From Enterococcus sp. PF1-24 (lineage in GTDB: Bacteria > Bacillota > Bacilli > Lactobacillales > Enterococcaceae): a DNA stretch of 64,000 nucleotides. Made by a program: the position numbers and the translations under genes. Position 1 is the stretch's first letter. Each line of letters begins with the position of its first letter. Positions 1 to 64,000 of this stretch are shown in pieces. The stretch spans positions 1 through 64,000 of the forward strand of contig NZ_JARXWL010000001.1 of the NCBI RefSeq assembly GCF_029893325.1. The letters are read 5' to 3'. Below the pieces are notes generated by a model. That model worked only from the letters and a program-made list of their open reading frames with translations, had not been told where the DNA came from and ran no database searches.

Positions 1-61
1 TTGGTTCAAATGAAGTTGTAATATCCAAAGATAATTGATTTATGTTATAATTATTATGCAT
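1..61 (-). CDS. Start of a gene leaving the left edge, possibly an IS transposase (partial)
   Basis: An ATG at 61 reading leftwards is preceded by a good Shine-Dalgarno site (AAAGGA, 8 bases upstream). It opens a frame with no stop up to the window edge. The first residues read MHNNYNINQLSLDITTSFEP. The NxNQL.L start recalls IS1182-type transposases, but 20 residues are too few to be certain. Its promoter region is separated from ilvE by a strong hairpin at 133-179. Confidence 0.35.
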   Translation of the reverse strand, partial: MHNNYNINQLSLDITTSFEP

Positions 62-132
62 TTGTTTAGTCCTTTCAGGATTAAATAGTAGAAGTTTGGG
101 GTGCGACCTGTACTTCTTTTTTATTTTACTAG

Positions 133-179
133 AAAAAACGCATGAAATGAACGATTTTTCGTTATTTCATGCGTTTTTT
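133..179. terminator. Bidirectional intrinsic terminator downstream of ilvE
   Basis: A 16-bp perfect stem (AAAAAACGCATGAAAT with its complement) is flanked by A and T runs, so it can act in both directions. It lies 35 bases beyond the ilvE stop codon. Confidence 0.85.
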
Positions 180-213
180 GTTAGAGACTTTTGTCACAGC
201 CCCTTTTATAATT

Positions 214-1230
214 TTAAAGTGCTACATCATAAATCCAGCCAGCTGGTGCTTCAACATCGCCATATTGGATTCCTGTTAATTCATGATAAAGTTTAGTTGT
301 CACCGGCCCGACTTCGGTTTCACTATAAAAGACGTGGAAATTATCGCCATATTGAATCCCACCAATTGGTGAAATAACTGCGGCTGTTCCACAAGCACCA
401 GTTTCAGCAAATTCATCTAAGTTTGCTAGATAAACATCTCTTTCTTCGGTTTTTAAACCTAAATTTTCTTTTGCTAAGTACAACAGTGAATATTTGGTAA
501 TACTCGGCAAAATTGAAGGAGAAACTGGCGTAACAAAAACATTATCTTTCGTAATACCAAAGAAATTCGCTGAACCAACCTCTTCAATTTTAGTATGAGT
601 TAATGGGTCTAAATAAATACAGTCAGAGAAGTTTCGTTCATGAGCTTCTTGCCCTGGTAACAAACTCGCTGCATAATTCCCACCAACTTTAATCGCACCA
701 GTTCCTTGCGGTGCTGCTCGGTCATAATCAGATACTACAAAATTAGTTGGCGTTAAGCCACCTTTAAAGTAAGGCCCTACCGGCATACAGAAAACCGTAA
801 AGATATACTCTGGTGCTGCATGAACACCGATGCTATCGCCTACCCCAATTAGCAATGGTCGTAAATATAAAGTGCCGCCACTATCTCTTGGTGGTACAAA
901 TTCTTGATTGGCTTTAACAACTTGCATCACAGCATCAATAAATTTTTCTTCCGGTACTTCTGGCATTAACAAGCGACGCGCGCTAGTGTTCATCCGTTTA
1001 CTATTTTCATCAGGACGGAAAAGATTAATACCACCATCTTTACGACGATAGGCTTTCATCCCTTCAAAACATTGTTGGCCGTAATGTAAAGCCGCTGAGC
1101 CTTCACTAATGTGCAAACGATTATCTTCTGTTAACTGCCCTTCATCCCACTTGCCATCTTTCCATGTAGAAATATAGCGAAAAGGCGTTTTTATATAAGC
1201 AAACCCTAAATTATTCCAATCGATATTCAT
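214..1230 (-). CDS. ilvE: Branched-chain amino acid aminotransferase
   Basis: This is a PLP-dependent class IV aminotransferase that interconverts Leu, Ile and Val with their 2-oxo acids, using glutamate/2-oxoglutarate, in the cytoplasm. At 338 residues it is full length for the family. The PLP lysine is K181 in AIKVGGNYA, and the class signature EEVGSANFF follows at about 217. GGGGTG precedes the ATG. It is a single gene divergent from the MscS gene, with a terminator at 133-179. Its promoter (-35 ATGACA, -10 TAGAAT, 17-bp spacing) overlaps a 10-bp inverted repeat at 1253-1279, so it is probably repressed by a regulator; the sequence does not show which. Family assignment is firm. Confidence 0.95.
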   Translation of the reverse strand: MNIDWNNLGFAYIKTPFRYISTWKDGKWDEGQLTEDNRLHISEGSAALHYGQQCFEGMKAYRRKDGGINLFRPDENSKRMNTSARRLLMPEVPEEKFIDAVMQVVKANQEFVPPRDSGGTLYLRPLLIGVGDSIGVHAAPEYIFTVFCMPVGPYFKGGLTPTNFVVSDYDRAAPQGTGAIKVGGNYAASLLPGQEAHERNFSDCIYLDPLTHTKIEEVGSANFFGITKDNVFVTPVSPSILPSITKYSLLYLAKENLGLKTEERDVYLANLDEFAETGACGTAAVISPIGGIQYGDNFHVFYSETEVGPVTTKLYHELTGIQYGDVEAPAGWIYDVAL

Positions 1231-1252
1231 ACTTTCACCCCAAATTTTTTAT

Positions 1253-1299
1253 TGTTAGAATTTTTACACAATTCTAACACTTTATTAGAAAATTGTCAT
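1253..1299 (-). promoter_or_regulatory. ilvE promoter with overlapping inverted-repeat operator
   Basis: Reading leftwards there is a -35-like ATGACA (1299-1294), a 17-base spacer and a -10 TAGAAT (1276-1271). A perfect inverted repeat, TGTTAGAATT/AATTCTAACA with a 7-base loop (1253-1279), covers the -10. The spacer begins AATTTTCTAATAAA, a partial match to the CodY box AATTTTCWGAAAATT. CodY control of ilvE would be expected in Firmicutes but is inferred here. Confidence 0.55.
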
Positions 1300-1334
1300 C
1301 ATTTTTTTATAAAAAATCTTAAATCCTAATATTT

Positions 1335-1368
1335 AAGAAACTTTCAGCTTGCAAGTTTCTTTTTTTTT
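1335..1368 (+). terminator. Terminator-like hairpin in the leader of the MscS gene
   Basis: A 9-bp stem AAGAAACTT/AAGTTTCTT is followed directly by eight further Ts, which is the form of a rightward rho-independent terminator. No rightward gene ends before it, so it either attenuates the MscS gene or ends an unseen short transcript. Confidence 0.55.
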
Positions 1369-1425
1369 ATGAAACTGATAAAATTAGCCTGTATCACTTA
1401 ATGTATTAAAATTGGAGGTCTTCTC

Positions 1426-2337
1426 TTGCAAGTTTTATTAACCGCTACAACTGATTCTAGCTCCCTTGATTTAGCTCAAGAAGCAACAAAAAAATTAAAT
1501 GCTTTTCAGCGTTTTTGGCAAAAGATTGATTGGGATAGCCTTTCACTAGTCATCATAGAAAAAAGTCTTTACTTAATTTTATTACTAATTATCTTTTTAC
1601 TTTTTTCTCGAATCGGAAAAAGAATTATTAATCATGCCTATAAAACTTATTTGCAAAGAAGTAATTTAAGTGAAAGTCGTGCCAAAACCATTCATACGAT
1701 TATTCGTAATCTTTTTCAATACACTTTATACTTCTTTTTCATCTATGCCTTTTTATCAATTATTGGCGTCCCTGTTGGCTCCTTATTAGCTGGTGCCGGA
1801 ATTTTAGGGGTAGCGATTGGTTTAGGCGCTCAAGGCTTTATGAATGACATTATTACGGGTTTCTTTATCTTATTGGAAAAACAGATGGATGTTGGTGATT
1901 ATATTCAATTAAGCAATCTCAACATTGAAGGCACGGTGATTTCTGTCGGGATTCGTACCGTTCAAGTGAAATCTTCCAACGGGACATTGCATTTTATTCC
2001 TAATCGCAATATTACTACCATTAGCAATCTTTCCCGTGGCAATATGCAAGTGATTGTCGATGTGCGAATTAATCCTGAAGAAGATGTAAAAAAATGCACT
2101 ACCCTAATTGAAGAACTTAATTTAAATTTGGCTGCTACCTATCAAGAAGTCATCCAAACGGGTCCGACTCTATTCGGCTTAGTTGATTTAGGAAATTCTA
2201 ATTTCGCTTTACGAACCATTATGTATGTTACTAACGGTCAACAGCATTTAATAAAAGAAACTTTTTTGGCTGCTTACGTTAAAGAACTCACAGCAGCAGG
2301 TTTTACTATTCCTAATACACCGATTGCGAAAATTTAA
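1426..2337 (+). CDS. MscS-family mechanosensitive channel
   Basis: A membrane channel of the small-conductance mechanosensitive family that releases solutes on osmotic downshock. At 303 residues it has the usual short MscS layout: a hydrophobic segment at about 45-65, a second at about 90-112, and the pore-lining Gly/Ala-rich helix with the signature GAGILGVAIGLGAQGF near 125-140. The cytoplasmic beta domain (around DVGDYIQL) and a C-terminal alpha/beta part follow. The start is TTG with a good GGAGGT six bases upstream; no ATG fits. It is a single gene that converges with dapL onto a shared terminator. The paralogue type (YkuT/YggB-like) is not resolved. Confidence 0.9.
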   Translation: MQVLLTATTDSSSLDLAQEATKKLNAFQRFWQKIDWDSLSLVIIEKSLYLILLLIIFLLFSRIGKRIINHAYKTYLQRSNLSESRAKTIHTIIRNLFQYTLYFFFIYAFLSIIGVPVGSLLAGAGILGVAIGLGAQGFMNDIITGFFILLEKQMDVGDYIQLSNLNIEGTVISVGIRTVQVKSSNGTLHFIPNRNITTISNLSRGNMQVIVDVRINPEEDVKKCTTLIEELNLNLAATYQEVIQTGPTLFGLVDLGNSNFALRTIMYVTNGQQHLIKETFLAAYVKELTAAGFTIPNTPIAKI

Positions 2338-2346
2338 AAAGATAAT

Positions 2347-2391
2347 AAAAAATGACTACTCCATATTTTAAAATGGAATAGTCATTTTTTT
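2347..2391. terminator. Bidirectional terminator between the MscS gene and dapL
   Basis: The stem AAAAATGACTA(C)TCCAT is complementary to the right arm ending in ATTTTTTT. It serves the convergent genes ending at 2337 (+) and 2390 (-), and overlaps the dapL stop. Confidence 0.85.
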
Positions 2392-3535
2392 ATGCTTGAT
2401 CTAAAAACGTCATAAATTTGCTGATTTGTTTCACTGCAAAAGGTAAAGCTTTTTCTTTAGGATTAAACTGTGGATGATGTAAAGCATAGGGTGAATCCAC
2501 ACCCAACCAAAACATCGTGCCAGGAATTTTATCTAGCAGATAACCAAAATCTTCGCCAGTCATAGCAGGCTGTGCTTCACGAAAATCAACATCAGTTTGC
2601 TTTTCCATAAAACTCATAAATTTTTCTGTCTTTTCTAAATCATTTACAACTGGTAAATAGCCTTTTTGATCTAAAGTATATTCTACTTTGCAATTATAAG
2701 AAATTTCTATCCCTTTAATAACTTCTGCAATTCTTTGTTGGGTTAGATCATTCATTTCTTGTGTTAACGTGCGAATCGTGCCTGATAAATGCGCTTCACC
2801 AGCAATAACATTGGTTGTAGTGCCGGCATTAAAAGTTCCTAACGTAATTACCGCTCCTTGAATCGGATCCACGCTACGACTGACAATCGTCTGCATTTGT
2901 TGTACAAACTGACTCGCAGCCACAATCATATCATTAGCTAACTGAGGAAAAGCAGCATGACCACCTTTACCAATAAAAGTAGCTTGAATCTCACAAGTAC
3001 TTGCAAATAAAGTGCCTGTTCTGGTACTGATTGTCCCTACAGGTAGCTCAGGAGCTACGTGCAAAGCATAAAACTCATCTGGCTTAAAATCATCAGCTAA
3101 CACACCAGCTTCGTACATCAGCATGCCACCCGCTTCATTTTCTTCTGCTGGCTGAAATAAAATAATAAAATTATTTTTCGGCTGCTGTAAACTGAAGTTT
3201 TTCAATAAACCTAAGGCAATCGTCATATGAAAATCATGCCCACAAGCGTGCATTTGCCCCTCATGTAGTGATTGATAGTCAGAAATTACTTCTTCAGTAA
3301 TTGGTAAGCCATCAATATCAGTACGCCAACCAATCGTTTTTTCAGGATTAGTTCCTTGAATTTTGACAACAATCCCTGTCTGCCACTGACGAATTTCCAT
3401 ATAGTCAGTTTGCATCTCAGAAATCCATTTCATCAATAATTCATTGGTTTTAAATTCCTCTAAACCAATTTCTGGAATTTGATGCAGTTGTTGCCGCATC
3501 GCAATTAATTCTTCTTCAGTAAAACCTAATGTCAT
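2390..3535 (-). CDS. dapL: N-acetyldiaminopimelate deacetylase (M20 peptidase family)
   Basis: Predicted to remove the acetyl group from N-acetyl-LL-diaminopimelate, the step after the aminotransferase in the acetyl branch of lysine/DAP synthesis. It is an M20 family protein: HACGHDFH (100-107, counted from the GTG at 3547) and the PAEEN motif (133-137) carry metal and catalytic residues. The assignment to DapL rather than a general amidohydrolase rests on the neighbour dapH just upstream on the same strand, as in Bacillus subtilis ykuQ-ykuR. The open frame extends to a GTG at 3547, but that codon lies inside the Shine-Dalgarno AGGTGGAG. ATG at 3535 has proper spacing and gives 381 residues. 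A strong hairpin separates it from dapH. Confidence 0.88.
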
Positions 3536-3615
3536 AACTTTCTCCACCTTTTATTGCTATTTGATTCTGCATTTTTCTCGGCTGCAGAACAAGCTTCTTC
3601 ACTTTTTTATCTATA

Positions 3616-3654
3616 AAAGAGCTGAAACGATAATAATTACCGTTTCAGCTCTTT
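3616..3654. terminator. Hairpin between dapH and dapL
   Basis: A perfect 14-bp stem AAAGAGCTGAAACG/CGTTTCAGCTCTTT with an 11-base loop follows the dapH stop. The T tract is short in the leftward direction, so partial read-through into dapL is plausible. Confidence 0.7.
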
Positions 3655-3663
3655 AAGTAACTA

Positions 3664-4365
3664 TTATAGTTTGCGTAAATCTTCCATAAAATTAGTTTTG
3701 TCTTTGGTTTTTTCATCAACATCTTTAATTTTACGGGCGGGAATCCCAGCAACAACAGTATTGGGGGCAACATCATCAATAACAATCGCTCCAGCTGCCA
3801 CTACCGCACCTTTACCGATATGAACACCTTCAATGACTACCGCGTTAGCACCAATTAAAACATCATCTTCAACGATTACCGGTTCTGCACTCGGTGGTTC
3901 AATTACGCCAGCTAAAACAGCACCAGCGCCAATATGGCAATTTTTACCAACCGTCGCTCGACCACCAAGAATGGCACCCATATCAATCATGGTATTTTCA
4001 CCAATCACAGCGCCAATATTAATAATCGCACCCATCATAATAATCGCTTGATCACCAATCTCCACTTGATCGCGAATAATTGCACCAGGCTCAATGCGAG
4101 CATTAATTTCTTTTTTATCTAACATGGGAACGGAAGAATTGCGAGCATCATTTTCAATCACGTAATCTTCAATCAAATCCTTGTTAGCTGTTAAAAAAGC
4201 TTTAATATCTTCCCACTCGCCAAATAAAACACCGGTTTTACAATTAGTGAAATTTTGAATGGTTTCAGGAAAATCAAGGCCTTTAAGTTGCCCTTTTAGT
4301 GTTACCTTAACTGGCGTTCTTTTTTTTGAATCACCAATGTATTTAATAATTTCATAAGCATCCAT
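3664..4365 (-). CDS. dapH: Tetrahydrodipicolinate N-acetyltransferase
   Basis: Transfers acetyl from acetyl-CoA to tetrahydrodipicolinate, committing lysine/DAP synthesis to the acetyl branch. It has 233 residues, the usual length. The N-terminal 90 residues are the DapH-specific domain ([20 protein letters not shown]). From about 90 to 205 the protein is a left-handed beta helix made of hexapeptide repeats (IIRDQV, IMMGAII, IGENTMI and so on), ending in [17 protein letters not shown] precedes the ATG. It is first of the pair dapH-dapL. Family assignment is very firm. Confidence 0.95.
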
Positions 4366-4449
4366 ATAAAAACATCCTTCATTTTTTTGTTTTTTAATAG
4401 CATAACAAAACTTCTTAAAAAAATAAACTATTAATACTTAGACAAAAAA

Positions 4450-4911
4450 TTAGTTTCCATTAGGATAGTTTTTATCAAGTTCATGGAAAGTTCGATTGAC
4501 AGCTTTTAAAACTTCTTTACGAGTGACAATCCCTTTAAAAGTTTTTTCTTCATCCACTACAGGTAGAAAAGCGGCATCTACTAATAAGTGCAATAAATCT
4601 TCTAATTCCCACGTTTCAGATAGTGTCGGAACACCAACTTCCATCACATCCGCCACGGTAAAGCCGTCAACACTTTCAATATTAATGGCTTTTAACTCTA
4701 GCATTTTTTCAACCACATCAGATAAACTTAACAAGCCAACAAAACGATCGCCTTTATCTAAAACCGGAATTTTACTATATTTGACTTGTGATAAAACCAG
4801 CAAGGCATGGTTTAAAGGATTGTTAACCATAACATTAGCAACATTATCAGCAGGAATTAAAAACGTATCTTCATTTTCTAACATAAGATTCTGGACAGCA
4901 GAACTTATCAT
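4450..4911 (-). CDS. cbpB: CBS-domain protein (CbpB/DarB-like)
   Basis: A small cytoplasmic protein of two CBS modules (about 14-70 and 80-140). In Firmicutes this architecture and length match CbpB/DarB, which binds cyclic di-AMP and interacts with Rel (RelA/SpoT homologue); that role is family knowledge. Ligand identity cannot be read here. The frame is open to 4938, but the Shine-Dalgarno GGAGG nine bases before the ATG at 4911 decides the start (MISSAVQNLML, 153 residues). It lies last in the murI > rph-rdgB > phosphodiesterase direction, with about 130 bases after the phosphodiesterase gene, so co-transcription is possible but unproven. Confidence 0.85.
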   Translation of the reverse strand: MISSAVQNLMLENEDTFLIPADNVANVMVNNPLNHALLVLSQVKYSKIPVLDKGDRFVGLLSLSDVVEKMLELKAINIESVDGFTVADVMEVGVPTLSETWELEDLLHLLVDAAFLPVVDEEKTFKGIVTRKEVLKAVNRTFHELDKNYPNGN

Positions 4912-5042
4912 GAAAAAAATCCTCCATTCATTTTTCAAGCAGCAGGAACTTGCTTAGTAATCAGAGCTTTTGCTCTTACTACTATATTGTACTAAATTTT
5001 TGGCTATTAACGGAATAAAAAAACTGATTTTATAATAATTTT

Positions 5043-5558
5043 TTATTTTTTGAAAAGAAAATGTAGCTCAGGAATTTTTTGATGATTGCGACGATAGTAT
5101 TGAACTTCATAGCTTTCGTCAGTAGCATCAATGATTGCATAGGCAGGAATCATAATCTTCCCTCTTGGCTGTGAAACACTACCAGGATTTAGGAAAAGGG
5201 TCTGATTGTGCATTTCACAACCGATTTGATGCGTATGACCAAATAGTGCAATCGTCGCTTGGGCTTCTTCTGCTTTCAATTCTAAACGATTTAAGCCGAA
5301 ACCAACATTAACTAGATGACCATGCGTGATAAAGACGCAATCCTCACCAGTTTCAATTGTTAAACTTTCAGGATATTGTGGATCATAATCACAATTGCCA
5401 CGAACTACTTTAAATGTTTGCCACAACTCATCTTGTGGACTCAATTCAGAATCACCGCAATGAAAAAAGTAATCTATCTTTCCTTGATAAGTTGTTTGAA
5501 TATCAACTAAAATTGGCCGATTTCCATGATTGTCACTAACAACTAAATATTTCATCAA
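5043..5558 (-). CDS. Metallophosphoesterase, YfcE/MJ0936 family
   Basis: A 171-residue calcineurin-like phosphodiesterase. All metal-binding blocks are visible: SDNHGN (8-13), HCGDSE, GNCDYD, THGHLV and GHTHQ, followed by NPGSVSQPRG. Proteins of this family hydrolyse phosphodiesters in vitro; the physiological substrate is not known. It follows the rph-rdgB fusion by 60 bases on the same strand, the gene order murI-rdgB-yfcE common in Bacilli, so it is probably co-transcribed. Confidence 0.92.
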   Translation of the reverse strand: MMKYLVVSDNHGNRPILVDIQTTYQGKIDYFFHCGDSELSPQDELWQTFKVVRGNCDYDPQYPESLTIETGEDCVFITHGHLVNVGFGLNRLELKAEEAQATIALFGHTHQIGCEMHNQTLFLNPGSVSQPRGKIMIPAYAIIDATDESYEVQYYRRNHQKIPELHFLFKK

Positions 5559-5618
5559 CTATTTCCTACCTTTCATTATAAAAACAGTAACATCCTTTTA
5601 GTCAGCATATTTAAATGC

Positions 5619-6968
5619 TTATGCTTCTAACCATTCTTGCCAAACTTTTTTTAGTTTTTCAACAGCTAAACCGCGATGACTGATGCGATTTTTTTCAGCT
5701 GGTAATAATTCCGCTGATGTTTTATCTAACTCAGGAATCATAAATAAAGGATCATAACCAAAACCATTTTCACCTCTAGGAATACGTCCGATTAAACCTG
5801 GCCATTCCGCAGAAACAACGAGACTTTCTTTATTAGGCGCCGCAAATACCAAGGTACAATGAAATTGGGCAGTTCTTTTTTCATCAGGAACTTCGGTTAA
5901 TTCATGAAGTAATTTGGCATTGTTACTAGCAGCTGTAGCTTTTTCTCCAGAAAAACGGGCAGAATAAATTCCTGGCATACCAGCTAAAGCATCAACTTTC
6001 AAACCAGAATCATCCGCTAAAACTGGTCTTTGCAAGATTTGAGCAATGGTTTCTGCTTTTAAGCGGGCGTTTTCTTCAAAAGTTTGACCCGTTTCTTCAA
6101 CATCAGGTAATTCTGGAAAATCTAATAAGGTTTTCGTTTGATAACCTTTATCCGCAAATAAATCCGCAAATTCTTGTGCTTTACCCGCATTTCTAGTCGC
6201 GATAACAATCGTTTTTTCAGGTAGTTCGGCTTGCGCCCTTTTAACTGAAGTCGGTAATAAAATTTCTTTTTGATAAGTAATTAAATCTTCAATGGCATGT
6301 TTCCCTGTTAACAACATATCGTTTAACTCACTGCCAGAAAAAGTCGCTTCTTCACCCGTTCCTTGGATTTCAACGAAATTACCTGATTCCGTCATAACTA
6401 AATTCATATCAACTTTTGCAGAAGAATCTTCAACATAATCCAAATCTGCCACACAAGTGTTATCAGGTAAAATCCCCACACTAATGGCTGCTAAATGCTC
6501 TTTAATCGGATCTTCTGTTAATAAGCCTTGTGCCATTAATTGATTAACCGCTAATTTCAAAGCTACAAAAGCGCCAGTAATGCTGGCAGTTCGTGTGCCG
6601 CCATCAGCTTGCACGACATCACAATCAATAATAATGCTACGTTCCCCTAATTTTTCTAAATCAACTACTGCCCGTAAAGAACGACCAATCAAACGTTGAA
6701 TTTCCATCGTCCGACCTGTTAATTTACCTTTACTGCTTTCGCGGCGATTACGGGTATTCGTTGCTCGTGGTAACATGCTGTATTCTGCGGTCACCCAACC
6801 AGTTCCTGCGCCTCTTAAAAATGGCGGTACATTTTCTTCAATCGTAGCGGAACAAATCACTTGTGTATCACCAAAAGCAATCACCACGGAACCTTCTGGA
6901 TGTTTATAAACATTCGTTTGAATCGCAATTTTTCTAATTTCTTGTGGATTTCTGCCATCATGACGCAT
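5619..6968 (-). CDS. rph/rdgB: Fused RNase PH / RdgB (HAM1) nucleotide pyrophosphatase
   Basis: One 449-residue chain with two enzymes. Residues 1 to about 240 are RNase PH, which trims tRNA 3' ends phosphorolytically; [15 protein letters not shown] and GRSLRAVVD mark the phosphate- and RNA-binding face. Residues about 252-449 are the RdgB/HAM1 house-cleaning enzyme that hydrolyses dITP and XTP to monophosphates: [42 protein letters not shown]. The join near residue 245 ([19 protein letters not shown]) contains no stop and no internal ribosome site. It follows murI by 62 bases. Both halves keep their catalytic blocks, so both activities are expected. Similar fusions are known in some Lactobacillales. 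Confidence 0.95.
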
Positions 6969-7030
6969 GCATTATTTCCCCCTATTTCATATCGTTATCA
7001 TTATTTTTTATATTTTATCTAATTCACTTG

Positions 7031-7852
7031 TTAATCAACTTTAAAAGTGTTCAGCTCTATTTGTTGAACATTAGCCTTTTCAAGCTGTAGCGAGCTGCTG
7101 GCAATTTCTTCAAAAAGTTGTGGCGAACCTGTTGTATAAAATTCCTTAGTGGGTGCTGTATTCGTGGGATTGTTAGCGATATTGAAATAATCCAATAGCA
7201 TACTGACTTCACCAATCGTTTCAGCACCAGAATCAATTAGCTGAACTTCTTGCCCCATCACATTTTGAATCACTGGTCGCAATAAAGGATAATGAGTACA
7301 GCCTAAAATTAAGGTATCTAATTGCTTTTTCAAAAGTGGTTGCAAGGTTTCTGCAACGACTTTTTTAGCCACTGAAGAAGCATACTGATTGCTTTCAACA
7401 ATCGGTACGAATTTCGGGCAAGCCAAACTTAAAATTTGACTATCTGGTACTTTCGTAATTAAAGCCAACTCATACGCACCGCTATTCACTGTGCCAGTGG
7501 TACCAATCACGCCAATTCGTTGATTATTAGTGGCTTTTAAAGCTGCTCGGGTACCTGGTAAAATAACCCCAACAACCGGAATTGGCAGCGCGTGTTTTAT
7601 TTTCTCTAAAGCGACAGCCGTTGCTGTATTACAGGCAATAACCAACATTTTTATACCTTTTTCCAGCAAAAAATGCGTCATTTCCCAAGTAAAATCAATA
7701 ACTTGCGCAGCTGGTCGTGGGCCATAAGGACAACGAGCTGTATCACCTAAATAAATGATATCTTCATTAGGCAACTGTTTTAAAGCTTCCTTAACTACCG
7801 TTAACCCACCAACACCGGAATCAATAAAGCCAATCGGTCTTGTACTTGCCAA
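7031..7852 (-). CDS. murI: Glutamate racemase
   Basis: Makes D-glutamate for peptidoglycan from L-glutamate without cofactor. The two catalytic cysteines are in ACNTATA (C77) and GCTHYPLL (C188, numbered from the ATG at 7861). [11 protein letters not shown] near the N terminus is the family signature. The ATG at 7861 touches the Shine-Dalgarno AAAGGA, so the TTG at 7852, eight bases after it, is the likelier start, giving 273 residues. It is first gene of the murI > rph-rdgB > phosphodiesterase cluster. Confidence 0.93.
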
Positions 7853-7941
7853 AACTATCATCCTTTAATCTTTTTATTTTCATCTCTTTATTGTCGCTTT
7901 TTTCAGCTCATTTTTCAAGTTTTTCAGTTGGAAAATAGCGA

Positions 7942-8883
7942 TTATCCTTCAAAATACAAACGAGTGGTTTCTTCGTCTTCTTTTAACTGTTGAATTAATG
8001 CTTCAGCACCATCAAATTTAACTTGCTCACGAATCATTTGATGCCAGCGAACACTCACTTGTTCTCCATAAATTTCTTCTTTGAAATTCAAAATATAAAT
8101 TTCAACAGTTAACTCGCGATTATCACCAAAAGTATCGTTATGGCCAATCGACCCCATCGCCGGATACCACTTTCCGGCAACCTTGATTTCACAAACGTAA
8201 ACAGCTTCTTTCGGTAAGCGGACTGTGCGTTTACTTTGAACATTAGCAGTAGGAAAACCTAACAAGCGGCCACGAGCTTCTCCGTGAATGACTACACCTT
8301 CTGTTTCATAAACATAGCCTAATAGTTCATTCGCCATTTCCATAGCGCCTTGCGCCAACATTTCGCGAATCCGCGTGGAACTAACTTTTTCGCCAGCCAC
8401 TTCTTTTTTATCAACTGTTACAATTTCAAAGCGACCTTTTGCATATTCAGGTAAGTGAGCAATATCAGCTATCTCTTTTGGCCCATAAGTATAGTCAAAG
8501 CCAGTTACCACTACTTGTGCCTGTAAAGCCACAATATACTCATCCACAAAGTCTTGTGGTGGCAATTTAGCAAAAGCTGAAGTAAATTCCACTTCATATA
8601 AAAAATCTACGCCTAAATCAACCATTTTCGTTTCTTTTTGTGAAAGGCTCGCTAAATATTTCTGCTCTTCTGCTTGTAGTTTTTTAAATACAATTGATGG
8701 ATGGTGATTAAAAGTCATTAAAGCTAACTTCAAGCCCCGCTCATCAGCAATTTTTCTACCTTCATTAATTACTGCTTGATGTCCTAAATGAATGCCATCA
8801 AAAAAACCTAGTACTAACACCACCGGCGTTTGAATAATTTGTTCTTTTCTATAAGGGTGGTGAATTTTGACCGTTTTCATCAT
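7942..8883 (-). CDS. ribF: Bifunctional riboflavin kinase / FAD synthetase
   Basis: Makes FMN from riboflavin and FAD from FMN. At 313 residues it is of normal length. The N-terminal nucleotidyltransferase (about 15-185) shows GFFDGIHLGHQAVI and SSTRIREML. The C-terminal kinase (about 188-313) shows GRLLGFPTANV. It lies 36 bases after truB on the same strand; truB-ribF adjacency is common in Bacilli and suggests one operon. Start ATG at 8883; the adjacent ATG at 8880 is an alternative. Confidence 0.95.
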   Translation of the reverse strand: MMKTVKIHHPYRKEQIIQTPVVLVLGFFDGIHLGHQAVINEGRKIADERGLKLALMTFNHHPSIVFKKLQAEEQKYLASLSQKETKMVDLGVDFLYEVEFTSAFAKLPPQDFVDEYIVALQAQVVVTGFDYTYGPKEIADIAHLPEYAKGRFEIVTVDKKEVAGEKVSSTRIREMLAQGAMEMANELLGYVYETEGVVIHGEARGRLLGFPTANVQSKRTVRLPKEAVYVCEIKVAGKWYPAMGSIGHNDTFGDNRELTVEIYILNFKEEIYGEQVSVRWHQMIREQVKFDGAEALIQQLKEDEETTRLYFEG

Positions 8884-8919
8884 ATAAACTTCTTTCTAAC
8901 AGGTTTATTATTTTTCTAT

Positions 8920-9843
8920 TTATAAACTATTTCTTAAAACTTTACTTGGTTTCAAAATATTAACTTTCGTTGGATGTTCTTTATAAACACTCACCAATAA
9001 ATCTTGATAAAATAAAGCTACTTCCTCTTGATAATCTGCTTCAATTCCTAAAATAGATTTAGCTAGCGGCACGCCATTTTTAACTTTCTCCCATAATTCA
9101 AGGCTTAAATCAACTCGCGGAAATTCTGCCATAGCAGTTTCAATCGGCAATAAAATATCGTCAATCCTTTGATTTTCCATTGCGGCTGCAACTTCGGCTA
9201 AAGTTTTAGCTTGTTCTTTCGTAAAGCCACCACTGGCAGTTCTTGTTAAATCTGACATGTGAGCTGCTACTCCTAATTTTTTACCAGTATCAACAGCCAA
9301 TGTTCTAACATAGGTACCTTTACCACAAACGACTTCAAAGCGCCAAGATTGTTGTTGCTTTTCAGGTAACCAAACAGCCGCGCCAATTCTGCGGAAACTT
9401 TCAATTTTAGCTTTTCGCTGTGGGCGTTCAACCGTTTCACCATTACGAGCATATTCATAAAGACGCTTGCCATTAACTTTAACCGCTGAATACATTGGCG
9501 GAATTTGCGTAATTTCACCAATAAAACTGGCCATCACTTCATCAATTTCAGCTTCAGTAAAGGGTTGTTGTAAAGAGGTTATTTCCACAATTTCGCCGCT
9601 AACATCTTCGGTCGTCGTTGAAAAACCAAGCATGATTTCCCCTTGATAAATTTTACCGCTATCAGTTAAATATTCAATCACTTTGGTCCCCTTACCAATA
9701 CAGATAGGCAGCACGCCATCAACATCAGGATCTAAAGTACCACCATGACCAACTTTCTTCGTTTTTAAAATTTTTCTTAATTTAAAAACACAATCGTGGC
9801 TTGTCATACCACGCTCTTTCCATAAAGGTAAAATTCCGTCCAT
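8920..9843 (-). CDS. truB: tRNA pseudouridine-55 synthase
   Basis: Converts U55 in the T-loop of elongator tRNAs to pseudouridine. It has 307 residues. The catalytic Asp is D38 in GHGGTLDPDVDG. Further family motifs are PPMYSAVKVNGKRLYEYAR and CGKGTYVRTLAVD. It is the first gene of truB-ribF. Divergent from it lies a pseudouridine catabolism operon (psuK-psuG), a functional coincidence with a 225-base gap between them. Confidence 0.95.
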   Translation of the reverse strand: MDGILPLWKERGMTSHDCVFKLRKILKTKKVGHGGTLDPDVDGVLPICIGKGTKVIEYLTDSGKIYQGEIMLGFSTTTEDVSGEIVEITSLQQPFTEAEIDEVMASFIGEITQIPPMYSAVKVNGKRLYEYARNGETVERPQRKAKIESFRRIGAAVWLPEKQQQSWRFEVVCGKGTYVRTLAVDTGKKLGVAAHMSDLTRTASGGFTKEQAKTLAEVAAAMENQRIDDILLPIETAMAEFPRVDLSLELWEKVKNGVPLAKSILGIEADYQEEVALFYQDLLVSVYKEHPTKVNILKPSKVLRNSL

Positions 9844-9978
9844 TATTTCTCCTCATTCATACTAAAAAATCTAGCTACATATAGAATAAATGTAACATAT
9901 CTCCTCGTTGATTTCACCTATTGACATCACTTTTAAGAAAGTAATCATATTTTTCAAAAAAAATTCAATTAAAATCAA

Positions 9979-10007
9979 TTGACTATTGTTAGTAAAAGGA
10001 TTACAAT
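9979..10007 (+). promoter_or_regulatory. Promoter of psuK-psuG
   Basis: TTGACT (9979-9984), a 17-base spacer and TACAAT (10002-10007) form a near-consensus vegetative promoter 62 bases before the psuK start. Confidence 0.65.
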
Positions 10008-10068
10008 ACTTTTAAACATTTGTTTTTAACTAAAAACTTTTGTCCTTTAACAGAAATGAGGTGAATTC

Positions 10069-11187
10069 GTGAAATTGAATATCTCTCTTAATGAAAACGA
10101 AGAAAAAGTCTTGGCTTTAATTAAAAATAATCCTTTTATCCCCCAGCAAGAACTAGCCAATCAAGTGGAATTGTCTCGCTCGGCAGTGGCTAACATCATT
10201 TCAAGTTTAGTGGAAAAAGATTATTTATTAGGAAAAGCCTATGTTGTTAATGAGAATCAGCAAATTGTCTGTATTGGTGGCGCAAATGTCGATCGTAAAA
10301 TTCACAGTCAAGCTGCAATTCAGCCTTATACTTCTAATCCCGCTAATTCCAGCCAAAGCGTTGGTGGCGTTGCTCGAAATATCGCTGAAAACCTTGGTAG
10401 ACTCGGTTGGCCAGTTGCTATGCTAACTGTTGCTGGCAAAGATGCTGATTTTAATTTGATTCGACAAGAATCTGAGCATTATATGGATTTATCCTTTGTC
10501 GAACAAAAAGAGACTGTCGCTACCGGCTCTTACACTGCCGTTTTAGATGATACTGGCAATTTATTTGTTGCTTTAGCAGATATGGATGCTTATCAATTAT
10601 TAACACCAGAGCTATTCAAGTCAAAAGAAAAGCTTTTACGTAATGCTAAATGCATCATCGCCGATTTAAATTGTTCTTCAGAAAGCTTAGAATATTTATT
10701 AACTTTCGGCAAAGAATTACAAAAACCAGTAATTTTTATCCCAGTTTCTTCTCCTAAAATAAAAAATCTACCTAAAGATCTATCTGGTCTTACTTGGTTA
10801 ATCACTAATTGTGATGAGTCTGAAACTTATTTTAATTGCAAAATTAAGTCACAGGCAGATTGGCAACAAGTCGTTGAAAAATGGCTGGCTTTAGGCATTG
10901 AAAATGTGATTGTTACTAAAGGAACTGACGGTGCTTTAGCTGGCAACCAACAAGGTGAACGCATCCATCAACCTGCCTTAACAGTGGAGCATTTAGTGGA
11001 TGTAACCGGCGCTGGCGATGCTTTTTGCGCCGCAATTGTTGATGCTTGGCTAGATAATCATTCCTTAAAAGAAGCTTTACAGCAAGCAACTGTTAACTCA
11101 GTTAGAACGATTGAATCAAGTTTTACCGTACGTCCTGAATTATCAAAAAATCAATTATTAAATGACATGGAGGAATTAATAAAATGA
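10069..11187 (+). CDS. psuK: Pseudouridine kinase with N-terminal winged-helix domain
   Basis: Phosphorylates pseudouridine to its 5'-phosphate, the first step of pseudouridine breakdown. The first 60 residues are a MarR-like helix-turn-helix ([20 protein letters not shown]). From about 64 to 372 there is a PfkB sugar-kinase fold with the GGANVDRK start and the ATP/catalytic motif [11 protein letters not shown]. The winged-helix plus PfkB arrangement is common in Firmicutes and may allow self-regulation (inference). The start is GTG with GAGGTG upstream. Its stop overlaps psuG by four bases (ATGA), so translation is coupled. No nucleoside transporter gene is adjacent. Confidence 0.92.
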
Positions 11188-12095
11188 AAGAATATATCGT
11201 ATTATCAGAAGAAGTAAAAATGGCTAAAGAAAAAGGTCTACCAATCGTTGCATTAGAATCAACAATCATCTCACACGGTATGCCTTATCCTCAAAATGTA
11301 CAAACAGCTCGTGAAACAGAAGAAATCATTCGCAAATATAACGCTGTTCCTGCAACAATTGCTTTAATCGACGGCAAAATTAAAATTGGGTTATCTGATG
11401 AAGAATTAGAAATGTTCGGTAGCAGCCAAGGCGTTGCAAAAGTTTCTCGTCGTGATATGGGTTACCTTTTAGCAACAAAACAATTAGGTGCTACTACCGT
11501 AGCAGCAACGATGATTTGTGCTGATTTAGCTGGTATTCGTTTCTTCGTAACTGGCGGTATCGGTGGCGTTCACCGTGGTGCCGAAACAACAATGGATATT
11601 TCTGCCGACTTAGAAGAATTAGCTAAAACTAATGTTGCCGTAATTTGTGCCGGTGCGAAATCAATTTTAGATTTAAACTTAACAATGGAATATTTAGAAA
11701 CAAAAGGTGTACCGGTCTTTGGTTATAAAACAGATGTCCTACCTTCATTCTTCTCAAGAACAAGTAATATTAAATTACAATACAACATCGATAACCCAGA
11801 AACTGTAGCTAAAGCTATGAAAGCCAAATGGGATCTTGATCTTGATGGCGGTGCAATTATTGCCAACCCAATCCCAGAAGCTTATTCAATGGATGAAGCC
11901 TTCATTAACGGCGCTATCGAAGAAGCCCTTAAAGAAGCTGATGAAAAAAATATTGCTGGTAAAGACGTAACACCTTTCTTACTTGGTAAAATCAAAGATA
12001 TTACAGACGGTAAGAGCTTAGAGTCTAACATCGCATTAGTAAAACACAATGCTGAAGTTGGCGCACAAATCGCTGTTGCATATAACAATTTATAA
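11184..12095 (+). CDS. psuG: Pseudouridine-5'-phosphate glycosidase
   Basis: Splits pseudouridine 5'-phosphate into uracil and ribose 5-phosphate. At 303 residues it is full length, with the family start [16 protein letters not shown] and the block [24 protein letters not shown]. It overlaps psuK by four bases. The operon ends in a strong terminator at 12112-12140. Confidence 0.95.
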
Positions 12096-12111
12096 AATAA
12101 ATATTTATTAG

Positions 12112-12140
12112 AAAAAAACCGCAAATTTGCGGTTTTTTTT
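12112..12140 (+). terminator. Terminator of psuK-psuG
   Basis: Compact GC stem ACCGCAAA/TTTGCGGT with an A run before and eight Ts after it, 17 bases past the psuG stop. Confidence 0.9.
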
Positions 12141-12212
12141 ACAGTTATTATTCGACCTACTCTTAAATGCTTTACAACTAATAACTAAAAGAGAATAAAA
12201 AATTAATAATTA

Positions 12213-12268
12213 AAAAATCCGTAACCCTAACTTAGCAAATCAGCTAAGCTTGAGGTTACGGATTTCTT
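12213..12268 (-). terminator. Terminator of the rimP-rbfA operon
   Basis: The stem AATCCGTAACC/GGTTACGGATT carries a nested inner hairpin (TTAGC..GCTAA). Reading leftwards it ends in a TTTTTT tract, directly after the rbfA stop. Confidence 0.85.
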
Positions 12269-12272
12269 TGTT

Positions 12273-12620
12273 TTAATCTTTATTTAGATTTCTTAGTAAT
12301 TCATCAATGTGATTACCATATTTTACTGATTCATCCATTTCAAATAATAACTCAGGGGTTTTGTAAAGCGTTAAAGCTTGACCTAATTCACGACGAATTA
12401 AACCTTTGGCTTTCTCTAAACCATCTTGAGCTTTCTTTTGATCAGAAGCTAAATCAGAAAGCAAGCTATAATAAATAGTTGCTTGTTGTAAATCACCAGT
12501 TACGCGGACATCAGTAATTGTAACGTCCTGCACACGGGGATCACGAACTTTTTTTCTTAAAATTTGATTAATCTCTTTGAGAATTTCTTGACCGACTCGG
12601 CGATCACGATAATTAGCCAT
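12273..12620 (-). CDS. rbfA: Ribosome-binding factor A
   Basis: Helps mature the 30S subunit by binding near helix 1 of 16S rRNA. The 115-residue single KH-like domain has typical family blocks ([21 protein letters not shown], with [15 protein letters not shown]). It is the last gene of rimP-nusA-ylxR-ylxQ-infB-rbfA, 33 bases after infB, with its terminator immediately downstream. Confidence 0.95.
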
Positions 12621-12653
12621 CTTTCGGCCTCCTTATTTTATAGTCAAATGATC

Positions 12654-15446
12654 CTAATCGTTTTTAATTTCTTCCATAACATAGCCTTCGATTACATCGT
12701 CAACTTTTAAGTCGTTGAAGTTTTCAACCATGGCACCACATTCAAAGCCTAATTTCACTTCTTTCACATCATCTTTGAAGCGTTTCAAGCTAGCTAATGT
12801 TCCTTCGAAAATAACGATACCGTCGCGAATCACACGAACGCCACTCTCTCTTTGAATAGAACCTTCAGTTACGTAACAACCAGCAATTGTGCCGACTTTA
12901 GAAACTTTATAAAGTTCCCGAACAACCATTTGACCAGTAATTTTTTCTTCAAATTCAGGATCAAGCATACCTTTCATGGCTGTTTCGATTTCATCAATAG
13001 CTTTATAGATGATTCGGTGTAAGCGAATATCAACTTCTTCACCTTCAGCTTGTTGTTTCGCTTGTGGTGTTGGACGAACATTAAACCCGATAATAATCGC
13101 GTTACTTGCTGCGGCTAAAGTAACATCACTTTCATTAATTGCTCCTACTGCTGAGTGAACAATTTTAACTCGTACGCCTTCAACTTCAATTTTTTGTAAT
13201 GAAGCGGCTAAAGCTTCAGCAGAACCTTGAACGTCGGCTTTAATAATTACATTAACGTCTTTCAATTCGCCTTCTTTTAAGCTTTCAAACAAGTTATCTA
13301 ATGTTACCCGGCTACTTGCAGCACGTTGTTCAAGTAAAGCCCGTTTGCCACGTTCTTCACCTGCTGCCCGTGCAGTTTTTTCATCTTCAAAGACTACGAA
13401 ACGATCACCGGCTTGTGGTACATCGTTCAAACCAGTAATTTCAACTGGTGTTGCTGGTCCAGCAACTTTATCACGACGACCTAAATCATTAGTCATTACC
13501 CGTACACGACCGAAAGTATTACCGACAACAATTGGATCTCCTACATTTAAAGTTCCTTGTTGAACTAATAAAGTAGCAACTGGTCCTTTACCTTTATCTA
13601 GGCGCGCTTCGATTACAGTTCCGATTGCGCGTTGTGTTGGATCAGCTTTTAAGTCTTCCATTTCAGCAACTAATAGAATCATTTCTAATAATTCTTCAAT
13701 ATTTTGATTGAATTTAGCTGAAATTTGCACGAAAATTGTATCGCCGCCCCAATCTTCAGGAATTAAACCATGTTCACTTAATTCTTGCATCACGCGGTCT
13801 GGGTTAGCACCAGGTTTATCAATTTTATTAACTGCTACAATAATTGGTACATTGGCAGCTTTAGCGTGGTTAATCGCTTCAACTGTCTGTGGCATTACAC
13901 CATCATCAGCAGCAACAACTAAAATTGTGATATCAGTGATACTTGCGCCCCGCGCCCGCATACTTGTGAAGGCCGCGTGTCCTGGTGTATCTAAGAAAGT
14001 AATTGGTTTGCCGTTAATATCAATTTGGTAGGCACCAATATGCTGAGTAATTCCGCCAGCTTCGCCACTAGTTACGCGAGAATTTCTTAGCGTATCTAAC
14101 AAGGTTGTTTTACCATGGTCAACGTGCCCCATAATCGTAACAACTGGTGGACGAGAAACTAAGTTTTCTTCTTTTAATTCTTCTGGTTCAAAGAATTTAT
14201 CAATATCAGCGATATCAATTTGAATTTTTTCTTGTGCTTCCATGCCGTAGTCAACCGCTAATAATTCAATCGTATCTTTATCAAGAGATTGATTTTGGTT
14301 AACCATTACACCCATCATAAAGAGTTTTTTGATGATTTCAGCTGGCTCGCGATGAATTTTCTTAGCGATATCAGCCACGTTCATACCTTCAGTATATTCT
14401 AAAACATCTGGTAATTCTCTAAATTTACGTGGTGGCACAGCAGGTTTTTGAGATTGTGGTTGCTGTTTGCCTTTTTTACCTTTTTTGTTAAAACGATTAC
14501 GATTTTGGTTGTAATTGTTATAGCCGCCACGTTGTTTTTGTTTATTTTCACCAAAGTTCTTTTTCCGTTCGTTAGCAGCTGCATTTTCAGTTGCTGGACG
14601 AGCTGGTGCTGTCGTATTTTGCGGACGGTTTTGAACTGGCGCATTATTTTGTGGACGATTTTGTCCTTGATTGTTCTGTGGACGATTCTGTTGCCCTTGT
14701 GAATTTTGTGGTCTGTTTTGACCTTGGTTCCCTTGCGGACGATTATTTTGATTCTGTCCTTGTGGGCGATTTTGATTTTGACTCGTTTGATTTGGTCTGT
14801 TTTGTTGTGTCATAGGGCGATTAGTCTGTTGTCCTTGCTTTGAATTTTGGTTCTGACTTTGTTGGTTACGGTTTTGATTTTTAGCTTGGTCCCCTTTAGC
14901 ATAGGGTTGTCTAGGTGCAACTGTTTCTTGTTTCGATAAGTTAGAAACTTGTTGTCTTGCTCTTTCCAATGACTTAGCAGCTACACTTGGATCTCTTTGT
15001 GGTTCGCTTGCTTTTTGAATTGGTTTTTGATTTGGCTTTTGATTTTGAACAGGTCGTTTCCCTTGTTCTTGTGGTCGTTGATTTTTATTTCCAGGTTGTC
15101 CATGTTGAACTTTACCATTTTTATTAACTGAAACTGCTTTTGTTTGGTTACGATTAACAAAATTAGGATTGTTCAGAGAACTTCTCCCTTGGATTTTTTT
15201 CTCTTTTGTGCCTTGTTGCGTCGCATTTTGGTTAGCTGGTTGTTGTTTTGCTGGTTTTTCTTGCACTGACTGATTGCTAGTAGTTGGCTTTTTACCAAAA
15301 GCTCCTTTTAGCTGTGTTGCTTCCGCTTCAGAAATAGCTCCCATGTGATTTTTCACAGACATCCCCATTTCTTGTGCTTTCGTCACAATATCCTTGCTAG
15401 ACTTATCTAGCTCTTTTGCAAGTTCGTAAATTCTTATTTTCCCCAT
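12654..15446 (-). CDS. infB: Translation initiation factor IF-2
   Basis: GTPase that brings fMet-tRNA to the 30S subunit. It has 930 residues. An IF2-N domain (residues 1-50) precedes a very long linker (about 55-332) dominated by Q, N, R and P with repeated NRPQ units. The second IF2-N domain lies near 340-400. The G domain starts near 437 ([18 protein letters not shown]). The C-terminal domains end in [11 protein letters not shown]. The linker is far longer than in most Bacilli and looks prion-like in composition. It sits between ylxQ and rbfA in the standard order. Confidence 0.97.
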
Positions 15447-15458
15447 GCAATCACCTTC

Positions 15459-15761
15459 CTAACCTTGAATTAGTTCCTCAAACTTTCTCCCGAAGCCTTC
15501 ATCAACGATAGCAATAATCATACGCTTTCGTCCGATTGCTAGGCTTAGTTCGGTTTCATCAAAAGTAAAATTGATTGGAACTTTATAATAAAGACATTTA
15601 TCTGTAAGTCTTTTTCTTGTATTTTCACTGGCGTCATTCGCTACAAAAACAAATTTTGCTTGCTCTTTTTGAATGGTTTTAATTACCATTTCTTCACCAG
15701 TAACCAGTTTACCTGCACGCATGGCAAGTCCTAAAAAATTCAACACTGCTTGTTTATTCAT
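15459..15761 (-). CDS. ylxQ: YlxQ, L7Ae-family RNA-binding protein
   Basis: A 100-residue protein of the ribosomal L7Ae/L30e family that probably binds kink-turn RNA. The core reads FLGLAMRAGKLVTGEE and VFVANDASENTRKR. The frame is open back to 15800, but the ATG at 15761 overlaps the ylxR stop (ATGAATAA), fits the family length and implies coupled translation. Its exact cellular role is unsettled. Confidence 0.9.
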   Translation of the reverse strand: MNKQAVLNFLGLAMRAGKLVTGEEMVIKTIQKEQAKFVFVANDASENTRKRLTDKCLYYKVPINFTFDETELSLAIGRKRMIIAIVDEGFGRKFEELIQG

Positions 15762-16050
15762 TACCAAATAGCTCTTTTCTTGCTTTTTGATGAGTGACAT
15801 AATCTAACAACTCTTGATAAAATTCATCTGTTAAAGTTGTTTCTAAGACTCGATCAAGGATTTTTTTATCCCAAGCTTTTTGGACTTCAGCAGGCTCGAT
15901 AGCCACATAAGCACCACGTCCGGGCATTTTTCCAGTCGGATCAATTGAAACAACGCCTTCTTTAGAACGAGTAATGCGAATCAGTTCTTTTTTTGGTTTC
16001 ATTTCACCAGAAACAACTGATTTACGTAAAGGAATTTTTCTTTTCTTCAT
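15754..16050 (-). CDS. ylxR: YlxR/RnpM family RNA-binding protein
   Basis: A 98-residue basic protein of DUF448. The conserved block PGRGAYV lies near 43-49. The usual cysteine-bearing N-terminal CVGC-type motif is not seen; the protein starts KKRKIPLRKSVVSGEMKPKKELIRI, so serine replaces the expected cysteine. Members bind RNase P RNA in Bacillus (RnpM). It is encoded between nusA and ylxQ, overlapping ylxQ by eight bases. Confidence 0.9.
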   Translation of the reverse strand: MKKRKIPLRKSVVSGEMKPKKELIRITRSKEGVVSIDPTGKMPGRGAYVAIEPAEVQKAWDKKILDRVLETTLTDEFYQELLDYVTHQKARKELFGNE

Positions 16051-16077
16051 TGATCAGCCCTCCTATATCCTTAAGCT

Positions 16078-17199
16078 TTATTCTTCTGTATCAAAGACTT
16101 CTTCTTCAATAATTGTTTCTACAACTTCTTCAGCAACTTCAGCTTCATAAGCGGCATAAAAATCAGCCATATCAGATTCAGATTTAATATCAATTTTATG
16201 ATTTGTTAATTTAGCTGCTAAACGAGCATTTTGTCCTCGTTTACCAATCGCTAATGACAATTGGAAATCAGGTACGACAACGGTACAAGCTTTAGGATTT
16301 TCTTCATCAAAGATAACATCCACTACTTGGGCTGGATTTAATGAATTAGCGATAAAGACTGCTGGGTCTTCATTCCATTCAACAATATCCATATTTTCGC
16401 CTTTAAGTTCATTAACAATTGCTTGCACACGTTGACCTTTAGGACCTACACAAGTTCCTACTGGGTCAATGTTTTCATCATTAGAACGAACCGCAATTTT
16501 TGAACGGTCGCCAGCTTCACGAGCGATGCTAACAATTTCAACAATTCCTTCATAAACTTCAGGAACTTCTTGTTCAAATAAACGACGTAATAAATCTGGA
16601 TGACTACGACTTACAAAGACTTGTGGGCCTTTAGAAGTGTTTTCTACCCGAGAAACGTAAACTTTAATCCGATCATGGGGTTGATAAAACTCATTTGGCA
16701 TTTGGTCTTGTTTAGAAAGAACAGCTTCGATTTTACCTAAATTTACATAGATATAACGATTGTCTTGTCTTTCAACAATTCCTTGCATAATATCTTTTTC
16801 ATATTGGCTAAATTCATTGTAAATGATAGTTCTTTCAGCTTCACGAACTCGTTGCAAAATAACTTGTTTAGCTGTTTGCGCTGCAATCCGACCAAAATCT
16901 TTTGGTGTTACTTCAAAACGAATTTTGTCACCAATTTCATAAGCCGCATTAATTTTAATCGCTTCTTCTAAAGAAATCTCTAATTGTGAATCCATTACTT
17001 CTTCGGTAACTTCTTTAACAGAATATACATGGATGTTGCCTTTTTTATTATCAAATTCTACTTCAACATTTTGGGCTTGACCATAATGTCTTTTATAAGC
17101 AGAAACTAAGGCTGCTTCTAAAGCTTCAATAACGATTTCTTTTCCAATTCCCTTTTCAGCTTCTAAAGCATCTAAGGCATTTAACATTTCTTTACTCAT
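16078..17199 (-). CDS. nusA: Transcription elongation/termination factor NusA
   Basis: Binds RNA polymerase and nascent RNA to control pausing, termination and antitermination. The 373 residues are of Gram-positive length, lacking the C-terminal acidic repeats of E. coli. The order is an N-terminal polymerase-binding domain (1-130), an S1 domain (about 133-200) and two KH domains ([20 protein letters not shown] and [17 protein letters not shown]). An acidic tail ends EEEVFDTEE. It follows rimP by 22 bases. NusA often controls its own operon; see the hairpin at 17740-17764. Confidence 0.96.
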
Positions 17200-17221
17200 T
17201 TTCTCTTATTCCTCCACCGGT

Positions 17222-17695
17222 TTAAAATTGAATCGCTAAACGAGCTTTTGCAATATTTTTTCGATTAATTGTCAATTCTTTTTCTCTAGTTTTAATACGA
17301 ATCTTCAACACAAGGCTTTCTTGGTCAAGACTGACTAAAGTGCCTTCTAATTGCTTCTCACCTTCAACAGCTTGGTAAAAAGAAAGATGAATATACTTAT
17401 CAATAGCATTTTGATAATCTTTTTCTTTCTTTAAAGGACGCTCTGCACCAGGAGAAGAAACTTCTAGAAAATAGGCTTGAGGAATTGGATCAGGTTCAAT
17501 GCTATCTAGTTTCTCACTGAGTTGTTCGCTAACAAAGACGCACTCTTCAATATCAATGCCACCTTCTTTGTCGATATACACACGTAAAAACCAGTTTTTA
17601 CCTTCTTTAACAAATTCTACTTCTACCAGTTCAAAATTTTGTTCTTCCACGATTGGTAACACTAAATCAGTAACTGTTTCTACTACGCTACTCAA
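17222..17695 (-). CDS. rimP: Ribosome maturation factor RimP
   Basis: Helps 30S assembly. The 157 residues have an alpha/beta N-terminal domain with [20 protein letters not shown] and [15 protein letters not shown]-type motif (here [15 protein letters not shown]), then an SH3-like C-terminal domain. It is the first gene of the translation operon. The start is TTG with AAGGAGGC upstream. Confidence 0.95.
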
Positions 17696-17734
17696 TTGTT
17701 TCCGCCTCCTTCTGTTGAGTTCCGTATTTCCATT

Positions 17735-17764
17735 AAAAAGAGTGAGCGAAAAATCCGCTCACTC
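17735..17764 (-). terminator. Terminator-like hairpin in the rimP leader
   Basis: Reading leftwards, a perfect 9-bp stem GAGTGAGCG/CGCTCACTC is followed directly by TTTTT, 40 bases before the rimP start. No leftward gene ends just upstream apart from the lipoprotein gene at 17881, which lies beyond a further 117 bases. It could end lipoprotein transcripts or attenuate the rimP-nusA operon. Confidence 0.7.
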
Positions 17765-17880
17765 ACAATTAGTATCATTACCAAGGATTAGTATATCATA
17801 GATTTAAAGATAACTCAATGCTGGAAACCGCTAAATAAGTAAGTGGCTTACCTATTCAACAGGTTAGCTTATTTTGTATG

Positions 17881-18672
17881 TTAATAAACATTTGGATTAA
17901 CAATTTCGTAACGAGCTATGTCTTTGTCAAACATAAACTCAAATTTCACTTTCTGTCCCTTTGTCCAATTAGCCGCATTAATGTATTGAGTACCAATAAT
18001 TACATTATCAGCATCAAAAATACTTACTGATGCTGAAAAATTCATAATATCTTTAGAAGTTGTATTTTCAACAACAGCTTCATAGTTTTTCCAAGTATCA
18101 TCATATTCTTTTGGAACATAATTAAAAACTACAGATGCCAATAATGCTTCTAACTCTTTATTAAAAGTAATATCCTTTTTAACTTCATTACCTTTAGCTC
18201 TCAAGTCTTCGAGAGTTGATTGATATTTTTCATCAAGAACTACTGAATAATTATCTGTAATGTCTAAAAGTAACTCTGTCCGATTAGCATAATGTTGATT
18301 CCATTCATCATTAAAAGAATCAGCGCCGTAATTAGAAATAGTTTCTATACCAGAAGTCAGCTCATTAATATAGCTTAAAGCTTTTTCTTGTAATTTAGAG
18401 TCTTCAAATTTTTCGTCTTTAAATGCTGCTAGTTCATCTAATTCCATTTGAGTTGCTTTTCTAAGACTTTCTTTTTCATTATCAGTATAACCGCTCGCTA
18501 CATAGTCCCATCTAGTTTCTAACCCTTTAGCAATTGATTTTAAAAATCTACTGTCTGCATAATTTGGTCCTGTTGATTCTGTGGTTTCTGTTGTAGCCTT
18601 TCCTGAAGTACAACCAGACATCACAAATAACAATGTCAATAAAGCAAACCCAAACTTTTTCAATTTATTCAT
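17881..18672 (-). CDS. Lipoprotein with FxLYD-type C-terminal domain
   Basis: A 263-residue secreted lipoprotein. The signal peptide is MNKLKKFGFALLTLLFVMSG with the lipobox cysteine at about 21 (VMSGC), so it is anchored on the outer face of the membrane. Residues 30-170 are helical and charged. From about 185 the chain resembles the FxLYD fold (VVENTTSKDIMNFSASVSIFDADN then GQKVKFEFMF), seen in many Firmicute surface lipoproteins of unknown role. It is a single gene between polC and the rimP operon. Function is unknown. Confidence 0.8.
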   Translation of the reverse strand: MNKLKKFGFALLTLLFVMSGCTSGKATTETTESTGPNYADSRFLKSIAKGLETRWDYVASGYTDNEKESLRKATQMELDELAAFKDEKFEDSKLQEKALSYINELTSGIETISNYGADSFNDEWNQHYANRTELLLDITDNYSVVLDEKYQSTLEDLRAKGNEVKKDITFNKELEALLASVVFNYVPKEYDDTWKNYEAVVENTTSKDIMNFSASVSIFDADNVIIGTQYINAANWTKGQKVKFEFMFDKDIARYEIVNPNVY

Positions 18673-18771
18673 TTTTTTCTCCTTGTATTCAATAAAATTT
18701 TCTCAAGTAGTTTAACATATTAATAAAAATATTGCACTATTTTATATAGTACCTCATCTAGTTTCTATTTA

Positions 18772-21700
18772 TTAAAGCATATCAAAAAGTGACAATTGAT
18801 TTTCATCCGGCAAATCTTTTAATACACCATTATCGTTCATATACTCTATTAATGTTTTGGAAACTTTTCCCCGGGTAGCTAAGTCTTCTTTTGATAGAAA
18901 TTCTTCTTCTTCCCGTGCTGCAACGATTTGTTTCGCCACGTTTTCTCCCAAACTCGGTACTGCTCTAAATGGTGCAATTAATTTATTACCTTCAATCACA
19001 AAGTTTTTCGCATCAGATTTATATAAATCAATCATGCCAAACTCAAAACCTCGCTCCAACATTTCATTAGCTAACTCTAGTACCGTTAACAAATTCTTTT
19101 CTTTAGTAGAAGCTTCAAGACCTTTATCAGTGATTTCTTGCATGCGAGCTTTAACCGCCGCCTTGCCTTTCGACATAGCAACTAAATCAAAATCATCTGC
19201 TCGAACTGAGAAATAAGCACAATAATATAAAATTGGGAAATAAACTTTGAAATAAGCCACCCGCAAAGCCATCAATACATAAGCTGTCGCATGGGCTTTC
19301 GGGAACATATATTTAATTTTAGAACAAGAATCAATATACCACTCAGGCACATTATTTTCTCGCATCGCTTTTAAATAAGTTTCCCGCAACTCATCATCAA
19401 TTTTATTCCATTGACCTTTACGCACTGTCTCCATAATTTTGAAGGCCATACCACTTTCTAAGCCAGCATGAATCAAGTAAACCATAATATCATCCCGACA
19501 ACCGATTACTTCAGCAAGGTTGGCTTCACCACGCCGAATTAATTCGTCAGCGTTACCTAAATAAACGTCGGTCCCATGGGAAAGCCCAGAAATTTGTAGT
19601 AGTTCCGCAAAAGTTGAAGGATTAGTTTGATCTAACATCCCCCGAACAAAACGCGTCCCAAATTCAGGGATTCCTAAAGTTCCTGTTTTTGAATAAATTT
19701 GCTCTGGGTCAACGCCTAAAACTTCAGTTCCAGAGAAAATCCGCATCACTTCAGGATCATCAGCTGGAATCGTTTTAGGATCAATCCCTGATAAATCCTG
19801 CAACATCCGAATTACGGTTGGATCATCATGTCCCAGAATATCGAGTTTTAACACATTATCATGAATGGAATGGAAATCAAAATGGGTAGTTTTCCATTCG
19901 GCATTTTGATCATCAGCAGGAAATTGAACAGGTGTGAAATCATAAACATCCATATAATCAGGAATTACAATAATCCCCCCCGGATGCTGACCCGTTGTTC
20001 GCTTCACGCCAGTGGCGCCTTTCGCTAAACGATCAATTTCCGCTGAACGAATTTGCATATTATTATCTCGTTCATAACCTTTAACGAAACCATAAGCTGT
20101 TTTATCGGCAACCGTACCAATAGTTCCTGCCCGATAAACATACTCTTCACCGAAAAGCACTTTTGTATAGTCATGGGCTTTCGCTTGATATTCACCAGAG
20201 AAATTTAAATCAATATCGGGTACTTTATCTCCGTAAAATCCTAAGAAAGTTTCAAATGGGATATCGTGACCATCTTTAAAGAGACGAGTGTCACATTTCG
20301 GACAATTTTTCTCAGGCATATCAAAACCAGAACCATATGTTCCATCTTCATAAAACTCAGAATACTGACAATTCGGACAGTGATAATGTGGCGCTAACGG
20401 ATTAACTTCCGTAATCCCCGTCATAGTGGCAACAAAACTAGAGCCTACCGAACCACGAGAACCTACCAAATAACCGTCTTCCATACTTTTATGCACCAGT
20501 TTTTGTGAGATTAAATAAATTACTGAGAAACCATTACCAATAATGGAATCCAATTCTTTTTTCAAGCGTTTTTCAACAATATCTGGTAAAGGATCCCCAT
20601 ATAATTCTTTGGCGCGATTATAACTTAAATCCGTAATTTCTTGCTCAGAACCGGGAATTTTTGGCGTATATAATTCATCTTTAACAGGGATAACTTCTTC
20701 ACAAGCTTCCGCCAATTGATTTGGTGCTTCCACCACAATTCTTTTGGCTATCTCTTCTCCTAAAAATTGAAAAGCGGTTAGCATCTCATCTGTCGTTCTA
20801 AAATGCACAGCCGGTAAGGAATGCCGATTTAAAGGATTCGCTCCCCCCATAGAATTAATTAAAATTTTACGGTAAATCGCATCTTCTTCATTTAAATAAT
20901 GCACATTCCCCGTTGCCACCACTGGTTTTCCTAATTCATCACCAATCGCAATCAAATTACTAATAATTTCTTCCAAATCTTTTTCAGATTTCACCATTTC
21001 TTGCTCTAACAAAGGTGCATAAACAGCTTTGGGCATCACTTCAATATAATCATAAAATTTTGCCCGCTCTTTTGCTTCATCCACCCCTTTTTGCATCATG
21101 GCTTCAAAAACTTCCCCTTGACTACAGGCTGTTCCGATTAGTAAACCTTCACGAAACTTGCTTAGTTGTGAGCGTGGAATCCGTGGTACTCTTTCAAAAT
21201 ATTCAACATTTGACATGGAAATCAATTTAAATAGATTTTTCAAACCGGCTTGCGTTTGCGCTAAAACTGTTGCGTGAAACGGTCGCGCCCGCTTGTAAGA
21301 GTCACCTTCACCAATATGAGCATTTAATTGATCGTGGAAAAGCATCTGATGATTTTCCATCGCTTCTTTAATAAAAATCCACGCTAAATGACCGGTTGCT
21401 TCCGCATCAAAAATAGCTCGGTGATGCTGCTCTAAGCTGACACCAAATTTTTTCGATAGCACCCCTAAACCAAAACGTTTAAAATCAGGATATAAATAAC
21501 GCGCCAATTCTAACGTATCGATTACAGGATTTTCGGCATCAAGTATGCCATATTTTTGATAACTAGTGTTTAAGAAACCCATATCAAATGCGGCATTATG
21601 GGCAACTAAAATACTATCTTTTGAAAACTCTAAAAACAGCCGCAGCACTTCTTCTTCACTCTTGGAACCTCTAACCATTTCATCCGTAATACCAGTTAAA

Positions 21701-23124
21701 TTAATAGTTGTTGCCGAAAGTGGATGACCAGGATCAATAAATTCATCAAAGCTTTCTAAGACATTCCCTTTATGCATTTTGACAGCGGCTAACTCAATAA
21801 TCGTATCGTAAACCGCAGATAAACCAGTGGTTTCCACATCAAATACTACATAAGTGCCATCGCTTAAATTTTCATGAGCATCATTATAAGCAATCGGTAC
21901 TCCGTCATCAACAACATTGGCTTCAATACCATAAATAATTTTCACACCGGCTTTTTTACCAGCATTATGGGCATCAGGAAAAGCTTGCGCACCGCCATGA
22001 TCCGTAATCGCTATCGCTTTATGCCCCCACTTACCCGCTTGAGCGACTAAATCACCAATATTATTAGTGGCGTCCATCGTACTCATATTACTGTGAAGAT
22101 GTAGCTCTACTCTTTTTTCGCCCTCTGGTGCATAATCTTTCCGCGGGGCTTTTTTCACTTCGGTAATATCATTAGCGTTCATGACTAAATCCCGCATAAA
22201 AGTGTCTTCTTGCACACTACCACGAACTTTTAACCAATCGCCAGTATTAATTGCTTCAAAAGCAGCTTCGTCATCATCACCATTAGAAAATTTCTTAATA
22301 CTAAAGGAAGAAGTGTAATCGGTAACTTTCATAATAAGCAACTTCCGTTTGGATTTTAACTCTCTGATTTCTTTAGAGAAAACCATACCTTCAATTGTTA
22401 CGCGCCGTTCTTCTTCAATAATTTCGCTCATTGGCGTAATGACTTCATCATTAGGAATCGTACGTCCTAGTTGCAAGGGACCACTAGCAGCAGGTCCTTG
22501 TGATTGTTGGACTTTCTTCCTTTGTTCATGATTAGCCAAATTCTCAGCCGCTTGGCGCATGAATAATTCTTGTTGCTCTCTTTGTTTTTCTTCAAAAGCA
22601 ATTTGAGCTTGCTGTGCTTGCTCGTGATCAACTTCAGGAATAATTTGAAATTTTGGAAAACCTAATTGTTGATAGTAACCTTGCACTTGGGGTAAAAATT
22701 GTTGCCGCAAATAATCAATCATCGCTTCATTGCTAACCGATATCATGATTTTTTCTTCTTTAATTACTGGTAACTGCTGTTTGATGGCTTGTTGCGCCAC
22801 TTTATTATCATTACAGTAGTCTTGTAAAATGACTTGCCAATAATCTTGTAAAAGACTTTCATCATAACTATTATCTTCAGTCTTAATTTTTAATTGGACT
22901 TCCGCAATTTCTTGAAAAGCTAAACTTAATTGCATCTGAAAAGAGCGGTATAAAGCAATTGGTAAAATTTTCGGAAACTGTAAAGTAAACTCCCAGATTC
23001 GCGATTTTTGATGGACAACCACACCAGCAATTTCCCCCGCCTTAATCAACGAATTTTCTCGCTCTTCAGGATTTAATTGCATTTGATCTAATAAATTATT
23101 AAACATTTCTATCTTTTGGGACAA
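18772..23124 (-). CDS. polC: DNA polymerase III alpha subunit, PolC type
   Basis: The main replicative polymerase of low-GC Gram-positives. It has 1450 residues: an N-terminal domain (1-220), an OB fold (about 230-330), a PHP domain ([14 protein letters not shown] near 340) interrupted by the DEDD proofreading exonuclease ([16 protein letters not shown], then [10 protein letters not shown]), the polymerase core ([12 protein letters not shown] with metal Asp residues; a zinc site with CPNC and CPKC), helix-hairpin-helix repeats and the beta-clamp motif QLSLFDML at the extreme C terminus. All motifs are intact. In many Bacilli proS lies immediately upstream; here a methyltransferase gene does. 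Confidence 0.98.
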
Positions 23125-23263
23125 AAAAGCAACTCCCTTCTTTTAACTTTCAGCATATTCTAGTATACCTTTTTTTCTTAGCTTTTTCATTAAAAATCAA
23201 GGCAAATTTATTTTCTTTACTACAGTAATTTTACAAGAACAGTGAAAACTAAAAAAGTAGGCT

Positions 23264-23885
23264 TTACAGTATCTCTGTTAACTTCTTAGCAGTCATGATA
23301 TAGATTGATTCTTTCGGGCTGATTTTCTTCTCTACCTGAAAGCCAGCAGCTATTAAACTTTTTTTCCATCGTTGCCGATGAAATTCGTATTGCTAGCGGT
23401 GGTCCTTGGATTGAACTTTCTTCTTTTTCATATTCTAAACAAAGAAAATAACCGCCAGTTTTTAAAACACGATTAAATTCCTTTAATACGTTTGGCAAAG
23501 AGCTTACTTCGTGTAGAATCAAAGAAGCTAACACAAAATCCACTTCTTTCTCTGCTAAAGGCAACTCTTCAATTTTTCTTGCAAGCAATTGAATGTTTTT
23601 GATATTTTCCGCCTTAGCTTTATTATCAATCACTTCAAGCATCTGTTGATCCATATCTAATGCAAAAACCGTTGCTTCTGTTTGTTTGGCTGCGGGAATT
23701 GTTAAATAACCTGAGCCAGCCCCTGCATCAAGAATCTGACTGTCTGTTTTAATTGGTAAATGATTAATTATTTCTTCTGGTGGCAATGTTCTTTGACGCA
23801 TAGCACTATCTAAAAAAGCTATTTTGGATAGAAATGCTTGCTGATTACCCCCTGGATGATTTTCTTGATGACTATGATTTGACAT
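23264..23885 (-). pseudogene. SAM-dependent methyltransferase with a frameshift near the 3' end
   Basis: A class I methyltransferase: motif I ILDAGAGSGYLTIP, motif II FALDMDQQML, motif IV DFVLASLILHEV. The frame is intact for about 180 residues, then stops at 23286 after an unrelated tail (NSCWLSGREENQPER). Removing one A from a run of seven (23359-23365 on the plus strand, T7) restores a normal family C terminus reading SLIAAGFQVEKKISPKESIY and ending at 23264. So this is a one-base insertion in a homopolymer, a sequencing error or polymerase slippage. Start ATG at 23885 follows AAGGAG. It sits beside an Rrf2 regulator gene and may be controlled by it. Confidence 0.8.
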
Positions 23886-23972
23886 ATGTTTTCTCCTTAC
23901 TGTTTTTAATCTCATTAATTAAAGAGTGTATTTATCTTTAATTAATGTAAAAATAAAACATAACCTTAAACA

Positions 23973-24380
23973 CTAATGAATATGGTTATGTTCTGTCGCA
24001 TCTTGAACTACTTGATAAATTGTTTTTTCTGCTAAAAAAGTGGTTAAGCTAGTTTCTGCTTCTCGCATAACTTTTTGCAACTGGCAATCTTCGGAATCAC
24101 TATGACAAGTAAAAATCGTCCCACTGCCTTCAATTGCTTGGGTTACATCAAGAAAAGTAATCTCTTCTTTCTTTTTCCTTAAGCTGTAACCACCATTTAC
24201 TCCAGGGGTAGATTGAATAAGATTAGCTTTAACCAATTGCGTTAATATTTTTGAAAGATAAGTTGGCGACATCGCTAAATGCTGCGCTAATGGTTGTAAA
24301 CTCATATTTTCATGACCTTCTTGTTTCACCATATAAGCAACAATATGAAGCGCATAATTGGTAGCTTTCGTATATTTCAC
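23973..24380 (-). CDS. Rrf2-family transcriptional regulator
   Basis: A winged-helix repressor of the Rrf2 group. From the GTG at 24380 (GAGAGGTG upstream) it begins VKYTKATNYALHIVAYM, and the recognition helix region is LAQHLAMSPTYLSKILTQL. Two cysteines (TCHSDSEDCQL) lie where other members bind an iron-sulphur cluster, but the third cysteine is not seen, so cluster binding is doubtful. It is followed by the methyltransferase gene in the opposite order expected for an operon (regulator upstream, 88 bases). Rrf2-methyltransferase pairs are common in Lactobacillales. Confidence 0.85.
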   Translation of the reverse strand: MKYTKATNYALHIVAYMVKQEGHENMSLQPLAQHLAMSPTYLSKILTQLVKANLIQSTPGVNGGYSLRKKKEEITFLDVTQAIEGSGTIFTCHSDSEDCQLQKVMREAETSLTTFLAEKTIYQVVQDATEHNHIH

Positions 24381-24458
24381 TCTAACACCTCTCTTCGCGG
24401 ATATTAACGACACTATTTATCTACAATAGTAAATTTCTTGCATTTTGTCAAACTATTT

Positions 24459-24716
24459 TTAAAATTTAAGACTATCACTAAAATTTTTCAACTCTACTTT
24501 TTTGTTTTCTGTCAGCTGATTAAATTCAATATTGGCAACAGCTCCTTCTAGTGCATAAAGGTGAACTAAACAAACTTCTGGATAATAAGCTTTAAGTTTC
24601 ATAAAAGCTTGTTGTGAACCTACTTCTCTTAAATTTTCCGCTGAAGTAATTCCTACTGTCGTTAATTTTTTCTGCATTTCGGCACCAATGTTAAGCATTT
24701 CTTTTAATTCAGTCAT
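24459..24716 (-). CDS. TfoX C-terminal-domain protein
   Basis: An 85-residue protein from the ATG at 24716 that matches the TfoX_C fold alone (LNIGAEMQKKLTTVGITSAE, a helix-hairpin-helix-like start, then a cysteine in PEVCLVHLYALEGA). TfoX_C proteins stand alone in many Firmicutes with unknown role, and no competence genes are nearby. Start choice: GGAGG lies 11 bases before ATG 24716; an upstream ATG at 24752 overlaps the MerR gene and lacks a good site. It is encoded directly after the MerR regulator. Confidence 0.75.
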   Translation of the reverse strand: MTELKEMLNIGAEMQKKLTTVGITSAENLREVGSQQAFMKLKAYYPEVCLVHLYALEGAVANIEFNQLTENKKVELKNFSDSLKF

Positions 24717-24738
24717 TTTATCTGATTCCTCCCTATTT

Positions 24739-25179
24739 TTAAACTTTATCAAAAGCTGATTGTAAACCTAGTTGATTCTTTTCAAGAGACATCCATTTTA
24801 TTTGTTTATTAATAATTTCAGTTGCATTTGGAGATTGGTAAACTTCAATTTTTTCATCAATTTGTGTTAGATTATCTTCTAAACTTTTAATTTGGCTAAC
24901 AACCGCTTGACGATGTGTTAGGAGCAGCGCTTTTCTTTCTGTAACAGTCTTAGAGCCCTCCATAACTAAATTGATGTAAGTTCTGATTTCTTTAATCTGC
25001 ATCCCTGTATCTTTTAAACAACAGATTGTTTTAAAAATATTAATATCCGAATCGGTAAATTCACGATTGCCAGCTTTATTTCGCGTGACAAAAGGCAATA
25101 ACCCTTCTTTTTCATAATAGCGAATTGTATAGGCTGAAATATCAAATAACTCGGCTACTTCACTAATTGTATAGCTCAT
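24739..25179 (-). CDS. MerR-family transcriptional regulator
   Basis: A 146-residue MerR protein. The DNA-binding head is YTISEVAELFDISAYTIRYY with EKEGLLPFVTRNKAGNREF, followed by the dimerisation coiled coil. No cysteine cluster for metal sensing is seen, so it belongs to the YhdM/AdhR-like group. It is divergent from an SDR reductase gene; a MerR-type palindrome lies in the shared promoter at 25231-25250, so that gene is the probable target. Confidence 0.9.
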   Translation of the reverse strand: MSYTISEVAELFDISAYTIRYYEKEGLLPFVTRNKAGNREFTDSDINIFKTICCLKDTGMQIKEIRTYINLVMEGSKTVTERKALLLTHRQAVVSQIKSLEDNLTQIDEKIEVYQSPNATEIINKQIKWMSLEKNQLGLQSAFDKV

Positions 25180-25227
25180 TTTGTAATTCCCCTTTAATAG
25201 CTATTGTAAATTTATTTACAAAAAGCC

Positions 25228-25250
25228 TTGACTTAGACTTAACTCTAAGT
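25228..25250 (+). promoter_or_regulatory. MerR-type operator upstream of the SDR gene
   Basis: TTGACT (25228-25233) is followed by the palindrome ACTTAGACTTAACTCTAAGT (25231-25250). It fits between -35 and a -10 with the long spacing that MerR proteins act on. The -10 (about TAGCCT at 25253) is weak. Confidence 0.6.
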
Positions 25251-25327
25251 GATAGCCTAAATATATCGTACAAATGATACAATTTCAAGTTCGATTTTAT
25301 CAAAAATCTTTAGGAGTGATTTATGTA

Positions 25328-26356
25328 ATGAAAAACAAAGTATTAGTAACTGGTGGAACTGGCTTTTTAGGGCTACAAATCATTTTTCAATTGTTGCAAC
25401 AAGGTTATCAAGTAAGGACGACACTACGTTCAATAGCTAGTAAAGATAAAATAATTGAAACTCTGCAAACAAACGGTCTGACAAATTTGGAACAACTGAG
25501 CTTTATTGAAACTGATTTATCAAAAAATGCTCACTGGCCAGCAGCAATGGCCGACTGTGAATACGTATTAAGTGTGGCTTCCCCAGTCTTTTTCACGATT
25601 CCAGAAAATGAAGAAGACGCCCTTCGTCCTGCGGTGGACGGCATTACTCGGATATTAAAAGCTGCTAAAACAGCTGGTGTTAAACGCGTAGTTATGACTT
25701 CAAATTTTGGTGCTGTTAGTTTTAGTAAAAAGAACGCTAGGATTGCCACTACTGAAGATGACTGGACAAATCCTGAAGAAAAAGGTTTATCTATTTATGA
25801 AAAATCTAAACTTTTAGCAGAAAAAACTGCCTGGGATTTTATCAAAACAGAAGGTGGCGCTTTAGAATTTACTACAATCAACCCAGTAGCCATTTTTGGT
25901 TCACCACTAAGCAACCATATTTCTGGGAGCTTTAATCTTTTAAAGAATTTATTTGCTAATCCTGCAAAAGCTTATCCTAATTTGCCATTAAATATTGTGG
26001 ATGTAAAAGATGTAGCTGATTTGCATATTCGCGCCATGATAAGCCCACAGGCTAAAGGCCAACGATTTATTGCTACCGCTGACGGTCAAATTTCAATGTT
26101 AGAGATTGCCAATTTGATAAAAGAACAACGGCCTGAACTAGCTGATAAAGTTTCTACCAAAACCCTATCATCTACTCTGATTCGTATAACCGCCCTATTT
26201 AATCAACAAGCAAAAGAAGGTGCGCTATTTTTAAATATGAGCCGCAATGTCAGTAATGAAAAAGCGAAAAAACTTTTAAACTGGCAACCGACAACTAACG
26301 AAGAAATTGTCCTTAAATCCATTGATAGTATGGTAAAATACGGGATAATTAAATAA
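25328..26356 (+). CDS. NAD(P)-dependent epimerase/aldehyde reductase (extended SDR)
   Basis: An oxidoreductase of the extended short-chain dehydrogenase family, close to the dihydroflavonol/aldehyde reductase group. The cofactor motif VLVTGGTGFLG is at the N terminus, and the catalytic pair is in YEKSK near residue 158. From ATG 25328 it has 342 residues; the open frame begins at 25274, but residues before MKNKV do not belong to the fold. It is probably induced through the divergent MerR regulator under electrophile or aldehyde stress (inference). Confidence 0.88.
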   Translation: MKNKVLVTGGTGFLGLQIIFQLLQQGYQVRTTLRSIASKDKIIETLQTNGLTNLEQLSFIETDLSKNAHWPAAMADCEYVLSVASPVFFTIPENEEDALRPAVDGITRILKAAKTAGVKRVVMTSNFGAVSFSKKNARIATTEDDWTNPEEKGLSIYEKSKLLAEKTAWDFIKTEGGALEFTTINPVAIFGSPLSNHISGSFNLLKNLFANPAKAYPNLPLNIVDVKDVADLHIRAMISPQAKGQRFIATADGQISMLEIANLIKEQRPELADKVSTKTLSSTLIRITALFNQQAKEGALFLNMSRNVSNEKAKKLLNWQPTTNEEIVLKSIDSMVKYGIIK

Positions 26357-26365
26357 ATTCATGCA

Positions 26366-26402
26366 AAAAAAGGAATCAACTATAAAAGTTGACTCCTTTT
26401 TC
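26366..26402 (+). terminator. Terminator of the SDR gene
   Basis: Stem AAAAGGAATCAACT/AGTTGACTCCTTTT with one wobble pair and a five-base loop. It can also serve the leftward VOC gene ending at 26424. Confidence 0.85.
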
Positions 26403-26423
26403 TTTGCTAAAGATATTATTTTT

Positions 26424-26879
26424 CTACACAAATCCCATTACATATTCAGCTGGATACATGGTAATTTCTGCTGTTTCTGCAACAGTTAAACCTTGTTTAA
26501 GGCAATTTTTGATTACCGAATCCATACTTTCCGCAATTTCGATGATATTTTTATCAACATCATAAATTCTAATTGAGCGCTGTTTCCAAGGATACGCCTT
26601 TAGGTTATGCAGAAAAGTTACTTGGGGATTTTCTTTAAACCGCTGCTCGCACTCCTCAATATCTACTACTTCAAAATACAATTGAAAATTATTAGCCCTT
26701 TGAAGTTTTTTCAAGGGTTGACCAACTATCCCTTCATAATTCGCTTGTAGCGATAACCCATTTTCAAAAGCTGCGTGTTCTCCCAAATCCATCGTAACTG
26801 TTTGCTGTAAAATGTCTTGGTAGAATTTTTTGGCTTTTTCAATATTCTCAACAATCAGTAAAGTGCCGCCAAATTTCAT
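26424..26879 (-). CDS. VOC/glyoxalase-fold protein
   Basis: A 151-residue protein of the vicinal oxygen chelate superfamily: FGGTLLIVENIEKAKKFYQD at the start, and LYFEVVDIEECEQRF marking the second beta-alpha-beta module. The last 35 residues (VIKNCLKQGLTVAETAEITMYPAEYVMGFV) are an added helical tail. Such proteins include dioxygenases and drug-binding proteins; the substrate is not predictable. It is encoded after the AraC regulator. Confidence 0.8.
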   Translation of the reverse strand: MKFGGTLLIVENIEKAKKFYQDILQQTVTMDLGEHAAFENGLSLQANYEGIVGQPLKKLQRANNFQLYFEVVDIEECEQRFKENPQVTFLHNLKAYPWKQRSIRIYDVDKNIIEIAESMDSVIKNCLKQGLTVAETAEITMYPAEYVMGFV

Positions 26880-26913
26880 GATTCATCATCCTCTCTTCAA
26901 ATGAATTATAAAA

Positions 26914-27747
26914 CTAGAACTTAGCAACTTCACTGTAAAAATCGGACATATTTTTACGATATTCTTGTGGTGTAATACCACAAACAATTTTGAAATCTTT
27001 AATGAAATGCGAGCTATCATAATAACCTAGCGCAACAAATATTTCCATCAATGATTTTTGTGCTTGATTCAGCAGCCGTAAGGAATGATTGACTCTGACA
27101 ATTCGCGAAAAAGCCTTCAAACTTATCCCTAAATACTGATTGAAAAATCTATTTAACTGGCGTTCACTGTATGAAACCCTTTGAGAAATACTTTTTGAAG
27201 TCAACTTCCCTGAGTTTTCCGTAATCAATTGAATTGCGGCTGTCAATTCAACAGGATATTTTTCTTGAATATTATCTGCTAATAATTTTTCAACCTTAAC
27301 AAACAAACTTTCTGCCAGTTCTTCTTTTAAGAAAAATTCTCTGAGAGTCTTATCTATTAAAGGATTTATCGTTGCCAAAGAATCAATTGTATTTAATAAT
27401 TGATTTTGCTTAATACCACTAAAAGGAAAAAAGCCCGCTGGTTGAAATTCAATAATGAAAATAACATCACACTTATTAGCGATTTCCCCCACTTTTTTTG
27501 GTTCCGTTGTTGCCCCAAAAAGCATATGCTGTAAACCACTTTCATTATGATAATAAACTAAAGTCACACTGCCATGAGGCATAATCGTATACTTATCAGA
27601 AATGCTCTCTTCATCAGGAAAAGATAACGTAAAATTAGAAATCCACGGTCTTAATTCCTCACAAGGTAAAGCATAGACAAATTTTTCACTACCATCAATA
27701 ATTTCTCTTTTAGGGTTGATAGCATTAAGACTTTCTTGTTTAATCAT
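26914..27747 (-). CDS. AraC-family transcriptional regulator
   Basis: A 277-residue regulator. An N-terminal ligand-like domain (1-165, with ALPCEELRPWISNFTLSFPD, similar to DUF6597-type sensors) precedes the double helix-turn-helix C terminus (about 180-270: SYSERQLNRFFNQYLGISLK and YYDSSHFIKDFKIVCGITPQEY). It is probably expressed with the downstream VOC gene (34 bases) and possibly the upstream membrane protein gene. Inducer unknown. Confidence 0.88.
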   Translation of the reverse strand: MIKQESLNAINPKREIIDGSEKFVYALPCEELRPWISNFTLSFPDEESISDKYTIMPHGSVTLVYYHNESGLQHMLFGATTEPKKVGEIANKCDVIFIIEFQPAGFFPFSGIKQNQLLNTIDSLATINPLIDKTLREFFLKEELAESLFVKVEKLLADNIQEKYPVELTAAIQLITENSGKLTSKSISQRVSYSERQLNRFFNQYLGISLKAFSRIVRVNHSLRLLNQAQKSLMEIFVALGYYDSSHFIKDFKIVCGITPQEYRKNMSDFYSEVAKF

Positions 27748-27765
27748 AAGCTTTCTCCTTTATTA

Positions 27766-28446
27766 CTAAAAAGCATTCCACAATAGGCAAAAGACTACCA
27801 CACAGCCCCAAGCGTTTTTAGTTTTTTCAGAAACCTCTACCATTCCGTAAACAAAGATAAAGGTTGTTAAAATTTCAATCAAACCCCAAAAAGAGGTGCT
27901 GAAAAGGTGAAATAAAATACAAATAAGTCCACAAGTAACCCCGCCAACATTGATTTTATGATTAGGATATCGTTGATTAATTTTTTGACTAATTACAGCA
28001 TAATTAAAACCTTCAAAAAATCCCCAAGCTAAAGCAACTAACAGCATTCCGATAATTTTGACAGGTAAAGAACTTGCCAATAGCTCTGGCGTAACCATAA
28101 CAGATAACGGCTGATAGCCACTAAATTGTCCAGACACGACAATATAAATAATATAAGGAATATAACAAAGAGTTGTACCTATGATTGAAAGTAACGCTCC
28201 TTTTTTCCATAAGCCAAACTCCGAAAATTTTTCTTTCCGATAGAAACAAACTGCTACAATACCTAGTCCAGCCAGCGAAAATTGCATCAAAGAAGCAACT
28301 ACAGTGCGTAAAAGAATCGTAACTTCTTGATTTTTGATAAACGCTAATAATGGCTGACTAAAAACTGTACATATTATAAATCCAACTAGCGTAGCTAAAG
28401 CAATAATCCAAATATCCTTATCTAACTTTTTTTCATTATCCTTCAT
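27766..28446 (-). CDS. CPBP-like integral membrane protein (degenerate motif)
   Basis: A 226-residue protein with about six membrane segments. The region ALAWGFFEGFNYAVISQKIN and CILFHLF resembles the CPBP (CAAX protease/bacteriocin-processing) core. However, the usual EExxxR is reduced to FEGFNY, so protease activity is doubtful. It may be a non-catalytic relative. It is encoded between a tautomerase and the AraC gene on one strand with short gaps. Confidence 0.6.
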   Translation of the reverse strand: MKDNEKKLDKDIWIIALATLVGFIICTVFSQPLLAFIKNQEVTILLRTVVASLMQFSLAGLGIVAVCFYRKEKFSEFGLWKKGALLSIIGTTLCYIPYIIYIVVSGQFSGYQPLSVMVTPELLASSLPVKIIGMLLVALAWGFFEGFNYAVISQKINQRYPNHKINVGGVTCGLICILFHLFSTSFWGLIEILTTFIFVYGMVEVSEKTKNAWGCVVVFCLLWNAF

Positions 28447-28472
28447 TGTCTAATACTCCTTTTAAATAGCCC

Positions 28473-28691
28473 TTAATTTTCAAATTTAGTTTTTTCTTTA
28501 TATTCGGCTTTGATTTTATCAATACTTTTGCCGCCAATACCAAAATTAGTGTCATCTAATTCCTTAATTGTAATTGAAAAAAATTCTTGGGGAACATTCA
28601 TAATTTCAGAGGAAACTTCTGTTAATTTAGCAATTAATTGTTCCTTTTGAGCAATTGTTAAATGGCCACTTTCAATTGTAATATAAGGCAT
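28473..28691 (-). CDS. 4-oxalocrotonate tautomerase-family protein
   Basis: A 72-residue tautomerase-fold protein. The catalytic N-terminal proline is in place (MPYITIES; Met is removed), and the IKELDDTNFGIGGKS region is typical. These enzymes isomerise enol/keto acids, but the natural substrate of most small Firmicute members is unknown. It lies 22 bases after the alpha/beta hydrolase gene and is probably co-transcribed. Confidence 0.85.
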   Translation of the reverse strand: MPYITIESGHLTIAQKEQLIAKLTEVSSEIMNVPQEFFSITIKELDDTNFGIGGKSIDKIKAEYKEKTKFEN

Positions 28692-28712
28692 TTTCTATCT
28701 CCTTCACATATT

Positions 28713-29666
28713 TTATAATTTATCTGCCAACGCTGCTTTGTTTTGTAAAACATCTTTACACAGAATATCTCGCATTTTTTCTGGTTCTTCAAAACACGGG
28801 CTATGAGCTGAATTTTCAAAGGTATAAAACCCAATAAGTGGTGCTTTGATGGTCTTAGCAAATTCTTTTGCCAGCGCATAAGATACTTGATAATCAAATT
28901 GCCCCTGCATGATATAAATCGGCACCTCAACTTCAGGTACTTCTTTTATAAGATTCATTTGCAAAACAGTTTCCCAAAGATATTTGACTGAAAAAGAATT
29001 TCCCTGCATAAAACGAACTTTTTCTTTGAAAGTATAACCTTTAAAACGTAATATCATTTTCATAATCGGCATCATGCCAATTCCTAAATCCATCATTCCT
29101 TTACTTCTGAGAGCAAGATAGTCATTGCTAATTTCAGCACCTTGGTCAATCGGAAATTGCTTAAGCTTACGAACCATTTTCTGATTGCCACTATTTTGAA
29201 ATTCATTCAACATAAAAGTATAGGCTAAACGTTCTGATTCTGCTTGCTGACTCACCTGTCCGATACCGATATAGGCGTGAAACAATTCAGGCTTTCTTTG
29301 AATTATCATTATGCCCAGCAAACTTCCCCACGAATGCCCCATAACATAAATTTTTTCTTTTCCAAATCGCTCACGTAAATAATTAGTCACTACTATTGTA
29401 TCCGCAATTATTTGTTCAAGTGTCATGCTTTCTTTGGCAATATTTTTTTGATACGAAAGCCCACTACCACGCTGTTCCCACCAACAAACGGTAAATAAAT
29501 CCTCCAGCCCTGTAGGATTATCTAAATTGAAAGCAATCTCTGGTGTGCCCGGCCCACCATGCAAAAATAGCAATACAGGATTTTCAATATTCTTGCTTTC
29601 AATAAACATACCTTGTTGACTATTATTAACATTTAAAAAGATTTTTTCTTTCATACTTTTTCTCAT
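28713..29666 (-). CDS. Alpha/beta hydrolase, proline iminopeptidase-like
   Basis: A 317-residue alpha/beta hydrolase. The oxyanion motif FLHGGPGTPE, WWEQRGSGLSY and the nucleophile elbow GHSWGS (Ser) are those of the prolyl aminopeptidase S33 family. The His is in NSAHSPCFEEPE near the C terminus. Substrate could be N-terminal prolyl peptides or an ester. GGAGA precedes the ATG by 11 bases; an ATG four codons later is also possible. It is the first gene of a hydrolase-tautomerase-membrane protein-AraC-VOC run. Confidence 0.88.
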   Translation of the reverse strand: MRKSMKEKIFLNVNNSQQGMFIESKNIENPVLLFLHGGPGTPEIAFNLDNPTGLEDLFTVCWWEQRGSGLSYQKNIAKESMTLEQIIADTIVVTNYLRERFGKEKIYVMGHSWGSLLGIMIIQRKPELFHAYIGIGQVSQQAESERLAYTFMLNEFQNSGNQKMVRKLKQFPIDQGAEISNDYLALRSKGMMDLGIGMMPIMKMILRFKGYTFKEKVRFMQGNSFSVKYLWETVLQMNLIKEVPEVEVPIYIMQGQFDYQVSYALAKEFAKTIKAPLIGFYTFENSAHSPCFEEPEKMRDILCKDVLQNKAALADKL

Positions 29667-29750
29667 TTATTTATGCTCTCCATTTTTGTTTAGTTTCTTA
29701 CAATTTAATACTACCATATAAAATAAATTGAGCTACAATAATTTAAATAC

Positions 29751-29781
29751 AAAAAAAGACGTTTCCTTTTACAGAAACGTC
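29751..29781 (-). terminator. Terminator of the beta-glucoside operon
   Basis: Reading leftwards, GACGTTTC, the loop TGTAAAAG and GAAACGTC are followed by seven Ts. A nearly identical copy lies in the mobile element at 58033-58063. Confidence 0.9.
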
Positions 29782-29800
29782 TTACTCGTTCATATTTTTG

Positions 29801-31255
<1,455 letters not shown>

Positions 31256-33103
31256 CTATTCTATTTCAAATAAATATTCGCCCACTGCGACTTGTTCTTT
31301 AGTTGTTACTTTCGTTTGATTATCTTTTTGAGCATTAGTAACAACTACCGGAGTAATGATAGAGATTCCTTCGTTAGTAATGAACTCTTTATCAAATTCT
31401 AACAACACATCACCTGGTTTGATGATTTGTCCTTTTGTTACTTTTAGAGTAAATCCTTTTCCTTGTAATGAAACGGTATCTAAACCAACATGAATTAACA
31501 ATTCAATGCCGTCATTAGAAGTAATCCCAATGGCATGATTGGTTGGTGTTACCATTGTTACACTTCCGTTAAAAGGTGATATTACTTGATTATTTTCTGG
31601 TAAAATCGCTACACCCTTCCCGACAACTTCTTTGGCAAAAATTTCATCTTCAACTTCTGATAAAGGAACAACACTTCCTTGAAGTGGTGATTCCACAATA
31701 ATCCCAGTATTATCTACAATCTTGATAGCTTCAACAGATTGGCTTTTTTCAGGTTGATCTTCCCAGTTTAAAAGCATGGTTCCAATAAAACCAATAACAA
31801 AACTTGCTGTAACACCGATAATCGCCCACATAAAGTTACTTGTACCTTTTTCAATATAAGAAGGAATCGCTGTAATCCCAGGAATCCCGAAACCAAAAGC
31901 TTTAACAGTAAATGTCCCAAAAATTCCACCACCAACAGCACCACCAAGAATCGCTGCATAAAATGGTTTTTTGAAACGTAAAGTTACACCATAAATCGCT
32001 GGCTCTGTAATCCCAAATACAGCTGAAATCGCAGCTGAATAAGCAATTGATTTAGTTTTGCTATTTTTAGATTTAATTGCTACCGCTAAAGTTGCGCCAC
32101 ATTGTGCTAAGTTTGAAACTAAACTCATCGGCAATAGCACCGTATCGTAGCCTAAGCTACCTAAACTCGCCAAAGTTGAGGGAATAAAGGTATGTTGCAT
32201 CCCTGTAATTACAATAATTGATAAACTTCCCCCCATTAAGAAACCTGCAAATGGACCAGCCACATCAAATAAGGTTGCAAAGAATTTTTCAACAAAAACA
32301 CCAATTGTATTACCTAATGGTGCAATTGCAATCAAGGAGATTGGAGCCATAATTAATAAAACAATCAGTGGTGTAAAGATGATTCTCACCACTGCTGGGA
32401 TAAATTTATCCACCCATCTATAAACATAACTTAATAACCAAACGCTAAAAATAATCGGTAACACTGAAGAACTATAATTTAAAACCTGTAATGGTATCCC
32501 TAAAAAAGTAATTGCACTTACTTCTCCAGCAGTAGCCAAAGCAATAAAACTTGGATATAGTAATATTCCTGCTAAGGCTAAAGAGATATATTCATTAGCT
32601 TTAAATTTCTTAGCAGCCGAATTAGCAATTAAAAATGGCAAATAGTAAAAGGCGGCATCAGAAATCATATTTAATACAAAATATTCATTCCCTGCGACAT
32701 TTATTAAATTGAAAGTTGTTAAAATTGCCATAATTCCTTTAATTAAACCCGCACCAATAATTGCTGGTAATATCGGGGTGAAAATCCCCGCAATCACATC
32801 CATAATGGCTTCTAATGGTTTTTGTTTCACTTTATTTTCAGGAGCAGCTTTTTTTATTCCCCCTAACAATGCCAGTAGTTCGTCATGGACTTTAATTACT
32901 TGATTACCAATTACTACTTGATACTGCTCGCCAGACAAGCGAGTATCAATCACTGCATCCATCTTTTTAAGAGCATCTTCGTTAATTTTACTTTTATCTT
33001 TTACTTGAAAACGTAATCTAGTGATACAATGCCAAGCTTCAACAATATTGTCTTTGGCGCCCATATTTTCTAAAATTTCTGTTGCTACTTTTTTATGATC
33101 CAC
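31256..33103 (-). CDS. bglP: PTS beta-glucoside transporter, EIIBCA fusion
   Basis: Imports and phosphorylates beta-glucosides. The 615 residues run IIB-IIC-IIA. The IIB phosphocysteine is in WHCITRLRFQVKD (near 26), the IIC membrane part spans about 100-460 with around ten segments (GITEPAIYGVTLRFKKP is the substrate loop), and the IIA phosphohistidine is in LLIHVGLDTVSL near 548. It is preceded by a RAT/terminator pair, so it is switched on by the antiterminator encoded just upstream. Confidence 0.95.
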   Translation of the reverse strand: MDHKKVATEILENMGAKDNIVEAWHCITRLRFQVKDKSKINEDALKKMDAVIDTRLSGEQYQVVIGNQVIKVHDELLALLGGIKKAAPENKVKQKPLEAIMDVIAGIFTPILPAIIGAGLIKGIMAILTTFNLINVAGNEYFVLNMISDAAFYYLPFLIANSAAKKFKANEYISLALAGILLYPSFIALATAGEVSAITFLGIPLQVLNYSSSVLPIIFSVWLLSYVYRWVDKFIPAVVRIIFTPLIVLLIMAPISLIAIAPLGNTIGVFVEKFFATLFDVAGPFAGFLMGGSLSIIVITGMQHTFIPSTLASLGSLGYDTVLLPMSLVSNLAQCGATLAVAIKSKNSKTKSIAYSAAISAVFGITEPAIYGVTLRFKKPFYAAILGGAVGGGIFGTFTVKAFGFGIPGITAIPSYIEKGTSNFMWAIIGVTASFVIGFIGTMLLNWEDQPEKSQSVEAIKIVDNTGIIVESPLQGSVVPLSEVEDEIFAKEVVGKGVAILPENNQVISPFNGSVTMVTPTNHAIGITSNDGIELLIHVGLDTVSLQGKGFTLKVTKGQIIKPGDVLLEFDKEFITNEGISIITPVVVTNAQKDNQTKVTTKEQVAVGEYLFEIE

Positions 33104-33133
33104 TTTTCCTCATTCCTTCTTCACTTATTTATC

Positions 33134-33220
33134 AAAAAAACCACCCAAATATAGCGTGAGAAATACGGCCGTAATTTCTCGCTACACTCAGGTGGTGCCT
33201 GATCGAATCAGTAACACTCC
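33134..33220 (-). promoter_or_regulatory. RAT antiterminator site and terminator before bglP
   Basis: Reading leftwards, a ribonucleic antiterminator (33220-33191) begins GGAGTGTTACTGATTCGATC and ends in AGGCACCACC. It closely matches the LicT/BglG target. It overlaps a long terminator, with arms ACCACC at the RAT end and GGTGGTTTTTTT at the far end. Binding of the BglG-type protein would block terminator folding. Confidence 0.88.
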
Positions 33221-33238
33221 TTGTTCATTTTATGGTAT

Positions 33239-34072
33239 TTATTGACTCTCTTGAATCAATCTCTCAATGTGTAAAACTAAATAAATAATTTCTGTTTCAC
33301 TCACGCGCCAATTATAAATTTCTGATAAGTACTCTGCAATTTTTTGAGCACATGCAAAACTTTTTTCATGTTTGGTTGAAATCGTATCATATAATTCATG
33401 ATTTAATACTTCATCTGAATGAATTTTTTCTTTTTGGCGAATAACAAAGTAACGTAAATGAGTCACAAATCGCGAATAATTCATTCCTAATTCATTAATT
33501 GAAATATGATAATGATAGTTAACGATATTGATGATTTTACTAATGGTTTCAGTTAAACGCATCGTATAATCCATATCGGTATTTTCAAATTGAGCATTAA
33601 TAATATGCATTGTAATAAAAGAAGCTTCTGCATCAAATAAAGTAATATCATACTTTTCTCTAACCAGTTTTAAAGCTAATACACCGACTTCATATTCTTT
33701 CGGATATAAATGAGGAATTTCCCATTGTAAAGGATTTTTCACTTCTATCCCTCTTTCAACTCTCTCAATGGCATAGCGAATATGGTCAGATAAACTGATG
33801 ATAGCGATGTCATTTACTTTCTTATCCAATTTTTCATCGGCTAATTTTATAATATCTTCAGTTATATCGATGGCTTGTGAAGATATTGTGCTTAAGATTT
33901 GAGATAAACGATCTTCTTTTTCGATAACAAATTTTTTCTGAATCACTTGATCAACAATTACATCGTCTTTTTTCTTTTTAAAACCGATGCCTGTACCAAA
34001 TAAGACCACTTCTTTTCCATTTTCGTCAATCGCCAAAATAATATTGTTATTTAAAGCTTTCAATACTTTCAT
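33239..34072 (-). CDS. BglG/LicT-family transcription antiterminator
   Basis: Binds RAT RNA to let polymerase pass terminators in the beta-glucoside operon. The 277 residues comprise a CAT RNA-binding domain (1-56: VLKALNNNIILAIDENGKE and GFKKKKDD) and two PRD domains (about 65-165 and 175-277) whose histidines are phosphorylated by the PTS. SLSDHIRYAIER and LVLHIERL hold the expected His residues. Its own leader contains another RAT, so it regulates itself. Confidence 0.95.
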   Translation of the reverse strand: MKVLKALNNNIILAIDENGKEVVLFGTGIGFKKKKDDVIVDQVIQKKFVIEKEDRLSQILSTISSQAIDITEDIIKLADEKLDKKVNDIAIISLSDHIRYAIERVERGIEVKNPLQWEIPHLYPKEYEVGVLALKLVREKYDITLFDAEASFITMHIINAQFENTDMDYTMRLTETISKIINIVNYHYHISINELGMNYSRFVTHLRYFVIRQKEKIHSDEVLNHELYDTISTKHEKSFACAQKIAEYLSEIYNWRVSETEIIYLVLHIERLIQESQ

Positions 34073-34091
34073 AGTTTCACCTTCTTTCTGT

Positions 34092-34168
34092 AAAAAAAAT
34101 AACCAAAAAGCAAAATACTATATTAGTACTTAGTTTTTGGTTATGCCTGATCTAGTCAGTGACACTCT
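34092..34168 (-). promoter_or_regulatory. RAT antiterminator site and terminator before the antiterminator gene
   Basis: Reading leftwards, GAGTGTCACTGACTAGATC with AGGCATAACC (34168-34139) forms the RAT. It is followed by a terminator with arms ATAACCAAAAA and TTTTTGGTTAT plus an eight-T tract (34144-34092). Confidence 0.85.
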
Positions 34169-34272
34169 ATTCTTATATGCCCATGATAATTTAAATAATT
34201 AAAATTGTCAATCATCAATTATAATTATTTTAGATTCATGAGAAATTGCATCTTCAACTATACTCTTTGTGA

Positions 34273-34707
34273 TTATAAGAATTTTTTTAACACATATAAT
34301 TTGATATCATCGGCAAAACCATCTATTTCGCCACAAATCGAATACCCTTGCTTCACATAGAAATGTGGCACTTGAAATGAATAGGTTGTTAAGTGAGATA
34401 CACGGCATCACGCTGCCTTTGCTTCAGCTTCGATTTCAGCTAATAACCGAGTAGCTATTTGCTGTCCCCGGTACGCGTCATCAACCCAAAGCACCTCTAC
34501 TTCAAAGGAAGAAAGATAGGTAGAACCTAATGCTCCGCCGATTATAACATGATTTTCATCTCGTGCCACCCTAACAATTTCAATATCCGGCACTTTGAGC
34601 TTACCAGCTGTTTTATCCATATTACTTTCTAATAAACCATTAATCCGCACAGTGCTGAGAAATTCCGCTTTAGTACAATTAGCTGATATCGTGATGCTTT
34701 TTGACAT
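34273..34707 (-). pseudogene. GNAT acetyltransferase interrupted by an in-frame TGA
   Basis: GAGGAGGT precedes the ATG at 34707. Residues 1-99 read as the N-terminal two thirds of a GNAT N-acetyltransferase (TRLLAEIEAEAKAA). A TGA at 34408-34410 then interrupts the frame, which continues without a shift for another 44 codons to TAA at 34273. The continuation is a normal GNAT C terminus (CRVSHLTTYSFQVPHFYVKQ followed by GYSICGEIDGF). A single GGA-to-TGA change would explain the stop. The gene is the last chromosomal one before the mobile element, 48 bases from the recombinase stop. It is either inactive or needs stop read-through. Confidence 0.82.
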
Positions 34708-34755
34708 AGACAGCTATACCTCCTCAATATAAAAATGAAATAATTGTGAAAGTAT

Positions 34756-36579
34756 CTAAAAATAAGGCTTGATAAGCCTTATTTTTTTTCTAACAAAGTC
34801 ACACATTCCACATGTGTGGTTACTAGCATGTGAACACAGTTTATTATCCTCGTCACTTGCTTGTGAACACAAATCAGTATCCATTGTAACAATGTCATTT
34901 GACTTCTTCGCATTCTTTCGTTTCGGTTTAAACTTACCGCCATCTTGGCTGTCTGTCAATCCTGTTTTGTAAATGAATACGAGTTTATGAGGGTCAATCG
35001 TGCCGTCTTCTTCGACACCACCCACAATTACTTTTTCGACAATGCTTTCAAAAACATAGCGGTCAAATTTATCAAGGACTTGGTTGTTTTGCAACGTCTT
35101 TCTAAATTCAGCCAACCGCTTTTTCATAGTATGTTCGTTATCCAAGGAATTTTCTAAAGATGTACGTTCCTTCAATAATTCATCTAGCTTCAAGGTTATT
35201 TCAGTGAATTTCATCTCGTAAGTTTCTTTGTCGATTTTTTCATCTAATCTCATATCAACAAGATTATTCTTTTTCTTATCTAAGGTCGCAATCTTCTTTT
35301 GGATTTTATTAAACTGTTTCTCGACACTACTTTCATTCAGTGTTTCATCTAGTTTTTTCAAGAAATCTTCCAATATATCCTTATTGCCATTGCACAACTG
35401 ACGATAGCTTTCGACAAAGGCTTTTTCTATGGCTTCTTCTGGGATTCCCTTACTATGGGGACAATGTTTCTTTCCCTTTTTCGTAGATACAACACATTGC
35501 CAAATATCTTTTTTATATTGGCTACTGCTGTGCCACTTTCTTCGTGTAAGTGTTCCTCCGCAAAATCCACATTCCAACATACAACTAAAGGCATATTTAC
35601 GACTATACTTTTGACGTTTTACAGTGCCGTCATTTGAAGCGTGTGATCCTCTCTGAATACCACGCTTCTTTAGTATCTCTTGAGCTTTCTCAAAAACTTC
35701 CTCTGTGATAATTGGTTCGTGATGATTTCTCAAATAGAACTGGTCTTCTTCACCATAATTGGCAAGTCGGCGTTTAGAGATAGGGTCAACTGTAAATGTC
35801 TTACCTAATAGTATATCTCCTTTATACTTTTCATTTTTGATAATGCCTAAGACTGTTGATTCAGCCCAATTACTACTACCACGCTTTGTCTTATATCCAA
35901 GATTTTCAAGTTCTCTCCCAATAACACTTCCGCCTGCTCCCTCTATATATCTATTAAAAATATACTTCACGATTACAGCTTCTTTTTCATTGACAGAAAT
36001 ACTTTTATCCTCTGGGTGATAATCATAACCAAGGCAACCTTGGAATCCAACCAACTCACCACGGCTCATCTTCATTTTCAAACCCTTTTTAACATTGGCA
36101 GATATATTTTCTACTTCCTGTTGTGCTACTGAACTTAGAACTACAAGTAACAATTCACCATCCATAGTTAAGGTATTGATTTTTTCATCTTCAAAATAAA
36201 CCGCAATATTCCTTTCCTTTAGCATACGAACATATTTCAATGTATCAAGCGTATTCCTAGCAAACCTTGAAATAGACTTGGTTATCACCATATCCAGTTC
36301 GCCGTTCATACAATCGTTAATCAGCCGTTGAAAATCTGTCCGCTTATCAACTTGTGTTCCTGTGATAGCTTCATCAGCATAAATATCCGCAAATACCCAA
36401 TCCTTATTCTTCTTGATTAGATTTGTATAATAGGTAACCTGTGACTTATAACTGTTTAGCTGGTCTTCGGAATCGGTACTAACACGACAATACGCTCCTA
36501 CTCTCAACAATTGAAGACTATGGGTTTTATTTCTGTCTGTTATTGTACGATTCGCTTTAATAATTTCTATTTCTTTCAT
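34756..36579 (-). CDS. Large serine recombinase (probable element integrase)
   Basis: Site-specific recombinase that probably excises and inserts the element. The 607 residues comprise a resolvase catalytic domain (about 25-175) with the nucleophile serine in [11 protein letters not shown] and [11 protein letters not shown], a recombinase domain (about 185-300), a zinc ribbon (CMLECGFCGGTL, then WQCVV and HCPH), and a coiled coil (about 410-490). A Cys-rich tail (DLCSQASDEDNKLCSHASNH then CGMC) follows. It takes the place of int in Tn916, as in Tn5397 with TnpX. The stop codon lies inside a terminator hairpin (34758-34786). Confidence 0.93.
   Translation of the reverse strand: MKEIEIIKANRTITDRNKTHSLQLLRVGAYCRVSTDSEDQLNSYKSQVTYYTNLIKKNKDWVFADIYADEAITGTQVDKRTDFQRLINDCMNGELDMVITKSISRFARNTLDTLKYVRMLKERNIAVYFEDEKINTLTMDGELLLVVLSSVAQQEVENISANVKKGLKMKMSRGELVGFQGCLGYDYHPEDKSISVNEKEAVIVKYIFNRYIEGAGGSVIGRELENLGYKTKRGSSNWAESTVLGIIKNEKYKGDILLGKTFTVDPISKRRLANYGEEDQFYLRNHHEPIITEEVFEKAQEILKKRGIQRGSHASNDGTVKRQKYSRKYAFSCMLECGFCGGTLTRRKWHSSSQYKKDIWQCVVSTKKGKKHCPHSKGIPEEAIEKAFVESYRQLCNGNKDILEDFLKKLDETLNESSVEKQFNKIQKKIATLDKKKNNLVDMRLDEKIDKETYEMKFTEITLKLDELLKERTSLENSLDNEHTMKKRLAEFRKTLQNNQVLDKFDRYVFESIVEKVIVGGVEEDGTIDPHKLVFIYKTGLTDSQDGGKFKPKRKNAKKSNDIVTMDTDLCSQASDEDNKLCSHASNHTCGMCDFVRKKIRLIKPYF
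34758..34786. terminator. Perfect terminator palindrome overlapping the recombinase stop codon
   Basis: A 13-bp perfect stem AAAAATAAGGCTT/AAGCCTTATTTTT with a three-base loop works in both directions. It marks the inner edge of the element near the chromosomal junction. Confidence 0.85.
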
Positions 36580-36643
36580 AAATATTCACCTCTCTTTTGT
36601 ATTCCTTTTATAGTGTTTATTATAATGCGAATCAAGATACAAT

Positions 36644-36790
36644 TCAAGCAGTAATATTAGAAACAATCCCATAGTCCTTTTTTAGTCGCTGTTCCATCTT
36701 CTGATATTCCTTATCGTTTATTAGACCTTTATTGTAAAGCTGTTTTAACATAGCCAATTGCATACTATATTCTAACAACTGCATTTTCAT
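36644..36790 (-). CDS. Small SHOCT-like protein partnered with the recombinase
   Basis: A 48-residue protein, too short for usual gene calls. It starts at ATG 36790 with GGAGCTGA upstream and reads MKMQLLEYSMQLAMLKQLYN, with KGLINDKEYQKMEQRLKK. The pattern of a helix, then GLI.DEEY..., is that of SHOCT modules, which often precede serine recombinases in Firmicute elements. It lies 64 bases before the recombinase start. Its role (perhaps a directionality or regulatory partner) is inferred. Confidence 0.65.
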   Translation of the reverse strand: MKMQLLEYSMQLAMLKQLYNKGLINDKEYQKMEQRLKKDYGIVSNITA

Positions 36791-36818
36791 AAATCAGCTC
36801 CTTTCTTTTTGGCAGTCT

Positions 36819-36908
36819 TCATACACAGCCAGATGGTCTAGGAGAACCCACAGGAATTTCACCTCTGCTCAAACTCGGAGTAGCTACCCAATGCGGTGAA
36901 GCGTTCAA
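36819..36908 (-). CDS. Possible 29-residue leader ORF
   Basis: TTG at 36908 opens a 29-codon frame (MNASPHWVATPSLSRGEIPV then GSPRPSGCV) that ends 28 bases before the SHOCT-like gene. No clear Shine-Dalgarno site is visible, but a -10-like TATAAT lies just upstream. The GC-rich stretch is unlike its surroundings and may be structured RNA instead. Confidence 0.3.
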   Translation of the reverse strand: MNASPHWVATPSLSRGEIPVGSPRPSGCV

Positions 36909-37198
36909 GGTAGGAGTATCATTATAGCAATCTATAAATCACGGCTACTTCAATTTCCAAGATTGAAGATTGTAAATCAAATAGGTGTCGCTCGTTCAAA
37001 AAAAGTCATGGCGTATTTGCTTACACAGCTTATTACAGATTGAATGTATCTGGCTATGCTATTCAGTTGTCAAAGAACGAATCGGCGTTTATTTGCCTAT
37101 CAAGGAGCACAATGGCTTGTGGAACTTGATAGACAAATAATTTTTAATAGTTCCCCATGCACCAACGCATTTTCTTGACACATGGGGAGGGATATTTG
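36909..37198. other. Non-coding stretch between orf8 and the leader ORF
   Basis: About 290 bases without a convincing frame. It holds a hairpin with arms CCCCATG/CATGGGG at 37154-37188, just after the orf8 stop (possible weak terminator). It also holds a TATAAT-like -10 near 36925. Nothing else is recognised. Confidence 0.5.
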
Positions 37199-37426
37199 TT
37201 AAATCAGCTCAAAATTTAAAATCGCCATAATCAGCTTGGTTTCCAATGTCCGTTTGATTTCTGGCTCAACATGAATGTAGGGATTGCCAAATTCATCAAA
37301 CAAGGTTTTCTGTGAGAGCTTAATCATGTAATGTTCAAAGTGCTTTAAAATCTGGTTCATAGCCATAACATCGCCTTGAACCGCCAACACAATGATTGGG
37401 AATGGTAATACGTTCTGCTTATTCAT
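37199..37426 (-). CDS. orf8: Tn916 Orf8-like helix-turn-helix domain protein
   Basis: A 75-residue protein reading MNKQNVLPFPIIVLAVQGDV from the ATG at 37426, the size of Tn916 Orf8 (76 residues). It resembles the N-terminal helix-turn-helix of sigma-like proteins. The frame is open to 37501, but this ATG overlaps the orf7 stop (ATGAATAA), which implies coupling. Orf7 and Orf8 of Tn916 are known to promote transcription of the transfer genes. Confidence 0.82.
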   Translation of the reverse strand: MNKQNVLPFPIIVLAVQGDVMAMNQILKHFEHYMIKLSQKTLFDEFGNPYIHVEPEIKRTLETKLIMAILNFELI

Positions 37427-37847
37427 TAGTGTGTTCCTCCATAAATTTCCGTAATTCGTCCAGAGCATTTTCTTTATGATAATGCACGGTACTTTGAGCA
37501 AGATTCATCATTGAAGCAATGTCTACTTCTTTCATATCCAGAAAATACGAAAGAAGGATAATGTCTTGCCGTCTTTTTGAAAGAGATTCTAATGCTTGTG
37601 CAATCAAAATATTTTCAATCGGTATCTCGTAATCAAACGCTGTAAAGAAGATACATTCGACTTCATAGTTATCCAGACTACATAGCTTTGCTAAATCGTC
37701 TGGTGTAAGTACTTCCAAAGAAACGAAACGTTTTTGCCAACGTCGATTATCTTCATAAATAGTTCTTGCTTGATTTCGTAGGACTGTTTTACAGAAGCTA
37801 TCAAATTGATGTGCGATAGTCTTTTCATAATCAGAAATATTCACCAT
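37419..37847 (-). CDS. orf7: Tn916 Orf7-like sigma-70-type regulator
   Basis: From ATG 37847 (AAGGGGGTG upstream; the GTG at 37856 lies inside that site) it has 142 residues, as Tn916 Orf7 does (140). The C-terminal region is a sigma region 4 helix-turn-helix: LESLSKRRQDIILLSYFLDM, then NLAQSTVHYHKENALDEL. It is expected to raise expression of excision and transfer genes. It lies downstream of a leader with an internal terminator (37953-37986). Confidence 0.87.
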   Translation of the reverse strand: MVNISDYEKTIAHQFDSFCKTVLRNQARTIYEDNRRWQKRFVSLEVLTPDDLAKLCSLDNYEVECIFFTAFDYEIPIENILIAQALESLSKRRQDIILLSYFLDMKEVDIASMMNLAQSTVHYHKENALDELRKFMEEHTNE

Positions 37848-37921
37848 AAGATTCACCCCCTTCCGCTCTGCAAAGGCGAGCTATCCTTTGCTCACTCCTA
37901 TCACTGACGAGAGGGGGTAAA

Positions 37922-38023
37922 TTATCGAAAAATCAGAAAAAAGTTTAAAAAAATACACACTTGAACCTTTCGGTAAAAATGTGTATGGATTAAGTATTTA
38001 AGTTTAATTATTAATAAAAACAT
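37922..38023 (-). CDS. Short leader ORF containing a terminator, upstream of orf7
   Basis: ATG at 38023 is preceded by GGAGG at the right distance, and both lie in a hairpin with arms ATAGCAGTA/TACTGCTAT (38022-38053). The 33-codon frame is MFLLIIKLKYLIHTHFYRKV followed by QVCIFLNFFLIFR. An intrinsic terminator is embedded in it (37953-37986). The set-up suggests translation-coupled attenuation of orf7. Confidence 0.45.
   Translation of the reverse strand: MFLLIIKLKYLIHTHFYRKVQVCIFLNFFLIFR
37947..37986 (-). terminator. Intrinsic terminator inside the orf7 leader
   Basis: Reading leftwards, ATACACA..ACC, the tetraloop GAAA and GGT..TGTGTAT are followed by seven Ts, about 100 bases before orf7. 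Confidence 0.75.
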
Positions 38024-38102
38024 AGCAGTACCTCCTTAGTGAGCTACTGCTATAAATCCGTTATAAATCAGCCCTATAACTAACAAGTTTAGTTTTGATT
38101 AT

Positions 38103-38522
38103 TTACAACTTGAGAGTTTTACTATTCGATAAATCTAAAGTAACGGTTGCTGTTTTAAAGTGTATTTCATATACTATCAGTGATTTTCCACCATATTCTA
38201 TCGTTTCTCGATAATCAGGTATCTTCTCGCAAAAACAATCCGCCAAATCAAAAATAGTTTGCTTGCTCTTGATAGCAGTTCCTCTTGCTTTTATATGTTC
38301 ATTTTCTTTTTTGGGAATTGTTGTAAAGGCAACATTCTGGTTTTGTTTCATTTCTTTTACTTTGTCGTTATTTTTAAACGTTGCAAAGTACACAATATTA
38401 TTTTCGGGATTGAAATAATAATTGACGATTCTAACATTCGGAATGCCGTCTGTTCCAACGGTTGCCAAAGCAAGGTCAGTCTGTTCTGCCATCATTTTTT
38501 GAAATTCTTTTAGTGTATCCAT
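38103..38522 (-). CDS. Pyridoxamine 5'-phosphate oxidase-like flavoprotein
   Basis: A 139-residue split-barrel flavin-binding protein from ATG 38522 (AGGAGG upstream). LALATVGTDGIPNVRIVNYY and NIVYFATFKNNDKVKEMKQN are the FMN-contacting blocks. Members reduce or bind diverse compounds, including some drugs; this substrate is unknown. It sits where tet(M) lies in Tn916 and is divergent from a WYL regulator, with an inverted repeat in the shared promoter. It probably forms a regulator-enzyme cassette. Confidence 0.82.
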   Translation of the reverse strand: MDTLKEFQKMMAEQTDLALATVGTDGIPNVRIVNYYFNPENNIVYFATFKNNDKVKEMKQNQNVAFTTIPKKENEHIKARGTAIKSKQTIFDLADCFCEKIPDYRETIEYGGKSLIVYEIHFKTATVTLDLSNSKTLKL

Positions 38523-38569
38523 AGAAATCCTCCTTTTGTTATTGATACACACATAGTATAATATAAAAA

Positions 38570-38588
38570 GGTGTCAGAATATGATACC
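38570..38588. promoter_or_regulatory. Inverted repeat in the shared promoter of the oxidase and WYL genes
   Basis: GGTGTCA, a five-base gap and TGATACC form a 7-bp inverted repeat with one mismatch. It is a candidate operator for the WYL regulator. A TATAAT lies beside it at 38557. Confidence 0.5.
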
Positions 38589-38617
38589 ATTCAAATAAAG
38601 TAAGGAGGTTTAAGTGA

Positions 38618-39559
38618 ATGCGTAAATCTACACGATTGAATGATATGATGATTTTTCTAAACGATAAAATTTTTTTTAACTTGAAAGATATTATGCAAGA
38701 GTACGGAATATCTAAAAGTACAGCAATTCGAGATATACAAGCTTTAGAAGAAATCGGTATGCCCATATTTTCAGAAGCAGGGAGAAACGGAAGATATGGG
38801 ATTTTGAAAAATAGACTTCTTTCACCAATTATTTTTACTGTTGATGAAATGTATGCTCTTTATTTTGCTATGCTTACTTTGAACGCTTATGAATCAACTC
38901 CATTTCATTTAAGTATTGAAAAGTTAAAGAAAAAATTTGAAACCTGCTTATCTTATGAACTTATTAGTAATATTCATAAGATGGAACGTACGTTAAGTCT
39001 TGAGGGAACTAAACATTATAACAGTAGCCCATTACTAAAAGATATTTTGGAAATGGCAGTGAAAGATACGGTGTGCTGTATCTCTTACAAAAAAAGCGAG
39101 TCTATATCAGAAGTACATGTGCAGTTTTTTGATGTATCTTCATCTTTTGGCCAATGGTATGTTACAGGCTTTAACCATGATAGGCAAAGAGTGCAAGTTT
39201 TCCGTTGTGACAGAATTATTGATATTTCAGAAAGTGAATGCTACGTATCGAAGCCAAGAGAAGAGCTTCTAAATTATTCAACAAACATATTCAAGTCTGA
39301 AAATGCTACGGATTTTGAAGTTCAAATATCAGATAAAGGAGTAGATTTGTTTTATAAAGAAAATTATCCGTCTATGGAATTAGTTAAATGCGATGGACAA
39401 TATAAAATAAGAGGATTCTACAATGTAGATGAAGAAAGATTTATTGCTGATTATTTCCTCTCATATGGGAAATTGATTAATTCTATCTATCCAGAACAGT
39501 TAAAAATCCTCGTATTGGAACGTGGAAAGGAACTGTACCAGTATTATGAGAATCTATAA
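38618..39559 (+). CDS. WYL-domain transcriptional regulator (YafY-like)
   Basis: A 313-residue regulator with an N-terminal HTH_11-type winged helix (RKSTRLNDMMIFLNDK, then MQEYGISKSTAIRDIQALEE), a WYL sensor domain (about 140-220, with SSSFGQWYVTGFNHDRQRVQ and VFRCDRI) and a C-terminal WCX-like extension. AAGGAGG precedes the ATG. It is the only rightward gene of the element. Likely controls the divergent oxidase-like gene. Confidence 0.87.
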   Translation: MRKSTRLNDMMIFLNDKIFFNLKDIMQEYGISKSTAIRDIQALEEIGMPIFSEAGRNGRYGILKNRLLSPIIFTVDEMYALYFAMLTLNAYESTPFHLSIEKLKKKFETCLSYELISNIHKMERTLSLEGTKHYNSSPLLKDILEMAVKDTVCCISYKKSESISEVHVQFFDVSSSFGQWYVTGFNHDRQRVQVFRCDRIIDISESECYVSKPREELLNYSTNIFKSENATDFEVQISDKGVDLFYKENYPSMELVKCDGQYKIRGFYNVDEERFIADYFLSYGKLINSIYPEQLKILVLERGKELYQYYENL

Positions 39560-39563
39560 TAAT

Positions 39564-39594
39564 AAGGCGTACAATGTTGAGAGCTGTACGCCTT
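39564..39594. terminator. Hairpin between the WYL gene and orf13
   Basis: Perfect 10-bp stem AAGGCGTACA/TGTACGCCTT with an 11-base loop. It lies between the convergent WYL gene and orf13, though T tracts are weak. Confidence 0.7.
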
Positions 39595-39599
39595 GGGTA

Positions 39600-40511
39600 T
39601 TATTTTATAATCTTCCAATTCTCGGCTTTCTCTAGCACTAATTCATACTGTGAGAACTGTGTCACTTTAGTTTCTTGTTCTAAGTATTTCACGGTCACAA
39701 TCGCCGTCACTTTATTATCTTTCATAGCATAGACAGGATTCACCAATTCCACAAATACATAGTCCTTATTGATAGTAGGTAAAGCGTTACTGCTGACATA
39801 GTATGCCAGTTCCTTATCGGTAGCCTTTGGATAGAGTTTGAAAAATGTTTCTAAAAAGCTGTTGATTTCTTCACTCATCATAGCGTCCACTGTGCCATCA
39901 CTTTCTACCTGCTTGGGCTTGTAGTTGGATTTTTCTGGTTTGCTACTCATAGTTGGGTTTTGCACAATTACCATATCACCAGCCTTATCCATGTGAACAA
40001 TTACAGTATAGGTAGATAGCACATTCTTCTTGGCTTCACCCTCGGTTAGTTGCTGTTCCACCGAGAATAACACCTTAAAGTCGGTGTTGTTTACCTCTGA
40101 CACATTCCATATCTGCACCTTTATAACTGCGGAACTGGTTGGAATATCCACTCGCACCATATCAGCGTTTAATAGCTGTAAATCCTCTGTAAGATAATGC
40201 TTTAAGCGTTCATTACGCTTATCAATGGATTCTTGGCTTTGTTTCCATGAGAAGTATTCACTAGCGAAAGATTCCACATAGCTTTCCACCTTATTGGTAT
40301 CAACTATCTGTTTCTCAATGACTTCTTTCTCATGGACGGTGTGCATATCAATAGCGGTGAAGTTCTTATATACCCCAAAGCTAACACTACCAATGAGTAG
40401 CACCCATAAAGCGATTGTCAGCTTCTTATGCGTTCCTATTTTGATAGTGTGGGGCTCTTTTTGTTTCTTCGGTTTCGGTTCTTTTTTGGTTCGCTCGATT
40501 TTTAGTTTCAT
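39600..40511 (-). CDS. orf13: Conjugation protein Orf13 (TcpC/VirB8-like)
   Basis: A 303-residue bitopic membrane protein of the mating channel. A basic N terminus and one membrane segment (about 30-49) are followed by two NTF2-like domains outside the membrane (FASEYFSWKQSQESIDKRNE and SFLETFFKLYPKATDKELAY). This matches TcpC of Clostridium and Tn916 Orf13 (about 310 residues). It is the last gene of the transfer module, 16 bases after orf14. Confidence 0.9.
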   Translation of the reverse strand: MKLKIERTKKEPKPKKQKEPHTIKIGTHKKLTIALWVLLIGSVSFGVYKNFTAIDMHTVHEKEVIEKQIVDTNKVESYVESFASEYFSWKQSQESIDKRNERLKHYLTEDLQLLNADMVRVDIPTSSAVIKVQIWNVSEVNNTDFKVLFSVEQQLTEGEAKKNVLSTYTVIVHMDKAGDMVIVQNPTMSSKPEKSNYKPKQVESDGTVDAMMSEEINSFLETFFKLYPKATDKELAYYVSSNALPTINKDYVFVELVNPVYAMKDNKVTAIVTVKYLEQETKVTQFSQYELVLEKAENWKIIK

Positions 40512-40527
40512 CTTATCAAATCCTTTC

Positions 40528-41535
40528 TTATCGGTTTATCACTCGACCAGCTCCAATTAAATGAGCTTGCCAATAACTACTGTTCAAATCGGCATAACCA
40601 ATCGGATCACCTGCGTGAAACATTTGGTTATTGCCTACATAAATGCCTACGTGCGTAACATAACTACCTGCGTTATAGGTAGAGTGAAAAAATACCAAGT
40701 CGCCAGCTTTCGCTTCGGACATGGGGATATGCGTTGTTGCGTCATATTGTGCTTGGGCGACACGAGGTAACTGGATTCCAGCTTTGCCATAACACCACTG
40801 GACAATGCCAGAACAATCAAAGCTGGTACTTGGTGACGAACCGCCAAAGACATACGGATAGCCCTCGTATTTCAGAGCTTCATTCATGATGGCTTGGACA
40901 GTTTCATCATCAAAGTGGGCTGGACTTAGGTATTGCTTTACCAACATGACATAAAACATATTTCCATAGTTGTACCGCCAACCCCCATTGATAGGGATTG
41001 CGATGGTGTTCGGATAATTCACTTTCTTGCCACCAGCCTTATCCCTAGAAAAACTTTCTGCCTGTGCAAAGGTATATTTCTTGCCGTTCTTCACCACATA
41101 GTTTAGGAATACACCACCATAGTTATAACTTTGAATCACGGAATCAATGTCACAGCCAAGGCTTTCGGCACTGGCTAATAATTCACTGAAATACTTACAG
41201 CCTTGTTTGATTGATTCCTCGGTACTCAAACTATTAGGCGGTAGTCCAAGGGATTCACTGGATTGCATAACATCTTCGGCAGTACCGCCAGATTCCACCT
41301 GCATAATTGCCAGAATGTAATTAACGTATTCCTCAATGCCAAATTCCTTACAATATTTCACCACCATAGGCTTGTGTTTCAATACTTCCGCTGATACATT
41401 TAGACCACCATTTTCTAAATCAAACCCACCACTGGAACTATCGTCAGAATCCGCAAATACCACCACCATAAAAAACAGTAAGCCAAAGAACAGGGAGAAC
41501 ACCATACCAGAGATAGCCACATATTTTAGCTTCAT
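40528..41535 (-). CDS. orf14: Cell-wall hydrolase Orf14 (lysozyme-like + NlpC/P60)
   Basis: A 335-residue two-domain peptidoglycan hydrolase that opens the wall for conjugation. An N-terminal membrane segment (10-28) precedes a lysozyme-like muramidase domain (about 50-200, ILAIMQVESGGTAEDVMQSS) and a C40 peptidase (about 210-335) with Cys in FDCSGIVQWCYGKAG and His in THVGIYVGNNQMFHAG. Tn916 Orf14 is 333 residues. The start overlaps the orf15 stop by four bases. Confidence 0.95.
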   Translation of the reverse strand: MKLKYVAISGMVFSLFFGLLFFMVVVFADSDDSSSGGFDLENGGLNVSAEVLKHKPMVVKYCKEFGIEEYVNYILAIMQVESGGTAEDVMQSSESLGLPPNSLSTEESIKQGCKYFSELLASAESLGCDIDSVIQSYNYGGVFLNYVVKNGKKYTFAQAESFSRDKAGGKKVNYPNTIAIPINGGWRYNYGNMFYVMLVKQYLSPAHFDDETVQAIMNEALKYEGYPYVFGGSSPSTSFDCSGIVQWCYGKAGIQLPRVAQAQYDATTHIPMSEAKAGDLVFFHSTYNAGSYVTHVGIYVGNNQMFHAGDPIGYADLNSSYWQAHLIGAGRVINR

Positions 41536-43832
41536 TTCTTACGTCCTCTGGTTGTGGTTTTCTTCGTCATTCTGGTTGTCTGTTTCGTAGTCGATTGATT
41601 CTCCTTTACTTGATTTACTCTGGTTGATTCCTTTGGCGTTGTCGTCCAATTATCAGACGGACGGTTCTTAATCACTGGCGGTTTTGGTGGGTGTTTGTCA
41701 ACCTGCCCATTCTCACGGCTAATGGTTGGTGTACGACCAGTGCTTTCCGTTTTTGGCGTTGGTGGTGTCGCTGTCACAGGTCTAGTCGGTTTGCTTTCCG
41801 TGGTTGCTGGTTTTGTTCTAGTATCAGTGGTAGTTGGAACAGGCTTATTCCGATTCTCATAGTCACGCTTATACTGACGTTGACGCATAGAATACATAGG
41901 TTCAGTCTTATCTGTAGCCTGCTTTGCCTTATCCAGTTCAAGGCGTTTCTGTGCAAGATTGGCTCGTTTCTGGTTACGGTTTTCGGCTCGTTCTTCTTGT
42001 TTTTGCTTTCTGGTTTCCGTCACCGATTGGGTAAAGTCTGACGCATTTTGTACAAGGTCACGCTTGCCCTTATGAAGTGCATACTTCACGTTGGTAGGAG
42101 CGTTTTTCACTTGCTCGGTCATATCCTTGGCTTTGTCTACCACACGATTTTTGATGTCCATGACTTGACCTGTTTTCTCACCAGCTTTTTGTCCCATAGA
42201 GCGAGGGTCGCTTGTTGGCTTCGCCGGATTTCTTCTTGTAGTTGAACCACCGCCAGCGGTAGAATCGTTTGTTCGTTCAAGGTTGGCTTTCGTGGTTTTC
42301 GCTGTGGTATCTTTGGGCGACTTGCTACTTGGGGATTTCCCAATGGCGTGATTGACGCTTCGTTGTAGTTTCCTTGCTTGGCGGTTCATAAACATACGAG
42401 GTCTACGGAACATACGCCGACCGACGTTCTGGGAATCATTTCCTTGCAGGGCAAACATACTCATGATGTCACCTAACTTAAAGTAGATTCCAGCAAATGT
42501 GACTATCTGTAAAAACATAATCATAAAGAATGGTGAACTGGCAGAGATACTATAAAGCATGGTGGAAATACTAAATGCCACCGTGATAATCAGCGTAATA
42601 CCAGCTCGTGTCATAATCACATTGAATAACTTGGTGATGACTCGTTTGCTCATACCCTCAAAACTGGGAATCATACTTAGTAAAAAACTTATCGGTAGGA
42701 ACATGGTAAAGATGATAAAGAGTACCTGCGAAAATATCATGATTCCAGTCAGCAAGAATACAAATATTGAGATTCCGATATTGAAGATAAAGAGGAAGAA
42801 TACCGTACCAAGTCTAGAAATGGTATTCGTAATCGTGAGATTTTTGTTGTCCTTATCCTCGATTTCTTCAATGACAATATCTTCTCTATCTTCGCCGTTG
42901 TTGGTGTCTGGGCTGGTGGATAGTAAACTCTCCACACGATCAGCACCAAGAGCGTCAACGTCGGTTGAACCGAATTGTAAGAGTAGCCACGGTTGTTTTA
43001 CTTGTACCGAAAACAAGCTGTCACGAATCATATCGACACTATCTTTACCTTGGCTGTTGGTATCTGGTAAGACAATCTTAGTACCCACATCAAGGCTGGC
43101 ATTACTCACATCTTTGGAAAAGTCATTAATCTTTCCAATATAGTCTGGAGCATAGGCAATAAATGAAGCCGATACGATAAAGACAACCACAAAGTTTAAG
43201 ACTGCTCGGACTGCCTTGGTAGTTTCTCGCTTCAATAGTCCTGTGTACGCAACGTAGATTCCTAGAACCAGAATCAAGATAAGTAAGAATCCTACATAAA
43301 AGCCAGAACTTGAAAAGCCAGCTCGTGTCACACCAGCTATCGTTTGAATATTTTTACCGATAGAATCCGCCGTCTTACCTACGAAATCTAGGCTGTATGC
43401 TTCTTGTACCAAGTAGCCTGTGGCATTAGATAAGTACAATGAGATTGTCCAAATAAAATTGGTAATGGCATAAAGCCCATACATCACACTTTTGCCTAAA
43501 CCGTCCGACCAGTTCCACGGTAGCCAGCCCCAGCTATTATCAACGTAAAAATCTAGCTGGTAATTCGATAGCCCATACTTGGAATACTCATTAGCCGTAT
43601 TGATAGTATCGTCTACCAGACCAGTCGCATGAACTACCGTACCAACGCTGGCAAGCATAAAGATAACGGCAACTACTGCGACCATTGCTAAACTTGCGAA
43701 CCTCAAAATCTTCTTGGGTAAGGGCTGTTGCTTTCTTGCCTGTTTTTTCTCGGCTTTCTTTTGAGCTTTTTTTTGAGCTTTTTTCTGTCGCTTAATCAAT
43801 CGTTCCTTTCGTTTACTTTCTTTGACTGTCAT
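41532..43832 (-). CDS. orf15: Conjugation membrane protein Orf15 (VirB6-like)
   Basis: A 766-residue polytopic membrane protein that probably forms the channel. A basic lysine-rich N terminus (KRQKKAQKKAQKKAEKKQ), about eight membrane segments (about 45-470) and a long charged hydrophilic tail (about 480-766) rich in R, K, T and P form the usual architecture. Tn916 Orf15 is of similar size. Overlaps orf16 by one base and orf14 by four, so translation is coupled. Confidence 0.93.
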   Translation of the reverse strand: MTVKESKRKERLIKRQKKAQKKAQKKAEKKQARKQQPLPKKILRFASLAMVAVVAVIFMLASVGTVVHATGLVDDTINTANEYSKYGLSNYQLDFYVDNSWGWLPWNWSDGLGKSVMYGLYAITNFIWTISLYLSNATGYLVQEAYSLDFVGKTADSIGKNIQTIAGVTRAGFSSSGFYVGFLLILILVLGIYVAYTGLLKRETTKAVRAVLNFVVVFIVSASFIAYAPDYIGKINDFSKDVSNASLDVGTKIVLPDTNSQGKDSVDMIRDSLFSVQVKQPWLLLQFGSTDVDALGADRVESLLSTSPDTNNGEDREDIVIEEIEDKDNKNLTITNTISRLGTVFFLFIFNIGISIFVFLLTGIMIFSQVLFIIFTMFLPISFLLSMIPSFEGMSKRVITKLFNVIMTRAGITLIITVAFSISTMLYSISASSPFFMIMFLQIVTFAGIYFKLGDIMSMFALQGNDSQNVGRRMFRRPRMFMNRQARKLQRSVNHAIGKSPSSKSPKDTTAKTTKANLERTNDSTAGGGSTTRRNPAKPTSDPRSMGQKAGEKTGQVMDIKNRVVDKAKDMTEQVKNAPTNVKYALHKGKRDLVQNASDFTQSVTETRKQKQEERAENRNQKRANLAQKRLELDKAKQATDKTEPMYSMRQRQYKRDYENRNKPVPTTTDTRTKPATTESKPTRPVTATPPTPKTESTGRTPTISRENGQVDKHPPKPPVIKNRPSDNWTTTPKESTRVNQVKENQSTTKQTTRMTKKTTTRGRKK

Positions 43833-46282
43833 TATTCCACCTCATTTCTCACAGGAGGTCTGGTATCAAAGGCATGGAGCAGTTCTTCAAAGATTGGGTG
43901 GAACTGGATAACCCCTACACGACCATACAAATCGGAAATCAAACACTGTCCGTTTTCCAATTCTCGTAGCCGTTTTTGGTTGCTTTCATCTTCCTTATCC
44001 ACACCGAAGAACTCTAGCGTTTTCTTAATTTCCACTAAGTCCGTAGAACGGAACGCAAATTTCAGACCGATATTGTTTTTCATTTTCTCGTCCAGTAAAT
44101 CGTCCGCATTTTGGGTAACAAAATAGACCCCAGCGTTCATGGCTCGTCCAGCTCGGACTAGCTTCATGGAAAGGGTCTTTCCTTGGGCGACTTGCAAGAA
44201 GCTCCACGCTTCGTCAAGGTCTACGATTTTAAAGATGGAACGGTCAGAATGAATAAAGTCTAGGGCAAAGGTACTAATGACAATGAGCATTGCCACACTT
44301 AATAATTCCATTGTTGTGTATTCCTCAAACGAGGTGTCAGCATCTGGCAGTACCAAATCCGCTACTTGAATGATGTTCAGTTGTTTCTCTAAGCTGATGG
44401 ACTGTTTTACATTGCCGTCACTAAATAGCAGGTGTGCAAAATCATAATCCACAAAACTTTCGATATGGTCGGCAATGCTATTACTAATAGTGGTATCTTC
44501 CTTGCGAAGTTCATCAATGACTAATAGTAATCCACGTTGTTTACTCTGGGTGACGTTCCGAATGGCTTTTCTAAGCACAGGGAATTTGTCACTATCCCTT
44601 GATGAAATGCCAGTAAGGAATGTGAGAATATCAATCGCCAGACTTTCCGAATCTTTTTTGCGTTTCAGAATCACATATGGGTCAAGTAAGCCTTTGTTTT
44701 CCTCATCGCTGGTAAGGTTGACGATATTAATTTCATGGGCGATTTCTGGCAAGGTTTCTTTCCAGTTGCCACGTTCCGCTTTGGGGTCAACAATGACCGC
44801 TTGACCGCCAAATAGTACAGCATAATAGACCAGCGTATTGTTACTAAAGGATTTACCACCACCCAGCGAACCAAGAAACGCCGACGCTAACGCATTGGTG
44901 ACTGAACCTTTTACTCCTTGGCTGGCAAGGCTTGGTTTTAAATAAATGTTTCGACCAGTATCAAGGTTATAACCGACGTAAATCCCCTCGGTTTCTCCTA
45001 ACATCTGGGTCGCTCCAAAACCAAGTCCAGCCAAAAAATCAGAAGTCACATACTGGATATAGTCATTTAAGTATCGTTTGGACGCTGGGATAAATTCGCC
45101 GTGTAGTCCCAACATATCCCCAAAGGGACGCACGAGTTTAATAGATAAGTCGTCGTAGAAGTCTTTGACTTCATCACACCGTCTTTTCAACTCGTCGAGA
45201 TCCTTTGCGGATACTCGGATAACATAACTCAACTTATACATGGATTCTTTGCTTTGGTCTAAGCTACTTTCCAGCTCATTCACCGAATCCAAAGCGTCCA
45301 CCACATTAGAACTGGTTTCGTTCTCACTTTCCCAAGCATGGCTATCTAAGTCTTTCAGTTCTTTCTTTTTATTCCGAACGGTAGTCAGTGCCTTTTTATT
45401 AGCGACGATTTCCACATTCATGCTGGTGTCGATAGGAAAGGTGAATTGTTGTTGCTGATAGTAGAAGATTTCACTGCTTGGGAAATCCAGCTCACCCACA
45501 ATGGAGTTAATGGTGAAGTAAGCAACATAGGTTGTCGTATCCTCATGTTCCAATCGTAAGTACCGTTGATTTTCTTCAATCAAGCAACGAGTAGGTTTTA
45601 GAATATCGTATTTCTTTACCATCACTTCCTTATTGCGGTAGCGTTTTGGCAAATGATATTCATATTCCTCATAAGGTGTGCCAGTTTGACCGTAGAGGTG
45701 TTCAATGATATAGCCAAAGTCGTTTTTATCCAGCTTGCGGATTTTAAAGCGTCTGGAAATTTTACTTTCCAGCAAGTGTTCCATCTTAGAAAATCGGTCA
45801 ATTTCATCATTGCTCATAGATACAAAGTCGCCCATCAGTTTGTGATTGACACCGTGAATAAATTCTTCAAAGGCTTTCTTGATTTCTGCACCAATGCTTT
45901 TGATGGATACTTCTTGGTCGTTCAGTAATAACTTAAAGCCAATAAAAAAGCGATAGTCTACTTGATTGTCACCAATCATAGAAACTAACGCTTCTGTTTG
46001 TTCATCAATTTTTTTGTGAGCTACTTCTTTCAGCCGTCCAGTGACTTCCTGCTTTGAGCGTTCTTGCGTTGCTCGAATGCTGGATTCCGTCGCCAGTTGT
46101 AAGGCATGGATTTTTCCATCACGGTTTTGAGCGATAAGTTGACGGAAGTTATCATGCACTTGGTACTTTTCATCTGGACTTAAAAAGCTGTAATTGTAGG
46201 GTATCAACTCATAGTAGGCGAAGCACTCGCTGTCATGGTTGAACACCAGGTTATTTTCAATATATTTAATTGGGTACGCCAT
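43832..46282 (-). CDS. orf16: Conjugation ATPase Orf16 (VirB4-like)
   Basis: The motor ATPase of the mating channel. From ATG 46282 it has 816 residues (Tn916: 815). Walker A is GSLGGGKSFSNNT near 478, Walker B is KIVDLDEAWSFLQ, and DADDLLDEKMKNNI-type sensor sequence follows. The frame is open to the GTG at 46294, but that codon is too close to AAGGAG; the ATG is 11 bases from it. It overlaps the orf17 gene. Confidence 0.95.
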   Translation of the reverse strand: MAYPIKYIENNLVFNHDSECFAYYELIPYNYSFLSPDEKYQVHDNFRQLIAQNRDGKIHALQLATESSIRATQERSKQEVTGRLKEVAHKKIDEQTEALVSMIGDNQVDYRFFIGFKLLLNDQEVSIKSIGAEIKKAFEEFIHGVNHKLMGDFVSMSNDEIDRFSKMEHLLESKISRRFKIRKLDKNDFGYIIEHLYGQTGTPYEEYEYHLPKRYRNKEVMVKKYDILKPTRCLIEENQRYLRLEHEDTTTYVAYFTINSIVGELDFPSSEIFYYQQQQFTFPIDTSMNVEIVANKKALTTVRNKKKELKDLDSHAWESENETSSNVVDALDSVNELESSLDQSKESMYKLSYVIRVSAKDLDELKRRCDEVKDFYDDLSIKLVRPFGDMLGLHGEFIPASKRYLNDYIQYVTSDFLAGLGFGATQMLGETEGIYVGYNLDTGRNIYLKPSLASQGVKGSVTNALASAFLGSLGGGKSFSNNTLVYYAVLFGGQAVIVDPKAERGNWKETLPEIAHEINIVNLTSDEENKGLLDPYVILKRKKDSESLAIDILTFLTGISSRDSDKFPVLRKAIRNVTQSKQRGLLLVIDELRKEDTTISNSIADHIESFVDYDFAHLLFSDGNVKQSISLEKQLNIIQVADLVLPDADTSFEEYTTMELLSVAMLIVISTFALDFIHSDRSIFKIVDLDEAWSFLQVAQGKTLSMKLVRAGRAMNAGVYFVTQNADDLLDEKMKNNIGLKFAFRSTDLVEIKKTLEFFGVDKEDESNQKRLRELENGQCLISDLYGRVGVIQFHPIFEELLHAFDTRPPVRNEVE

Positions 46283-46661
46283 AATACATTTCACTCCTTA
46301 CTATGGTGATGGTTTCATATAACCGTTGATTGTGTAGTTTTACAGGTTTTCCTGCATAGGTGACCTTTGGTTTCACCATGTAGGTAATAATAGATTTCAG
46401 GAATCCATAGGGCTTTTTCCCATCAAAGGTTTTCTGGCTCATAAACCATGTCAGTCCAACAGGGATTCCCACGTATTTTAGTAATGCACCGTCAATCATG
46501 GATAACGGCGGTAAGTTTCCAAAGAGTATCACCAAGAATAACGACACCACAAACCATGTCATTTGGGTAAAGGTGACAGGGAATGGAAGTTGCAAATCAT
46601 TGATGGCATAAATGACCTTTTCCACCGACCAGATAGAGGTATAGCTTTTGATTTTTTTCAC
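46266..46661 (-). CDS. orf17: Conjugation protein Orf17 (TcpE-like)
   Basis: A 131-residue membrane protein with two hydrophobic segments (about 32-52 and 60-75). VEKVIYAINDLQLPFPVTFT at the start is typical of the TcpE family. It is the first gene of the orf17-orf13 run and overlaps orf16. The AAA ATPase gene has been inserted upstream, breaking the usual orf18-orf17 adjacency. Confidence 0.88.
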   Translation of the reverse strand: MKKIKSYTSIWSVEKVIYAINDLQLPFPVTFTQMTWFVVSLFLVILFGNLPPLSMIDGALLKYVGIPVGLTWFMSQKTFDGKKPYGFLKSIITYMVKPKVTYAGKPVKLHNQRLYETITIVRSEMYYGVPN

Positions 46662-46690
46662 TTCATCACGTCCTTTCTGTTTTTACATAG

Positions 46691-46715
46691 AAAAAGGAGC
46701 CACAATTGCGACTCC
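46691..46715 (-). terminator. Terminator after the AAA ATPase gene
   Basis: Reading leftwards, GGAGTCGCAATTGTGGCTCC folds with wobble pairs and is followed by TTTTT, directly downstream of the ATPase stop. It would isolate the cargo gene from orf17. Confidence 0.7.
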
Positions 46716-46722
46716 CCGTCTA

Positions 46723-48906
46723 TTAATCTGAAATTTTCATCATCATTTTGTAATGTGGCTCATGACCTAGTTTTTTGAATATCAGCTTAAAAATTTCTTT
46801 GTAATTGTCAATATTCTCATAATCGAAAGTGATAACAAAATCATCACTAATAAAATGCGAGCCATCATTTATACATGAAACAAGGGATTTACATACCAAC
46901 TTGTCTTGTCCATCAAACTCATCAACACATTTCTCATAGTCAACATCTCCAATAATTTTGAAATAATATTCTAGTATTCTTCGCATAGTGTTAAAAGAGG
47001 TGACGGTAGATAAATTATCTTCTGATAATTCTTTCCATAATAATTGATATGTTGATTCTATAGGGTTATCTGGGCATTCAATAAAACTAGAAGTATTATC
47101 TGTTTTCCTTATAATACCAAATAGAACAGCATTTGGAGAGTAACTATCTCTACTGCCTAAAAAGGTTACTTCTTTATGGAAATATACATTGTGTGTAAGA
47201 ATAAACGTTTGTAAAATGCCATTTTGACCCTTACGACAATCATTTAGCAGATTCTTAACTAACGTACTAACAATAAATAAAACATTACTATCTAAACTAG
47301 AAATAGGGTCATCAATCACAATAACTTTTTCTGCTGTAATACCTGTCTTTTCTTGACTACCATACACTAAGTGGTAAAAATACAAGAAAGTTATAAAATT
47401 ATATTCACCCTCACTAAGAGTATTTTTAGCATTAGTACCATCATCTCTGACAATTTCATACGTTCCTTTAAGTTGTGGATTCTCCTTTAAGCTAAAACCT
47501 TTAAAATCAAATTTTTCTAGTAAGTTATTAATATCTGTAACGGTTGGAGCCACACTAGTCAAAGAATCTTCAATGGCTTCAATTTGTGATTTATTATCTC
47601 TAATTCCCTGCTTTAAAGTGCGGATTTGCCCGCTTATTGAAGTTTTTGCATTTTCTTTACCTCGTACAAAGGTTAGATAAGATTCTATATCTACTTTTAA
47701 TTCTGAAACAATGTATTCCCACAGTAGATTGATACATTTTTTCTTTTCTTGCTCTCGATTTCTTACAATCTCATTATTTGACTTAATAGCGTCATTGAAT
47801 AAGTTAATTATGTCATTGATTTCTACAAGTAAATCTTTAGCAGTATCTATTGATATTTTATTTGAGGGAGATTTTTTCTTCTTGCCTAATTCTTCAAGGT
47901 TTAACGCAATCAAGTTTTCCAAGAGTTGGTATTTCACTTCTAAATCAGACACATCAATAATTGATATGTCCGATTCAATAATTTCCTTTATTCTAACAAG
48001 TACCTGCGAATAATAATTACTATACTTTGTAATGAAGTCATTTAAAATTTGGCAATCTATTTCGTAGGCTTCATCAAAATAGTTTTCAATTTCTTGTTTC
48101 AACTCGTTGCTAATTTCTTGCTGACAGAAAGGACACTTTTTCTCGTCATTGTTCATATATCCTAAACCTTGGCGAACCCAATCACTGCTATTTAATAAGT
48201 CAATAAGTTGACCTATTGGTGAATCGGTGCTTCCAGTAATAACTTTTGTCAATAAATCCGATATCTCATAAGTTAAACTTCTTGCCACATCAATAGTTGA
48301 AAATAGTGAATGAATTGTACTGTTTTGGGAATAGGCAATATTGTATTTTGCTTTTAATTCCTCTAATTCAACAACAGTAATCTTATCCCATTTTTCATAG
48401 ACAGATAGACATTCAGCAGAAAATTTTTGCTTGCTATTCCGATATCCTACGAGTGCCTTGCTAAAACTCCCTCCAATTGCCTGTTGTATTGTCCAACTTT
48501 TTTCTGCAAGTTCATCCCTTTTCGTTTCAATATCACCATCAAAACCTTTAATAGTTTCAGTTTTAGTATCAATAAGTGTTTGCTTATCGCTATTTTCTTT
48601 TTGTAACGATTTCAATTGTTCTTGTTGTTCAATCGAATCTTGTCCTAATGTGAAAATTCCCTTTAGGTTTTCGGATTGCTTAAAATTGTCTTCGACAAAT
48701 TGTCTATTATAGACAAGTGTCCTCACATCATCATTATGACTAACTTTTACCTCACAAGTATCTGGAAGCGACTTAGAAGCTAGCAATTTTGAAATAGTGG
48801 TTTTTCCGCTACCGTTGCTACCGTAAAAAAAATTCAGTTTCCTAGGTGTTATTTCAACAGGATTTGTGTATGTAGCGATATCGTGAATCTTAATTTTTTC
48901 AATCAA
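46723..48906 (-). CDS. AAA ATPase with zinc-hook cysteines, PrrC/RloC-like (probable anticodon-nuclease-type defence protein)
   Basis: An ABC/SMC-type ATPase. Numbered from the in-frame GTG at 48939: Walker A YGSNGSGKTT (39-48), a coiled-coil insertion with CPFC (269-272) like a Rad50 zinc hook, signature LSEGE (508-512), Walker B VIDDPISSLD (541-550) and H-loop LTHN (581-584). The C-terminal 90 residues carry R653/R654-x-x-E657 (MRRILEYYF) and H695 in NDGSH, resembling the Arg-Glu-His triad of PrrC/RloC nucleases; this is inferred. The start is better placed at TTG 48906, eight bases after GAGGGGG, giving 727 residues. It sits between ardA and orf17, with its own likely promoter and terminator. 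A plain AAA_13 protein without nuclease activity remains possible. Confidence 0.75.
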   Translation of the reverse strand: MIEKIKIHDIATYTNPVEITPRKLNFFYGSNGSGKTTISKLLASKSLPDTCEVKVSHNDDVRTLVYNRQFVEDNFKQSENLKGIFTLGQDSIEQQEQLKSLQKENSDKQTLIDTKTETIKGFDGDIETKRDELAEKSWTIQQAIGGSFSKALVGYRNSKQKFSAECLSVYEKWDKITVVELEELKAKYNIAYSQNSTIHSLFSTIDVARSLTYEISDLLTKVITGSTDSPIGQLIDLLNSSDWVRQGLGYMNNDEKKCPFCQQEISNELKQEIENYFDEAYEIDCQILNDFITKYSNYYSQVLVRIKEIIESDISIIDVSDLEVKYQLLENLIALNLEELGKKKKSPSNKISIDTAKDLLVEINDIINLFNDAIKSNNEIVRNREQEKKKCINLLWEYIVSELKVDIESYLTFVRGKENAKTSISGQIRTLKQGIRDNKSQIEAIEDSLTSVAPTVTDINNLLEKFDFKGFSLKENPQLKGTYEIVRDDGTNAKNTLSEGEYNFITFLYFYHLVYGSQEKTGITAEKVIVIDDPISSLDSNVLFIVSTLVKNLLNDCRKGQNGILQTFILTHNVYFHKEVTFLGSRDSYSPNAVLFGIIRKTDNTSSFIECPDNPIESTYQLLWKELSEDNLSTVTSFNTMRRILEYYFKIIGDVDYEKCVDEFDGQDKLVCKSLVSCINDGSHFISDDFVITFDYENIDNYKEIFKLIFKKLGHEPHYKMMMKISD

Positions 48907-48941
48907 TTTTCTATCCCCCTCATCAAAGTTTATATTCACAT

Positions 48942-48975
48942 TATCCTACAAATTTCACTATCCTACAACATTATA
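48942..48975 (-). promoter_or_regulatory. Promoter and direct repeats upstream of the AAA ATPase gene
   Basis: Reading leftwards, TTGTAG, 17 bases and GATAAT form a plausible promoter. The decamer TTGTAGGATA occurs twice (48968-48959 and 48951-48942), 17 bases apart, so it may be a binding site or simply a duplicated segment. Confidence 0.5.
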
Positions 48976-48984
48976 TAACAAATA

Positions 48985-49485
48985 TTATCCCATATATTCA
49001 AACACACCATGAGAGGTCACAAGGTAGTTGCCCTCGATTTCCATATCACGACCAAGAGATTGATAGTCGATATAATTTTGTAGGTTGCTTGGTACTTCCC
49101 CAAGCTGTCCAGTTTCTTCCACATAATAACGTGCGACATCTTCCATAGAATCGCAATCGCTATAACATTGAATATCCTCTACGTGTTCCAGCAATTCTTC
49201 CAAAGAGCCAAACCACATACCTTGAATTTCTTTTAGTTCATCAAAGATAGGTGAACCATCTAATTCCATTACCAGCTCACACAGACGGTTGATTTCACTA
49301 ATGGACGTATATTCGCTGATTTCAAAGGGCAGTTCGTAATCGTGAATGGCGTATTCTTCATACTCACCATTTAAGCCGATACGTTCTTCCATTTCTTCGT
49401 AATCAATGGGAGGGGTGAACCATGCTCCTACCAGTTCACCCTCGTTGTACTTGCCAAGATTGGCAATATAAACTTGCATTTCCAT
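48985..49485 (-). CDS. ardA: Antirestriction protein ArdA
   Basis: A 166-residue acidic DNA mimic that blocks type I restriction enzymes; it equals Tn916 Orf18. The sequence is rich in D and E (WFTPPIDYEEMEERIGLNGE, YCSDCDSMEDVARYYVEETG-type region) and ends NYLVTSHGVFEYMG. It protects incoming element DNA in a new host. It lies just upstream of the PrrC/RloC-like gene, which is notable because PrrC is held inactive by a type I restriction enzyme. Confidence 0.95.
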   Translation of the reverse strand: MEMQVYIANLGKYNEGELVGAWFTPPIDYEEMEERIGLNGEYEEYAIHDYELPFEISEYTSISEINRLCELVMELDGSPIFDELKEIQGMWFGSLEELLEHVEDIQCYSDCDSMEDVARYYVEETGQLGEVPSNLQNYIDYQSLGRDMEIEGNYLVTSHGVFEYMG

Positions 49486-49496
49486 AGTTACACCCC

Positions 49497-49718
49497 CTAC
49501 GCACCGATAATCTGGTTGAATAGACGAAGTAGTACATCTTTCACACCGCCAGCGTTGAATACTAGACCTACGGCAATCAAGGCGATAATCACAAAACCAA
49601 TCAGCTTTGAGAATTCACGCTTGAATCCTAAATACAGACCAATCACCACAATAGCTAATAGCACCAGTGATTGAGCGTTGTTTAAAAACCAGTTGTAAAG
49701 ATTTTGTCCAAAATTCAT
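49497..49718 (-). CDS. orf19: Conjugation membrane protein Orf19 (TcpD-like)
   Basis: A 73-residue membrane protein with two hydrophobic segments (NAQSLVLLAIVVIGLYLGF and LIGFVIIALIAVGLVFNAG) and a short C-terminal tail. Matches the length and order of Tn916 Orf19. It probably contributes to the channel. AGGAGG precedes the ATG, which is four bases after the small protein gene. Confidence 0.88.
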   Translation of the reverse strand: MNFGQNLYNWFLNNAQSLVLLAIVVIGLYLGFKREFSKLIGFVIIALIAVGLVFNAGGVKDVLLRLFNQIIGA

Positions 49719-49721
49719 TCT

Positions 49722-49841
49722 TCATTCCTCCTTTGAATTTCTTCTAGTTGCTTGTTTACTAATCTGCATTAGGCACATCAGCACTACACCAATAAGGACA
49801 CCTAACCCAATCAGTAGAAAACGGCTAATCAGTAGCCACAT
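49722..49841 (-). CDS. Small membrane protein (DUF3789-like)
   Basis: A 39-residue protein, missed by usual length cut-offs: MWLLISRFLLIGLGVLIGVV then LMCLMQISKQATRRNSKEE. One membrane helix with a basic tail; AAAGGAGG precedes the ATG. Short proteins of this kind occur at the same place in many Tn916-type elements. Its stop abuts the Shine-Dalgarno of orf19, implying coupling. Confidence 0.75.
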   Translation of the reverse strand: MWLLISRFLLIGLGVLIGVVLMCLMQISKQATRRNSKEE

Positions 49842-49860
49842 AAAATCCTCCTTTCCATCA

Positions 49861-49888
49861 AAAAAGCGACCTCTGTCTTAGAAGTCGC
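49861..49888 (-). terminator. Terminator after orf20
   Basis: Reading leftwards, GCGACTTC, an eight-base loop and GAGGTCGC are followed by TTTTTT, 16 bases beyond the orf20 stop. Confidence 0.85.
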
Positions 49889-49903
49889 AAGTTACGCTAT
49901 CCG

Positions 49904-51085
49904 CTAGACAATCACCTCCTCTGCGGATAAGTTTTGCTGTTTAATTAGTTTTTCGTGTTTCTCGGTAAGTTTGGCTTCCTTTATCATTTCTGGCAGAACG
50001 CTCGTTTCATTTAATACATCAAGAATATTGGTTACTTTAAGCGTGGGTGCTACTTGATGGCGTAACCAGTTGAGCGTTCGCTCATAGCTGTATGGTTCTG
50101 GTTTGGTGGTTAAGCGTAATTCACCTCGATTCTTACCATTGAAGCATTCCCAGCGTTCGTTTGTTTTCCAGTCACTACGGCGTTTGTTATCCACTTTATC
50201 CACAAATCGGATATACCGATTGATAATACGAAATGCCGTTCGTTCCGCATTTTCATATTTCAATAAATCTTCGATAGCTTTCGTGGCTCGCTCATTTTTT
50301 AAGCGAATCTCAAAGCGGTTCTTCACTTCTGATTCATCAAGTGGGGTATTGTTCTTGACGTATTGCTCGTAGTCTTTTTCGTAGATACAGAAGTAGACCT
50401 CACTTTTCAATGAACCAATGTAGAGAGTGTTTCCCATGTCTGGCTTTTCGTCACGGTGGACTAACTCACCGCTACGATAGTTTTTAAAGCTACGAAAGAC
50501 AGAGATACATTCTTCTTGCTTACATTTCCTTGCCAGTTCTGGAATATCTAAGATTCCTACCTTGTCATTGATGGCAAGGTCTACTCGCTTGAATACGGCT
50601 TTGACATTTAAGCAATCTCGGAAGAAGTCATACCAGCTACGGTGCTGTGCCAGCAGGAAGTTTTCATACTGGCGACAACCTTTTCCTTTCAGTTCCAGCA
50701 ACACACCTTTGGTTAAGTCATGGGAACAAAGCACCATGACATCACCGAAGCGGTAATGCTCTGGATAGGAGTAGTAACCGAAATCTTCATGAATCATGTA
50801 GTCAATATTCAGCCGTAAAATATCATGAATGACAAAGGCGACATTATCTGTGGGAAACCGAATCCGTACATAGTCGAATAACATTTCTAAGGGGTTATCT
50901 GGATTGAATCGTTCTAATGATTCCAGTAAGTCTTCTTTAACTTGGGTAGTTGGAATTACTTTTCCTGTTTCAATATCCGATAGATACTGACGAGTGATTC
51001 CAGAAGCTATTGCCAGCTTGTTTTGCGATAGTCCATAAGTCAGCCGTTTATCCTTTAGTTCCTCAATCCAAGTGGGTTGTTTCAA
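49904..51085 (-). CDS. orf20: Relaxase Orf20 (Rep_trans family, with HTH)
   Basis: Nicks the origin of transfer and pilots the single strand; Tn916 Orf20 homologue. An N-terminal Xre-type helix-turn-helix (LSQNKLAIASGITRQYLSDI) precedes the rolling-circle replication-initiator-like domain (about 70-390), with RSWYDFFRDCLNVKAVFKRV, FEIRLKNERATKAIEDLL and TKPEPYSYERTLNWLRHQVA. The frame opens at 51118, inside a hairpin. TTG at 51085, seven bases after GGAGG, gives 393 residues and fits the family better. oriT should lie just upstream (51145-51269). Confidence 0.93.
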   Translation of the reverse strand: MKQPTWIEELKDKRLTYGLSQNKLAIASGITRQYLSDIETGKVIPTTQVKEDLLESLERFNPDNPLEMLFDYVRIRFPTDNVAFVIHDILRLNIDYMIHEDFGYYSYPEHYRFGDVMVLCSHDLTKGVLLELKGKGCRQYENFLLAQHRSWYDFFRDCLNVKAVFKRVDLAINDKVGILDIPELARKCKQEECISVFRSFKNYRSGELVHRDEKPDMGNTLYIGSLKSEVYFCIYEKDYEQYVKNNTPLDESEVKNRFEIRLKNERATKAIEDLLKYENAERTAFRIINRYIRFVDKVDNKRRSDWKTNERWECFNGKNRGELRLTTKPEPYSYERTLNWLRHQVAPTLKVTNILDVLNETSVLPEMIKEAKLTEKHEKLIKQQNLSAEEVIV

Positions 51086-51106
51086 TCGCATTCCTCCAAT
51101 CAAAAA

Positions 51107-51144
51107 GGCAGGTGTCAACTTTTAGGGTCTAGTTGACATCTGCC
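51107..51144 (-). terminator. Attenuator-like hairpin before orf20
   Basis: Reading leftwards, GGCAGATGTCAACT pairs with AGTTGACACCTGCC (one wobble), with TTTTT next, 20 bases before the TTG start. It would limit read-through from orf21 into the relaxase gene. Confidence 0.7.
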
Positions 51145-51269
51145 GTAAAATCGTAAATCCCTTGTACTGTCTGGGATTTTCTTATTAAAATCACTGTTTC
51201 TTAGTGTTTTTGTGCCCCCCTGTTAGGTATAAGGGGCTAGTCGCTTGGCGTGGCTGACGCCACACCAAG
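51145..51269. other. Probable oriT region between orf21 and orf20
   Basis: In Tn916 the origin of transfer lies here. This stretch has GTGCCCCCCTGTTAGG with a partner AAGGGG, and a near-perfect 11-bp hairpin CTTGGCGTGGC, loop TGAC and GCCACACCAAG (51244-51269) directly after the orf21 stop. The nick site is not determined. Confidence 0.55.
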
Positions 51270-52667
51270 TCAACGCTCGTCTGCACCTGTGGCTTGCACT
51301 TCGTCCGCCACTGGCACAGTCGGCGTTCTGGTGGTTATATTTCCTATATTTTTTAGGAAGTCATATTTCTTTGGTACAAGCGGGGTGTAAAATTCACTGA
51401 TGACACTTGTTCCAACATCTACATAGCCACGCCCTTTGATTGGCTTTAAGAAAAACTGCTTTTGCACGTCTGAACCAAACATCATGCCATATCCTAGCTC
51501 ACTCATACGCCCAAGAGCAACACGGAAGTTGAACTGGTCACGAATCCCATCGCCTAAATATTTTGCATCTGGACGCTGGCACGCTAAGATTAAAAAGAAT
51601 CCTGCTTGTCGTCCAAGCATGACGATCTGTTTTAACTTATCGACCACCTTGGTACTCTCTTTTCCCAGCATATCCATAAAAGCGACATACTCATCAAAGA
51701 TAAGAAAGTTTGCTGGCAAACCTAAGTAAGCGTAGTTTTCACCAGTCTTATAGTTGGGGTGACGTTTCATTTCCTCACTACGAGCCAGCATATCTTCATA
51801 GAATCGGATAATACAATCCATCATATCGTCTTTGCGGTAGTAGACGTTATCCATCACCGTTTCAAGGTCAGCCAAGTCAGCGTTCTTTGGGTCTAAAATG
51901 TATAACTTGGAATCGGTACGCAATAAGGCTTCAATAATGGTAAGGATAAAGTAGGTCTTACCGCCACCAGTACCACCAGCGATTAACATATGGGGCAATG
52001 AATCATACGCCCAATAGACGTTATCCATTAGTTTTAAGTGTCCACCTTTGGCGACTACTTCATCAATGGCAATACGGCTGTTAATGGTATCGTATAGCAG
52101 GGTGTATTCCACGTAGGATTCCTTTAGCTCTTTGTCTACCAACTCACAGAATAAGCCTGTTTCCAGCTTCTTTTCTAACTGTAAAAGTTGGTCTTGATAT
52201 TTTCCCATCGTAATTTCCACGTTGATATGGATAAGCCCATCTTTCAAGTAATAGTACATCTTAGGAAAGTGGCTTATTTTCTCTTTGGTTTTAGAGCTCG
52301 GCAGGTCTTTGAAGAATCCATCATCTTGAACCTGTTCGGATTCATACCAGCCATTTTGAAGTACCATGAGAGCCAGCTTTTGGCGGTGTTCCAGTTGCTT
52401 CACAGAATCAATGCGGTATCGGTAGTAAAGAAAACCGATAAGTAGACATACAAAAAGGGCAGTGATTACACTACCCCAAAAGTATGGTCTATGAAGTTGA
52501 TTGGTAAAGCTGTCAATCGTGATAGTCTGCCAATCCATTGTCATGAGTGGCAAAAGATGAAATGGTGTAAGCACTAGTAAGAAAATGAAGCTAAATCCTG
52601 CTAGGGCTGTATGATAGACTAGGTTTTTATCGCTAGCACGGATTCGTTTGCCTTTGTATTTAAAGAT
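51270..52667 (-). CDS. orf21: Coupling protein Orf21 (FtsK/SpoIIIE family) with a non-standard start
   Basis: A membrane-bound DNA-pumping ATPase that links the relaxase complex to the channel. Walker A is GGTGGGKT (about 200-207 from the GTG at 52574), Walker B is FLIFDEY, and DQFNFRVALGRMSELGYGMM follows. The homologous frame extends upstream of that GTG with typical N-terminal sequence (KGKRIRASDKNLVYH and a membrane segment). No ATG, GTG or TTG exists there: the codon at the correct distance (seven bases) from AAGGAG is ATC at 52667, giving 465 residues against 461 in Tn916. The GTG at 52574 would cut off the first membrane segment. So it either uses an ATC start or is shortened. Confidence 0.85.
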   Translation of the reverse strand: MFKYKGKRIRASDKNLVYHTALAGFSFIFLLVLTPFHLLPLMTMDWQTITIDSFTNQLHRPYFWGSVITALFVCLLIGFLYYRYRIDSVKQLEHRQKLALMVLQNGWYESEQVQDDGFFKDLPSSKTKEKISHFPKMYYYLKDGLIHINVEITMGKYQDQLLQLEKKLETGLFCELVDKELKESYVEYTLLYDTINSRIAIDEVVAKGGHLKLMDNVYWAYDSLPHMLIAGGTGGGKTYFILTIIEALLRTDSKLYILDPKNADLADLETVMDNVYYRKDDMMDCIIRFYEDMLARSEEMKRHPNYKTGENYAYLGLPANFLIFDEYVAFMDMLGKESTKVVDKLKQIVMLGRQAGFFLILACQRPDAKYLGDGIRDQFNFRVALGRMSELGYGMMFGSDVQKQFFLKPIKGRGYVDVGTSVISEFYTPLVPKKYDFLKNIGNITTRTPTVPVADEVQATGADER

Positions 52668-52727
52668 TGTATCACTCCTTTCAGTACGTAAAAAGGCAAA
52701 TAGACTTTTTCACTATTTGCCATTACA

Positions 52728-53168
52728 TTATTTTATTCGTTTAACTTTTACTTTAGTTCCTGCTACGTGCATATATGTTCCAGAAAAACCTTCATAAATT
52801 ACAACATCAGGAGAATATTCATATTTATATTCATATTTGTATTCGGCTTGTTTCCATTTCTGTCCATTCATTAATACATATGATGTTTCACCCTCCCAAC
52901 CTTTAAATTCACCATTAATTTTAGTTTCAATAGCGGTATTTAGTTTCCGTACTTCGATTTTTTCATTAGCTACAGATAAATAGTATCGTCCATGTTCTTC
53001 TGTAATGATAGCTTCTGGTCTGTATGCATAATGATACCAATACTTATAATGAGCTTGTATCCAATACGTACCATTACTCATTTTAAATATCTGTTCATCA
53101 TCAAATCCTTCAAATTCACCATCTAATTGACCTTGGTATATTATTCTACTCATTTTTTCTCCCTTCAT
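52728..53168 (-). CDS. Protein of two tandem 60-residue repeats, function unknown
   Basis: A 146-residue protein made of two similar units: GEFEGFDDEQIFKMSNGTYW, AHYKYWYHYAYRPEAII and, from about 78, GEFKGWEGETSYVLMNGQKW, EYKYEYKYEYSPDVVI. Each unit ends in a V-rich strand. Aromatic- and charge-rich, probably a small beta fold. Similar units occur as orphan domains in other bacteria, without known function. It is inserted between orf22 and orf21, where Tn916 has nothing. From ATG 53156 or 53168; the former (MSRIIYQG) suits the fold. It lacks signal and membrane segments. Confidence 0.7.
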   Translation of the reverse strand: MKGEKMSRIIYQGQLDGEFEGFDDEQIFKMSNGTYWIQAHYKYWYHYAYRPEAIITEEHGRYYLSVANEKIEVRKLNTAIETKINGEFKGWEGETSYVLMNGQKWKQAEYKYEYKYEYSPDVVIYEGFSGTYMHVAGTKVKVKRIK

Positions 53169-53221
53169 AGTGTTATAAGATAGAATAATTATACAGCAAT
53201 TTTTAGTAAGTGAATAGATGA

Positions 53222-53596
53222 TTATTTTTTATCTGAATTTTGTTTCGGTAGGGTTGGCTGATTGCCAGCAAATTTTTTTAATACAATATCATCCGCCTTG
53301 ATATACCAGTCCACATCAGCCCCCATGTAGGTGGCAGACGCTACCGTATCCGCTACTGGATTGATAAGTTCCACCTCGGCGTTATAGTCAAAATTTTTCT
53401 CGCCAGCAGAAGCAGGGATACTCACTTGAATCATACGACCTTGTTCTTTCGATTTAAGGTCATAAGTCCGTTCTTTTATTTGTTCTGTTACATTGCCCTC
53501 CTCGTCAGTGATACGGACTTCACGGCGTAGAGCGGAGAACTTCAATAATCCAAATGTCTTTTCTTTTTCAATAACAATTCCTTGTGCTAATCTCAT
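53222..53596 (-). CDS. orf22: Tn916 Orf22-like protein (YdcP/DUF961 family)
   Basis: A 124-residue DUF961 protein, Orf22 in Tn916. MRLAQGIVIEKEKTFGLLKF and IQVSIPASAGEKNFDYNAEV are family features. DUF961 proteins of ICEBs1 (HelP, helicase processivity) aid replication and transfer of the circular intermediate; that role for this one is inferred. It is paired with orf23, 19 bases away. Confidence 0.9.
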   Translation of the reverse strand: MRLAQGIVIEKEKTFGLLKFSALRREVRITDEEGNVTEQIKERTYDLKSKEQGRMIQVSIPASAGEKNFDYNAEVELINPVADTVASATYMGADVDWYIKADDIVLKKFAGNQPTLPKQNSDKK

Positions 53597-53615
53597 ATAT
53601 TTTACCTGTCCTTTC

Positions 53616-53930
53616 TTATGCCTTTACCATATCATCAGCGTGCATGATGTAATTGGTAAATCCTCGATTGCCAATCTTATAACCCTCGGCAGTAATCTTA
53701 GGATTAATCAAGCGGATTTTATCTTCTGATTCAAAATGCTTTTCTCCAGCTTCGACAGGTAAGACGACCACAATATCGTCTGCACGCTGAACCGTTGAAT
53801 ATAAATTGTAGCTTCGTGAGAGAATGGTCTGTTTGCCATTAATGCGGCGTTGTTCGACCTTGCCCTCGCCAGCGTATTCTAATGCTCCAAAAGTCTTTTC
53901 CATGTTGGGAATGACATGTTTTAATTCCAT
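53616..53930 (-). CDS. orf23: Tn916 Orf23-like protein (DUF961 family)
   Basis: A 104-residue DUF961 paralogue of orf22: MELKHVIPNMEKTFGALEYA and VVVLPVEAGEKHFESEDKIR. First gene of the transfer-replication module. GAGGT precedes the ATG by about six bases. Tn916 orf24, which lies before it, is not present; the adhesin gene and its terminator lie there instead. Confidence 0.9.
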   Translation of the reverse strand: MELKHVIPNMEKTFGALEYAGEGKVEQRRINGKQTILSRSYNLYSTVQRADDIVVVLPVEAGEKHFESEDKIRLINPKITAEGYKIGNRGFTNYIMHADDMVKA

Positions 53931-54056
53931 ATAGTTTTACCTCGCTTCTTTCTGTTTTTATATAGTTGGTTATTCAGTTGTTAGTGACAGTATTTAAGCT
54001 GTCGGAGAACGGACAGGAGATATAACTTCTCAATCCTTTCATGTATTTGGGGATAG

Positions 54057-54101
54057 AAAAACGCAAGGGGTAGTCATTGTTCATGACTGATCCTTGCGTG
54101 A
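54057..54101 (-). terminator. Terminator after the adhesin gene
   Basis: Reading leftwards, ACGCAAGG and CCTTGCGT with a nested inner stem AGTCAT/ATGACT, followed by TTTTT, 11 bases past the adhesin stop. Confidence 0.88.
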
Positions 54102-54111
54102 GACGTTTCCT

Positions 54112-57100
54112 TTATTCCGCTTTTGCTTTTTTACGGCGGAAGTATAAGACACCGATTGCCGTAGCGGATACGGCTAAGCCAATCAAGGCGAAACCGATAT
54201 TGCTGGTATCGCCAGTCTTTGGTAATGAGCGGTCTGGTGTTGCTGGGTTTTCAATTTTCTTATTTGTCATTTCGCATTTCACAACCTTTCCATTTTCTTT
54301 GATTTCAAACTGCATAGGGGTTTCATCTAACTGGTAGCCTTTCGGAGCGTCGAACTCTTGGAAATAGTAGATTCCCTTTGGTAACTGCTCGAAAGTAAAG
54401 ATTCCTTTATCATTGGTACGACCCTCAACAATCACATTCTTTTCTTTGTCTATGATACGAACGCCTGTATCTGGTAAAAGTTCCCCAGTGGATACATCTT
54501 TTTTGGTTAATTCCGCTGTACCTTTGATAAGGTAGTTCTTGACCTCAAATAGAATCGTAGCTTCTGTTTCTTCTGATGAAGCAGGCTGTTCACCAAGTAA
54601 TTCATTTTCGGTATTAAAAGCCTTGATACCCTCTTTGGTCGATTCAATACGAAGCACATCTTTGGATGCCAAGTATTGGTCGGAAGAAGAAGCCATTTCT
54701 TTTAGATAGAATGTGCCCACTGAAATGTTTTTAAAGACACCTAAACCATCTTTTGTGATAGTGACTTCCTGTAGGACTTCGCCATCTTTGTTTTTTAATG
54801 CAAATACTGCACCAGTACCCAAAGCGTCATAAGCAAACTCCACGCCTGTTTCTTTATCAAAGTGAGCTGTTTCATTCACTTTCTTGATTGTAAATCCGTT
54901 GAAATGTAATTTATTTAAAATAGGATTACGTGTAATCTTTTGCATAGTTTCACGACCATAAGCCACCGTATCTTGATAGATATGGATAGGGAACGTCGCA
55001 TGGTTGTTTTCAGCGGTAAATTCAAAATCATATACGGTATCATCAGCCACATGGGAAGAACCAGCGTCAATCTCTTTTAAGTAGTATTTTCCTTGTGGTA
55101 ACTGCAAGTCAAAGGTTGCTTTTCCATCTTTGACAGCTTGATAAGCAATCAAAGCATTTTCTGGTACTTGGATAGTTTCGGATACGTTTCGAGTTTCACG
55201 AGCGAAGATACCAAAGACCTTGTTATTACCTTTGATAGCTTCAATCTCTGGCTGGTTATTGTTCCAGCTAGAAATAGATTCTTCATTTTTAAATAATTGA
55301 ATATCTAAGGATTGGAAGTCATTGGTTGCCGTAATAGAAGTAGAAGTCAGTTCTACTAATTGTCCAGCATATTTCAACTCAAATGAAATCGGTCTGTCAT
55401 CTAAGATAAAGCCGTTTGGAGCTGATACTTCAATCGCTTGGTATTTTCCAAGGTACAATTCTGGCGATTGCCATTCGCCGTTTTCATCAGTGGTAATGGT
55501 AGCGACTGTTTCGCCTTTTTTAACCCGAACCGTACCATCATTGGTTTTAATATCCTCAACCGCTTCAATACGGTAGGTAACCTCTGCGGTTGGTTTATAC
55601 TCATAGACAAACTCATACACTTTTCCATAATCGGATTCTTTCACCCTCACATCAATCGGTGTCTGTCCAGTCTTTTCAAGGGTCACGATTCCTTTTTGGG
55701 ATTTATCCTCAAAGTGAATTTCAATTAGACCACTATTTGAGCCGTCAACTTTGAATTTGGATGGTTCTTTGGCTAAAACATATCCTTCTGGTGCTTGGAC
55801 TTCGATTAGTTCGTAATCGCCATATGGTAATGCTTCTGGGGTAATTAAGTAACCCTCTTCATTGGTAAAGAATGTATCTGTTTCGCCATCTTCGTTGAAT
55901 TTTGGCATAGATACCAATTTCCCTGTTTGCATACTTTTAATCTGGAAGCCAGCGTCACTTCGTGGAATGGTTTTGCCAGTTTCAGCGTCTACCTTAACGA
56001 CTTTTAGCTTTTCTTCAATGACCTTATTTTCAATGGCATAGTGATGGGTTTCATTCTGCTCACGAATGGTTACCTTGAAAGCTTTAGCTGGCTCGTAACC
56101 CTCTGGGGTTTTAGTTTCCTTAACGGTGTAGCTGTCATAAGGCAAGTCCGTAAATTTCAAATAACCCTCTTTGTCGGTCAATCCTTTTTGAACCAGTTTT
56201 CCAGTGGTATCACTGAATACGGAAAATTCTACATTTTCCAGTGGCTTGATTTCTTTCTTATTTAATAGATAGCCTAGTTTTCCTTTCCAGTCGTAGTTCC
56301 CAAACTTCACAAGGTCAAAGCCACCAGTAATTACAGTTTCTTTCACAGTAGTGATATGAACCGCTGTTTCTACGGTTTGACCTGCGTATTTCAGTGTAAA
56401 TGGGTGTTCGTCTTTATCAATCAAATATCCCTCTGGAGCTTTTGTTTCAATCCAGTAGTAATCATCAAGGTAAAGACCTTGCACGGTCGCTTTGCCGTCT
56501 TTGATAGTGACTTCTTTCATCACTTTATCATCAGAAGTACGACGTAATTCATAGACTGCACCATCTAACTTCGCACCGCCTTGTGGTTTTGAGCCTGTTT
56601 TGGAATCCTCTTTGATTAAAGTAGCATTTCCTTTTTGTTCCTGTTCTTCTTGTGCAATCGTAGCAGACGTGATTTCCACGGTTTGACCTGCATACTTTAA
56701 TTCAAATGGAATCTTGTTTTTATTTAGCAGATAACCGCTTGGAGCTTTGGATTCCAAGGCATAGTATTTGCCTAATTTCAATGGGGAAGAAGTGGCGTTC
56801 CCATAGACATCAGTTGTCATAGAGGTTACTTTTGTGCCATCTTCTTTGTAAATATCATAAACTGCACCTTGTAAAGAGTAGTATTTGTTCAACATAGAAG
56901 AACCGAACTCTTTACCAGTCTTAGTTAATAGCACCTGTCCAAGCTGTTCTTTATTGTTCAAGGTCACGGACACTGTAGTGTTTGGTTTGATAACTACTTT
57001 CTTGATTTCGCCTTTGTTAAAATAGCCATTCGGAGCGGTAACTTCGGTTACAGTAACAGTCGTTCCCTCTGGAATATCATTGATAGTCGCAAAGCCGTTT

Positions 57101-57990
57101 GAATCCGTCACGATCTTCTTAGACGTGCCGTCGTATTCAAACTTCAATTTAGCATTTGGTAAAGGTTTGCCAGTTTCTTCATCAATCTTTGTGGCTTGAA
57201 TATTTCCAAGATGAATCACATCAACCTTGACCGTAGCTTGTTTGGAACTTTCTAAATGGAACTCAACCATAGACTGTTCATGTGGTTTCTTGTAAACAAT
57301 CGACGTACCGACTTCATTTTTGGGTACTTTACGGAATGTAATAATACCGTCATTGGAATTAGCATTTGGTATAATTTTCAGGCTATTTCCATTGTGGTTC
57401 GCTGTTGCATTGGTAGTGTTGGATTCCATTGGCATATCACTTAGGACACCATTAGAATCGATTAATGTGATACTATCGCCAACCGTTACAGATATCGACT
57501 GACCGTTAAATGAGGGTAAGGTATCATGTTTATTTACCAATGCCATAATTTCAGCTTTACGCTGATAATAATTTGGAATTGTGGACGAAACATACTGGTC
57601 GCCAAGTTCTTCCCATATCATGACTTGGGTTACGGCATAATCATAATGGTTCTGACCTGTAGCAGTATAACCGTAGTAGGCAATCTTGGATAATAAATCC
57701 TTTTTTGCATTTACGTAGGTTTCTGGAACAAATCCCTCGCCACTATTAGCAGGCACACCAGATTCAATACAGAATACTTTTTTGCCGTCCATTTTTAACA
57801 CGTATACATTATGGGTAATGGCATAACCAGTGTTAGGACTAACACCTGTATAATAATATTGCGTTGGTTCATCTAATTTCAATGAACTAGCATGCACAGG
57901 TAATACATTTGAGAATAATGTTCCGCATAAGGTCACTAAGACCATGATGAAACTTACTACTTTTGGTGGTATTTTTGATTTTGTTTTCAT
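54112..57990 (-). CDS. LPxTG surface adhesin with thioester domain and CnaB/SpaA repeats
   Basis: A sortase-anchored cell-wall protein of 1292 residues. A signal peptide (to VHA near 36) is followed by a thioester domain (about 40-200) whose cysteine (FCIESG, C76) and glutamine (AVTQVMIWE, Q124) form the predicted internal thioester for covalent attachment to surfaces. About ten CnaB/SpaA immunoglobulin-like repeats follow, each with E/K pairs for isopeptide bonds; KYAGQTVE recurs at least three times. The anchor is LPKTG (1258-1262), a hydrophobic stretch and RRKKAKAE. Heading a conjugative element, it probably aids cell-cell contact in mating or host binding (inference). The start is chosen by AAAGGA seven bases upstream of ATG 57990. 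Confidence 0.93.
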   Translation of the reverse strand: MKTKSKIPPKVVSFIMVLVTLCGTLFSNVLPVHASSLKLDEPTQYYYTGVSPNTGYAITHNVYVLKMDGKKVFCIESGVPANSGEGFVPETYVNAKKDLLSKIAYYGYTATGQNHYDYAVTQVMIWEELGDQYVSSTIPNYYQRKAEIMALVNKHDTLPSFNGQSISVTVGDSITLIDSNGVLSDMPMESNTTNATANHNGNSLKIIPNANSNDGIITFRKVPKNEVGTSIVYKKPHEQSMVEFHLESSKQATVKVDVIHLGNIQATKIDEETGKPLPNAKLKFEYDGTSKKIVTDSNGFATINDIPEGTTVTVTEVTAPNGYFNKGEIKKVVIKPNTTVSVTLNNKEQLGQVLLTKTGKEFGSSMLNKYYSLQGAVYDIYKEDGTKVTSMTTDVYGNATSSPLKLGKYYALESKAPSGYLLNKNKIPFELKYAGQTVEITSATIAQEEQEQKGNATLIKEDSKTGSKPQGGAKLDGAVYELRRTSDDKVMKEVTIKDGKATVQGLYLDDYYWIETKAPEGYLIDKDEHPFTLKYAGQTVETAVHITTVKETVITGGFDLVKFGNYDWKGKLGYLLNKKEIKPLENVEFSVFSDTTGKLVQKGLTDKEGYLKFTDLPYDSYTVKETKTPEGYEPAKAFKVTIREQNETHHYAIENKVIEEKLKVVKVDAETGKTIPRSDAGFQIKSMQTGKLVSMPKFNEDGETDTFFTNEEGYLITPEALPYGDYELIEVQAPEGYVLAKEPSKFKVDGSNSGLIEIHFEDKSQKGIVTLEKTGQTPIDVRVKESDYGKVYEFVYEYKPTAEVTYRIEAVEDIKTNDGTVRVKKGETVATITTDENGEWQSPELYLGKYQAIEVSAPNGFILDDRPISFELKYAGQLVELTSTSITATNDFQSLDIQLFKNEESISSWNNNQPEIEAIKGNNKVFGIFARETRNVSETIQVPENALIAYQAVKDGKATFDLQLPQGKYYLKEIDAGSSHVADDTVYDFEFTAENNHATFPIHIYQDTVAYGRETMQKITRNPILNKLHFNGFTIKKVNETAHFDKETGVEFAYDALGTGAVFALKNKDGEVLQEVTITKDGLGVFKNISVGTFYLKEMASSSDQYLASKDVLRIESTKEGIKAFNTENELLGEQPASSEETEATILFEVKNYLIKGTAELTKKDVSTGELLPDTGVRIIDKEKNVIVEGRTNDKGIFTFEQLPKGIYYFQEFDAPKGYQLDETPMQFEIKENGKVVKCEMTNKKIENPATPDRSLPKTGDTSNIGFALIGLAVSATAIGVLYFRRKKAKAE

Positions 57991-58032
57991 ACTCATTTCC
58001 TTTCATTGTTTTTCTCTTTTAATTTTGGGTAC

Positions 58033-58063
58033 AAAAAAAGACGCTTCCTTTTACAGAAACGTC
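58033..58063 (-). terminator. Terminator upstream of the adhesin gene
   Basis: Reading leftwards, GACGTTTC, loop TGTAAAAG, GAAGCGTC and seven Ts. It ends transcripts entering from the right and is nearly identical to the bgl operon terminator (29751-29781). Confidence 0.82.
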
Positions 58064-58102
58064 CAATTCAAACGAGTAAATAAAAACTATCTACTCCAAT
58101 AT

Positions 58103-58258
58103 TTAGTTTTTATTTGTTGCGTTCCCACTTACTAGGTCTATAACGACTGACACATTGATGTAGTCACGAATCTCCTTATTTCGGATTTTATCACCATCAC
58201 CAGTAAAGACGATATGTTTGTAAAACTGCCTAAAATTAAGGATTTCCAGCCTTAACAT
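58103..58258 (-). CDS. Short orphan ORF or gene remnant
   Basis: A 51-codon frame from ATG 58258, open a further 16 codons upstream to a TAA: MLRLEILNFRQFYKHIVFTG then DGDKIRNKEIRDYINVSV. It looks protein-like in composition but no Shine-Dalgarno site is seen. It may be the C-terminal remnant of a longer gene lost at a junction. Not recognised. Confidence 0.35.
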   Translation of the reverse strand: MLRLEILNFRQFYKHIVFTGDGDKIRNKEIRDYINVSVVIDLVSGNATNKN

Positions 58259-58344
58259 CGTTGTAGCAACACTATTGTCTCCACATGGCTCGAGCGGGTC
58301 GCTTTAATAGCACTTCTAGTGCCTAACTCCTTATTTCTTGTGGT

Positions 58345-58491
58345 AACAAGTCAAAGAAATCCATTGTATTTGCGTGAACAAGTCAAAGGCAAAATCCCTA
58401 GAAAATGCCTGTATTTCAGTAAATAGGTCAAGGGCGATTTTAGGGAAGTTCTCGTTCTTTTTTGCTTGGCTGTTTGTAATGGGTCAAGGGG
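58345..58491 (-). repeat. Cluster of TTGAC-containing repeats
   Basis: Four related 12-14-base units, AACAAGTCAAAG (58345 and 58377), AATAGGTCAAGGGC (58422) and AATGGGTCAAGGGG (58478), appear in the gap between the adhesin region and the restriction operon. On the minus strand each contains TTGACY, like a -35 box. Spacing grows from 32 to 56 bases. May be a set of promoters, protein-binding iterons or junction repeats. Confidence 0.45.
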
Positions 58492-58496
58492 GGTTC

Positions 58497-58892
58497 TTAT
58501 AATAAGTTTTCGCTAGAAAGCAGCATCAATCTGCCTAGAGCTAAAATAAACCACTCACGGTTCTTTGGCTCCAAGATTTCTGCCCCTGTATATGCCCAAT
58601 GATTGAAATATCGCCACCTTGAATAAATCGCTGACCCCAGTAAGTTAATATCAACCACAGAATCAATAATTTTTGTAAGCTCTCTATCATCGTACACTGC
58701 ACTGCCATACTTTGTTTCAAAGGCCTTTCCACAATCCATTTCAAAACAGAGAGCATCGCAATCATCAGCCATAAAGCGATCGACCAATTCTATGTAATTG
58801 ATGTCTTGGTCACGAAACTTATCGCTCCATTTGACAGCAAAGTTATGTATCTGCGTCATATCTGCCACTGTGGTACACCTCCATTCACTCAA
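58497..58892 (-). CDS. Unknown protein, third gene of the GmrSD-type operon
   Basis: A 131-residue acidic, mostly helical protein (MSEWRCTTVADMTQIHNFAV, VDRFMADDCDALCFEMDCGK, WRYFNHWAYTGAEILEPKNR). It has no signal peptide or membrane segment, and four cysteines without a metal motif. Its start overlaps the stop of the DUF262 gene by four bases, so it is translated with it and likely works with it (partner, immunity or accessory protein). No family recognised. Confidence 0.75.
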   Translation of the reverse strand: MSEWRCTTVADMTQIHNFAVKWSDKFRDQDINYIELVDRFMADDCDALCFEMDCGKAFETKYGSAVYDDRELTKIIDSVVDINLLGSAIYSRWRYFNHWAYTGAEILEPKNREWFILALGRLMLLSSENLL

Positions 58893-61717
58893 TTTCTCTT
58901 TGCTAAGTCAATCCTTTTTGATGTCAAATCTACCGATATAACCTCATATCCCGCTGCAACAATTGCATTTGCCATAGTATGTGTTTTCGATGGTTTCCAG
59001 TAAACAGGGTAAGTATATGCTGATCTGCACAGTTCGTTTCCGATAATATTTTCGACTTCTGCAAAGGTCAATGCAATCTCGCTTTTACCACATGACTCCA
59101 AATACTTTTTTATTGCTGAAAACTTCTCACCGAATGGCTCTTCATTATCTAACTCATCGGCAGATACAAGTGCTTCCACCAATGAATCAAATTTTTCAAG
59201 CATCCATGCGAATAATTCATCTTGTTTTTCAGGATTAAAAATATCGGCTTCACGCTTGAACATAATTCTCTTTGCATTACTCTTTTCTCTGCTTGAATAC
59301 CAGTCTAGCTTATCGCCAAAAACATCTTCTATCTTTTGCTTTTTACTTTCCAGTCTTGAAAAAACATCAGAATTCTCAGCATAAATTAAAATAGCTAAAA
59401 ACTTACTACGCGTAATAGTAAATTCGATATGCAAATCAGCAGTTCCTACAGACACTGCATACCAACCATCGAACGATGGTTTTCTAAGTGCTACCGTGTC
59501 TCCATAGCCTTCCTGACTGCAATAATCAACAAAGTTTGTCCAGAATTTTATTCTTTGATTTTCAAGTTCCGTACCACCAGCAATGTGTTCTACTGCTTTA
59601 GGAGATTTTTTATTGACAGCATCAGTTTCTTCTGGTTCTTCTTTCTCAATTTCATGCGGAATCTCTCTCCCGTCCACTGCAAATGAAACATACACCAACT
59701 TTTCAAGCTGATCTTTATTAAAACTGAATTCCCATCTGTTTTCCATAAATTGCAACAACATCTTGCTACGCTTATGTATTCTTTCCGCTGTCCAGTCTGT
59801 TTCTTTTGAAACTTCAATTTCGGAATGGGAACCGTTTTGATATCCTCTTCTTCCCGTAGATTTAGAAGTTTTCTTATCTTCAAAGCTATCATTCTGCAAA
59901 GCTGAGTTAATGCTTTGCGATAACGGCAATAAGTTTCCTAGTGCGCATGATAGCAACTCGATTTCCTCATCATCAAACTGTCTGAACTGATTTCTCCAAT
60001 AATACTTAGTTGGTGTCTGCGGAAGAATATGTTCAATAGATACTTTGTCTTTTTCTGTTTTTGTAAACATCTCCCAGCTAACCTTGTCTATATTATATTT
60101 CTTTGCCAAATGTGATTCATATTCGTATAAAAAGTACTTGATAGAGTTCCAATAATAGAACCCTCCCATATTATCAAAATGCTTTTCAATTTTTGTAACA
60201 AAACTCGGTAGGGCATATTCGATATTGGCATTGGTAGTTTCATTGATATCATCTATTAAATCATCAATATCCATCTGTTGTAAATAAATGCTACGTGCAG
60301 CACGGTAGTATTCACTGCTTCTAAATGTTGCATTATAATAACCAACCCTAAAGCAGATAAACAAAAATCTCTCTACTGCTTTAAATACTTCTACACGTTT
60401 TTCTGCAGGCAAATCTCTGCGACTGATGATTACCATAACAAGCGGTCTGAAGTGACCAATACCAATACGATTCAAACGGTCAACCCAGATTTTTTCATCG
60501 GCCATCAAATTATTACTCTGCATAGGGAAGAAAGTGTCATACCAGTATTTAGCCATATTCTTAAGACTATTTACGTAGTCTGCGATTTCAGTAGGTACTA
60601 ATTTTGAAACTTCTATGGTTTCCGTTTCTGTATTATCTACATCATCTTCCTCTTCGTAATCTGTGTTTATAACATACCCCTTTGGCAATTCGCTCATAAG
60701 AACAGTTTTCTTTTCAAATATGTTCTTAGCAGAAAACTTATTCAGCAGGAAACGAATATAGTCATCGCCCTTCCTTCTGGAATAAGTAAAATATATTGTC
60801 CAATGTGCTCTTAAAAAATCGTCATCAGAAAGAGGAACATTTTCATTTCTGCCAAGTTGAAAGTATATTTCCTTCCACGCATCATTGATTTGTTTTCTCA
60901 GGTGGGACTTCTCCATCTCATCGAATTTTTCGTCTGAATACAGTGTAGTAAGATATATAAGCCTGTTTTTCAGCAACTCCAGATTCGTCAGTTTCTTGCC
61001 ACGATTATTCATGGTTTCAAAAGCCACAAAAACATCATAATCATCGTCTATCTCATGTATATTGAACATCAATCTCAATGTGAGTTTCAAATAGAGATTA
61101 TTGATTCCTTCAATCCTATCGTTTTCATAGAGAGCCGTTAAGTTCTCCCTAAAGAAACTCTTTGCAAATTTGAGATTTTTTGTGTAATAGGTTTCATTGA
61201 CCGTACCGGAATACGGCTCACCAAAGATCTTATACCTTAAGTAATCCGCACTCGGATTGTCCACCTCATAACCAAACAAGTATGTTGTAATCTGGTTCAT
61301 TGGTGGTCTGCTTTGATAGATATATTTAGCCACTACATCTTTCAAGGTGTCATATCCAAGTACGATTTCATCGTCTTTCTTTCCTTTATTTTCATCCAGC
61401 TCTCTCACAAAACAAATTATTTCATTCAGTAAAATTACGAAAGTAGTCAAACGTTGCTGACCATCTACAATGTGACAAGCCTTAAATCCTTTACCTACCA
61501 TCCAGAGGTCAGAACCCCAATCCTTTGTCTCTTTTCGTTCAAGTGATTTTAAAGACAAAAGTCCTGTATAATGATATCTATCCTGTTGTAAGTTAATCAG
61601 GTCATCCCAAAAATCCGCAAGTTGGGACTGCTGCCAAGCATAGCCCCTCTGATAGTCCGGAATTCTAAAAAGTCTGTTTTGAAAAAGTAAAGAAAGCGAT
61701 TGTAATTCATTTGCCAT
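58889..61717 (-). CDS. GmrSD-type restriction protein (DUF262 + HNH/DUF1524 + DUF4268)
   Basis: A 942-residue single-chain relative of type IV restriction enzyme GmrSD. The DUF262 domain (about 10-260) has PDYQRGYAWQQ (20-30), HIVDGQQRLTTF (82-93) and FETMNNRGKKLTNLELLK (233-250), with DGQQR as the nucleotide-binding motif. The DUF1524 His-Me nuclease has IEHILPQ (561-567) and GNLLPLS (594-600). The C-terminal domain (about 730-870) is DUF4268-like (RIKFWTNFVDYCSQEG, HIEFTITRSKFLAILI). Likely degrades modified phage DNA (inference). First base is shared with the HTH gene stop (TAATG) and the end overlaps the 131-residue gene. Confidence 0.9.
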   Translation of the reverse strand: MANELQSLSLLFQNRLFRIPDYQRGYAWQQSQLADFWDDLINLQQDRYHYTGLLSLKSLERKETKDWGSDLWMVGKGFKACHIVDGQQRLTTFVILLNEIICFVRELDENKGKKDDEIVLGYDTLKDVVAKYIYQSRPPMNQITTYLFGYEVDNPSADYLRYKIFGEPYSGTVNETYYTKNLKFAKSFFRENLTALYENDRIEGINNLYLKLTLRLMFNIHEIDDDYDVFVAFETMNNRGKKLTNLELLKNRLIYLTTLYSDEKFDEMEKSHLRKQINDAWKEIYFQLGRNENVPLSDDDFLRAHWTIYFTYSRRKGDDYIRFLLNKFSAKNIFEKKTVLMSELPKGYVINTDYEEEDDVDNTETETIEVSKLVPTEIADYVNSLKNMAKYWYDTFFPMQSNNLMADEKIWVDRLNRIGIGHFRPLVMVIISRRDLPAEKRVEVFKAVERFLFICFRVGYYNATFRSSEYYRAARSIYLQQMDIDDLIDDINETTNANIEYALPSFVTKIEKHFDNMGGFYYWNSIKYFLYEYESHLAKKYNIDKVSWEMFTKTEKDKVSIEHILPQTPTKYYWRNQFRQFDDEEIELLSCALGNLLPLSQSINSALQNDSFEDKKTSKSTGRRGYQNGSHSEIEVSKETDWTAERIHKRSKMLLQFMENRWEFSFNKDQLEKLVYVSFAVDGREIPHEIEKEEPEETDAVNKKSPKAVEHIAGGTELENQRIKFWTNFVDYCSQEGYGDTVALRKPSFDGWYAVSVGTADLHIEFTITRSKFLAILIYAENSDVFSRLESKKQKIEDVFGDKLDWYSSREKSNAKRIMFKREADIFNPEKQDELFAWMLEKFDSLVEALVSADELDNEEPFGEKFSAIKKYLESCGKSEIALTFAEVENIIGNELCRSAYTYPVYWKPSKTHTMANAIVAAGYEVISVDLTSKRIDLAKRN

Positions 61718-61932
61718 TATTCCGCACCTCTTTTCACATAAGTAAGTTCAATATCATACCCCAAAGCCTCAAGCATCTGTACGAAAGTCTTGTTCACCAC
61801 ACCGTCCCGCTTTTTGATGATGCGATTCACATACTGGCTTGTCGTTCCAATTTCTTCTGCAAGTTGTGCTTGAGTTATCTCATGCTCTATACATTTAACC
61901 TTTACGTCTACTTCAATATTGTTTTTAATCAT
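61717..61932 (-). CDS. Small XRE-type helix-turn-helix regulator
   Basis: A 71-residue protein that is little more than a helix-turn-helix: TQAQLAEEIGTTSQYVNRII. It leads the GmrSD-type operon and overlaps it by one base. Its own promoter carries an inverted repeat (61962-61976) just beyond the -10, so it probably represses the operon. CAGGAG precedes the ATG. Confidence 0.87.
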   Translation of the reverse strand: MIKNNIEVDVKVKCIEHEITQAQLAEEIGTTSQYVNRIIKKRDGVVNKTFVQMLEALGYDIELTYVKRGAE

Positions 61933-61961
61933 CTTCGCACTCCTGTTCGTAACGCTTGATT

Positions 61962-62015
61962 ATTTGTAACACAAATTAGATGATTTATTATACCATACTT
62001 CTCCCCAAAAATCAA
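61962..62015 (-). promoter_or_regulatory. Promoter and operator of the GmrSD-type operon
   Basis: Reading leftwards, TTGATT (62015-62010), a 17-base spacer and a perfect TATAAT (61992-61987). ATTTGT GTT ACAAAT (61976-61962), a perfect 6-bp inverted repeat, lies at the expected transcription start. It is a likely site for the small HTH protein. Confidence 0.72.
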
Positions 62016-62031
62016 TGCCCCGACAACCACG

Positions 62032-62058
62032 AAAAAGCACCCTGCCATAGCAGAGTGC
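62032..62058 (-). terminator. Terminator after the second recombinase
   Basis: Reading leftwards, GCACTCTGC, a four-base loop and GCAGGGTGC (one wobble), then TTTTT. It separates the recombinase gene from the restriction operon. Confidence 0.85.
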
Positions 62059-62072
62059 CGAAAAAATAATTT

Positions 62073-63644
62073 TTACCCTTTAATCTCAATCTTTATCCCC
62101 GACTTGAACAGGAAGTCCAAATGGTCATCAAATACTGTGATTTTTTGGGTCAGCTTGCGAACCAACTGCTCATCGTAGGCGGTGACACGTTTTGGCTGCG
62201 ATTTCAAGTATTCAATCATCTCTTCTATACGTTCTTTGCCTGCGTTATAATTCACATTATTCGCTACCTGCTCTTCCTTTTCTCTTTGCAAAGCGTATAT
62301 CTTATCGACCACCTTGGAATAATCCTCTGACGCAGTGGTTAGCTTTACAAGAAGTGTTTGTTGTTTTTCGATTTGACTCTCGATACGTTTCAGTTCCTCG
62401 CTGTGAGCATTACCGAGCACTTCGGAGATGTTAGTTTCCAGCACCTTTATGGCTCTTTGCTTTCCGCCAAGTACCTTATTGATTGCCTCAAGCACCAAGT
62501 TTTGAAGTTGCACCTCTGTGAGCGTTCGTGCTGGACATTCTACCCCCGGTGCGCTAAGCCTAGTCACGCACCGCCAAACAATCTGCTTTTTGCCACGATT
62601 ATTCCAATGGGTTCTACGATACATATCGTTGCAATGTCCGCAAAAAACAACGCTCGATAGAGCATATTTACTACTATAGACTCGCTTTTTGCCGTCCATT
62701 CCACTTCGAATATTCGCTCTGCGTTTTATCTCTTCCTGAACTCTTGCAAATAGTTCTCTTGGAATAATCGCTTCATGGTCGTTGTTCACGTAATACTGGG
62801 GAACAGTGCCGTCATTTGCAACTCGCTTTTTTGTAAGGCAATCCACTGTATAAGTCTTTTGCAAAAGTGCATCGCCCATGTATTTTTCATTGGTGAGAAT
62901 CTTTCGGAGTGTGCTTGAGTGCCACTTTGGGTTGCCTGCCGCTGTCAAGATTCCATCGGATTCAAGTCCTGACGATATTTCCTTATAATTTGCCCCATCA
63001 AGATATTCACGATAAATGCGTTTGACAATCTCTGCTTCTTCTGGAACAATCACAAGATTTTTATTCTCGTCCTTTGTATAGCCTAAAAAGCGATTATGAT
63101 TCACCTGCACAATGCCTTGTTGGTAGCGAAACTGAATCCCTAGCTTAACATTTTGCGATAAAGACTCGCTCTCTTGTTGAGCAAGGGAAGCCATGATGGT
63201 AAGCAGAACCTCGCCTTTAGAATCCATCGTGTTGATATTTTCTTTCTCGAAAAACACCGCAATATTTAACGCTTTCAGTTGCCTGATATATTTTAAGCAG
63301 TCAATCGTGTTTCTTGCAAAACGACTGATTGATTTTGTGATAATCATATCTATATTTCCGATTTTGCATTCTTCTATCATGCGATTGAACTCATCTCGCT
63401 TTTTGGTATTCGTGCCAGAAATACCATCATCGGCAAATATACCTGCAAGCACCCATTCAGGGTTATTTTGAATAAATAGCGTGTAATGCTCAATCTGTGC
63501 TTCATAGCTACTTGCTTGCTCATCGCTGTCAGTTGAAACACGGCAATAGGCAGCCACTCTTAATTTTATTTTTTCTTCCGTCTTGGTTTCTTCCACTTTC
63601 CGATTTAACCTCGGTGGAAAGATTGTTACACTTTTTTCTCCCAT
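62073..63644 (-). CDS. Second large serine recombinase
   Basis: A 523-residue site-specific recombinase from ATG 63644. The catalytic domain (about 30-175) holds [11 protein letters not shown] (nucleophile serine) and [11 protein letters not shown], then a recombinase domain and a zinc ribbon ([24 protein letters not shown]). A short coiled coil is near 400-460. It is clearly related to the recombinase at 34.8 kb but shorter and different in sequence. Its ATG shares one base with the stop of the upstream recombinase-like gene (TGATG), so both are translated together. It may be the right-end integrase of a composite element, or that of a second element. Confidence 0.93.
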
Positions 63645-64000
63645 CAAAACCACTCGCTTTCTATCATGCTGTAGGCATATTCAGCTTGCTTGAATGGATC
63701 ATCAAACATAATCTCCCGTGACCTAAAACTAAACTTGGTAGGTGCTAGTATCGGCAAATCTTCTGTGGCTTCATGAACTCTCCCAAGTTTAACCGCACGA
63801 TGTTCTCGCTCTAGCTGTGCCTTTTGAAAAGTTTCCTCATCAATAATGGCAGGATAATATTCTGTACCCATATATTTTTGGTTTTTTAGCATTCTGCCTG
63901 CACTACCGTGAAATGTATCAATTCCTGCTTCAAGGGCGGCTGTTCTTAGTGTCATTCCGCAGATATAACCATCAAATAGTTTTTGCACCCGAGCGGCCTT
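63644..64000 (-). CDS. Recombinase-like protein, 3' part only (5' end outside the window)
   Basis: The last 118 codons of a gene that enters from the right edge. [40 protein letters not shown] and [16 protein letters not shown] match the recombinase domain (PF07508-type) that follows the catalytic domain in large serine recombinases. It ends without a zinc ribbon. Paired recombinase genes of this kind occur in elements of Clostridia and Enterococcaceae. The catalytic part, if any, lies beyond 64000. Confidence 0.8.

Follow-up and report, generated by a model that had tools for sequence, protein, structure and literature searches.

Tn916 is the textbook conjugative transposon; it is known for its resistance cargo, and Tn916 proper has a tyrosine integrase. 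Two kinds of anticodon nucleases are of interest here: PrrC, which is masked by a type Ic restriction-modification (R-M) enzyme, and RloC, whose family trait is the cleavage of tRNA anticodons with excision of the wobble nucleotide in a Zn-responsive manner. According to the published description, PrrC proteins have a size of about 341–416 aa and RloC proteins of 658–897 aa; the latter have their ATPase split by a coiled-coil insert with a CX2C zinc hook and carry the motif Arg-X3-Glu-X36-52-His near the C terminus, the His is often preceded by a Ser, and some RloC genes start with GUG or UUG (PMC2610378). In 2008, Davidov and Kaufmann also linked two RloC orthologues to the anti-restriction factor ArdC (PMC2610378). 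Activation of RloC by anti-restriction factors was discussed again later, and for Acinetobacter baylyi RloC the R-M protein was reported to be dispensable for activation by DNA breaks (PMC3874168).

In classical Tn916, ardA and orf17 are reported to be separated by 88 bp (PMC9632896). Insertions of DNA that carries resistance genes, as well as a single insertion in orf15, are described in the available text of a review on Tn916, where orf17 and orf18 are not mentioned (PMC4202715). A described case of anti-phage cargo on an integrative and conjugative element (ICE) is SpbK of ICEBs1, which is expressed in the integrated state of the ICE (PMC8880864), and genomic islands of Pseudomonas are described as hot spots of defence and anti-defence systems (PMC12629846). 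Neither a cargo slot between ardA and orf17 nor an RloC in a Tn916-type ICE is described in the literature covered by our search, with bioRxiv and most subscription journals lying outside it.

Location of the RloC-type gene in a Tn916-type ICE

The window, i.e. the whole stretch of DNA that was analysed, comprises 64,000 nt of Enterococcus sp. PF1-24 (contig NZ_JARXWL010000001.1); the host genome amounts to 2.89 Mb in 74 contigs. The Tn916-type gene order orf23-22-21-20-19-ardA-orf17-16-15-14-13 was recognised by matches to DUF961 (twice), FtsK, Rep_trans, ArdA, TcpE, AAA_10 and NlpC/P60; orf19 had no match in Pfam, and orf15 and orf13 are presumably the genes found at their positions. The element and its relevant genes are:

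34815..58287, strand not assigned: ICE, inferred extent, from ends common to copies in two other genomes (G041, G066)
34756..36579, minus strand: large serine recombinase, left ICE end (Pfam Resolvase/Recombinase)
43832..46294, minus strand: orf16, AAA_10/TraG-like ATPase, anchor of the survey together with ardA (Pfam)
46266..46661, minus strand: tcpE (orf17), one border of the slot (Pfam TcpE, 9.9e-37)
46723..48906, minus strand: RloC-type ABC ATPase and putative anticodon nuclease, 727 aa (ORF, Pfam, PADLOC, motif conservation)
48985..49485, minus strand: ardA (orf18), anti-restriction gene, other border of the slot (Pfam ArdA, 1.7e-45)
49904..51118, minus strand: orf20, rolling-circle initiator (Rep_trans), used to anchor the control interval (Pfam)

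The last codons of the serine recombinase extend beyond the inferred ICE end at 34815. A plasmid-borne element was considered and rejected: compared with Enterococcus plasmids, the DNA of the conjugation genes gave only 74.5% identity over 29% of the query, and the RloC relatives on plasmid records (13 records) were less than 60% identical.

The interval 46723–48906 is filled by a single long ORF on the minus strand, whose stop codon ends at 46723. It is preceded by ardA and followed by tcpE and then orf16, and the Pfam matches of both neighbours confirmed the statement of the first-pass annotation that the gene lies exactly between ardA and orf17. Translation could start at a GTG at 48939 (738 aa) or at a TTG at 48906 (727 aa), of which the TTG appears more likely, judged by the putative ribosome-binding site GAGGGGG. 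A further same-strand ORF of at least 50 aa, which could have been an antitoxin candidate, was not found within the slot of the window.

Protein identity and conserved motifs

Pfam AAA_13 covers nearly the whole protein with an E-value of 3.2e-167, and the best PADLOC model was that of the candidate defence group PDC-S06 (2.8e-257); the PADLOC model for PrrC matched as well (1.7e-14, residues 469–731), the 738 aa form having been scanned in each case. With the C-terminal piece alone, PADLOC returned PDC-S06 models and no match to the PrrC model. A PDC-S06 gene is also reported from Streptococcus thermophilus ST55 (PMC11514479). Two motifs stand out, with coordinates computed from the residue numbers:

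48124..48135, minus strand: CPFC zinc-hook motif, C258-P-F-C261
46855..46983, minus strand: codons R642 to H684, triad R-x3-E-x37-H

To determine conservation, the window protein was compared with the best 80 of 274 relatives; the counts comprise all 80 fetched loci, and the 59-row alignment comprises 58 of them. C258 was found in 79 and C261 in all of the 81 sequences, R642 in 80, E646 in 79 and H684 in 80. One row without R, E and H is a truncated ORF (L041), and in another (L024) E646 is replaced by Asp. Because the CPFC and the R/E/H residues are conserved to this degree, the motifs are not chance occurrences, and the SMC/ABC-type ATPase with a CPFC hook and a C-terminal R-x3-E...H pattern that had been noticed in the first reading of the DNA is indeed present. 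That reading had also held that poor conservation of R, E and H in homologues would speak against it; the three residues are kept in the 81 closest sequences. Among more distant relatives on IMG/VR contigs (49 of 80 loci, L211–L259; 31 weaker ones were left out), R aligned in 49 of 49 and E in 47, with Asp in the other two, but His in only 35. In the remaining 14 the site reads, for example, NDSSA or NNPNG, which argues that the His was lost in a sub-group; in nine of these 14, the fetched flanks contain an HsdM-like gene.

With 727 aa, a CPFC insert, a triad spacing of 37, Ser683 directly before His684 and an ABC ATPase head, the protein agrees with the published RloC definition, and in the predicted model the helices of residues 90–448 lie between the two ATPase halves. 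Since motif and architecture both agree with that definition, the protein fits RloC and is filed here as RloC-like. It would thus be a further protein of the RloC kind, for which tRNA cutting, its trigger and a function in phage defence may be read across from the family.

Comparison with PrrC, HEPN proteins and known structures

The three proteins that matched the PADLOC model for PrrC best served as PrrC comparators; by eye, their genes lie between genes resembling hsd. Alignment of the family profile to the three PrrC proteins by hhalign gave a probability of 90.9 and an E-value of 1.1e-6 and placed R642, E646 and H684 on R325, E329 and H365 of PrrC; the C-terminal 138 residues alone matched weakly (probability 1.5, E 0.035). 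The label 'PrrC/RloC-like' given in the first-pass annotation therefore holds for RloC, as judged by the hook, the triad and the register with PrrC, but the protein is not a PrrC, since it has 727 aa, contains the CPFC insert and is not encoded in an hsd locus.

The predicted model of the full protein had a pLDDT of 82 and a pTM of 0.45. Its N-terminal head matched Rad50 best (Z 16.2 with an rmsd of 7.8 over 351 residues and Z 16.1 with an rmsd of 5.0 over 290 residues), and the Foldseek and VIA-align rows of the full model were dominated by Rad50, SMC and ABC heads, with little on the C terminus. The model of the C-terminal part had a pLDDT of 78, with values below 50 in the loop that holds H684, and it gave no Foldseek match in the PDB at E 0.001. 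HEPN rows were weak (Z 2.3–3.0) and stood beneath unrelated rows, and PrrC, RloC or strong HEPN chains were absent from the structure-match rows shown for this model, an absence that does not speak for a different fold. The HEPN motif Rx4-6H is absent at the triad, since residues 677–684 read S-C-I-N-D-G-S-H and there is no Arg five to seven residues before His684; RloC and PrrC are nonetheless assigned to HEPN in the literature which gives this motif (PMC3710099). At the sequence level, the protein on its own had no match in the PDB at E 0.01. A Syn-F4-Link chain obtained in the PDB search with the alignment (E 0.002) was dismissed; it covers coiled-coil residues only.

Borders of the exchanged segment

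The DNA was aligned to two close relatives of the ICE (ArdA 96 and 94% identical, Orf16 98%). The alignment ended at 46696 and resumed at 48995, i.e. inside a terminator and inside the last codons of ardA:

46697..48994, minus strand: exchanged segment, alignment to the two close ICE relatives breaks off and resumes at its edges
46694..46717, minus strand: intrinsic terminator, 10-bp stem, -14.3 kcal/mol

A hairpin with a T run was found before tcpE in all four empty slots tested, and a hairpin was found there in 23 of 29 filled representatives; no strong hairpin was seen in the other six (L133, L138, L152, L159, L173 and L175). Since the empty slots have it as well, the terminator looks like a part of the ICE backbone.

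A consensus scan returned 13 promoter-like sites compared with 14.3 expected from shuffles, and none of them was located upstream of the RloC start on the minus strand. A perfect TATAAT is present 9 nt after the ardA stop of the window, but it lacks a scored -35 element. Among the 29 representatives, some of which are interrelated and one of which (L175) lies outside the 41 filled intervals described below, a TATAAT within 80 nt after the ardA stop was found in 12, compared with a mean of 4.8 in single-base shuffles, and one of 2000 shuffles reached 12. These findings hint that the cassettes bring their own promoters, starting right after ardA, although for the window by itself the scan does not exceed chance. 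Of the 'own promoter and terminator' ascribed to the gene at first, the terminator is thus real but likely belongs to the ICE backbone and not to the gene, and the promoter did not stand in the scan.

Survey of the interval between ardA and orf17

The interval from ardA to orf16 was measured at ArdA places with an E-value of at most 1e-40. There were 100 such places (45 + 55), of which 91 paired with an orf16; nine were dropped because orf16 was absent within 8 kb, and since at most two orf16 candidates were scored per genome, some partners may be missed. The 91 intervals fell into two classes: 50 were empty (395–495 nt) and 41 were filled (739–4729 nt), with none in between. The filled ones amounted to 33 of 44 in Enterococcaceae and to 8 of 47 in the rest of the order. 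Several of the empty intervals have the same 88 nt gap as classical Tn916. Outside the family, 39 intervals are empty; many of these have the classical Tn916 length and seem to be copies of a single element, and the counts therefore do not represent independent events.

All 41 filled intervals were checked for ORFs and sorted into 25 types of occupants, a grouping of our own that was made partly by eye. One representative per type was analysed with PADLOC, and a match better than 1e-20 was taken as specific. Twelve of the 25 types, present in 17 intervals, had a specific match to models of known or candidate defence systems: RloC, IetAS, two Lamassu, Hachiman (in three intervals), PDC-M49 (present as A and B), Gabija, two CBASS, Dodola (with a partial match of DolA), PDC-S39 and an inverted pair of AbiJ (partial) and PDC-S32. 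One CBASS occupant is of type II and encodes the cyclase, an E1-E2 protein, a JAB protein and a 2TM effector; in the other, the cyclase lies beside a TIR protein. Four of the twelve types rest on candidate (PDC) models. PADLOC alone can mislabel proteins, as exemplified by the WYL regulator of the ICE with a score of 2.1e-39, and the strong cases are therefore the multi-gene systems. Six types are multi-gene systems with established names: the two Lamassu, CBASS, Gabija, Hachiman and IetAS.

The other 13 types had no specific PADLOC match, so that the slot may take any cargo. Weaker signs were found in two of them, an nSTAND3 protein and an SMC/Ppl-like protein. For the representatives of the remaining eleven, PADLOC gave nothing at E 0.001, and some contain DUF6037 or DUF4365; a family of 339–350 aa that occupies seven intervals is also among the unmatched types. 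None of the occupants to which Pfam or PADLOC was applied was recognised as a resistance or metabolic gene. In 16 of 45 Enterococcaceae elements, the control interval between orf20 and ardA was longer than 520 nt; it is variable too, and thus cargo enters on both sides of ardA, but the side towards orf17 was filled more often. In sum, the ardA–orf17 interval is best explained as an exchangeable cargo slot of Tn916-type ICEs which often holds defence systems.

Relatives of the RloC-type gene and the relation to ArdA

The first-pass annotation had regarded ArdA and the RloC-type protein as a possible switch and as an arrangement without a known description. The idea of a purpose-built switch or specific pair was not borne out, as an RloC was found in only one of the 41 filled slots beside ardA. 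A link between RloC and anti-restriction genes had already been proposed in 2008 and 2013. When the flanks of the best 80 of 274 relatives (up to 6 kb per side, less at contig ends) were searched with one ArdA and three Hsd queries, two had an ArdA match, both of them Oceanobacillus ICEs, and 78 had none in the fetched flanks; an Hsd match was found in 15. For the 49 relatives on IMG/VR contigs, the fetched flanks (up to 3 kb) contained no ArdA match.

The Oceanobacillus proteins are 64–71% identical to the window protein. Their genes are found in the order orf19-like ORF (by eye), Abi_C gene, ardA, RloC, 73 aa ORF, orf23-22-21-20 and another ardA, and the ardA next to RloC is dead, with three in-frame stops. 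In L003, RloC is intact beside the dead ardA and the second ardA follows after about 5.6 kb; in O. sojae, another ORF interrupts RloC. L212, a relative from IMG/VR with 36% identity, lies just before orf23 of a Tn916-type ICE, and no ardA match was found in the 3 kb fetched on either side. A relative with 66% identity and an interrupted frame is present in E. raffinosus, in a region of 19.5 kb without matches to the Tn916 genes of the window; it lies about 17 kb before the ardA of the ICE, whose slot is occupied by a 57% relative of the DUF6037 protein. The tree places the window protein together with those of E. raffinosus and Oceanobacillus (100/99). Among 298 genomes of the class, an RloC was found at E 1e-60 only in the genome of the window and as one 36% relative, and of 105 Enterococcaceae genomes eight had a match at E 0.001, only that of the window lying within the ardA slot. 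The occurrence at differing places in several Tn916-type contexts indicates that RloC is a recurrent cargo of such ICEs. An inherited module of ardA and RloC is conceivable; the dead ardA of Oceanobacillus and the distance between RloC and ardA in E. raffinosus weigh against it.

On a separate contig, the host encodes an HsdR (1052 aa, TIGR00348 above the cut-off) and an HsdM-like protein (547 aa) with an ORF of 399 aa between them; the HsdS query had no match in this locus. The HsdR, HsdM and HsdS queries were named by eye, and the HsdR query finds the TIGR00348 gene. Since the host carries HsdR and HsdM-like ORFs, a coupling of ArdA, RloC and a host type I enzyme in trans is possible, and nothing observed calls for it. 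Because varied defence cargo occupies the same slot, ardA most likely marks the location of the slot and is not the working partner of RloC.

Discussion

The data are probably best explained by an RloC-type suicide defence protein that is carried as exchangeable cargo in the ardA–orf17 slot of a Tn916-type ICE. Sequence, motifs, their conservation, the slot and the exchange are observations; tRNA cleavage, its trigger and phage defence are what these would amount to if the protein behaves like its family. The Rad50-like head with its zinc-hooked coiled coil would, following published work on other RloC proteins, sense broken or phage-processed DNA, an ATP-driven change would free the C-terminal nuclease, and R642, E646 and H684 would cut tRNA anticodon loops, bringing translation to a halt and aborting the replication of a phage or rival element. 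Differing cassettes, including many defence systems, would enter the slot between the ardA stop and tcpE. ArdA would shield the arriving ICE from type I restriction and the cargo would shield the host cell; RloC would have its place next to ardA because the interval is a cargo slot.

The direct adjacency of ardA and RloC on the same strand could also reflect a functional switch, in which a type I enzyme holds RloC off or is watched by it and in which ArdA, or the anti-restriction protein of a rival, frees the nuclease, or in which ArdA, as a DNA mimic, restrains RloC. PrrC sets a precedent, a connection with ArdC has been suggested for RloC, the host has HsdR and HsdM-like ORFs, and the closest relatives, those of Oceanobacillus, likewise directly follow an ardA copy. 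However, that copy is dead while the RloC of L003 is intact (with a second ardA about 5.6 kb on), the RloC relative of L212 belongs to a Tn916-type ICE and lacks an ardA match within the 3 kb fetched per side, 78 of the best 80 of 274 relatives have no ArdA match in the fetched flanks, RloC is but one of 41 occupants beside ardA, and break activation of A. baylyi RloC is reported to be independent of the R-M protein (PMC3874168). We regard such a switch, with its variants taken jointly, as very unlikely.

It is quite unlikely, too, that the RloC-like C-terminal domain acts on another RNA or serves as a DNA-damage-triggered toxin for addiction to the ICE and not in phage defence. Conservation indicates an active site and not its target, the C-terminal fold has no clear PDB match, and Abi systems on ICEs are reported to double as maintenance systems (PMC7563491); the triad, however, is in register with the tRNA-cutting PrrC, the slot contains no same-strand antitoxin-candidate ORF of at least 50 aa, and many occupants of the same slot match anti-phage systems. 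A last alternative, rather unlikely but compatible with the RloC part of the preferred explanation, is that the slot is a general soft spot without a bias for defence, to which RloC came by chance. The 13 of 25 types without a specific PADLOC match and the orf20–ardA interval, which is variable as well, would agree with this, whereas the 12 types that match defence models, six of them multi-gene and established (counts for this slot alone), and the lack of recognised resistance or metabolic genes among the scanned occupants argue against it.

In a further scheme, the ardA–orf17 interval would be a port dedicated to cassettes: the arriving ICE would first disable the type I restriction of its recipient by ArdA and then install, from the adjacent slot, an exchangeable defence of its own against phages and rival elements. 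With RloC in the slot, these two steps might be coupled, and ArdA-inhibited restriction enzymes or the anti-restriction proteins of rivals could free the nuclease. We consider this scheme speculative and unlikely. More generally, a slot that is filled in 33 of 44 Enterococcaceae elements, often with anti-phage matches, suggests that these ICEs also spread immunity. With eleven types unmatched by PADLOC, it is an easy starting point in the search for new defence genes, and the element offers a clean system for asking whether RloC and ArdA interact.

Compared with known systems, and as far as the available sources describe them, both the RloC kind of protein and a link of RloC to anti-restriction are known; new is the slot beside ardA with RloC as an occupant. 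The protein shares with PrrC the ABC motifs and the R/E/H residues in register but is nearly twice as long, has a zinc-hook insert and is encoded without hsd genes beside it. It resembles RloC and the PDC-S06 group in size, the CX2C-split ABC ATPase, the R-X3-E-Xn-H triad, the Ser before the His and the non-ATG start, its likeness to the RloC proteins of Geobacillus kaustophilus and A. baylyi being drawn from the published definition. It also shares the link to an anti-restriction gene that is reported, as an occasional one, for RloC with ArdC; unlike the reported RloC genes, the gene occupies the ardA–orf17 slot of a Tn916-type ICE. This ICE, unlike Tn916 proper, ends in a large serine recombinase. 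SpbK of ICEBs1 is likewise an anti-phage-type cargo gene of an ICE, but it is a TIR-domain protein and belongs to another ICE. In comparison with the defence hot spots of genomic islands, the cargo of the element described here occupies one slot within the conjugation region, with ardA and tcpE as its borders.

Cargo positions and neighbouring genes of the ICE

The slot between ardA and orf17 was found to be occupied in seven intervals (L123, L126, L127, L131, L161, L177 and L178) by one family of proteins of 339-350 aa, the N-terminus of which resembles MVIIDVYGKI. Scans of its 339 aa member against Pfam and PADLOC gave no match, and the family is a candidate defence gene of unknown type. On the opposite side of ardA, the interval that separates it from the rolling-circle initiator gene orf20 is a second cargo position. 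It is longer than 520 nt in 16 of the 45 Enterococcaceae intervals, and in Oceanobacillus the cargo found there comprises Abi_C and DUF5677 genes (e.g. L003:4687-5466 and L003:12598-13623).

Further genes are located within the ICE or beside it:

54112-57996, LPXTG surface protein of 1294 aa, within the ICE
58889-61717, GmrSD-type restriction gene, just beyond the inferred ICE end
62073-63653, second large serine recombinase, just beyond the inferred ICE end

The LPXTG protein contains nine SpaA-type domains and one thioester domain.

A close copy of the ICE in another genome (G066, contig C4; L208 and L209, near 68,745 and 94,520) is integrated within a CRISPR-like repeat array. Its DNA identity amounts to approximately 90-94% in aligned blocks, and both ends are bordered by the same repeat.

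RloC relatives in other elements

The IMG/VR viral contig IMGVR_UViG_2920403509_000001 (L212) carries Tn916-type ICE genes and an RloC relative immediately preceding orf23, with an ORF upstream that was named cytosine-methyltransferase-like by eye. In Oceanobacillus sojae, an opposite-strand ORF of 453 aa (L006:4509-5870), transposase-like by eye, interrupts RloC.

The catalytic His is absent from 14 IMG/VR RloC-like proteins, in which R and E (or Asp) are kept:

L215, L217-L219, L244, L245, L249-L253, L255, L256 and L259, RloC-like loci without the catalytic His

An HsdM-like gene is present in the fetched flanks of nine of these 14 loci. The His-less proteins may represent a different system, either non-cutting or re-purposed.

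Follow-up and report, generated by a model that had tools for sequence, protein, structure and literature searches.

A prophage-end GmrSD-type restriction operon in Enterococcus sp. PF1-24 with a probable truncated member of an undescribed accessory domain family

Results

Gene content of the operon

We analysed a 64,000-nucleotide stretch of the Enterococcus sp. PF1-24 genome (the window; positions 1 to 64,000 of contig NZ_JARXWL010000001.1). Coordinates prefixed C1 are contig positions, and L numbers denote the loci used for comparison. Three open reading frames, all on the minus strand, were read from the window at 61717-61932, 58889-61717 and 58497-58892. These and the features around them are as follows.

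58252..58287, minus strand: prophage/host junction with the displaced rlmD (rum) 3' end, CATGTGGAGACA...TAA encoding HVETIVLLQRC*, placed by host collinearity
58497..58868, minus strand: third gene in its likely real extent, 123 aa from a GTG start, equivalent to the all-helical N-terminal domain of a family of ~515-aa proteins
58497-58892, minus strand: third gene as listed among the ORFs; TTG start
58889..61717, minus strand: GmrSD-type nuclease, 942 aa (open frame and Pfam)
61717..61932, minus strand: HTH_3 (Cro/C1-type) protein, 71 aa, the operon's first gene (Pfam and related loci)
61962..61976, no strand: tentative operator, the inverted repeat ATTTGT-gtt-ACAAAT, closely following the -10
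61982..62015, minus strand: promoter-like site TTGATT-17-TATAAT with an extended -10 (TG), before the HTH gene
62036..62059, minus strand: terminator-like hairpin between the cargo operon and the recombinase genes
62073..63653, minus strand: serine recombinase, 526 aa, last of three in tandem (Resolvase, Recombinase, Zn_ribbon_recom)
63644..64000, minus strand: second recombinase gene, 139 aa, continuing on the contig beyond the window to C1:64063
C1:64060-65628, beyond the window: third recombinase, 522 aa

The gene order proposed by the first-pass annotation (HTH, GmrSD-type nuclease, third ORF) was borne out by the shared strand and the domain matches, and the domain matches also support its description as a restriction operon of the GmrSD type (DUF262-HNH-DUF4268) that begins with an HTH gene. 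A cognate methyltransferase is absent from the operon, which consists of the HTH, nuclease and third genes alone. Overlaps of one and four bases had also been described. The HTH and nuclease genes do overlap by one base (TAATG), but the four-base overlap between the nuclease and third genes (TTGA) requires a TTG start at 58892 and is probably spurious. An alternative GTG start lies at 58868, 24 nt downstream of this TTG, with GGAGG 9 nt before it, and the codon aligned to the GTG is GTG in 25/45 relatives and ATG in 13/45. The leader GGAGGTGTACCACAGTG before the third gene is kept in 18/43 relatives (counted at 14 or more of 17 positions, as 0.02% of random stretches would be by chance), mostly behind unrelated upstream genes. 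Considering the GTG with its Shine-Dalgarno sequence and the conservation of both codon and leader, the third protein is most likely 123 aa long and its gene separated from the nuclease gene by a 20-nt gap.

The proposal of one promoter with an operator fared less evenly. From -35 to -10, the TTGATT-17-TATAAT stretch occupies 62015-61987. The -10 hexamer TATAAT recurs 5' of the HTH gene in most of seven related loci, which favours the promoter, but the promoter scan overall was not above chance (16 sites vs 13.7 expected). The operator-like repeat is a perfect 6-3-6 in the window; as the perfect repeat is not conserved in the closest relatives (L028 and L025), its assignment as an operator stays tentative.

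Viral contigs contain 69 relatives of the HTH gene (66–90% identity), standing before many different genes that include GmrSD, RhuM, N6_Mtase, HNH and GIY-YIG. The HTH gene appears to encode a general regulator of prophage cargo. A role as the specific partner of the domain encoded by the third gene (hereafter the accessory domain) was ruled out, since this domain is found in just 2/69 of the viral HTH loci. Four loci (L010, L026, L030 and L035) have the same HTH gene at the front and the same accessory gene at the end, with differing genes in the middle; as they were found via the accessory gene, they do not constitute an independent count.

Insertion site

The operon lies next to an end of a prophage of ~53 kb that is integrated at the rlmD (rum) 3' end, and it fills the cargo slot between the attachment site and the serine recombinases of the prophage. 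Collinearity of the window with host relatives runs to 58287 in L107 and to 58281 in L108, and at that point the rlmD 3' end begins. Considering that host homology ends at ~58287 and that the body of rlmD lies at C1:111438-112820, the element spans ~58.3–111.4 kb. Read on beyond the window, the three serine recombinases are followed by an amidase, a holin and tail genes, the last assigned by our reading of the ORFs. The 3' end of rum is an integration hotspot for streptococcal phages and ICEs (PMC5053989). A single conjugative element covering 54112-64000, with a CnaB adhesin beside the recombinases, was also considered and ruled out, as 58287 is the phage/host junction at rlmD. A search for near-matches among plasmids returned none.

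The 210 bp from the third gene to the prophage junction (58287-58500) contain repeated TTTGACTTGTT-like motifs. Beside the insertion site, 54112-57996 encodes a large collagen-binding/CnaB-like LPXTG surface protein of 1294 aa, its family assigned by reading the sequence. A 34-bp terminator-like stem-loop at 58030-58063 is repeated at C1:29748-29781 (97%) and also occurs in related genomes. In genome G066 (L107, near 2520), the same rlmD-end sequence is found beside apparent CRISPR repeats (GTCGCACCTCGCATGAGGTGCGTGGATTGAAAT).

The nuclease and its known relatives

The nuclease matches four Pfam domains: GmrSD_N (DUF262, aa 11-253, E 2.3e-27), GmrSD_C (HNH, aa 520-656, E 3.1e-18), DUF4268 (aa 722-850, E 2e-24) and DUF7662 (aa 867-936, E 9e-12), the fourth of which was absent from the first-pass annotation. 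The (I/V)DGQQR motif of DUF262/GmrS is present (HIVDGQQRLTTF, with DGQQR intact), as is the HNH motif of DUF1524/GmrD, an intact EHILPQ-type region (SIEHILPQT...LGNLLPL). By its domain content, the nuclease is of the known GmrSD architecture and is itself an enzyme of a known kind. The hallmark of GmrSD is NTP-dependent cleavage of modified (glucosyl-hmC) DNA. For the window nuclease we infer restriction activity, in which the DUF262 domain would sense modified DNA and hydrolyse NTP, the HNH domain would cut the modified DNA, and DUF4268 and DUF7662 would probably aid target binding. Aligned to its Lachnospiraceae counterpart (L028:4173-6980), the nuclease gene is a mosaic. Codons 1-360 and 861-942 show 95–97% DNA identity and the middle 500 codons (361-860) 66–72%, which suggests that the central HNH/DUF4268 part was exchanged.

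Among the closest described systems is the GmrSD family, including Eco94GmrSD (PMC4619093), whose single-chain arrangement of DUF262 and HNH (DUF1524/GmrSD_C) and mobile, defence-rich context the window shares. Homologues of GmrSD with DUF4268 as an additional domain have already been published (Machnicka et al, 2015; PMC4619093). Unlike these, the window adds a C-terminal DUF7662, an HTH gene before the nuclease and an accessory-domain gene after it. The rum prophages phi-SsuSSJ27_rum and Javan575 of Streptococcus suis likewise have serine recombinases and then a four-domain nuclease at the phage end (939 aa with the same four domains and 72% identical, both as measured on the phi-SsuSSJ27_rum protein), but both the HTH gene and the third gene are absent. 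SspE and BrxU, which are DUF262-DUF1524 nucleases, have in common with the window nuclease the DUF262 fold, the DGQQR motif and the HNH domain (PMC10952713). However, the similarity to SspE was weak in a PDB sequence search (E 0.034), and phosphorothioation (Ssp) and BREX genes are absent beside the window operon. Two PADLOC entries also match, HEC-06 at the nuclease N-terminus (3e-46) and PDC-S11 at the DUF4268 part (3e-20), but the window chain covers both, and both are candidates.

The third protein as the N-terminal part of a longer protein

The first-pass annotation had described the third protein as having no known family, and indeed no Pfam model matches its domain. Comparison with relatives identified its 123 aa as the N-terminal domain of a ~515-aa protein, of which the C-terminal ~390 aa are missing in the window; tblastn found no C-terminal remnant downstream of 58497 in the window. 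Two Lachnospiraceae operons, L025 (Coprococcus catus) and L028, have the same order of HTH, nuclease (~81% identical) and third gene, and these keep all or most of the third protein (400 aa in L025, 522 aa in L028).

We modelled both forms, leaving rows from public phage and plasmid records out of the input. AlphaFold2 predicted the window protein as a confident all-helical fold (pLDDT 93.3). The full-length relative (pLDDT 85, pTM 0.52) has a low-confidence flexible linker at residues 120-122, which is where the window copy ends. In its C-terminal part, VIA matched two Mago-like domains (Z 8.3 and 9.8; from structure only) and, at the C-terminus, the PriA 3'-DNA-binding domain (Z 10.1, 75 aa, rmsd 4.4, 20% identity), a part that is absent in the window; a profile search with the PriA-like part found no sequence support for PriA. 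Sequence searches with the N-terminal domain gave no convincing solved relative, and matches to SAKe were ruled out, as they derive from repeated low-scoring segments. Fold searches with this domain reached a best E of 0.74 (PDB) and 1.1 (viral) in Foldseek and a best Z of 7.2 in VIA, which is the chance range for helical bundles and is not proof of a new fold. The intact form would be read, from these models, as a helical N-terminal domain, then two predicted Mago-like domains, then a PriA-3'BD-like domain, with the N-terminal domain as a putative docking or regulatory module joining an accessory protein to a nuclease.

Partners of the accessory domain

A scan of genome contigs identified 80 loci with the accessory domain, in which it occurs as the N-terminus of the long form, alone or fused. 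The hosts are gut Firmicutes, apart from outliers that belong to Bacteroidota and Actinomycetota. Fusions place it behind McrC, HsdR, HNH, Vsr and flavodoxin (one locus cited for each: L031, L054, L036, L055 and L042), behind ADP-ribosylglycohydrolase (L058, with the same layout in L062), and in front of Mrr (L002) and macro (L065) domains. Stand-alone copies are found behind MmeI and an Mrr gene, and copies also behind McrBC; upstream partners include DUF262 genes, McrBC, HsdR, MmeI, Mrr, GIY-YIG and RhuM. The domain is thus beside or fused to most major restriction-enzyme types. On the domain tree, six context groups required 15 changes (least possible 5; shuffled mean 24.7), and the starred branches alone force at least 3 changes for GmrSD/DUF262 and at least 4 for McrBC. 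The domain has switched partner repeatedly.

This pattern bears on the suggestion of a third protein that is dedicated and tightly coupled to GmrSD, for which the first-pass annotation proposed searching genomes to see whether it always follows DUF262-DUF4268 genes. It does not, and is found mostly outside that context. Among the ~40 close relatives, a GmrSD-DUF4268 gene lies upstream only in L009, L025 and L028 (L174 and L175, from a separate search, also follow one); the remainder come after McrBC or Type I genes, after DUF262 genes of other kinds or after different nucleases, or are found elsewhere. Nor does the third gene always accompany the nuclease, which occurs without it in L102, L103, L114-L116 and L172. 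In the last of these, an HTH gene and a related nuclease are followed by a different gene, and three IMG/VR phage contigs encode a nuclease 71–72% identical to that of the window and lack the domain. As the S. suis phage nuclease also stands without the HTH and third genes, tight coupling is unsupported.

Interpretation

We consider the operon to be lysogenic-conversion cargo that would combine modification-dependent (type IV) GmrSD-type restriction with a truncated remnant of a promiscuous accessory or adaptor protein, a reading to which we give a probability of about 0.6. The HTH protein would probably control the nuclease promoter, putatively as a repressor. The remnant would still fold, would lack the presumed DNA-contacting part and would probably be dispensable, its function presumably lost.

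How far the short form has decayed was judged from its end point and its sequence. Homology to the long relatives stops at ~58527-58500, 210 bp from the prophage junction, and shortened or broken copies recur in L012, L027, L049, L052 and L025, as would fit a decaying, functionless fragment hitch-hiking at the prophage end. We hold this at somewhat less than even odds, considering that the open frame and Shine-Dalgarno sequence are retained, that conserved residues are nearly all kept and that the whole domain is present, with a predicted fold. With dN of ~0.17–0.2 vs saturated dS against relatives, the third gene was apparently under purifying selection for most of its history. It keeps 22/23 strongly conserved positions, the one change being G41 to C, and its terminal branch in the domain tree is 0.24 vs ~0.02–0.12 in near relatives; signs of window-specific relaxation are mild. 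The short form may be functional, as L037, L038, L066 and L085 are naturally stand-alone at ~120 aa.

These stand-alone relatives, the kept positions and the purifying selection, along with an end in the flexible linker just after the domain, could also mean that the protein works on its own as a regulator of the GmrSD nuclease, for instance by keeping it inactive in the lysogen, with the truncation stable and selected. This we consider unlikely, as the closest syntenic operons have the long form, S. suis phages and L172 have the nuclease but lack the third gene, and the window copy has both the longer branch and the change at conserved G41. A role as an immunity or antitoxin protein that shields the host against the nuclease, as colicin immunity proteins do, is highly improbable, considering that the Pfam match to Colicin_immun (PF09204) behind this idea is weak and was rejected (E 0.03; 15.2–15.4 bits vs a cut-off of 22), that it occurs in just 1/72 family members, that the nuclease is found without the third gene and that fusion of the domain to the nuclease in cis is frequent.

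Returning to prophage cargo with an accessory remnant, the locus would be a cargo slot where HTH, nuclease and accessory genes combine freely, and its interest lies in the accessory domain family, which is undescribed. If the domain served widely as an adaptor or regulator, a single mechanism would span several defence systems unrelated to one another, and its annotation would make prophage defence cargo easier to find. A more general idea, which is tentative and on balance doubtful, is that restriction enzymes use the ~120-aa helical domain as a general plug-in, in trans or in cis (Type I, MmeI-type, McrBC, GmrSD, Mrr, Vsr, HNH), and that the long form links these enzymes to a DNA-end/fork-binding PriA-3'BD-like protein. 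If true, otherwise unrelated restriction systems would have a layer of targeting or control in common, in the form of a domain exchanged as a cassette together with its own ribosome-binding leader. By its gene contexts, the family is not exclusively restriction-linked, as some distant members have tape-measure genes beside them and others are fusions with ADP-ribosylglycohydrolase, macro or flavodoxin domains.

Two further arrangements were seen among the compared loci. First, distant 187-aa relatives in L063, L069, L071 and L075 stand directly behind a cluster of related genes, which in L069 includes a tape-measure protein; a structural or unrelated use of the domain is possible. Second, a recurrent gene pair (~340–360 aa, and ~65 aa with CxxC motifs) lies between the HTH/restriction genes and the accessory gene in L030, L026, L010 and L045.
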